DNA of 34,074 nucleotides from Pseudomonadota bacterium. GTDB taxonomy: Bacteria > Myxococcota_A > UBA9042. The stretch's first letter is position 1. Every line of letters starts with the position of its first letter. Positions 1-34,074 of this stretch are shown piece by piece. The notes under the pieces were generated by a model that was not told where the DNA came from, did not search any database, and saw only the letters and a list, made by a program, of their open reading frames with translations. The stretch covers positions 1 through 34,074 of the forward strand of contig SXNM01000091.1 in NCBI GenBank assembly GCA_005777155.1, in the 5' to 3' direction. Made by a program: the position numbers and the translations under genes.

Positions 1-488
1 AGCTTGCCGTCGGAGTAGGTGCCTGCGCCGCCTTCGCCAAAGCAGAGGTTGGTCTCAGCGTCGAGATGGCCGTGGACGCGCAGGTCTCGCGCGCGAAGGT
101 TGCGGGTCTCGACCTCGGCGCCGCGCTCAAGGAGCAGGCACTGGACGCCAAAGTCAGCGTACTGCAGGGCCGCAAAGAGCCCCGCCGGGCCGCTGCCGAC
201 GATGATGGGCCGCAGGCCGTGCGCCGGACGGGCGAGGCGCCTCGGCCGCAACAACGGCGGCAGTTCGTCGGGAGGCAGCGCCTGTTGCCGCGTGCCATAG
301 CGGCATCGCAGGACCCACTGCGGGCGACGTCCGGCGCGGGCGTCGAGGCTGCGGCGCTCGACGCGAACAGCGCCGAGATCGCCGACGTCAAGGCCAGCGG
401 CGCGAGCGACCGCCTCGCGGAGTGCCTCATCGTCGGCCAGGGGGGGGGCGTCGCGGGCGATCGGCAGCGCGACCTGGACGGTGGCCAT
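1..488 (-). CDS. FAD-dependent dehydrogenase/oxidoreductase (COG2509-like), truncated at left edge
   Basis: Hand translation of the minus strand from ATG at 488: MATVQVALPIARDAPPLADDEALREAV...AHGLRPIIVGSGPAGLFAALQYADFGVQCLLLERGAEVETRNLRARDLRVHGHLDAETNLCFGEGGAGTYSDGK. It has a Rossmann VGSGPAGLFAA motif and FGEGGAGTYSDGK. The ORF runs off the window, so it is not in the supplied track. Confidence 0.88.
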   Translation of the reverse strand, partial: MATVQVALPIARDAPPLADDEALREAVARAAGLDVGDLGAVRVERRSLDARAGRRPQWVLRCRYGTRQQALPPDELPPLLRPRRLARPAHGLRPIIVGSGPAGLFAALQYADFGVQCLLLERGAEVETRNLRARDLRVHGHLDAETNLCFGEGGAGTYSDGK

Positions 489-496
489 GACCGGCG

Positions 497-1678
497 TCAG
501 CTTGCGCTCGCGATGGCGCCATCGAGCGCCCGCTGCAGCGCCGCGATGTCCGTGCGCAGTCCCGCCGGCACCTGCCAGGCCGTCACGATCGGGTGAGGGA
601 CGCCGGCTGCGAGTGGCCCCATCGTCTCGTCGGCGCCGACGGCGAGCGGCATAACCGCGACCGGGCTGCGCGCGATCAAGGGTTTCCGCTCCCACTGCAG
701 GGCCAGCGTGCCCTGGCGATCGGGCAGCTTTGGCGCCTCGCCAGGCGGCACCATCAGGTCGAGGTGGAGGCCGTCGGGCAGCGCGTGGAGGTGCAATGGA
801 GCCATCAGCGACGGGCCCCAGCCCTTGCCCATGCGGCCGGCGATGCTGGTGACTGCTGCCAGCGCGTCGTTGATCGGGAACATGAGCCGGGAGCCGGCGT
901 CGACGTTGCGCGCGGTGAAGCCGAAGGCCGTGACGTCGATTGGGCGCGCGGTGCGCAGGACGGCGCTGAGGTGGCCACGCTCGCCAAAATAGTGATGGAT
1001 GTCATGCAGCGCCCACGCGGTGTCGGCCTCGAAGGCGCCAAGCAGCCGACAAAGCGCTGGGAGCCCTTGCCCCCAGGGGTGATGACCGATCAGGGCATAC
1101 GTGTGCTCACAGGCCGGGAAGCGCCAGACGTTGCGCGGCCGCGTGACGGAGAGGGTGAGCAGGTCGCTGCCGGCGGCGATCGCTGGTTCGTCGACGGACG
1201 CGGTGACCGACGGCACGATCTGCACCACGTCTGCGTCGGGTTCGAGGTCGGCGAGCTCTGCCTCGACGTACGCCGCCAGGCCGGCCGCGGGGCCGCGAAA
1301 GTAGAGCGCCCGCCAGGGCCGCAGTGAGCTGGAGGCGGCCATGGCGCGGAGGGCGGCGACCCAAGCGATCACCACGTCCGGACCGCCGAGTGACGCCAAA
1401 GGCGCCGGCCAGCGCGCCGGGCCGAGGGCCGCACGGACCGACGACAGGTGCGGCGGCTCGATGTCGATCGCGACGACGACGCGGGGCGGCAGCAAGCTTG
1501 GCGCTGAGGGGCCCGAGGCACGGATCGCCAAGGCATCGCCGACCTCAAGCGCCACGGCGGCCTCCCCGACCGCGGTGCCGGTGGCGAAGAGCAGATCGAG
1601 CAGCGCAGGACGAAACAGCGTGACGTCTGCGTGGGCGTGGGCCAGGGCTTTGGCGGCGCGCTCAAGGTCGAAGGGCAT
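497..1678 (-). CDS. Uncharacterised protein, probably co-transcribed with the FAD dehydrogenase
   Basis: Minus ORF 497..2245 trimmed to ATG at 1678 (MPFDLERAAKALAHAHADVTLF...), because the 5' part is antisense to dtd. High GC3 in this frame. The stop lies 8 nt before the downstream start at 488. No family confidently recognised. Confidence 0.72.
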   Translation of the reverse strand: MPFDLERAAKALAHAHADVTLFRPALLDLLFATGTAVGEAAVALEVGDALAIRASGPSAPSLLPPRVVVAIDIEPPHLSSVRAALGPARWPAPLASLGGPDVVIAWVAALRAMAASSSLRPWRALYFRGPAAGLAAYVEAELADLEPDADVVQIVPSVTASVDEPAIAAGSDLLTLSVTRPRNVWRFPACEHTYALIGHHPWGQGLPALCRLLGAFEADTAWALHDIHHYFGERGHLSAVLRTARPIDVTAFGFTARNVDAGSRLMFPINDALAAVTSIAGRMGKGWGPSLMAPLHLHALPDGLHLDLMVPPGEAPKLPDRQGTLALQWERKPLIARSPVAVMPLAVGADETMGPLAAGVPHPIVTAWQVPAGLRTDIAALQRALDGAIASAS

Positions 1679-1805
1679 TGTGCTCCAGGTTGCAGTGCGC
1701 TGGCGACGCGGGCGCCGCTGGAGTATGGAGGCGGCTGACGCCGGGCGGCAAGCCCGGCGCGCCGGGCACATGCCGATCGCGGCCTGTCCCCGGCGGAGGG
1801 GGCGC

Positions 1806-2255
1806 ATGCGGGCGGTCGTGCAGCGGGTGCGCGAGGCGAGCGTCGTCGTCGACGGTCTGCAGGTCGGAGCGATCGGCCAGGGGCTGCTGGCGCTAGTCTC
1901 AGCGGGCCAAGGCGATGGCGCCGAAGACGCGGCCCACATCGCGGACAAGATCAGCGGACTGCGGGTCTTTGCCGACGAGGCGGGCAAGATGAACCTGGAC
2001 GTCCGAGCGGTCGGCGGCGCCGTCCTGCTGGTCTCACAATTCACGTTGCACGGCGACGTCCGGAAGGGTAGGCGGCCCGCGTTTCTGGAGGCGATGGAGC
2101 CCGAAGGGGCGCGGCGGCTGATCGAGGCGGTGGCGGCCAGGCTGCAGGCCGACGGAGTCCCCGTGGCGCAGGGCGTGTTCGGCGCCGACATGGCGGTGTG
2201 GCTCTGGAACGACGGCCCGGTGACGATCTTGATCGACTCCCGCAAGCTGTTCTAA
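1806..2255 (+). CDS. dtd: D-aminoacyl-tRNA deacylase
   Basis: MRAVVQRVREASVVVDGLQVGAIGQGLLALVSAGQGD...KISGLRVFADEAGKMNLDVRAVGGAVLLVSQFTLHGDVRKGRRPAF. Hallmark MRAVVQRV start, SQFTL and KGRRPAF motifs; 149 aa. Confidence 0.96.
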   Translation: MRAVVQRVREASVVVDGLQVGAIGQGLLALVSAGQGDGAEDAAHIADKISGLRVFADEAGKMNLDVRAVGGAVLLVSQFTLHGDVRKGRRPAFLEAMEPEGARRLIEAVAARLQADGVPVAQGVFGADMAVWLWNDGPVTILIDSRKLF

Positions 2256-2320
2256 GCGGGCGGCGAGAGCGCTGGCTGGGCCCTACGCGGCCGCGGCGCG
2301 GCGAGGCGGAGGAGGCAGAT

Positions 2321-3214
2321 ATGCGCAGCGAGATTGAGCGGCGCGTCCGGGTCGACGACGGCACAGAGCTGCGATCGTGGCGCCGTACGCACTCTGGGGC
2401 GACGCGGGAGCGGCGCGGGCTGCTGCTGGTCAGCGGCTTGCTCGGACACGTCGACGTCTTTGCCGCGCTCGAGGAGGCCCTCGACGACAGCTGGGACGTC
2501 TGCACTTGGCAGCTGCGCGGCAGCGATCGCACCGCCGGTGTGCCCGACGTCGACCTCGCGAGACACGCCGCCGACGGCCTCGAGGTGCTGCGCAGCCATG
2601 GCCTGCAGGGCACAGTCGTCCTTGGCTGGTCGACCGGGGCGCCCGTCGCCGCGGAGATGGTGAGCGTCGCGCCGGGCGCCTTTGCGGGGTTCGTGTCGGT
2701 CTGTGGCGTGTTTGGCGGGCCGGTGGGTCGGGTGATCCGCCGCTGGCTCTCTGGCGCCGCCGACGCCGGTCCTGTCGCCCTCGGTGTCGGGGCAGCCGTG
2801 GCGCGCGGTTGGCGGCTGCCCGGCTGGCTGGCTGAGACGACGCGCAGTCGCGTGGCGCTCGCTGGCCTGCGCGCGACGGGTCTGGTCGGCGAGTGCACAG
2901 ATCCGCGGGCGATCGGCGACCTGCTGGCCCGCTTCGCCCGCGTCGAGGCCGGACTCGTCGCGGCCAGTTGGTCGGCCTTGCTCGATCACTTGGCGCAAGC
3001 GCCGCGTGTGGAGATCGCCTTGCCGTCGCTGTGGCTGGCCGGGGCCCGCGATCCCTTGGCCGGGCCGATGGTGGCGCAGCTGGCGTCGGCGTCTGCGAGC
3101 GCGGCCGAGTTCCACACAATCCCCGGAGGCGGTCACCTGCTGCCGCTGGAGCAGCCCGAGCTCCTGGCATTGCGTCTGCAGCGCTGGGCCGAGCGCCTGC
3201 CGCCGCCCGGCTGA
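2321..3214 (+). CDS. Alpha/beta hydrolase
   Basis: ATG at 2321 (MRSEIERRVRVDDGTELRSW...). LLLVSGLLGHVDVF, nucleophile elbow GWSTG (2624-2638), C-terminal GGGHLLPLEQPE with the catalytic-type His. Confidence 0.85.
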   Translation: MRSEIERRVRVDDGTELRSWRRTHSGATRERRGLLLVSGLLGHVDVFAALEEALDDSWDVCTWQLRGSDRTAGVPDVDLARHAADGLEVLRSHGLQGTVVLGWSTGAPVAAEMVSVAPGAFAGFVSVCGVFGGPVGRVIRRWLSGAADAGPVALGVGAAVARGWRLPGWLAETTRSRVALAGLRATGLVGECTDPRAIGDLLARFARVEAGLVAASWSALLDHLAQAPRVEIALPSLWLAGARDPLAGPMVAQLASASASAAEFHTIPGGGHLLPLEQPELLALRLQRWAERLPPPG

Positions 3215-3232
3215 ACCCCGCGACGTCTGTGC

Positions 3233-4204
3233 TCAGATGGCAGCGAGGGCCCGCTCTGGGTCGAATTCGCCCCGCCCGAGCTCGCGCAAGATCGCGGTCC
3301 ACGTCTCAGGTAGCGGCTGCTGCCAGCCTCCGAGCTCGAAGAAACCGGCGTCTGGCGCGCGGTGCCAGCTGCGGGCGGCCCCGGTGGCAGGGTCTCGCAT
3401 GCCGAGCCGCGCGCTGTGCAGCGCGACCCGCGGGGCGGCAAGACCGGCCCGAGCGTCGGCGGCCAGGGGATCGCCGTAGCGCTGATCGCCGACGATGGGT
3501 CCGAGGGCGTAGGAGAGGTGGGCGCGCGCCTGATGGCTTCGCCCGGTCTCGAGGGTGATGGCGACCAGAGCGACGCCGCGCTCGGGGTCAAAGGCCAGCG
3601 GCAGCGCCCGGGTCGCTGCCGGTTGACCGCAAGGGTGTACCTCGACCCCCGCGTGGGGAGCCGGGCGCAGCGCCGCATCGATGCGCTGCGCGACAGGCGG
3701 CCGTAGGCAGCGCACCAGCGCCAAGTAGCCCCGCCCCACCTGTCGACGCGCCAAGGCGCGATCGAGGGCGGCGACGGCGTCGGGGTCGCGGCCAAAGCAG
3801 AGCAGGCCGCTGGTCTCACGGTCGAGGCGGTGCGACTCCGCCAGCTGCGGTCGGCCTTGGCCGCGCTGCAGGGCCTGAACCCGTCCGAGCAGGCTGTCTC
3901 CCCCAGCAGGACCTGGGACGGTCGGCAGTCCGGGCTGCTTGCAGACCACGAGCCAGCGGGCGTCTTCGTGCACGACGTCGAGGCTGAGGTCTGGGACGTC
4001 AGCTGCCGGCGCTGCCAACGTCCAGCGCAGCTCGGCGCCGGCGCGGGCGGTGTGCGCCAGGGTGCGCTCGCGTCGCCCATCGAGGAAGACGCCGCCGGCA
4101 TCAATCGCCCGCCGCGCGGCGCCACGGCTGATGTCGGCGAGGCGCGCCAACACGACGTCGAGCCGCAGTCCGTCCAGCTCGTCCGGAATCACGACAGGCG
4201 ACAT
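3233..4204 (-). CDS. RluA-family pseudouridine synthase
   Basis: Minus ORF trimmed to ATG at 4204: MSPVVIPDELDGLRLDVVLARLADISRGAARRAIDAGGVFLDGR (S4-like) and SHRLDRETSGLLCFGRD (HRLDxxTSG catalytic motif). Confidence 0.93.
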   Translation of the reverse strand: MSPVVIPDELDGLRLDVVLARLADISRGAARRAIDAGGVFLDGRRERTLAHTARAGAELRWTLAAPAADVPDLSLDVVHEDARWLVVCKQPGLPTVPGPAGGDSLLGRVQALQRGQGRPQLAESHRLDRETSGLLCFGRDPDAVAALDRALARRQVGRGYLALVRCLRPPVAQRIDAALRPAPHAGVEVHPCGQPAATRALPLAFDPERGVALVAITLETGRSHQARAHLSYALGPIVGDQRYGDPLAADARAGLAAPRVALHSARLGMRDPATGAARSWHRAPDAGFFELGGWQQPLPETWTAILRELGRGEFDPERALAAI

Positions 4205-4354
4205 GGGTCCTCGGCGGCCCGCCGGATGGGAGCCGCGCGGCGACCTCCACCCTGCCCGGCCCGAAGCATGGTGTCTAGCCACGGCGGGTTCGAACCGACC
4301 GCGGGTCAGCGGGCGCTTGAACCGGTGACCGATACTGTCTAAGGTTTGAAGTCT

Positions 4355-4371
4355 GGGTAAGGGTCTTACCC
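4355..4371. repeat. Perfect inverted repeat GGGTAAG-GGT-CTTACCC
   Basis: 7-bp arms with a 3-nt spacer in the divergent gap between the pseudouridine synthase start (4204) and the FG-GAP lipoprotein gene. No T-tract, so not an obvious intrinsic terminator. Confidence 0.7.
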
Positions 4372-4544
4372 GCGCGGACCGCATGCGACCCACTCGACGG
4401 AACACACTGAGGAGCGGCCAGGCCCGTCGCGCTGACGTCGTCCCGACACACCGACCCACAGACGACGCCGCTTGCCCGGCACGACCGCAGGTGGGCGCTG
4501 ACTCAGCCGTCGCCCGCAGCGACACCCGCCGGCGAGCGCCGGGC

Positions 4545-6752
4545 GTGGCCGTCGCGGCGCAGCCCCGCGTCCGTGGCGCGCTCGCTGGCGAACGTTGGGT
4601 CGCTTGGCCCTGGATCGTGCTCTGCGCGTTGGCGACGTTGGCCTGCGAGAACGGCGCATCATTAGCCGGATCGGCGACTTCCCCTACGGCCAAGGACGAC
4701 GCGGCCGTTGCCGACTCGCCGACAGCTGAGACTGCATCCGACGGCGCGGTCGCCGAAGCCGAAGCTCACCCAGGCGCCGCCGACCAGCGATCTGAAGACA
4801 CCGTGGACGTGGCAGGCTCCGTCGACAGCGACAGCGGCGGCGCGACAGACGGCGGGGCAGCCGGCGCCGACGCCGACGCCCTTGGCGATGCGCTGGAGGT
4901 CGCTGGCACCTCGGACGGCCTGCAGCTCGACAGCGACGGTGGCGACGCGATGCCCACCTTTGACGCGGTGGCCGACGGCGTCGTCGGCGCCGTCGGCGAC
5001 ATAGGTCCCGAAGTCGACAGCGCCGTCACCGGCGACGGCCCGGCCAGCGCCGATGCAGACAGCGCCGCGCCGACCGGCGATATCAGCGAAGGCGACGGCG
5101 GGACAGCGTCTGCGGAGGGGCCAGACGCTAGCGCAGGGCCGCCGTCCAACTCCGTCGCCATCCCAGTTGAGGTGACCACGTTGGCGTCCGCCGCGTTCGT
5201 CAATGTGACCAGCGAGTACGGGATCGACCCCGAGGTCAAACACGAGTTCTGCGTGGCCACAGGCGACTTCAACAGCGACGGCGTCGAGGACTTTGCGGTG
5301 ATCGAAGCCAAGACCCAGGTCCCTGTCATCCACGTGGTTCTCGTGCAGCCGCCGACGGTCAAGCACGTCTACAGCACCTTCGACAGCACCGCCAACAACG
5401 CCAAGCACGGCTGCAGCGCGGCCGATCTCGATGGCGACGGCAAGCTCGACCTCCTGATCGGCGGCCAATCCGGCGTGTCGTTGTACCGCGGCGACGGCAA
5501 TGGCGGCCTCGACGACGCCAGCGACTCCTGGCTGCCGGCGATCGCCGACTACGCGGCGCACAGCGTCGCCGCCGCCGACCTCGATGGCGACGGTGACCTC
5601 GACCTCTACGTCGGTGCGGGGATGATCCCTCCGCCGTGCAGCGGCCTCGAGTGCCAGTTCACCGCCACAGACTTGCTCTGCGCCTTCAATCCGCCGCCGC
5701 CCTCCCCGGCCCACCTCGACGATCGGGTCCTGTTGCGACAGGGTGGTCCTCCCCTCGTCGACGTCAGCGCTGCCTGGGGCGCGGCCAAAGGCGGCAGCCA
5801 CAGCATCGTCCAACCGTTGGACATCAACGGCGATCTCAAAGTCGACATGCTCGTCGGCGACGAGGCAGCCATGCCGCGCCTGCTCATCAACACGGGCACC
5901 TCCTTTCAGGCCTATGGCAAGGAGATCGGCCTGCATCCATTCGTCGCTGCCATGGGTTGGGCGGTCGGCGACTTCAATGGCGACGGCCTGCCCGACATCG
6001 CGCTCGCCGACGCCGGCCCGACCCCCGTCTTCTCCGCCTCGTCAGCTTCGCCCGGCAAGCCTCCGACCCTGACGGACATTGGCGGCAGCCTCGGGGTCTG
6101 GGGGCCGAGCTACGCCGCCAGCGCGTGGTCGCCACAGGTCGCCGACTTCGACCACGACGGTCGTGATGACCTCGCGCTCATGGTGGCGGTCAACATGTCG
6201 GCGCTGGAGCTGATGGGCTTCATCTCCGGCTGTACCATCGGCTTTGGCACGATGACCAATCCCTTCCTAGGCAAGCCGAGCACCGACATCCTGTACCTGC
6301 AGCAGCCAAACGGGCCGATGCAGGCCCTCGCCATGCCACCCTGGCCCTTCGCCCACGGCATGATCGCCGACCAGCGCGCCATCGACATCGACGGCGACGG
6401 CGACCTCGACCTAGTCCAGACGCGGCCCGGCCCATCGCTCTCGCCGGTGGCGCGGGTCCGCGTGTTGCGCAACGACCTGCCTAAGAAGGGCGACAGCCTC
6501 CGCGTGACGCTCGTCGGCAAAGGCGGCAACACAGCCGCCCTCGGCAGCCGGGTCACGGCGATGGTCGGCGGCCAGCTTCAGACGCGCTGGGCGTCCGGCA
6601 GCGGCGGCTTTGGCGGCGCTGCCGGACGCTTTCTCCACTTCGGCCTCGGCGGCGCCAAAGCCGCTCAGGCGGTCACGGTCCATTGGCCAGACGGCAGCAA
6701 GAAGATCCTCGGCGAGGTGGCCGCCGGGTCCATCGTCACCGCCACTTGGTGA
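4545..6752 (+). CDS. FG-GAP/VCBS-repeat lipoprotein with C-terminal ASPIC/UnbV-like domain
   Basis: Track ORF 4383..6752. GTG at 4545 is my preferred start because it gives a normal lipoprotein signal, VAWPWIVLCALATLAC|EN; ATG at 4383 is the alternative. Repeats DLDGDGKLDLLIG, DLDGDGDLDLYVG, DFNGDGLPDIALAD, DIDGDGDLDLVQTRPG. C-terminus GSRVTAMVGGQLQTRWASGSGGFGGAAGRFLHFGLGGAKAAQAVTVHWPDGSKK is ASPIC/UnbV-like. Confidence 0.88.
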   Translation: MAVAAQPRVRGALAGERWVAWPWIVLCALATLACENGASLAGSATSPTAKDDAAVADSPTAETASDGAVAEAEAHPGAADQRSEDTVDVAGSVDSDSGGATDGGAAGADADALGDALEVAGTSDGLQLDSDGGDAMPTFDAVADGVVGAVGDIGPEVDSAVTGDGPASADADSAAPTGDISEGDGGTASAEGPDASAGPPSNSVAIPVEVTTLASAAFVNVTSEYGIDPEVKHEFCVATGDFNSDGVEDFAVIEAKTQVPVIHVVLVQPPTVKHVYSTFDSTANNAKHGCSAADLDGDGKLDLLIGGQSGVSLYRGDGNGGLDDASDSWLPAIADYAAHSVAAADLDGDGDLDLYVGAGMIPPPCSGLECQFTATDLLCAFNPPPPSPAHLDDRVLLRQGGPPLVDVSAAWGAAKGGSHSIVQPLDINGDLKVDMLVGDEAAMPRLLINTGTSFQAYGKEIGLHPFVAAMGWAVGDFNGDGLPDIALADAGPTPVFSASSASPGKPPTLTDIGGSLGVWGPSYAASAWSPQVADFDHDGRDDLALMVAVNMSALELMGFISGCTIGFGTMTNPFLGKPSTDILYLQQPNGPMQALAMPPWPFAHGMIADQRAIDIDGDGDLDLVQTRPGPSLSPVARVRVLRNDLPKKGDSLRVTLVGKGGNTAALGSRVTAMVGGQLQTRWASGSGGFGGAAGRFLHFGLGGAKAAQAVTVHWPDGSKKILGEVAAGSIVTATW

Positions 6753-6879
6753 CCCGCAGCTCGACGCGACCGCGGTCGGCGCTGCCGCGCTGGATTCGCC
6801 TTGCGCGCCGACGGCTGGCCGACCGGTCTCAAGTGCGCTATGGTGGGGGCGTACGTTCTCGCGCCGCCGGAGTCGAAGT

Positions 6880-7626
6880 ATGACCTTCTCTGCCTTGACG
6901 CCTGGACTGCCCAGCGATCCGCTCGCGCCAAGCGGCGACGTCGATTGGGCGATCGAGCGTCATCGCGCGGTGATGGAGCTCGCGCTCGACGACCGGCTGC
7001 AAGGCCTCCTGGCGGCCCTCGAGGGCTTCGACGTCGCGCTCAGCGAGACGCCGAGCGCCGAGTTTGTCGGCGAAGACGATCTGGAGCTCCTCGACGAGGA
7101 CCCCGAATCTGTCGCTGAGGCCTTCGTCCGCGCCGAGTCCAGTGGCCTTGAGGAGATGGCGTCGGGCGCGACCATCGTGTTGTCAGGTACCGAGGTCAAG
7201 CGGCGAATTCGCCACAAGCAATCGATCATGCCGAGCCACATGGCGGCAGGCCTCTACGACGACGTGCGCGCGCTTTTCGAGATCGGCGATCGCGAGGGCG
7301 CGCTCATCTCGCTCGAACGCCTGGTAGTGGTGTCGCCGCTGACTCCGCAGGTCGAGTCCTTCCTTCACCACAACGAAGGGCGCCTGCTCGAGTACTATCA
7401 GGGGGTGTTCGGACCCTTCTCTCGCGTGCCGGCGCTGGTGCACAGCGAGCAGCGGATGCCCGCCAGCTACTACGCGCTCGACAAGATCCGCACCATCACC
7501 GAGATGGTGGACGGTCGGCGGAGCATCCAGAACATCCTGCTCTCGTCGGGCATGAGCCGCATTGAGGCCTGCGCCGTGATCTCGCAGCTGGTGCGGGCAG
7601 CCGCCATCGACGTCGGCCCAAAGTAG
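6880..7626 (+). CDS. Uncharacterised protein with possible C-terminal winged-helix-like segment
   Basis: ATG at 6880, MTFSALTPGLPSDPLAPSGDVDWAIERHRAV...; acidic middle. C-terminus TEMVDGRRSIQNILLSSGMSRIEACAVISQLVRAAAIDV resembles the terminal helical segment seen in DUF4388-type proteins. The family assignment is tentative. Confidence 0.75.
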   Translation: MTFSALTPGLPSDPLAPSGDVDWAIERHRAVMELALDDRLQGLLAALEGFDVALSETPSAEFVGEDDLELLDEDPESVAEAFVRAESSGLEEMASGATIVLSGTEVKRRIRHKQSIMPSHMAAGLYDDVRALFEIGDREGALISLERLVVVSPLTPQVESFLHHNEGRLLEYYQGVFGPFSRVPALVHSEQRMPASYYALDKIRTITEMVDGRRSIQNILLSSGMSRIEACAVISQLVRAAAIDVGPK

Positions 7627-7862
7627 CCTTCACCTTCGCGCCAGACCCAGCCGTCCCCTCACGGCCAGCTCTTCGCAGGGCCGCTGGTTAGCAGGGCGCG
7701 CATCGAGCGCAGCTTGCGAGGATGGGTGAGGGTGGCTTCGCGGCGGGCGCGGCGAGCTCGCAGCGGCTGGAACCAAGCGACGTCGACCGAGCCAGAGCCC
7801 CAAGTGCCGACAGCGCAGGTCGCCGCCGCCTCAGCGGGGCGGGGGGCCTTGGCGTCGCGCTA

Positions 7863-10800
7863 CTACTTGCAGAGGATCGTGATGTCGTCGAGGTAGACCT
7901 TGACCGCCTTGATGCCCTGCGTGATCTGCGCCGAGATCAGCGGCCGCATGTAGGCACCGAGCAGCGCGTCGCCGACGGGCTGGCTGACCTTGGCCCAGCC
8001 AGACGACGACTTGCATCCTGTCCAGATGAAGTTGTTGGTCGTCGCCACCGCGCCTGGGGTCGGGGCCTTGGCGCCGGGCGTGTTGATGCCAAAGGCGAAC
8101 GGGGCGGCGGACGGACCAGCAGCACAGACGTCCGGGTCGATGAAGGCGTTGGTCTGCATCACCAAGGTCGCACCGTTGAGCGGTAGCCGCAGCCAGGGCT
8201 CCGACTCCAGGCCCGGGCTGATGAAGGCCTGATCGCCCACCTTGATCGACGTCGGGTTCTGCACCAGCAAGCTCGTGGTGCCCGACGTCTTCTGGTCCTT
8301 GGCCAGCGTGACCTTGAACTTTGAAGGCTGGTTCTTGTCGTCGAAGTTGCCCCAGGTGAACTGGCTGCCCATGGCGTCGAAGTTCTCGGAGTGGCAGAGC
8401 CAGGTGCAGGCGCCGGTGACGCTGATGTCGTCGATCAGGAAGCTGCCCTTGGCCGTCTGTGCAGTGCCCGACTCGACGACGAACTCGATGTCCACGGTCT
8501 TGTTGGCGTACTTGGCGAGGTCGATGGTCTCAAGCTTCCACGCCGTGATGGCGTCGCAGCGCTCGAGCACGACGTCGCCGCCGACGCGCACCAAGAACCT
8601 GTCACCGTCGCTGCAGCCGGCCTGCCCAACCTCCGGGATCTGCAAGCCGAAGGCCAGACGAGCGCCGGTGCCGGGGGTCACGGCCGGGACAGTGATGATC
8701 GTCGTCTCTGCCTTGCCCGACGCCGAAGGCCCAGCGTAGGTCGCGACCATGCTGGCGACGCCGCTGCGCGCCGCCTTGTCGGTGCCGGCCCAGTTGAGGT
8801 AGCCGCTGGCCGTCGCGGTACGGCGCCACGCCGGTGGCAAGCGAGCGTCGAGGCCGAGGGTGGGCGTGCCACTGACGCCGCTTGGCACCTCCACACCTTC
8901 GCCGATGCAGGAGGGACCGCAGGCGCCGCGCAGCGCGATGAAATCGAGCTTCACCTCGGCCTTGGAGGTCTTCTTCTTGAAGGCGGTGACGCGGAACTCC
9001 AGGTCAATCCAGCGCCCGACATGCGCGGCGAGGGAGAGCTTGACCTTGCGTGCGTCATTGCCTTGGTCGCCAGACAGCTTGCCGCAGTGCTGCCAGATCT
9101 GCTTGTTGTCATCGATGTACAGCGCCATGCACTCCGCATCGGCCATGGTCGAGAAGACGCCGAAGCGCAGCACCGGCACCATGTCCGGCGAGACGTACAT
9201 GCGCTTGTGCAGGTAGCGGAACACGGGCAAGGGATCGGTGTCCTTGGCGTCCTCCGCCAGCTTGGCGCCATCCCAGTTCATCAGCAGGTGGCCCTCTTTG
9301 CCGCCGCTCGGGTTAGTGAAGGTCGCGCGCTGGTACACGATGTAGGGGTCGGTGGCGCGCGGGAACCAGTTGGTGGACTCGAACTCGGTGAAGGTGTCGT
9401 TGATGCACAGCGAGCAGCCAGCGATCGGCTGGTGGCCGCACTGGCCCTTGGAACAGGTGTCGAGCGTGCAGTCGTCTTCGTCGTCACAGTCCTTCGCCTT
9501 GACACCGATGCACTTGCCGGCCGAACAGGCGTCCTCTTCGGAGCAGAGGTCGCCGTCCGAGCAGGAGACGGTCACCTTCGGCTGGCAGGTGCCCTCCTTG
9601 GCGTCCTTCGTGCCGACGGCGCACAGGTAGTTGGGCGCGCACGCACCTTTCTCGCCTTCCTTTGCCGCCGGATCGCAGACCAACGTCTCGGCGTAGGGCG
9701 GGTAGCTCTCTTTGTTGGTGACAGAGCAAGTGAACGAGGTGCCGCCCTTGTCTTGGCAGGCGGCGTTGACGCAGGGCCCTTGGAAGTCCTTGCAGGACTC
9801 GAGCGGGCCGGGCTCGCAGAAGCCGAGCTTGCAGGCGTCATTGACCGTGCAGCCGTTCTTGTCGGCGTCGCAGGGCGAGCCCTCCTTGACCGGAGTCGGC
9901 TCACAGAGGAAGGCCGTGCTGCCCTTGTTGGTGCAACCGCCGGTGATGCAAATGCTCTTGGCTTCCTTGCTGCAGTCCGCGGCTTTGCCGGCGGCGCACT
10001 TGCCCTTGGCGCAGACGTCATCGACGGTGCAGCCATCGCCGTCTGCATCGCACTTGGTGCCATCGGCCTTGGGATCGCCCCCGCAGAAGAAGGTGTTGGC
10101 GCCCTTGGTCGAGCAGGTGCCGGTCGCGCACGAGTTGCCCTGAGCTAGGCAGTTGACGGCAGCGCCCGGCAGACATGCGCCGTCAGCGTTGCAGGCGTCG
10201 TCCTTGGTGCAGCCGCTGTCGTCCGAATTACAGGGTGTATTGACCTTGGCTGGCTTGGAGACGCAGTTGCCCTGGCTGGAAGAGATCTTTTCGCAGACGC
10301 CGACGAGGCAGCCCGCGTTGCCATTGAGCTTGCTGCAGTCCATGAGCTTGCCGGGCACGCACTTGCCGGTCTCGCAGTGGTCGTCGAGCGTGCAGCCGTC
10401 GTTGTCGGCTTCGCAGGGCTTGGACTCTTTGACTGGCGCCGCGAGGCACTCAAAGGAGGTGTTGCCGAGGCTCTTGCAGGCGCCGACGGCGCAGGTGCTG
10501 TTCTTCTCGCTGCAATTGACCGGCACGCCTGGCACGCAGAAGCCTTGCACGCAGAGGTCGTTGGTGGTGCAGCCGTTGCCGTCAGCGTTGCAGAGCTTGC
10601 CTTCATTGGTCGGCTTACCGATGCAGCCGCCGAGCCCTCCGTTGACGGCCTTGTCGCAGGTCGGAATGGCGCAGGCGACGTCGATCTCGTTTTTGCAGTC
10701 ATAGGCTCCGAGCCCAGCCTGGCATTTGCCAGACTTGCAGGAGTCGCCCGCCGTGCAGAGCTGACCGTCCTCGCAGGCGGCGCCATCCTTGGCCTGCGTG

Positions 10801-13800
10801 ATCTTGCAGGTGAAGCCGTTGGGTCCGTCCTTGACGCAGGCCGCGAGCTCGCACTCGCCGGCGACGACCGAACAGTCCACTGGGTCGCCGGCCTTGCATG
10901 CGCCCTTTTCGCACTTGTCGTGCGCCGTGCAGCCCGAACCGTCGGCGTCGCAGGTGATGGTGCCGGCCTTGGGTAGCGGCACGCACTCAAAGCCCTTGGG
11001 ATTGTCGGCCTTCTCGACGCACTCGCCGTTGTTGCAGGAGTCCTCGACCACCGAGCAATCCGCGACGCCGCCGGTCTTGCACTGGCCGTTCTGGCAGAAG
11101 TCGCCGACGGTGCAGGCGATGCCATCGCTGCAGGCGGAGCCGTTGACCAACTGCTTGGCCTTGCAGACGCCATCAAGGGTGTCGCAGGTGTTCTTTGTGC
11201 AGGGCGTGTCGACGGTGGTGTCGCAGACCACCTTGGTGTCGTCGAACAGGCAGTAGCCGGCCTGATCGCTCGGCTTCTTCTTCTTGCAGGTGTACTTGCC
11301 GTTGCACGAGTTGTTGTCGTCGTAGATCTTGCAGTCGACGTCGACGCCGTTCTCACAGGCCGGACACTTGTCGTAGTTGCCGCCGGAGCAGAAGCCGCCC
11401 TGGCAGACCGTCTTCTCCGAGCAGGGATCGAGGTCGTCACAGGCGCTGCCCTCTTTGAGGTCGTCGGAGACGCAGCCCTTGAGCTTGTCGCAGGAGTCCT
11501 GGGTGCAGGGGTTGAGGTCGTCGCACTCCTTGGGCTTGCCGACGCACTTGCCCTTGCCGTCGCAGAAGTCGTCGGTGCAGATGTTGTCGTCGGTGCACTG
11601 CGTCTGCGTGCTCTCGTCGGCTAGGTTGACGCAGCCGGTCTTGCTGATGCAGCTGTCGATTGTGCACGGGTTCTTGTCGTCGCAGTTGACGATTTTGGAC
11701 AGGCACTTGTCCTTGTCGCACTGCCCCTTCTCGGTGCACTTGTCGCCGTCTTCGCAGGGCTGGAAGCCGTCGAGGGCGCTGCTGTTGCAGCCCTTGCTCA
11801 GATCGCACTTGTCGAAGGTGCAGTCGTTGCCGTCGTTGCAGGTGTTCTGTTCGTTGACGCAGCCCTTCTTGGGGTCGCAGGAGTCGTTGGTGCAGATATT
11901 GCCGTCATCGCAGGGCAGCTTGATGCCCTGGCAGGCGCTGCCGGAGCACTTGTCGTTTATGGTGCACAGGCTGCCGTCATTGCAGGACTTTCCGTCGTCC
12001 GGCACGATGGTGCAGCCGTTGACCGTCGAGCATGGGCCGGCGACCTTGGTGCAGGGGTTGTCGTCTTCACAGTTCAAGGGGCTGGCCGAACAGTCACCCT
12101 TGATGGTGCAGGCGTCCTTCTCGGTGCATGCGTTGCCGTCGTCGCAAGGCTTATCGGTGGCGGGGCTGACGGCGCAGATGCCCTTGCTGCACGACTCGAT
12201 CGTGCATGGGTTCGCGTCGTCGCAGTCCTTCTTCTTGCCAGCGCACTTGCCGGCCTGGCTGCAGCGATCGATTACGGTGCAGGCGTCGCCGTCATCGCAG
12301 TCCTTGTCGGGCTGCAGGATGTTCTTGCATCCGCCCTTGCCGTCGCAGCCGTCGACCGTGCAGGGGTTGTTGTCGTCGCACTTGACGCCGGCGGCCTTGC
12401 AGACGCCGTCGAGGCACTTGTCGCCCGTCGAGCAGGCATCTCCGTCGTCGCACTTCAGGCTGTTGTCGAGCAACGCCGCGCACTTGCCGCTCTTGCTGTC
12501 ACAGACGTCGATGGTGCAGGGGTTGTCGTCGTCACACTCCAGCTTTTTGCCGGCGCACTTGCCGTCCTTGTCGCACTTGTCGGCCTGGGTACAGATGATG
12601 CCGTCGTTGCAGGGGCCTCCGATACCGACCGGGGCGTTGGCGCAGCCAAAGACTGGATCGCAGACGTCAAAGGTGCATGCGTTATTGTCGTCGCAGGCTT
12701 GCTTGGCGTTGGTCTTGCACTTGCCGCCGATACAGACCTCTTGGATGGTGCAGACGTCGTCATCGATGCAGGTCGTACCTTCTTTCTTGGCGACCTCGGC
12801 GCACTTGCCGGTCTGCGTCCCGCAGGTGTTGTCTTTGCAGGCGTCCTTGCTGGGGTCGCACTTGACCTCGGAGTTCGGCTTCTTCGAGCAGAACTTCGCG
12901 ATGCAGGCGAAGGTGCCGTTGCACAGATTGCCGTCGTCCCACTTGGTGCACTCGCCGTCGGCGCTGCAGCCGCAGTTGTTGACCGGCGCGAAGCAGACGC
13001 CGGCCTTGCAGCTCTCGGTCGGGGTACAAGCGCTGTCGTCGTCGCACTTGTCGCCGTCGGGGCGTGCTTTGTAGATGCAGCCCTTCTGCGCGTCGCAGCT
13101 GTCGTCCGTGCACGGGTTGCCGTCGTTGCAGACCACCGCCGTGCCCTTGCAGAGGCCGTTGGTGTCGCACGAGGTCTGCGTCACGCACTTGTTGCCGCCG
13201 GTGCAAGGCGTGCCAACGGGTTTGGTCTTGACGGAGCACTGACCATTGGCCGGATCGCACAGCGAGGCGCCGCAGGACGGATCGGCGGGCGAGGGACACA
13301 CGACGACGCTCTTGATGTCCGTGTCGCAGACCTTGCCCTTGGCGGTCTGGAGGCACTTCAAGATGCCGGTACAGATGTTTCCATCGTCATACTTGGCGCA
13401 CTCGGTGTCGCTGTCGCAGGTCACGCACGAATTGGTGCCGGTGCAGACGCCACCGCTGCACTGGTCGTTGGTGGTGCAGCCGATGGCGTCGTCGCATGGG
13501 GTGCCGCCGAGCTTGGGCAGGTTCTGGCAGCCCTTGACGGAGTCGCAGGTGTCGGTGGTGCAGCCGTTCTTGTCATCGCATGCCACCACCGTGCCAGCGC
13601 ACTTGCCGCTGGCGCAGGTGTCCTTCTGGGTGCAGGCGTTGCCGTCGCTGCAAGGCCCGTCGAACTGCGTCGACTTGCAGGTGCCGGTCTCCTTATCGCA
13701 GGCATCGTTGGTGCAGGGGTTGTTGTCGTTGCAAGCCTTGCCTTTGCCGACACACTTGCCGGCGACGCAGGCGTCGGCGTCGGTGCATTTGTCTCCGTCA

Positions 13801-15194
13801 TCGCAGGCGCCAGCGTTTTTGGCCACCGCGAAGCAGCCGGTCTGCGGCGCACAGCCGTCGTTGGTGCAGGTGTTGCCGTCGTCGCACGCTTTGCTGACGG
13901 TGTAGTCTTCGCCAGTGCACTTTCCCTTGACGCACGAGTCCTTGGACGTGCATTTGTTTCCGTCGTCGCAGGCCAGGACGTCGGCGACGGCGGTGCTACC
14001 ACAGGTGCCGGTCTTGGGGTCGCAGGCGTCGTCGGTGCAGGCGTTGCCGTCGTTGCACTTCAGCGGTGCGCCGCCGCACTTGCCGCCGGTGCAGACGTCG
14101 TTCTGGGTGCAGGGATCTTCATCGCTGCAAGAGGCGCCATTGCTGGCGTTGCTCTGCGTGATGACCGGCTCGGCGGCGGTGCCGACGCACTTGACCAAGA
14201 TGCAGGCGTTTGCGGGCACTGCCGCCGCCACAGTCGGGCCGTCGCAGGCGCCGCCCTTGCATTCGTCTGGACCGGTACACGAGTTGTCATCGTTGCAGGT
14301 CACGCCGTCCTGGTGGGGCTCCTCGACGCAGCCCTTGGCCTTGTCGCAGCTCGCCTTGGCGCAGCCCGAGGTGGCGGTGCAGGTCACCGCCTCGCCTGAG
14401 ATGCAGGCGCCGACCGCGTCGCATTTGTCGCCGGAGGTGCACTGGTCGCCGTCGTCGCAGGCGGCCTCCTTCTCTAGGGGCGTGTGGACGCACTTCTTGA
14501 CGGCGTCGCACTCGTCGACCGTGCAGCTCTGGTCGTCATCGCAGCTCGTCTTGATGTCGATCTCGGTGCCACCGCAGGAGCCGAAGCCGCAGACGTCGTT
14601 CTCGGTGCAGGCGTTCTTGTCGTCGCAGGGGCGCTTGAGGCCGGCGGGGACGTCGTTGAGGGTGCACTCGCCGAGGTCGTTGCAGGCGGCGTCCTTGCAC
14701 ACGTCATTGTTTTGACAATCGATCTTGCCGTCGCAGGTGCCCTGGGCCGTACACTTGTCGTTGACCGTGCACTTCTTGCCGTCGTCACAGGCGGTGTCGA
14801 CGGTCGCCGGCGCCTTGGCGCAGACGCCTTCCTGACAGATCGCCCGCTCGCACGGGTCCAGCTTGAGGGTCGCACAATCGACCGCCGCGTCGACGCAGGC
14901 GCCGCCGCCGGTGTCGGTGTCGGAGGAGTCGAGGCCGACGCCGGTGTCGCTGCCCGTGAGGCCGTCGCCGCCGTCCGGGTCAGCCGTGTCCTCTGCGGTG
15001 GCGGTGTCGGTCGCTTGTGCAGCCGGATCGGAGCAGGCCGCAATGAGCAGGAGCAGCGCCACCGTCGCAGACCAGCGGCCACGGAGGAGCCCGCGGCCCC
15101 CCACGACGCGGTGATCTACGGTCGCAAAGTGTTCAGGGAACACTTCGTGGCCGCGTCGGGTTGAAGCTGGGGACGCGAGGAGCGTAATGCGCAT
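7863..15194 (-). CDS. Giant (about 2443 aa) cysteine-rich repeat lipoprotein with three C-terminal beta-sandwich-like domains
   Basis: Minus ORF 7863..17102 trimmed to ATG at 15194, preceded by an AGGAAG Shine-Dalgarno; upstream sequence is antisense to the divergent gene. Lipobox ATVALLLLIAAC|SDPAAQ, an Asp/Thr/Ala/Gly linker, then dozens of CDDGNxCTxxDxCxxGxC and CDDxNPCTxDxCDxxxGC units, then a longer repeat class, then tandem domains ending in ..IALRGAC, ..IDDISVTGAC and ..LDDITILCK. Confidence 0.92.
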   Translation of the reverse strand: MRITLLASPASTRRGHEVFPEHFATVDHRVVGGRGLLRGRWSATVALLLLIAACSDPAAQATDTATAEDTADPDGGDGLTGSDTGVGLDSSDTDTGGGACVDAAVDCATLKLDPCERAICQEGVCAKAPATVDTACDDGKKCTVNDKCTAQGTCDGKIDCQNNDVCKDAACNDLGECTLNDVPAGLKRPCDDKNACTENDVCGFGSCGGTEIDIKTSCDDDQSCTVDECDAVKKCVHTPLEKEAACDDGDQCTSGDKCDAVGACISGEAVTCTATSGCAKASCDKAKGCVEEPHQDGVTCNDDNSCTGPDECKGGACDGPTVAAAVPANACILVKCVGTAAEPVITQSNASNGASCSDEDPCTQNDVCTGGKCGGAPLKCNDGNACTDDACDPKTGTCGSTAVADVLACDDGNKCTSKDSCVKGKCTGEDYTVSKACDDGNTCTNDGCAPQTGCFAVAKNAGACDDGDKCTDADACVAGKCVGKGKACNDNNPCTNDACDKETGTCKSTQFDGPCSDGNACTQKDTCASGKCAGTVVACDDKNGCTTDTCDSVKGCQNLPKLGGTPCDDAIGCTTNDQCSGGVCTGTNSCVTCDSDTECAKYDDGNICTGILKCLQTAKGKVCDTDIKSVVVCPSPADPSCGASLCDPANGQCSVKTKPVGTPCTGGNKCVTQTSCDTNGLCKGTAVVCNDGNPCTDDSCDAQKGCIYKARPDGDKCDDDSACTPTESCKAGVCFAPVNNCGCSADGECTKWDDGNLCNGTFACIAKFCSKKPNSEVKCDPSKDACKDNTCGTQTGKCAEVAKKEGTTCIDDDVCTIQEVCIGGKCKTNAKQACDDNNACTFDVCDPVFGCANAPVGIGGPCNDGIICTQADKCDKDGKCAGKKLECDDDNPCTIDVCDSKSGKCAALLDNSLKCDDGDACSTGDKCLDGVCKAAGVKCDDNNPCTVDGCDGKGGCKNILQPDKDCDDGDACTVIDRCSQAGKCAGKKKDCDDANPCTIESCSKGICAVSPATDKPCDDGNACTEKDACTIKGDCSASPLNCEDDNPCTKVAGPCSTVNGCTIVPDDGKSCNDGSLCTINDKCSGSACQGIKLPCDDGNICTNDSCDPKKGCVNEQNTCNDGNDCTFDKCDLSKGCNSSALDGFQPCEDGDKCTEKGQCDKDKCLSKIVNCDDKNPCTIDSCISKTGCVNLADESTQTQCTDDNICTDDFCDGKGKCVGKPKECDDLNPCTQDSCDKLKGCVSDDLKEGSACDDLDPCSEKTVCQGGFCSGGNYDKCPACENGVDVDCKIYDDNNSCNGKYTCKKKKPSDQAGYCLFDDTKVVCDTTVDTPCTKNTCDTLDGVCKAKQLVNGSACSDGIACTVGDFCQNGQCKTGGVADCSVVEDSCNNGECVEKADNPKGFECVPLPKAGTITCDADGSGCTAHDKCEKGACKAGDPVDCSVVAGECELAACVKDGPNGFTCKITQAKDGAACEDGQLCTAGDSCKSGKCQAGLGAYDCKNEIDVACAIPTCDKAVNGGLGGCIGKPTNEGKLCNADGNGCTTNDLCVQGFCVPGVPVNCSEKNSTCAVGACKSLGNTSFECLAAPVKESKPCEADNDGCTLDDHCETGKCVPGKLMDCSKLNGNAGCLVGVCEKISSSQGNCVSKPAKVNTPCNSDDSGCTKDDACNADGACLPGAAVNCLAQGNSCATGTCSTKGANTFFCGGDPKADGTKCDADGDGCTVDDVCAKGKCAAGKAADCSKEAKSICITGGCTNKGSTAFLCEPTPVKEGSPCDADKNGCTVNDACKLGFCEPGPLESCKDFQGPCVNAACQDKGGTSFTCSVTNKESYPPYAETLVCDPAAKEGEKGACAPNYLCAVGTKDAKEGTCQPKVTVSCSDGDLCSEEDACSAGKCIGVKAKDCDDEDDCTLDTCSKGQCGHQPIAGCSLCINDTFTEFESTNWFPRATDPYIVYQRATFTNPSGGKEGHLLMNWDGAKLAEDAKDTDPLPVFRYLHKRMYVSPDMVPVLRFGVFSTMADAECMALYIDDNKQIWQHCGKLSGDQGNDARKVKLSLAAHVGRWIDLEFRVTAFKKKTSKAEVKLDFIALRGACGPSCIGEGVEVPSGVSGTPTLGLDARLPPAWRRTATASGYLNWAGTDKAARSGVASMVATYAGPSASGKAETTIITVPAVTPGTGARLAFGLQIPEVGQAGCSDGDRFLVRVGGDVVLERCDAITAWKLETIDLAKYANKTVDIEFVVESGTAQTAKGSFLIDDISVTGACTWLCHSENFDAMGSQFTWGNFDDKNQPSKFKVTLAKDQKTSGTTSLLVQNPTSIKVGDQAFISPGLESEPWLRLPLNGATLVMQTNAFIDPDVCAAGPSAAPFAFGINTPGAKAPTPGAVATTNNFIWTGCKSSSGWAKVSQPVGDALLGAYMRPLISAQITQGIKAVKVYLDDITILCK
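7866..9420 (-). other. Three tandem C-terminal jelly-roll/ConA-like domains of the giant lipoprotein (about 170 aa each)
   Basis: Each segment begins after a Cys (CINDTFTEFES; CIGEGVEVPSG; CHSENFDAMGS) and ends in a similar strand (LDFIALRGACGPSC, IDDISVTGACTWLC, LDDITILCK). Boundaries are approximate. Confidence 0.6.
9715..10970 (-). other. Second repeat class in the giant lipoprotein: about seven units of about 60 aa
   Basis: Consensus CDADGxGCTxxDxCxxGxCxxGxxxxCSxxxxxCxxGxCxxxGxxxFxCxxxPxKxGxx, e.g. CDADGDGCTVDDVCAKGKCAAGKAADCSKEAKSICITGGCTNKGSTAFLCEPTPVKEGSP. It is clearly longer than the upstream units. Confidence 0.75.
15127..15145. repeat. Perfect inverted repeat AAGTGTTC-AGG-GAACACTT
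   Basis: 8-bp perfect arms with a 3-nt spacer, inside the first codons (EVFPEHF) of the giant lipoprotein gene. Confidence 0.8.
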
Positions 15195-15476
15195 GTCGTG
15201 CTTCCTATCGCCCAAGAAAACGGGCAGAGGACGTGCCGGCAGGCTAGCAACTCCGCGCCCGTCACGCAAGAAGCTAGGCCGGCGGCGCCAGCGCTGGGGC
15301 TTGGCCGTGTGTTGTCTGCCGCGCGGGCCGGCGCTGGGGCGGCGGCCAGTGGTCGGGGCGGGCCCTCCCCAGGGTCGCGTAGGGTCGTGTTTGCCCGCGT
15401 TGATCCGCCCGTCGGCGGGATGTAAGCTCCCGCAGCCTCTTTGCCTCGACGGCGATGAGGCAGCCGAGGAGGCAGG

Positions 15477-17390
15477 ATGGGCGACATGGCGACCAACGCT
15501 CCTTCGACGCACAGCGAGGCGATGCGACCCGCGCGGTACGTGCGTGCGCGGCCTGCCGCTGCGGCCTGCGCGCTTTGGGCGCTGTTGGTGGCAGGCGCGT
15601 GCTCGGAGGACGCCCCCGACGCCTCTGCGGGTCAGGGCGCTGGCGGCGGCCTCTTCGACGGCATCGGCGGCGTGGAGGATACCAGCCCGCATTTTGATAT
15701 CCACGGCGACGACAGCGCGACGGCGGACGCCGAGCCCGAGCCTGGGACGTTCGGCGCGCCGTGCAAGGGCAACGGCGACTGCGACTCCGGCCTGTGCATT
15801 CAGGCGGCCGACGGCATGGTCTGCACCGAGCTGTGCGTCGAGTCCTGCCAGCCGGGCTGGTCCTGCGCCGCCAAGATCGCCAATGGCACCGACCAGGTGT
15901 ATTTGTGTGTGCCTTTGTTCGTGTCGCTCTGCGACCCCTGCAACGACAACCTCCAGTGCAACGAGGAAGGCAAGAGCGGCAACGTCTGCATCAGCTTCGG
16001 CGCGGCGGGCTCGTTCTGCGGCGTAAAATGCGATGAGGTCAACCCCGAATGTCCAGGTGGCTACAGCTGCCAGGCCGTCGTCGACAAGAAGTCGGGCTTG
16101 ACCTCGCACCAATGCGTACGGACCACGGGCCTGTGCACCTGCAGCCGGCGGGCGGTGGAGTTGGCGCTGGAGACGACCTGCACCAGCAACAACCTCTACG
16201 GCAGCTGCGTCGGGTCGCGCCACTGCACGGCGTCCGGCTTGTCGCAGTGCGACGCCCTGGTCCCAGCGGAGGAGGCCTGCAACGCGGTGGATGATGACTG
16301 CAATGGCAAGACCGACGACTTCGCCGCAGGCATCGCCAAGTGCAACAAGACCAACCAGTTCGGTAGCTGCCCGGGCAAGGTGCTGGCCTGCGAGGACGGC
16401 AAGGCGATCTGCGACGCCCTCGACGCCAAGCCTGAGCAGTGCAACGGCATCGACGACAACTGCGACGGCAAGACGGACGAGGGCATCTGCAACGACGGCC
16501 AAGACTGCACCATCGACACCTGCGACACCGCCGGCGGCTGCAAGCATAAGGGCGTCACCGGCACCAAGTGCAGCGACGACGGCGACCCTTGCACCAATGA
16601 CATATGCAACGAGGACGGCCAATGCGCTCACAAGCCCATCGCCGGCATGGCTTGCGACGACGGCTCGATCTGCACGCAGACCGACAAGTGCGTCGCTGGC
16701 GCCTGCGTCGGCGGCAACGCGCTGGGCTGCGACGACAAGGACCCTTGCACCAGCGACGCTTGCGACCCCTTCACCGGTTGCACCCACAGCGCGGCGTCCG
16801 ATGCGATTTGCACCGATGATGGCCTGCCGTGCACGCTGGACCAGTGCCAAGACGGCAAGTGTGTGCACAAGCCGAATGAGGGCGGCGCCTGCACGGACGA
16901 CGGCAAGCCCTGCACCCTCGACACCTGCGCCAACGGCATCTGCACCCATCCGCTGAGCTCGGGCGCCTGCGACGACGGCAACCCGTGCACCGAAAACGAC
17001 GTCTGCTCTGGCGGCGCTTGCCAGGCCGGCACGACCAAGGCCTGCAACGACGGCCAGCAGTGCACTCAGGACAGCTGCGACCCGAAGAAAGGGTGCCAGC
17101 ACAGCACGCAGGCCATGGATTACAAGCCCTGCGCCGCCAGCTCCGGCGAGTGCCCGGTGGGCTTCTGCAACGGCGGGTTCTGCGCCTCCAAAGTCGATCA
17201 GCCCTGCGAGACCAAGGTCAAGGTCGATCTCTGCACTTCGGTCAAGGCGCTTGGGACCTGCACCTCGGCGGGCAAGTGCGTCGCCAAGTCCTTCCCGGAG
17301 ACCGTCAAGTGCGACAACTGCAAGTCTGCCTGCGTCAAATGCGGCTTGTTCCAGGTCTGCCTCGACCTGTTCTTCGCCACAAATCCTTAG
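15477..17390 (+). CDS. Cysteine-rich repeat lipoprotein with MopE-type putative metal-binding motifs
   Basis: ATG at 15477 after an AGGAGG. Lipobox ALWALLVAGAC|SEDAPD, acidic linker. Two CNxxDDxCxGKTDx motifs (16278-16319 and 16440-16484) of the MopE/putative metal-binding type, then CDDGxxCT.. repeats matching the divergent giant protein (e.g. DSCDPKKGCQHS vs DSCDPKKGCVNE). Confidence 0.9.
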   Translation: MGDMATNAPSTHSEAMRPARYVRARPAAAACALWALLVAGACSEDAPDASAGQGAGGGLFDGIGGVEDTSPHFDIHGDDSATADAEPEPGTFGAPCKGNGDCDSGLCIQAADGMVCTELCVESCQPGWSCAAKIANGTDQVYLCVPLFVSLCDPCNDNLQCNEEGKSGNVCISFGAAGSFCGVKCDEVNPECPGGYSCQAVVDKKSGLTSHQCVRTTGLCTCSRRAVELALETTCTSNNLYGSCVGSRHCTASGLSQCDALVPAEEACNAVDDDCNGKTDDFAAGIAKCNKTNQFGSCPGKVLACEDGKAICDALDAKPEQCNGIDDNCDGKTDEGICNDGQDCTIDTCDTAGGCKHKGVTGTKCSDDGDPCTNDICNEDGQCAHKPIAGMACDDGSICTQTDKCVAGACVGGNALGCDDKDPCTSDACDPFTGCTHSAASDAICTDDGLPCTLDQCQDGKCVHKPNEGGACTDDGKPCTLDTCANGICTHPLSSGACDDGNPCTENDVCSGGACQAGTTKACNDGQQCTQDSCDPKKGCQHSTQAMDYKPCAASSGECPVGFCNGGFCASKVDQPCETKVKVDLCTSVKALGTCTSAGKCVAKSFPETVKCDNCKSACVKCGLFQVCLDLFFATNP

Positions 17391-17558
17391 TGGCGCATCG
17401 ACTGGGATCGGTCGCCCTGGCGCGCTGAGACGGGAATTGGCCGTCAGTGCGCTGGCGGGCTATCGTCGGCAGGCCGTGGCCGTCGCGCCGGGTCGGCGTT
17501 CAGCGCGGCGGGCGCCTCGCGGACGTACGGTGGCGGCGCGACAGGAGCGTGAACAGCG

Positions 17559-20500
17559 GTGGACCGCGGCGACGGAGCGACGGCGCAGGTGTGGAGCAGA
17601 GCCCGGCGCGTCTTGCGCTTGGCGCTGCGCTGGTCGGCTGCGAGCGCCTATCAGCTGACGGTCCGCGCCGCGGTGTCGCTGACGACGGCGCTCTTGTTCG
17701 TCTATTTCACGGTGAATTCGCCGTCGGTGGTGGCGCGGCTGGGCGACCTGCTCGCCGACGCCTTGCCTGGCAAGGTGGCGATCGCTGGGCTGCGGTGGGG
17801 GCCTTCGCCGGGGACGCTGACGGTGTCGGGGCTGACGCTGCGCGACCCGGACGGCGTGCTGGTGCTGCAGGCGGCGCGGCTGGACGTCGAGGTGGCTTGG
17901 CTGGCGCTGGTGCAGGACCTGCTCGACGGCGACGACGCGCTGCAAGTCCGCGTGGTCGAGGTCGCGTTGCAGGGGCTGGAGCTGCGCCTGGAGGAGACGG
18001 CCGGCGGCGAGCTGCGGCTGATGCGGGCGCTGGTGCGACCACCGCCGCCCGACGAGCCCCCTTCGACGCTGCGGCTCGGACTCGAGTTCGACGCCATCCA
18101 TCTGCGGGACTCGACCTTCGCCATGGACTTGGCGGGCAGCAAGGTCGACATCGAGGGCCTGGGCGCCGACGTCGAGCTCACTGTGGACGTCACGCCGACA
18201 GCGACCGCGGTGGACTGGACCCTGCGCGGGGTGAAGGCTCGTCATGCCGGCATCGAGATCGACGGCTTCGCCGCGGCCGGGCTGGCGCAGCTGCCGAGCG
18301 GAGCGCTAGCGGTAGAGAGCGCGTCGGGCGACCTCGCGCAGGCGCGGCTACGGGCCGTGCGCATCAGCGGCGACGCGACGCGCCTGGAGCGCGGCGACAT
18401 CGACGTGCGCTGGGCGCCGGCGCTCTCGGTGGCGGTGCGGCGGGCGGCGCTGACCACCAGGAGCCCGGAAGAGCCTTTCCTGCGGCCTTTCCTCGGCGAC
18501 CTCTTTGCCGCCGAGGCGCGCTATGTCGGCGACGTCGAGGTTGACGAGGCGGGCCGGACGGTGGCGCGGGGCGAGGTCGAGGGCAAGGGGCGCATGGTGG
18601 GCTTCGACGTCGGCAGCGTGACGGCGAGGATCGACTTACAGACGCCGACGGCAGCCGGAGATCCGGTCGACGTCGACGTGGCCGACCTCGCGATCATGGC
18701 CTTCGGCGGTGAGCTGCGCAGCGAACGCCTGCACTACCAGCTCGGCAAGGATGGCTGGCAGCGCGTCACCGCCAAGCTGGGGCTGCGGCAGGTCTCAAGC
18801 GCTGAGGCCCTGACGGCGCCCGGCGTCGGCATGACGCTGGCCGCGGCGCTGCCGATCGCGGCGACGCTCGACGGCGACTGTGCGGTCGACGTGCGCATGC
18901 GAGGCGGTGGCGACGCTCCCCTTGAGCTCTACGTTCGCACCGACCTCGACCTGACGATCGGCCGCGACTCGCGCGCCAGCTGGCTGCCGGCGTCGCTGCC
19001 GACCCTCTACCTGCGCGGCGGCGTCGACACCACGATGGCGCCGAGCGCCGACCCGGCGCAGCCGCTGACCATCGGCCTGCGCGGCCTGATCTTGTCTGAC
19101 CGCCGCGATGACCGGGGGCCGAGCCTGACTTCGAGCGCGACCTTTGCGCAGCTCGACGGCGCGCTCGACCTTGCGGCCAAGACCATGGACCTGCGCGGCG
19201 GGCTGCAGCTGCCGGCGCTCGGCGCGATGCTGCGCGGCTTTGGCGTCGCGGGCGTTGACGGGGCCTTGGCGGTGCAAGATCTCAAGGTGCAAGGGCCGCT
19301 GCTGGCGCCGACGGTGCAGGCAGAGATCCGCGGTCGGGGCCTGCGCGCCGCCGGCGTCGCCATCGAGTCGGTGCGGGCCGAATTGGCGCTTGCCTCTGGC
19401 GCCTTGGCGTTGCGTTCGGTGTCGGCGCAGCTGGCGCAGGGTGCGATCACTGGGGGGTTGACGCTCGACCTGTATCGCCGCGACCTGACCGAGCTGCGCA
19501 AGCCGATGGTGCTTCATGGCCGGAAGGTGGCGCTGCACGACGTCGAGCTCAGCAAGCTGCTCGGCGACCTTGGCGTGCCTGGCGTCGCCGGCCGGGCCCG
19601 AATCGATGGACTCGACTTCACGATGGCGCTGGACCGCCCGGTCGAGACCTTTCGCGGCGACGGCCACGTGCACGTCGAGGGGCTCGCCGCGGCCGACGAG
19701 CGCTTCGAGCGGCTCGACGCCGATGTCCGGATTGGCGGCGGCGCGGTGGACGTCAGCGGGCTGGAGTTGATCGTGCCGCCTCTGTTCCGGCTCGGCCAGC
19801 CTGCGTTGGGCGAGCGCGGGCTGATCTCGGGGTCGCTGCGCTACCGCATGGCGGCGGGGGCTTGGTCGGCGGACCTGCAGGTGCCGGCCCTGCGATTTGA
19901 CCAGTTTGGCGCGGTCCGGAAGCTTGGGATGCCGCTGCGCGGTAGCCTGCAGGGCCGTGTGGTGGCCAGCGGCGACGGACGCGACCTGCAGATCGACGGC
20001 GCCTTGACTCGCGTGGCGCTGCGCGAGCTGGCTTGGGACGCCATCGTGATGGGTGACGCGGAGTTGCAGATCGGCAAGGCGGCGGGTCAGCCGGCGATGC
20101 TGGCGAGCGACGCGTTCTTCCCGCGCTTCAAGCTGCTCGCTGGGTCGGCGGTCCACTTTCGCAAGCTGGTGCCGGAGGTGGTGTCGCTGCAGCTCAACGC
20201 CGACCGCTTCGATCCCTACGTGCTGTTGGCGCTACCACCGATGGATGGGCTGAAGCTGTTCGTGGGCGGTCGCGCAGAGTTTCGGCTCGACTTTCGGCCT
20301 GGGCAGCCTGTGTTCATGGTCGACGCCCACCTACAGCCGGGCGAGCTCGAGGTCGAGATGCAGAACGGCATCGACCCGATCCGCAATCGCATGCCAGCCA
20401 CTGTGCGGGTGCTGCCGGACCGATTGGAGTTTGACAGCACCGAGCTGGTGATCAGCGGCAACGCGGTCGAGCTGTGTGGCGCGGTCCTCTACCCCAACGC

Positions 20501-22067
20501 CGAGCGCGGCGAGCCGTTGCTGCTGCGGCTCTACCTCGCGGGCTCGCTTGATGTCCCGCGTTTTGGCGCCTTGGCAGAGAGCATGGCGAACCTCGATCTC
20601 GGCTTCGACATCGGCCAAGATCCGCAGGTGCAGGCCGACCCGGGCTCGCAGTGCCTGCAAGGTAGGCTGTCGCGGATCGGCAAGATGCGCATCGCCGGGC
20701 CTCTGGACGCCCTGCAGCCACGAGGCCAGCTGGTGCTGCGGGCGTCGCGCCTGTTGCCGCGCGGCTATGGCCGAGAGATCGCCCTGGCGGCGGGCGCGCG
20801 GCTGCACTTGGCGACGGACGACGCCGGTCGGCTGCGCGTCGAGATCCCGGACAAGTCGCCGCTAGAAGGCCGCGTCGACGACGGCCGCTTTCGCGTCCAT
20901 GGCAGCGCCGCCCTCAGCGGCTACCAGGCCGAGGAGATCGACCTGCGCGTCTCCGGCGTCGACCTCGCCTACGTCGCGCCCAAGGAGTATTCGGTTGTGG
21001 TCTCGCCGACCCTGCGCTTCCGCGGCGAGCGCCTGGGCGACGCGGCGCGGCGCAAGATGATGCTCAGCGGCGATGTCGTCGTCACCGAGGGCGCCTACTC
21101 GCGCTCGTTCGATCTGGTGGGTCGAGTCATCGGCGGCGTCCGCGGCCGCGAGCTCGACACCTACAGCGCGCCGCTACTCGAGCGCATGCCGTGGCTGGGG
21201 GCGATCGGCCTCGCGGTGAGCGTACGCGGTCAGAATTTTGAGGTGTTATCGCGCTTCCCGATCGGGCGGGCCGACCTGGAGTTGGGCTTTGACATGAAGG
21301 TCCGCGGCACGTTCGCTGACCCCGAGCTCTATGGCCGGGTCGAGGTGCTGCCCGGGAGCCTGCTCACCTACGACCTGTTTCGGCGTGAATTCGAGGTCAC
21401 AGAGGGGTCCATCGACTTCAATGGCGCCATCGACCGCGCCTGGCTGAGCATGAACGCCCGGACCGAGATCGCGCTCGACGACGCCGGCACCGGCGCTGCG
21501 ACCAGCGTGACCTCGAGCGTCGGACCCAACTTGTCGAGCAGCGGCACGCGGCAGCTCAACAAGGTGGTGGTGACGGTTGGGCTGAGTGGCCCGCTCGATG
21601 ACGCGCGGCGGCTCAACATCCAGCTGAGTTCCACGCCGAGCTATGGCCCTGAGGACATCCAGACCCTTATCGCCTTTGGCCAGCTGCGGACGGGTGTCGG
21701 CTCCGGAGCGCTCGGCAGCCGCACCAACGTCGGCTTCATCACCGATGACATCGCCGGCGCGGTGTCCAAGGCGCTGCTGTCGACCTTTGTCGACTCGGTG
21801 ACCTTTGGCATCGCGACCGCCGGCGGCGTCAACGTGCGTGTGGTGACCAGCCTCGGCAAGTCGATTCAGCTGACGGGCGAGTACTATGGCGAGTTCGCCG
21901 GCATCAGCACGGGCAGCGCCACGCTGAGTATTCGGCTCGGGGAGCGCCTCTCGCTCGATGGGCTGCTGCGCATCAACCAGGCCAGCGCCGCGGCGAGCAC
22001 CGGCCAGCAGGTCAACGTCAATGAGGCCAAGCTGCGCTTTCGCGTGCCGCTGACGGAGACGTGGTGA
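17559..22067 (+). CDS. TamB-like (DUF490/AsmA-like) translocation and assembly module protein
   Basis: GTG at 17559. N-terminal anchor AVSLTTALLFVYFTVNSPSVVARLGDLLADALPGKVAIAGLRWG..., long repetitive beta-rich body, C-terminus ELYGRVEVLPGSLLTYDLFRREFEVTEGSIDFNGAIDRAWLSMNARTEI...SYGPEDIQTLIAFGQ...VNVNEAKLRFRVPLTETW, typical of TamB C-terminal domains. Confidence 0.9.
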   Translation: MDRGDGATAQVWSRARRVLRLALRWSAASAYQLTVRAAVSLTTALLFVYFTVNSPSVVARLGDLLADALPGKVAIAGLRWGPSPGTLTVSGLTLRDPDGVLVLQAARLDVEVAWLALVQDLLDGDDALQVRVVEVALQGLELRLEETAGGELRLMRALVRPPPPDEPPSTLRLGLEFDAIHLRDSTFAMDLAGSKVDIEGLGADVELTVDVTPTATAVDWTLRGVKARHAGIEIDGFAAAGLAQLPSGALAVESASGDLAQARLRAVRISGDATRLERGDIDVRWAPALSVAVRRAALTTRSPEEPFLRPFLGDLFAAEARYVGDVEVDEAGRTVARGEVEGKGRMVGFDVGSVTARIDLQTPTAAGDPVDVDVADLAIMAFGGELRSERLHYQLGKDGWQRVTAKLGLRQVSSAEALTAPGVGMTLAAALPIAATLDGDCAVDVRMRGGGDAPLELYVRTDLDLTIGRDSRASWLPASLPTLYLRGGVDTTMAPSADPAQPLTIGLRGLILSDRRDDRGPSLTSSATFAQLDGALDLAAKTMDLRGGLQLPALGAMLRGFGVAGVDGALAVQDLKVQGPLLAPTVQAEIRGRGLRAAGVAIESVRAELALASGALALRSVSAQLAQGAITGGLTLDLYRRDLTELRKPMVLHGRKVALHDVELSKLLGDLGVPGVAGRARIDGLDFTMALDRPVETFRGDGHVHVEGLAAADERFERLDADVRIGGGAVDVSGLELIVPPLFRLGQPALGERGLISGSLRYRMAAGAWSADLQVPALRFDQFGAVRKLGMPLRGSLQGRVVASGDGRDLQIDGALTRVALRELAWDAIVMGDAELQIGKAAGQPAMLASDAFFPRFKLLAGSAVHFRKLVPEVVSLQLNADRFDPYVLLALPPMDGLKLFVGGRAEFRLDFRPGQPVFMVDAHLQPGELEVEMQNGIDPIRNRMPATVRVLPDRLEFDSTELVISGNAVELCGAVLYPNAERGEPLLLRLYLAGSLDVPRFGALAESMANLDLGFDIGQDPQVQADPGSQCLQGRLSRIGKMRIAGPLDALQPRGQLVLRASRLLPRGYGREIALAAGARLHLATDDAGRLRVEIPDKSPLEGRVDDGRFRVHGSAALSGYQAEEIDLRVSGVDLAYVAPKEYSVVVSPTLRFRGERLGDAARRKMMLSGDVVVTEGAYSRSFDLVGRVIGGVRGRELDTYSAPLLERMPWLGAIGLAVSVRGQNFEVLSRFPIGRADLELGFDMKVRGTFADPELYGRVEVLPGSLLTYDLFRREFEVTEGSIDFNGAIDRAWLSMNARTEIALDDAGTGAATSVTSSVGPNLSSSGTRQLNKVVVTVGLSGPLDDARRLNIQLSSTPSYGPEDIQTLIAFGQLRTGVGSGALGSRTNVGFITDDIAGAVSKALLSTFVDSVTFGIATAGGVNVRVVTSLGKSIQLTGEYYGEFAGISTGSATLSIRLGERLSLDGLLRINQASAAASTGQQVNVNEAKLRFRVPLTETW

Positions 22068-25000
22068 GCGTCGTCACGCCAGCAGGACGCGGAGGTGAAG
22101 GCGCCCGTCAGCGGCGGTCGCGGCGATTGGCGGTCGCCGGCGCGATTATGGCGCTGCTGCTGTGGGGACATCCGTCGGCGCAGGCGCAGCCGGCCGAGCA
22201 GACGCAACCGGCGCCGACGAGCGCCGACGGTCGCCGCGCGATAGAGGCTGCGAGGCCGCAGGAGTCGGACGCTCCGGCGCCACTGCCGGTGGCGGCGACG
22301 GCGAGCGGGGCCGTGGGCGGCGGCGCGGCCACACCAGGGGGAGAGGCGACAGCGCCGCCAGGGCCGGCGGGCGTGGACGCCATCGAGGCGGAGCTGGCGT
22401 CGACGCCTGGCCTCGCCAATGCCGAGCGCAATTGCCTGGAGCGGCCGATCGCGGTGGCGGAGCTGCTCGACTGCCTCGGCACCCGCTGCCAGGACCGCGA
22501 GGAGCGTCGAAAGCTCTTATCCCTCGCCGATCTGCAGCTGGGCGCCGTGCTCAGCCGTGGGGCGCTCCTTCGAGCGGTCCGCCGCATCACCGAGACCGGA
22601 TTCGTGCGGATCGCCGCTGTCGATTGCACGGGCGCGGTCACCGGGGCACGGATTCGACTGCGCGTGATCGGCAACAAGGTGATTCGCGGCATCCGGTTCG
22701 AGGGCAACCGCGAGATCTTCACCGCGGAGTTGCAGGCGCGACTGCTCTTCCAGGCCGGCGATGTGCTCGACGCCGAGACTGACGCCGGCCGATTGCAGCT
22801 GCAGCGCCAGACTGCGGCCTTCGAGACCCTCTACCAGCGCTCCGGCTTCGAGCAGGCGCGGATCGAGATCCGCGCCGAGCCCGTCGGAATCGGCCAGGTT
22901 GGGGTGCGGGTCCTCATCAATGAGGGTCAACGCGACCGCGTCACGGGCCTCATCACCGTGCTTCAAGACCCGCACCGTCCAAACGAACGGGAGCGCGCCG
23001 CCGGCCTGCAGTGCCCGCAGGTGCGCGAGCGGGCGCTGCTGCAGGCCAGCGACCTCGTCGACGTCGACGTCTTCACGCGCAGGGCCGAGGTCCGCGCACG
23101 AAGCAAGATCCGCGAGCACTTGCGTGCGCTCGGCTACCACAACCCCCGCGTGTCGATCGACCACGATCGGCGCGACGGGGCGGTGCGCCTCGACATCCGG
23201 CTCGGCCGCTGCTCGCTGGTTCAGACGCTCAGCCGCGAGTCGGCAGAGCAGGCGACCCGTGACGCGGCGCTGCGCCCGGTCCAGGACCCGACGCTGGAGG
23301 CCGTGCTGCCCTTCGTGGAGAGCGGCGTCTTCGACCTCTCGGAGGCCGAACGTGGCCGCCGCGAGCTGCGCGCCGCGCTGGAGAACCGCGGCTACCTCTT
23401 CGCAGAGGTCGAGTTCGACTACCGCGAGACGCCGCGCAGCTGGGGCAGTCGAGTGGCCTCTGCCATCACCTATCGCATCACCACCCGCTACCTGGCGCAG
23501 GTCCGCGGCCTACATTTCTGCGACGCTGCACAGGTCGAGGAGGCGGAGGCCGCGACGGCGGCAGACGGCTGCGCCCGTGTGGCCGGTCGCTCGATGGCGC
23601 TGCCCGCCGGCGAGCTCGAAAAGGCGATCGCCACTCGACCTTACGACGTGCTCGGGGAGGGCGGCTACCTGTCGACAGCGCAGATGTTCGGCGATCTAGA
23701 GGCGCTGCGGCGCCACTACCGCGACTCCGGGTACTTCGAGTTTCACTATGCCCTGGTCGCCCCACCTGGCAGCGCGGGGCTGCAGCGGCGACGACGGCGA
23801 ACCGGCAGTGAGGAGGTCATCGAATACCTGCTCGGCGACCGCGGCTTCCGCGTTCGGCGCCCGATCGGCGAGCACTTCATCTACGTCGACGTGCCCCTCA
23901 TCGAAGGCCGGCGGTCGCGCTTCGACGCCGTCTCCATCCAGGGCGCGTCGCCGTCGCGCTTGCCGCTGGTGCGGTCGCTGCTGGACCTGCGCAGCGGCGG
24001 CGTCGCCAGCGCGACCCTGCTGCGCGAGGCGCTGCAGCGGGTGCAAGACGACTACCAGAACCTGGGCTATTTCCAGTCCAAGGTCGAGGCGTTCTGCAGC
24101 ACGCGCGGCCGAGGGCTTTCGGCTGACGCCGCCGAAGGGATGCAGCCCTGCACACCGGAGCGCATCCTCGCCGAGACGATCGACCTCGAGGTGCGAGTCC
24201 ATGAGGGCCCGCGGGTGCGGATGGGCGAGATCTTCGTCGCGGGAAATTTCTATACGCGGGCGTCACTGCTGCTGCGCGACATGCCTCTGCCGGGCAGCGA
24301 CTTCTCGGCGCAGCGCCTGTTCGAATCGCTGCGGGCGCTGCGCAACCTCGGCCTGTTCCGCTCTGTGTCGTTCCAGTACATCGGCCGCGACGAGGTGCCG
24401 GCGCGCCAAGACATCGCCGTCGTCATCCATGTCGTGGAGGACGAGACGCAGCACTTCGAGGCCTCGGCCGGCTTCCAGACCATCAACGTCAACCGCGCCG
24501 AGCGTGCAGGGCTGCCCGGCCTCTTCGACGCCATGGAGCACCTGACCTCGGCCGGCAGTCGGCTCGGCTCGGGCTACGGGCAGTTTCTCGGCCTGAACCT
24601 GTCAAACCTGCTGTTCACCCTCGAAGGCAAGTGGATCGAGCGCAACCTCGACCTGTTTGGCGGCGGTAAAGAGCTGCGCCTTGAGGGCCGCGTCGGCGTG
24701 ACACCCGACATCACCGAGGGTCCGGCGCTCGGCCTGCTGGCGCTGGTCTACCAGGACAGGCGGCTGCTCGGCTCCGAGGTCTCGCTGCGCTTCTTTCCGG
24801 GCTACGTGTCGCGTGACTTTGCGACCACGGCGATCGACGTCGACAAGGCTGGCACAGCCGCCGAGGTCGCGCGGGCGTTCGGCAAGCTCGGCGTCTCGGC
24901 GGGCCTCGACTTCGGCGTTGTGCGCACCCGCGACATCGTCGCCCAGGGGGAGTTCGCGACCTGGACCGACCTCCAATTCCAAGGGAAGCTGCTGCTGCGT

Positions 25001-25702
25001 GGCGCCTACGACGGCCTCGACTCGCCGCTGAACCCGACGACGGGTCTGTTTGGCAACCTCAGCGTCGCGCTGATCAACGCCATGGTGACGGACACCGCCG
25101 GGACGCAGTCGGTGCGCGGCACGTTCGTCAAGCTCGAGGGGCAGACCAAGGCGCTCGTGACGTTCCGCGAGACGCTAACGCTGGCGGCGATGGCGCGGGC
25201 CGGTTGGGCCGCTGGGTTCGAATCGAGCGCCTATGGTCGGCTGCCCGACAATGAGCGCTACCGCTTGGGCGGCCAGCTCGGCGTGCGCGGCTACGCCGAC
25301 AACGGCATCTTGCAGTATGGAGGCGATGGCAAGCCGCTGGCGCGCTGTCTGGGCCTTGGCGACAAGCTGACCTGCGCCAACGAGGCGGTGTTCGACAGCG
25401 GCAACGTGGTCGTCAACGGGACGCTGGAGGCGCGCTTCCCGCTGGTCCGCAGCTTGGACGTCTGGACTGGCGTGTTCTGGGACTGGGGCGGCATCAGCGA
25501 GACCCTTGGCGCGCTGTCGGCGGCCTCGATTCGCCACAGCGTCGGCCTCGGCGTGCGTTGGCTGTTGGCTGGGCAGATCCCCGTCCGCGCTGACTATGGC
25601 GTCGCCGTAAACCGCCGGTGCGCTACGCTGCCGGCGGCGGACGGGAGCTGCACGACAGAGCCGCGCGGCCACCTGCACCTCGGCCTGCTCTACTCCTTCT
25701 AG
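22064..25702 (+). CDS. Omp85-family outer membrane protein (BamA/TamA-like) with multiple POTRA-like modules
   Basis: GTG at 22064 (or 22061) overlaps the TamB stop (GTGA). Signal peptide AGAIMALLLWGHPSAQAQ. Repeated POTRA-like segments (IRGIRFEGNREIFTAELQ..., FVAGNFYTRASLLLRDMPLPGSDFSAQRLFESLRALRNLGLFRSVSFQYI). Barrel with the QLGVRGYADNG signature and terminal ...HLHLGLLYSF. Confidence 0.93.
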   Translation: MSVVTPAGRGGEGARQRRSRRLAVAGAIMALLLWGHPSAQAQPAEQTQPAPTSADGRRAIEAARPQESDAPAPLPVAATASGAVGGGAATPGGEATAPPGPAGVDAIEAELASTPGLANAERNCLERPIAVAELLDCLGTRCQDREERRKLLSLADLQLGAVLSRGALLRAVRRITETGFVRIAAVDCTGAVTGARIRLRVIGNKVIRGIRFEGNREIFTAELQARLLFQAGDVLDAETDAGRLQLQRQTAAFETLYQRSGFEQARIEIRAEPVGIGQVGVRVLINEGQRDRVTGLITVLQDPHRPNERERAAGLQCPQVRERALLQASDLVDVDVFTRRAEVRARSKIREHLRALGYHNPRVSIDHDRRDGAVRLDIRLGRCSLVQTLSRESAEQATRDAALRPVQDPTLEAVLPFVESGVFDLSEAERGRRELRAALENRGYLFAEVEFDYRETPRSWGSRVASAITYRITTRYLAQVRGLHFCDAAQVEEAEAATAADGCARVAGRSMALPAGELEKAIATRPYDVLGEGGYLSTAQMFGDLEALRRHYRDSGYFEFHYALVAPPGSAGLQRRRRRTGSEEVIEYLLGDRGFRVRRPIGEHFIYVDVPLIEGRRSRFDAVSIQGASPSRLPLVRSLLDLRSGGVASATLLREALQRVQDDYQNLGYFQSKVEAFCSTRGRGLSADAAEGMQPCTPERILAETIDLEVRVHEGPRVRMGEIFVAGNFYTRASLLLRDMPLPGSDFSAQRLFESLRALRNLGLFRSVSFQYIGRDEVPARQDIAVVIHVVEDETQHFEASAGFQTINVNRAERAGLPGLFDAMEHLTSAGSRLGSGYGQFLGLNLSNLLFTLEGKWIERNLDLFGGGKELRLEGRVGVTPDITEGPALGLLALVYQDRRLLGSEVSLRFFPGYVSRDFATTAIDVDKAGTAAEVARAFGKLGVSAGLDFGVVRTRDIVAQGEFATWTDLQFQGKLLLRGAYDGLDSPLNPTTGLFGNLSVALINAMVTDTAGTQSVRGTFVKLEGQTKALVTFRETLTLAAMARAGWAAGFESSAYGRLPDNERYRLGGQLGVRGYADNGILQYGGDGKPLARCLGLGDKLTCANEAVFDSGNVVVNGTLEARFPLVRSLDVWTGVFWDWGGISETLGALSAASIRHSVGLGVRWLLAGQIPVRADYGVAVNRRCATLPAADGSCTTEPRGHLHLGLLYSF

Positions 25703-26283
25703 TCTGCGGCGGCGACCAGGGCGCGCATGGCCTGTCGCACGTCTTCGGTCCGGGCGTCGGCGGGGAAGGCGCGTCGCACGACGCCGGCGCGGTCGAGCGC
25801 GAAGGCCGCGGGCAGCGCGCTGACGCGAAAGGCGGCGTGGGCGGCCAGCGCGGCGTCGTGCAGGACCGGGAACGTCCAGCTCTTCTTCGCCATGAGCGCG
25901 CGAATCTCGGCAGGCTCGTCGGCGCTCAGGGTCCACATGGCGAAGCCATCGGCGGCCGCGCCGCGGGCGAGGTCGTCGATGTCCCCGCCGTGGGCAACGC
26001 AGGGCGGACAGGAGGGCCCCCAGAAGTGCAGCAGAGTCGGATTCTGACTGGCGGCGCCGACCTCGACGCGCTTGGGTTCGGGCGGCGCCTCGGGCCAGAG
26101 CCGGGGCAACGTGGCGATCGGCACCCGCTGGCCTTCCAGGCCGCTCGGCGGCGCATGGTGGCTGCGCAGGGCGAGGACGGCTGCGACGAGCAGGAGCGAC
26201 AAAGCGATGGTAGCCCATGCCGTGGCGCGGCGCCCGGAGGAGGCGGTCGCTGGGCTTGTTGACGGCGAGGGTGCTGGCGTCAT
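25699..26283 (-). CDS. TlpA-like thioredoxin-fold protein, membrane anchored
   Basis: ATG at 26283. Anchor ATAWATIALSLLLVAAVLAL; LLHFWGPSCPPCVAHGGDI with CPPC active site (25999-26010), a cis-Pro-like VSALPAAFALDRAGVV. ATGA overlap with the upstream gene stop. Confidence 0.88.
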   Translation of the reverse strand: MTPAPSPSTSPATASSGRRATAWATIALSLLLVAAVLALRSHHAPPSGLEGQRVPIATLPRLWPEAPPEPKRVEVGAASQNPTLLHFWGPSCPPCVAHGGDIDDLARGAAADGFAMWTLSADEPAEIRALMAKKSWTFPVLHDAALAAHAAFRVSALPAAFALDRAGVVRRAFPADARTEDVRQAMRALVAAAD

Positions 26284-27989
26284 GGGGCCTCGGAGCCAAG
26301 GGAGATGGCGGCAGCGCGAGGCGCCAGCGTCGCATCGACATAGGCCGAGAGTCGACCATCGGCGACGGGCGTGGTCGGACCGACCCGCGGGTGGACGAGC
26401 GCCACCTGGTCTTCGTGCCACAGCGAGATGACAGGCACCAGCTCACCGACGCGGTGGATGGCGGCGCGGTACGCGTGGGCGCGCAGCGAGCGATCGGCGC
26501 GGCGTCGACCGATCTCGAGCAGACAGTCGAGCAGTGGGTCGACGACGCCAGTCCTGTTGCCGGCGCCGCGCGGTGTGGCGAGCCCCAGGGCCTCCAGCGC
26601 GGCGTCGTGCAGCCACGCGGCGCGCGCAGCGGCGACGACGGGTTGACAGTCAAGGCCAGGCGGCGCGGCCTGGGGCGGTTCAGGCCACGGCGGCGCTGTG
26701 CCTGGGCGGTTGGCGCTGTGGAACATCCAGCCGAGGTAGTCGGGCTCGAGGGGCTCGGGCAGGCTGAGCAGGAAAGCCTGGAAGCGGCCCGCACGCAGCT
26801 CGGCGAGCAGGGTGCCGAGTTCCAGGCTCCGGACCGTGACCTGCACACCGACTGCCCAGAGGGCTCGGGCCAGCGCGTCGGCCTCGCGGCGACGGGGACG
26901 ACTCGGCGGCACCAGGAGCCGCAGGCGCAGGCGGACACCGCCGGCGTCGGCCTTGAGCCCGGCGGCGTCGAGCAGGGAGGCGGCGGCGGCGAGGTCGAGC
27001 GGCGGCGGCGGCAGGTCGGCGGGGGCGACCCAGTGGCCGCTCGGGAACATCGAGGGCGCCGGGCGGCCGCGCCCATCGAGCAACGCCTGGATCAGCGCCG
27101 GGCGATCGACGGCCAACGACAGGGCGCGCCGGACGCGCGGATCGGCCAAGGAGGGATCGCGGGTGTTGAGGCCGAGGTAGGTCCAGGCGATGCTCGGCGC
27201 CCGCTCCAACCGGGCCCCACGATGGCCGGCTGCGGCCTGCAGGGCGAGGGGCGACAGGCCGAGCGCGAGGTCAGCGCCGCCGGCGAGCACCGAGAGCAGC
27301 CGCCCCGTCTCATCGCTGACTGCACGGATCAGCACCGCCTTTGCGGCGCCCGTTGGCGCTGGACCGACCCGCCGCAGATGCACCGCGGCGAGGTCGTGCG
27401 CGTCGACGACCGCGAAGGCGCCGGCTCCGATGGGTTCGCGCAGGGCGAGCTTCGGGTCGGCGCAGGCCGAGCGCGGCACGACGCCCAAGATCAGATCGCT
27501 GGCGAAGGTGGCGAGGGGCGCGTGGAGGTCGAAGCGCACCCGCCGGGCATCGAGCCGGGTGACAGCGCGCACCCGCCGGGCCAGCTCGCCAGCGACCGGG
27601 GAGCCGAGGCGCGGGTCCATCGCCGAGCGCCAGGTGCAGGCGACGTCGTCGGCCTCCACAGGGCGGCCGTCGTGAAAGCGCAGTCCGGGCCGCAGGGTGG
27701 CGACGATGGCGAGCGGCTCGCCGTCGCGATCCCAGGCGGTGGGAGTCAGCGACTCAGCGAGCGCGAGGTGCACTTCGCCGCTTGGCGCCACCGTGGTCAG
27801 GCCCGCGAAGACGAGACGCCAGATGCGCGTAGAAGCGGCGTCGACCGCCAGACGCGGGTCTAGGGTGCGGGCGGCGGTCGGCACCGCGAGGACGAGGAGA
27901 TCGTCCGGCCACTCGCGCCTGCTGCAGCTGTTCAGCAGCAAGGCGGGCAGCAGCGCGAGGGCGGCGAAGCGGGCCGGGTGTGGCCGCAT
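26280..27989 (-). CDS. Family-5 (peptide/oligopeptide-type) ABC transporter substrate-binding lipoprotein
   Basis: Minus ORF trimmed to ATG at 27989: MRPHPARFAALALLPALLLNSC|SRREWPDDLLVLAVPTAARTLDPRLAVDAASTRIWRLVFAGLT...LRPGLRFHDGRPVEADDVACTWRSAMDP..YLGLNTRDPSLADPRVRRALSLAVDRPALIQALLDGRG. Confidence 0.9.
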   Translation of the reverse strand: MRPHPARFAALALLPALLLNSCSRREWPDDLLVLAVPTAARTLDPRLAVDAASTRIWRLVFAGLTTVAPSGEVHLALAESLTPTAWDRDGEPLAIVATLRPGLRFHDGRPVEADDVACTWRSAMDPRLGSPVAGELARRVRAVTRLDARRVRFDLHAPLATFASDLILGVVPRSACADPKLALREPIGAGAFAVVDAHDLAAVHLRRVGPAPTGAAKAVLIRAVSDETGRLLSVLAGGADLALGLSPLALQAAAGHRGARLERAPSIAWTYLGLNTRDPSLADPRVRRALSLAVDRPALIQALLDGRGRPAPSMFPSGHWVAPADLPPPPLDLAAAASLLDAAGLKADAGGVRLRLRLLVPPSRPRRREADALARALWAVGVQVTVRSLELGTLLAELRAGRFQAFLLSLPEPLEPDYLGWMFHSANRPGTAPPWPEPPQAAPPGLDCQPVVAAARAAWLHDAALEALGLATPRGAGNRTGVVDPLLDCLLEIGRRRADRSLRAHAYRAAIHRVGELVPVISLWHEDQVALVHPRVGPTTPVADGRLSAYVDATLAPRAAAISLGSEAP

Positions 27990-27996
27990 CGCGCCG

Positions 27997-30777
27997 CTAG
28001 GGCTCACGTCGGGTCGGCGCTGTGGCGGCGGGCGTGGCGGCGGGCGCACCGCCGGCACTTGGCGTCGGCACAGCTGGGCCCGGTCCGGAGGCAGGGCCGG
28101 CCGAGGAGGCGGTGGGCGGCGCGCCTGGACCTCGAGCGTCGGGCCCTTGGGGCCGCCCCTCGCCATTGCCGTGGCCGCCGTCTTGCTCGTGGCGCATACG
28201 TTCGAGGCGCTCGACTGCGGCCTCGAGCTTGCGCAGGCGCTCGTCGGCCGGGAGGGCGCGGCCAAGGCCGGCCGCCGTCTCCCGCAGGGTCCGCCGCAGG
28301 TGCTCGTGCGGCTCGCGGGCGGCCGCGGCGTAGAGGGCGGGGCGGCTGGCGGGATCGGAGAGCGCGTCGAGCGCGGCGGCTGCCGAAGCCCGCAGCCGCA
28401 GCTCGCTGTCCTGCAGCGTGGCCTCGAGGTGATCGCGCACAGGGTCGCGCAGGGCGTCGACCCGCACCGCCAGCTGGGCCAGCGCCAAGACGGCGGAGGC
28501 GCGCAGCGCCTTCGGGTTGCCGGGGCGCGTGGCGGCCCAGATCGTCTCGAGGTCGCGCGGCTCTCCCAGGGTCGCCAGGACTTGCAGGGCTTCTCCCCGG
28601 ATCTGCTCATAAAACGAGGGCCGCTGCAGCGCCGCCGCGAGCGCCGACCGCGCCGCCTTGCGGTCGATGCGCACCAGCGCCCCTAGCGCGGCTCGGACCA
28701 CCATCGGGCTGCGCTCGGCCCGCGCCGCCTGCTGCAGGGCCGCGGTCGCGCTGGCATCGAAGATGGCGCCGAGCGCCGCAGCCGCAGCGGCGCGGACGTG
28801 GGCGTCTGCGTCTCGCTGCAGGGCGCGCTGCAAGCCCTGCCGGACCTCATCGCGGCGGCCACCACCGAGCGCCTTGGCGGCGGCCGCCCGGAGGTGACGG
28901 GCGGGGTCGCTGGCGAGCGTCTGCAACAGGGCGTCGCGGACAGCGGGTCGATCGATGTGGCCGCGCAGCGCGCTGAGCGCTTGCAAACGCGCGTTGGGAT
29001 GGACGCCGGGCGAGAGGCCACCGAGGACGAGCCCGGCGTCAGACTTGAGCTCAACGCTGACGAACACCTTGCCCTCGGGGTCGATGGCGACCAGCGCGGG
29101 CGGCGTCGGGACCTGGGTCACCGGGACCGTAAGCGTGGCGCGCTTGTCTCGCATGCGCAGCGTGTGGCGGTTCGCTGGCGCCCCGCCGACTGGGAGGATG
29201 AGCACCTCGAGGTCGAGGTCGAAGGGGGGCCGTGCGGCGTCGATCGGCTGCGTCTGGGCGGCCTCGACGACCAGACCCTCATCGTGCGTCCAGCGAGCGT
29301 GAACAGTGAGCGACGGCAACCCGGGCTGCTCGAGCCAGCGCCGAAAGAAGCCGCGCAGGCTGCGCGCCGAGGCCCTCTCGAGCGCCCGACGCAGGTCGAC
29401 GGTCTCGGCGGAGGCGAACCGGTGTTCGCGCAGATAGGCGGCGATGGCGCGGTCGAAGACGGCGTGGCCGAGCGCCTCGCGGAGCATATGCAGCACCATG
29501 GCGCCGCGCGCGTAGCTGTGCGAATTGAACAGCTCGCCGGGCTCTTCAAAGCGGTCCTGGACGACAGCGCGGGGGCTGCTCGCCTCTTGTGCGATCGCCG
29601 CGGCGCGGGCGTCGGCGATCTCCTCATAGAAGCGGTCTAGGCCGTGCTGGTGTCTCGACCAAAGCTTCTGGTAGTAGGTCGCGAAGCCCTCGTTGAGCCA
29701 GAGATCGCCCCAGCTGCGGCACGTGACCAGATCGCCGAACCACTGATGCGCCAGCTCGTGGGCGAGCAGGCCGTCGGGGGTGCGATCCAGATCGCTGTCG
29801 GCGTCGCCGAGGGCGCGGTGCGCGAGGGTCGACAGCGTGACGTTCTCCATGCCGCCGCTGGTGAACTCGTGGACCCAGACCTCGCCATAGCGGGCGTGCG
29901 GATAGGGTGTGCCTGTCAGCGTCTCAAAGAGGTCGAGCATCGCCGGAAGCGCCGAGCCATGCAGGCGCGCCCGCGCCACGTCAGGCGGCAAGGCGTAGTC
30001 GGCGATGTGCACACGGCCGTGGCGGTGCAGCACCTCTTCGAAGGGCCCGGCGACGATCGAGAGCAGGTAGACGGGGTGCGGCTCCCGCATGGCGAAGCGG
30101 GCGATGACGCGATCGCCCTTGCGCTCGCTGCCGCCGGGGTCGCCGTTGGAGAGGACGCGCCAGGGCGCCGGGGCGTCCACCGCCAGCGTCCATGTGAAGC
30201 GCTCATCGGGATCGTCCGGCGAGGGCAGCCATTGCCGAGCCTGGAGGGGCTCGCCCTGGGTCCAGGCGTGCGGAGCCCTGCCGACGGCGTCGCGGTCGTC
30301 GCCGATGAAGTGAAAGCCCTTGCGCGGCGTGGCGTCGAAGTCGAGCGCGAGGGTGGCGCAGCGATCCGCGCCAGCGCCTGGCAGCGGCCAACGCAGCGGC
30401 GCGCCCGCGGCGGGGGTAGAGGCCGCGGGGGTGCCAGCCGGGGCCTGCAGCCAACGCACGTTGCGGATCTGCACATCGTCGGCGTCGAGGCTGAGCACCA
30501 GGTCGGGCTCGGCGCTGCGGGCACAGGCGGTCCACGACACCGTGCCGCTTACGCGCCGCTGCAACGGGTCAATTCGGACTGAGAGGTCCATGGTGGTGAC
30601 ATCGACGCGGCGGTCGCGTGGCTCCGAGAATGGCAGTTGCTGGTCGAGGTAGCGCGAATCGGCGGCAGAGGCCACGGCCCCGAGTCCAAGGATGACGAGC
30701 GCAACGACCGGCGGCGGCGGAGCGCGTCGGCTCCAGCGGCTGGGCCTGCGGGTGGCCGTCGTCAGCGGGTCGAGCAT
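27997..30777 (-). CDS. M1-family metallopeptidase (aminopeptidase N-like) with C-terminal HEAT-like repeats and Pro/Ala-rich tail
   Basis: Minus ORF trimmed to ATG at 30777, signal peptide VVALVILGLGAVASAADS. GGMEN exopeptidase motif (29842-29856), HELAHQWFGD (29745-29759 encodes HELAH), WLNEGFATYY. C-terminal repeats such as HLRAAAAKALGGGRRDEVRQGLQRALQRDADAHVRAAAAAALGAI. Confidence 0.93.
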   Translation of the reverse strand: MLDPLTTATRRPSRWSRRAPPPPVVALVILGLGAVASAADSRYLDQQLPFSEPRDRRVDVTTMDLSVRIDPLQRRVSGTVSWTACARSAEPDLVLSLDADDVQIRNVRWLQAPAGTPAASTPAAGAPLRWPLPGAGADRCATLALDFDATPRKGFHFIGDDRDAVGRAPHAWTQGEPLQARQWLPSPDDPDERFTWTLAVDAPAPWRVLSNGDPGGSERKGDRVIARFAMREPHPVYLLSIVAGPFEEVLHRHGRVHIADYALPPDVARARLHGSALPAMLDLFETLTGTPYPHARYGEVWVHEFTSGGMENVTLSTLAHRALGDADSDLDRTPDGLLAHELAHQWFGDLVTCRSWGDLWLNEGFATYYQKLWSRHQHGLDRFYEEIADARAAAIAQEASSPRAVVQDRFEEPGELFNSHSYARGAMVLHMLREALGHAVFDRAIAAYLREHRFASAETVDLRRALERASARSLRGFFRRWLEQPGLPSLTVHARWTHDEGLVVEAAQTQPIDAARPPFDLDLEVLILPVGGAPANRHTLRMRDKRATLTVPVTQVPTPPALVAIDPEGKVFVSVELKSDAGLVLGGLSPGVHPNARLQALSALRGHIDRPAVRDALLQTLASDPARHLRAAAAKALGGGRRDEVRQGLQRALQRDADAHVRAAAAAALGAIFDASATAALQQAARAERSPMVVRAALGALVRIDRKAARSALAAALQRPSFYEQIRGEALQVLATLGEPRDLETIWAATRPGNPKALRASAVLALAQLAVRVDALRDPVRDHLEATLQDSELRLRASAAAALDALSDPASRPALYAAAAREPHEHLRRTLRETAAGLGRALPADERLRKLEAAVERLERMRHEQDGGHGNGEGRPQGPDARGPGAPPTASSAGPASGPGPAVPTPSAGGAPAATPAATAPTRREP

Positions 30778-31200
30778 CCGAGCCTCCGTCCGGGCATACC
30801 GGCGCCGGGAGGATAGCAGGTGAGCGAGGCGGCGGAAGGGGGCGGGGCGTAGGGTCGCCGGGCCCTGCGCTTGCGGAAGTTGCGCTGTGTTGACGCGCTG
30901 AGTCGCGCATCGCGTCGAGGCGCCGACACGGTTTGACCGCCCAACGTCTGACCGGCCAAAGTCAGCGCGCCTGCCGTGGACCTTTGCGTCGCGACGCCGC
31001 GGGCCGAGCGCGGCGCTGAGGCGACGGCGACGGCGACGACGTCGCGGGCGGCGCCTGCGAGGGCGACCTGGGCCTCCATCGTACCGACGGTGCCCGCCTT
31101 TCACGGTGGCCGCGGCGCGCGGTGACCGGGCTGCCTTCACGACACGGTCGCAGCTGAGCCGGCGGCGAAGTCGACCCCGCCGGCGCGCTGCCGGCTCGGC

Positions 31201-31230
31201 TTGACACACTGCGTCAAAACCCGCTACACG
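31201..31230 (+). promoter_or_regulatory. Putative promoter/operator of fadI: TTGACA -35 inside near-palindrome TTGACACACTGCGTCAA
   Basis: TTGACACACTGCGTCAA (31201-31217) is symmetric at 7 of 8 base pairs about its centre and contains a consensus -35. A weak -10 candidate (TACACG, 31225-31230) lies 18 nt downstream. The fadI ATG is at 31250 after AGGAGG. Confidence 0.5.
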
Positions 31231-31249
31231 CAGCTACCAGGAGGCCTCG

Positions 31250-32614
31250 ATGCCACGCAAACTCAAGTCTCAGCAGTCTCTCCCCGACCTAGAGCCCGGC
31301 GCCGCCGAGCCTGTCAGCGCCGGCATCGCCGCGCCGCGCGCCGCGGGTGGGGAGCGAGTCGCCATCGTCGATGCGCTGCGTTCGCCGTTCGTCCGCTCCT
31401 GGTCAACCCTCAACGAGGTCGATCCGGTGACGTTGTCGACGCAGGTGGCGCGCGAGCTGTTGTTCCGTAACGAAGTGCCCGCAGAGCTGCTCGACGAGAT
31501 CGTGTGGGGCACGGTCATCGCGGTGCCGACGGCGCCGAACATTGCCCGCGAAATTGCCCTCGACATGGGCATGTACAAGGTGCCCGGCTACACCGTGACG
31601 CGCGCCTGCGCCACGGGCTTCCAATCGGTGGCCGAGGCGGCGCGGCTGATCCGTAGCGGCGAGGCGAGCGTCGTGCTGGCCGGCGGCGTAGACGTCACTA
31701 GCCACGCGCCGGTTGTACACCGCAAGCACGTTATCGACCTGCTCCAGACAGCGCAGAAGCAGAAGGGCCTGCAGCTGCTACAGACCATTGTCAAGCTCAA
31801 CCCCATGGATCTGCTGCCAAAGCCGCCAGCGATCGCCGAACGCTACACCGGCAAGACGATGGGCGAGCATGCGGAGTGGATGGCGCAGAACTTCGAGGTC
31901 GGCCGCGCCGAGCAAGAGGACTTCGCGCTGGCCAGCCACCGCAACGCCAGCGCCGCCATCGCCGCCGGCCACATCGCCCCGGGCGTCGCCACCGTGCAGT
32001 CGCCCAAAGGCCCGGTGACCGAAGACAACCTGGTGCGCGGCGACATGGACCCGGCCAAGATTGCCAAGCTCAAGCCCTCGTTTGACAAGCGCAATGGCAC
32101 GATCACCGCCGCGACCAGCAGCGCCCTCACCGACGGCGCCGCCGCCGTCCTGTTGATGAGCGAGTCGAGGGCGCGTGAGCTCGGCCACCAGCCGCTTGGC
32201 TATGTGCGGAGCTTCCATTTCGCGGCGCTCGACCCGCGCGTCAACCTGTTGCTCGGCAACGTCCACTCGATCCCCTTCGCGCTACAGAAGGCCGGTCTCC
32301 GCCTCGAAGACATCGGGGTGGTCGAGATCCACGAGGCGTTCGCGGCGCAGGTGCTCGCCAACACCCGTTGCTTGGCGTCGGAGGCGTTCTGCCGCGACGA
32401 GCTTGGCCTGTCGGGCGCGGTCGGCGCGGTCGACCCGGCCCGCCTCAACCAATGGGGCGGTTCGCTCGCCTACGGTCACCCTTTCGCCGCCACCGGCGGA
32501 CGAATGGTGCGGCAGACGCTCGACCTGATGCGGGCGACCAACAGCGAGTTCGGTCTGGCCAGCGCCTGCGCGGCGGGCGGCCTCGGCGTCACGATGGTGT
32601 TCGAACGCGCCTAG
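31250..32614 (+). CDS. fadI: Acetyl-CoA C-acyltransferase (thiolase), FadI-like
   Basis: TRACATGFQSVAEA (active Cys), VVEIHEAFAAQ, GGSLAYGHPFAATGGR, ASACAAGGLGVTMVFER (second Cys). Confidence 0.93.
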   Translation: MPRKLKSQQSLPDLEPGAAEPVSAGIAAPRAAGGERVAIVDALRSPFVRSWSTLNEVDPVTLSTQVARELLFRNEVPAELLDEIVWGTVIAVPTAPNIAREIALDMGMYKVPGYTVTRACATGFQSVAEAARLIRSGEASVVLAGGVDVTSHAPVVHRKHVIDLLQTAQKQKGLQLLQTIVKLNPMDLLPKPPAIAERYTGKTMGEHAEWMAQNFEVGRAEQEDFALASHRNASAAIAAGHIAPGVATVQSPKGPVTEDNLVRGDMDPAKIAKLKPSFDKRNGTITAATSSALTDGAAAVLLMSESRARELGHQPLGYVRSFHFAALDPRVNLLLGNVHSIPFALQKAGLRLEDIGVVEIHEAFAAQVLANTRCLASEAFCRDELGLSGAVGAVDPARLNQWGGSLAYGHPFAATGGRMVRQTLDLMRATNSEFGLASACAAGGLGVTMVFERA

Positions 32615-32651
32615 CCGCGCCCTGCCCGGTTCAGGGACATAGGAGTCTCCC

Positions 32652-34074
32652 ATGGCAGCAGATTCTCGAGCCAACGGCCTCGCTCCGGCAGCGGCCGCCG
32701 GCGACGCCGAAGTTCAGCCCCTCGGCGAAGCGATCCGCTACGAGGCCGCCGACGCCAGCGGAGTCGGTGTCGTCTGGATCGACGTGCCCGAGAAGAGGGT
32801 GAACACCCTGTCGGTTGCGCTGATGCCGGCCCTCGAGCGGGCATTCGAGCAGGCCAACCGCGACGCCAAGCTGCGGGCTCTGGTCGTAGCGTCAGGCAAG
32901 GACTCGTTCATCGCCGGCGCCGACATCGACGACCTCAACGCCACCACCTCCGCCGAGGCCGCTGCGGCGCTCTCGAGCGCCGGCCAGGCGGCGATGACGC
33001 GCCTGGAGACGTTCGGCAAGCCGGTGGTGGCGGCCATCCACGGCGACTGCCTCGGCGGCGGGCTCGAGCTGGCGCTCGCTTGCACGGCGCGTGTCGCCAC
33101 GGCCTCAGACAAGACCAAGCTGGCGCTGCCCGAGGTGATGCTCGGGTTGCTTCCCGGCGCCGGCGGCACGGTGCGCCTGCCTCGCCTCATTGGACTGCAG
33201 GCCGCGCTCGACATGATGCTGACCGGCAAGACCATTCGGGCGGAGAAGGCGCTGAAGCTTGGCCTGGTCGACCGCGTGGTGCCGCGCAGCCAGCTGCTGC
33301 CAGCCGCACGGGCCTTCGCCGCTGAGCTAGCGGCGGGCAAGCCTGCGCGCAAGAAGGCGAAGAAGTCGTTGCAGCAGGGCGCGATGGACGCGCTGCTCGA
33401 GGACAACCCGCTCGGCCGCAAGCTGGTCTTTCAACAGGCGCGCAAGAAGGTGATGGAGCAGAGCCGTGGCCTCTACCCGGCGCCGCTGAAGATCTTGGAG
33501 GTGGTAGCGGAGGGCAGCTACAAGGCTGAGGCCAAAGGCTTTGGTGCGCTGCTGATGACGCCCGAGTCGCAAGGGCTCCGCCACCTCTTCCACTGCATCA
33601 CCGCCTGCAAGAAGACCGATGGCCCTGGGACCGCAGGCGTCGCCGGGCGCAAGGTGCAGCGGGTCGGCATGCTCGGCGCCGGCCTCATGGGCGCGGGGAT
33701 CGCTACGGTGCTGGCTGATCAGGGCGTGACCGTGCGCCTCAAGGACATCGATCACGCCGCCATCGGCAGGGCGCTCGACTACGCGCGTGGGGTCTATGGC
33801 AAGGCCGTCAAGCGAAAGAAGTACGACAAGTCTGGGCAAATTCAGCGCATGGGCCTGCTCTCTGGCGGCATCGACTTCGCCGGCTTTGGCGAGTGCGAGA
33901 TCGTCATCGAGGCCGTGCTGGAGAAGCTGCCTCTCAAGCGGCAGCTGGTCGCCGAGCTGGAGCGGCTGACGCGCAAGGAGGCGATCTTCGCCACCAACAC
34001 CTCGGCGCTGCCGATCGGCGAGATCGCTCGCGACGCCAAGCACCCCGAGCGCGTGATCGGCATGCACTTCTTCA
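32652..34074 (+). CDS. fadJ: Fatty acid oxidation multifunctional protein (enoyl-CoA hydratase/3-hydroxyacyl-CoA dehydrogenase), FadJ-like, truncated at right edge
   Basis: Hand translation from ATG 32652 (RBS AGGAG at 32641): MAADSRANG...SFIAGADIDDL...AAIHGDCLGGGLELALACTARVAT...LPGAGGTVRLPRLIG...VQRVGMLGAGLMGAGIATVLADQGV...FATNTSALPIGEIA...RVIGMHFF. The ORF is open at the window end, so it is not in the supplied track. Confidence 0.94.
   Translation, partial: MAADSRANGLAPAAAAGDAEVQPLGEAIRYEAADASGVGVVWIDVPEKRVNTLSVALMPALERAFEQANRDAKLRALVVASGKDSFIAGADIDDLNATTSAEAAAALSSAGQAAMTRLETFGKPVVAAIHGDCLGGGLELALACTARVATASDKTKLALPEVMLGLLPGAGGTVRLPRLIGLQAALDMMLTGKTIRAEKALKLGLVDRVVPRSQLLPAARAFAAELAAGKPARKKAKKSLQQGAMDALLEDNPLGRKLVFQQARKKVMEQSRGLYPAPLKILEVVAEGSYKAEAKGFGALLMTPESQGLRHLFHCITACKKTDGPGTAGVAGRKVQRVGMLGAGLMGAGIATVLADQGVTVRLKDIDHAAIGRALDYARGVYGKAVKRKKYDKSGQIQRMGLLSGGIDFAGFGECEIVIEAVLEKLPLKRQLVAELERLTRKEAIFATNTSALPIGEIARDAKHPERVIGMHFF

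Follow-up and report, generated by a model that had tools for sequence, protein, structure and literature searches.

A giant Cys-rich lipoprotein with a constant 64-module array, encoded beside a TAM locus in a family of Myxococcota

The window analysed here is the whole stretch of 34,074 nucleotides from contig SXNM01000091.1 (assembly GCA_005777155.1), part of a 4.7 Mb genome that is 59% complete. It carries two divergent genes for Cys-rich lipoproteins, one giant and one shorter (P0002), with a tamB gene and a tamA-like gene following the latter (Table 1). A preliminary description of this DNA had placed a gene of 7.3 kb, with no strand given, at exactly the coordinates of the giant gene, and the open reading frame and its translation bear this out. 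As in known TAM loci, tamB stands in a row with an Omp85 gene bearing POTRA domains, and the window yielded matches to PF04357 (1.1e-20), POTRA (1.3e-35) and Omp85 (5.9e-24). Unlike known TAM loci, that of the present family has one or two Cys-rich lipoproteins next to it, and no description of a TAM locus with such neighbours was found in the literature searched. In five near-complete relatives a different Omp85 gene, of about 815 codons and with a better score, lies elsewhere and presumably encodes BamA; thus, the gene at the locus is a second Omp85. The window also contains a gene for an FG-GAP / UnbV_ASPIC protein (4383-6752, plus strand), which is convergent with the giant gene and has a homolog downstream of the giant in genome G006 (L087), and a gene for an M1 aminopeptidase fused to HEAT repeats (27997-31209, minus strand).

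Table 1. Features of the giant lipoprotein gene and the adjoining locus (window coordinates).
Feature	Coordinates	Strand	Basis
Giant Cys-rich lipoprotein gene, 2,443 aa, stop codon included	7863..15194	-	ORF and translation; 17 full-length orthologs
Signal peptide region ending in lipobox LLIAA-C54	15033..15194	-	Sequence; lipobox-like motif in 17/17 orthologs
D/T-rich tether, probably disordered, residues 55-99 (45 residues)	14898..15032	-	Conservation and composition
First array, mostly alternating A and B, residues 100-589	13428..14897	-	Cys-spacing parse; Dicty_CTDC
D module 1 (six Cys) and B8 module, residues 590-653	13236..13427	-	Cys-spacing parse
D module 2 and B-type module, residues 741-798	12801..12974	-	Cys-spacing parse
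Six modules A-B-A-B-A-B (modelled stretch), residues 862-1016	12147..12611	-	AlphaFold model
D module 3 and B8 module, residues 1277-1344	11163..11366	-	Cys-spacing parse
Eight A-E pairs, second main repeat class, residues 1355-1823	9726..11132	-	Cys-spacing parse; Cys conservation
C-terminal domain 1, MAM-like	8907..9416	-	Profile-profile match to domain 2, 99.8% probability
C-terminal domain 2, MAM / choice-of-anchor-J-like	8394..8921	-	Ortholog profile matches
C-terminal domain 3, divergent, same fold	7866..8408	-	Profile-profile match to domain 1, 95.7%
P0002, second Cys-rich lipoprotein, 637 aa, divergent from giant	15477..17390	+	Lipobox; Cys-rich head and Dicty_CTDC modules
tamB (PF04357, DUF748), exact start uncertain	17559..22067	+	Pfam; synteny
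tamA-like Omp85, several POTRA domains	22061..25702	+	Pfam

The ATG of the giant gene lies at 15194 and its stop codon at 7865-7863. Upstream of the ATG the frame stays open on the same strand to 17102, antisense to the neighbouring gene; the mechanically defined reading frame therefore does not fix the start, for which the ATG at 15194 and a GTG further in, at 15104, are the candidates. The GTG may be the true start, in which case the protein would begin with a canonical short lipoprotein signal ending in LLIAAC and the mature protein would be unchanged. A hydrophobic segment and the lipobox-like motif LIAAC, read by eye, precede Cys54, and the recurrence of such a motif in the orthologs agrees with the lipidation claimed in the preliminary description. 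The tether that follows shares only 22% identity with the orthologs, compared with about 49% in the array, and its D/T-rich composition is common to all 17 of them. The protein as a whole contains 275 Cys (11.3% of residues).

The Cys-rich array comprises residues 100-1926 (1,827 residues) and was parsed by Cys spacing into 64 modules, two irregular groups being merged into B. The modules are (i) 28 A modules, mostly C-6-C-6-C-5-C (range C-6/7-C-6-C-5/6-C), (ii) 22 B modules, mostly C-6-C-5-C-6-C (last gap 5 to 7), (iii) eight E modules, mostly C-7-C-5-C-10-C (range C-7..9-C-5-C-10..12-C), and (iv) three D modules with six Cys each, together with three further irregular modules. Up to residue 1344 A and B modules alternate, with a few B-B neighbours and three D+B insertions between them, and over residues 1355-1823 A modules alternate with E. 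The preliminary description had reported dozens of Cys/Asp units as most of the chain, an alternation of CDDGNxCTxxDxC with CDDxNPCTxDxC, and at least three repeat classes. The parse confirms the abundance of units, the alternating motifs correspond to the A and B modules, and the classes now recognised are A, B, E and the six-Cys D. Instances of the motif C.[DE]...C[TSN] number 41 in the array, whereas 2,000 residue shuffles gave 1.2 on average and never more than 7. Acidic residues occupy fixed positions (+2 and +10 in A, +2 and +9 in B), and the net charge of the array is about -120 over its 1,827 residues; calcium binding is possible in view of these conserved acidic positions.

The likeness to Dicty_CTDC repeats, also proposed at the outset, is borne out by Pfam PF00526, which matches the giant in 17 separate stretches (120.3 bits against a cut-off of 27, E 2.6e-35). 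Up to E = 1 only PF00526 and InhA-like_MAM appear among the Pfam matches of the giant, with no EGF match, and the MopE copper-binding profile (PF11617) is likewise absent from them. TRF found no long DNA-level tandem repeat in the giant gene, which indicates that the module duplications are old; a recent tandem duplication as the origin of the array was rejected on the same result.

An AlphaFold2 model of the six adjacent modules at residues 862-1016, based on an alignment of 77 rows from the window and named contigs, reached a mean pLDDT of 95.6 and a pTM of 0.65. In this model each of the six A/B modules forms two short strands, that is, one β-hairpin, so the repeated fold with regular Cys placement anticipated by the preliminary description was recovered for this stretch. 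A model of two A-E pairs, built from four window rows only, reached a pLDDT of 52.6, too low to be informative. Two disulfides in each hairpin would give a thin, protease-resistant rod. Foldseek returned no significant PDB match to the A/B repeat model; its first four matches were chains of the Entamoeba Gal/GalNAc lectin (E 0.017-0.036, not significant). The best of them, the Entamoeba histolytica Gal/GalNAc lectin heavy chain (PDB 9gjb, probability 0.80), was matched at E 0.017 and TM 0.26 with no sequence relation found, and is an analogy only. A search of a viral fold library with the repeat model gave nothing significant, and a sequence search for solved-structure relatives of the repeats gave none up to E = 10.

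The chain ends in three tandem MAM-like domains of about 170 aa each, which detect one another in profile comparison with probabilities of 99.8%, 95.7% and 85.8%. C-terminal domains had been predicted earlier, and profile matches of the orthologs now indicate globular domains of the MAM type. InhA-like_MAM was matched by 13 of the 17 orthologs (best 6.5e-6) and MAM by 8 of the 17, both at E up to 0.1, and choice_anch_J by 11 of the 17 (best 2.4e-10). The giant itself scores below the curated cut-offs for such domains (MAM 22.2 bits, Pfam gathering cut-off 26.4) and differs from MAM-type proteins in that three copies follow one another on a Cys-rich array. A sequence search of solved structures with the C-terminus gave only a chance-level match to InhA.

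Orthologs were sought with the C-terminus of the giant and then with its 17-row profile. Strong matches (E below 1e-130) were found in 20 of the 22 genomes of the family, the window included, and 30 other genomes of the class held no ortholog, only partial matches to the MAM part with E no better than 6e-17. Seventeen of the 20 copies are full-length (2,422-2,532 codons, the window protein counted from its ATG); contig ends truncate the remaining three. There is also a second group, of shorter paralogs with the same C-terminus, which measure about 950-1,300 codons in most cases; a member in the window's own genome (G000:C396:5258-6784) has the same three-domain C-terminus in an open frame of 978 codons.

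The constancy of the array is the most telling result of this analysis. In long repeat proteins, copy number is usually quick to change. Among the 17 full-length copies, array length varies only between 1,826 and 1,853 aa, no indel exceeds 11 aa and no module has been gained or lost. Each copy has 274-285 Cys. Of the 275 in the window protein, 263 never vary among the 17 copies, although identity to that protein is 40-52% (about 42%), and these include all 83 Cys of residues 1300-1929. When each module was compared with all modules of the same class in an ortholog, the best match fell at the corresponding position for 47-52 of 56 modules in near relatives and for 25-35 of 56 in distant relatives, far above the roughly 3 expected by chance. 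In contrast, P0002 gains and loses modules in the same genomes. Since module number is constant, selection probably acts to keep rod length; and since all 64 modules persist in different genera at an identity of about 42%, array length or module order must be important.

The surroundings of the gene are also retained in most relatives with a contig long enough to show them. In 12 relatives P0002 and tamB lie beside the giant, most of them also with tamA within the fetched stretch, and in a thirteenth P0002 adjoins the giant before the contig ends. P0002 orthologs are 51-62% identical over the aligned part, and P0002 is flipped onto the strand of the giant in four genomes (G013, G010, G005, G016). 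The P0002-tamB-tamA set lies about 20 kb from the giant on the same contig in G011 and on a different contig in G009; in G004 the set is present and the giant was not found, and in G006 and G014 the set lies on a contig without the giant, which reaches a contig edge in both. No tamB was found near P0002-like proteins fetched from five genomes of the class outside the family.

The giant is one of many proteins of its genome with this repeat. A first look gave 1,498 Dicty_CTDC candidates there, as a loose count; the best 150 of these were scored, all passed, and they fall in at least about 71 ORFs, so that the idea of the giant as the unique repeat protein of its genome was rejected. All 36 genomes compared in the class have Dicty_CTDC matches over the cut-off, with first-look candidates, again loose counts, numbering 586-3,081 per genome in the family and 109-1,925 in the rest of the class. 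In the remainder of the phylum, genomes with no candidates or a few predominate (highest first look 284), and 14 well-known control genomes have no candidates. Thus, the Dicty_CTDC-type repeat saturates this class of Myxococcota. Other Cys-rich elements are also expanded: a Cys/Asp motif of the MopE type has 115 matches in the window's genome, and the Cys-rich head of the P0002 type (about 250 aa) has 45 matches there and 141 in G028.

The probable explanation, favoured with some reserve, is that the giant is an outer-membrane-anchored, disulfide-stapled rod of fixed length that carries MAM-like adhesion domains and is probably handled by the neighbouring TAM. We infer export because the protein has a lipobox, nearly all of its Cys occur in fours and no intracellular domain was recognised. 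The giant would be lipid-anchored in the outer membrane at Cys54; after the short flexible tether, 64 β-hairpin modules stapled by disulfides would form a long thin rod exposed at the surface, and the three β-sandwich domains at its far end would probably bind other cells, matrix or glycans. The lipobox, the module structure, the A/B hairpin fold, the MAM-like C-terminus, the conservation of the orthologs and the synteny all support this explanation, and an N-terminal anchor, a fixed number of modules and C-terminal MAM-like domains fit a display or adhesion stalk. The Entamoeba adhesin chains, as best though not significant structural neighbours, point the same way. Counting against the explanation are the low confidence of the A-E model, the MAM score of the window protein below the gathering cut-off, and the relatives in which the giant and the P0002-tamB-tamA set lie apart (G009, G011) or the giant was not found (G004). 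The interpretation put forward in the preliminary description is partly supported. The locus, judged from gene order, suggests that TamA/TamB may help to assemble or display the giant, probably together with P0002. A bolder proposal, that the family has a dedicated TamA/TamB pathway for giant disulfide-rod lipoproteins at its surface and that the 64-module array is a molecular ruler setting the distance of the MAM-like domains from the cell, is tentative and rather doubtful.

The kept linkage to tamB and tamA, whose proteins span the periplasm, and the strict conservation of array length would also suit a spacer within the envelope, either as a TamA/TamB accessory inside the outer membrane or as a link from the outer membrane to the wall, its fixed length matching the envelope. 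We consider this unlikely: 64 extended two-disulfide modules would probably exceed the periplasm, MAM-type domains are typical of extracellular adhesion, and a spacer role is improbable for every one of the dozens of further repeat proteins that the genome encodes. Less likely again is that the giant and P0002 are merely substrates or adaptors of TAM and that the array itself takes no part in display. Such a role would account for the synteny of the four genes and for the fact that in the family tamB-tamA stay beside P0002 even where the giant lies elsewhere, but synteny is not interaction, and P0002-type proteins occur in tens of copies per genome, which cannot all adjoin tamB.

Storage of calcium or another metal by the acidic CDDGN loops, of soft metals by the Cys, or a redox buffer, is improbable. 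The net negative charge with acidic residues at fixed positions is compatible with it, as is the MopE copper-binding profile match of another Cys/Asp motif in the same genome, but the giant itself has no MopE match, its Cys stand in fours at fixed positions that better fit disulfides, and storage needs no fixed length. A fast-evolving protein of variable copy number, serving antigenic or recognition variation, is scarcely credible despite the tandem array of related modules and the whole-module differences of P0002 between relatives, and is largely refuted by the lack of a DNA-level repeat, the position-specific modules and the unchanged module number of the 17 orthologs, on which copy-number variation of the array was rejected.

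The favoured adhesion rod has partial counterparts among known systems. The Dicty_CTDC proteins of the Dictyostelium extracellular matrix (PF00526, ecmA/ecmB-type) share by profile the same Cys/Asp module of about 24 residues; the giant, in contrast, is bacterial and lipid-anchored, with 64 modules of several spacing classes and a MAM-like C-terminus. The dictyostelid examples named are matrix proteins, at about 6-17 Dicty_CTDC proteins per genome (PMC4931340, Table 4), whereas genomes of the present class each hold hundreds to thousands of candidate modules. The profiles matched by the C-terminal domains in most orthologs, MAM, InhA-like MAM and choice-of-anchor-J, are likewise established types. 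In Myxococcus xanthus, TraA serves kin recognition as a receptor at the cell surface and contains Cys-rich repeats (PMC3325183). It shares with the giant the phylum, the Cys-rich repeats and a proposed role at the cell surface. TraA carries a MYXO-CTERM sorting domain and PA14, whereas the giant has a lipobox and gave no MYXO-CTERM or PA14 match in NCBIfam and Pfam scans.

The module and the domain type are therefore already known, and the literature searched yielded no bacterial lipoprotein family with a frozen array of 64 modules and a linked TAM locus in a class saturated with this repeat; nor was there literature on bacterial Dicty_CTDC proteins, which does not prove that there is none. 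A module whose name comes from slime-mould matrix proteins is thus abundant throughout an entire class of bacteria, and the link of repeat proteins to an outer-membrane assembly locus makes the surface delivery of giant folded lipoproteins testable. Still longer open frames with Dicty_CTDC occur in other families of the class (G031:C5, 5,296 codons; G023:C8, 4,672; G048:C232, 3,763). In addition, a metagenome-assembled contig titled Klebsiella pneumoniae (L133, CAMDBH010000060.1) carries a repeat protein of the Myxococcota type, and its label or binning is probably wrong.
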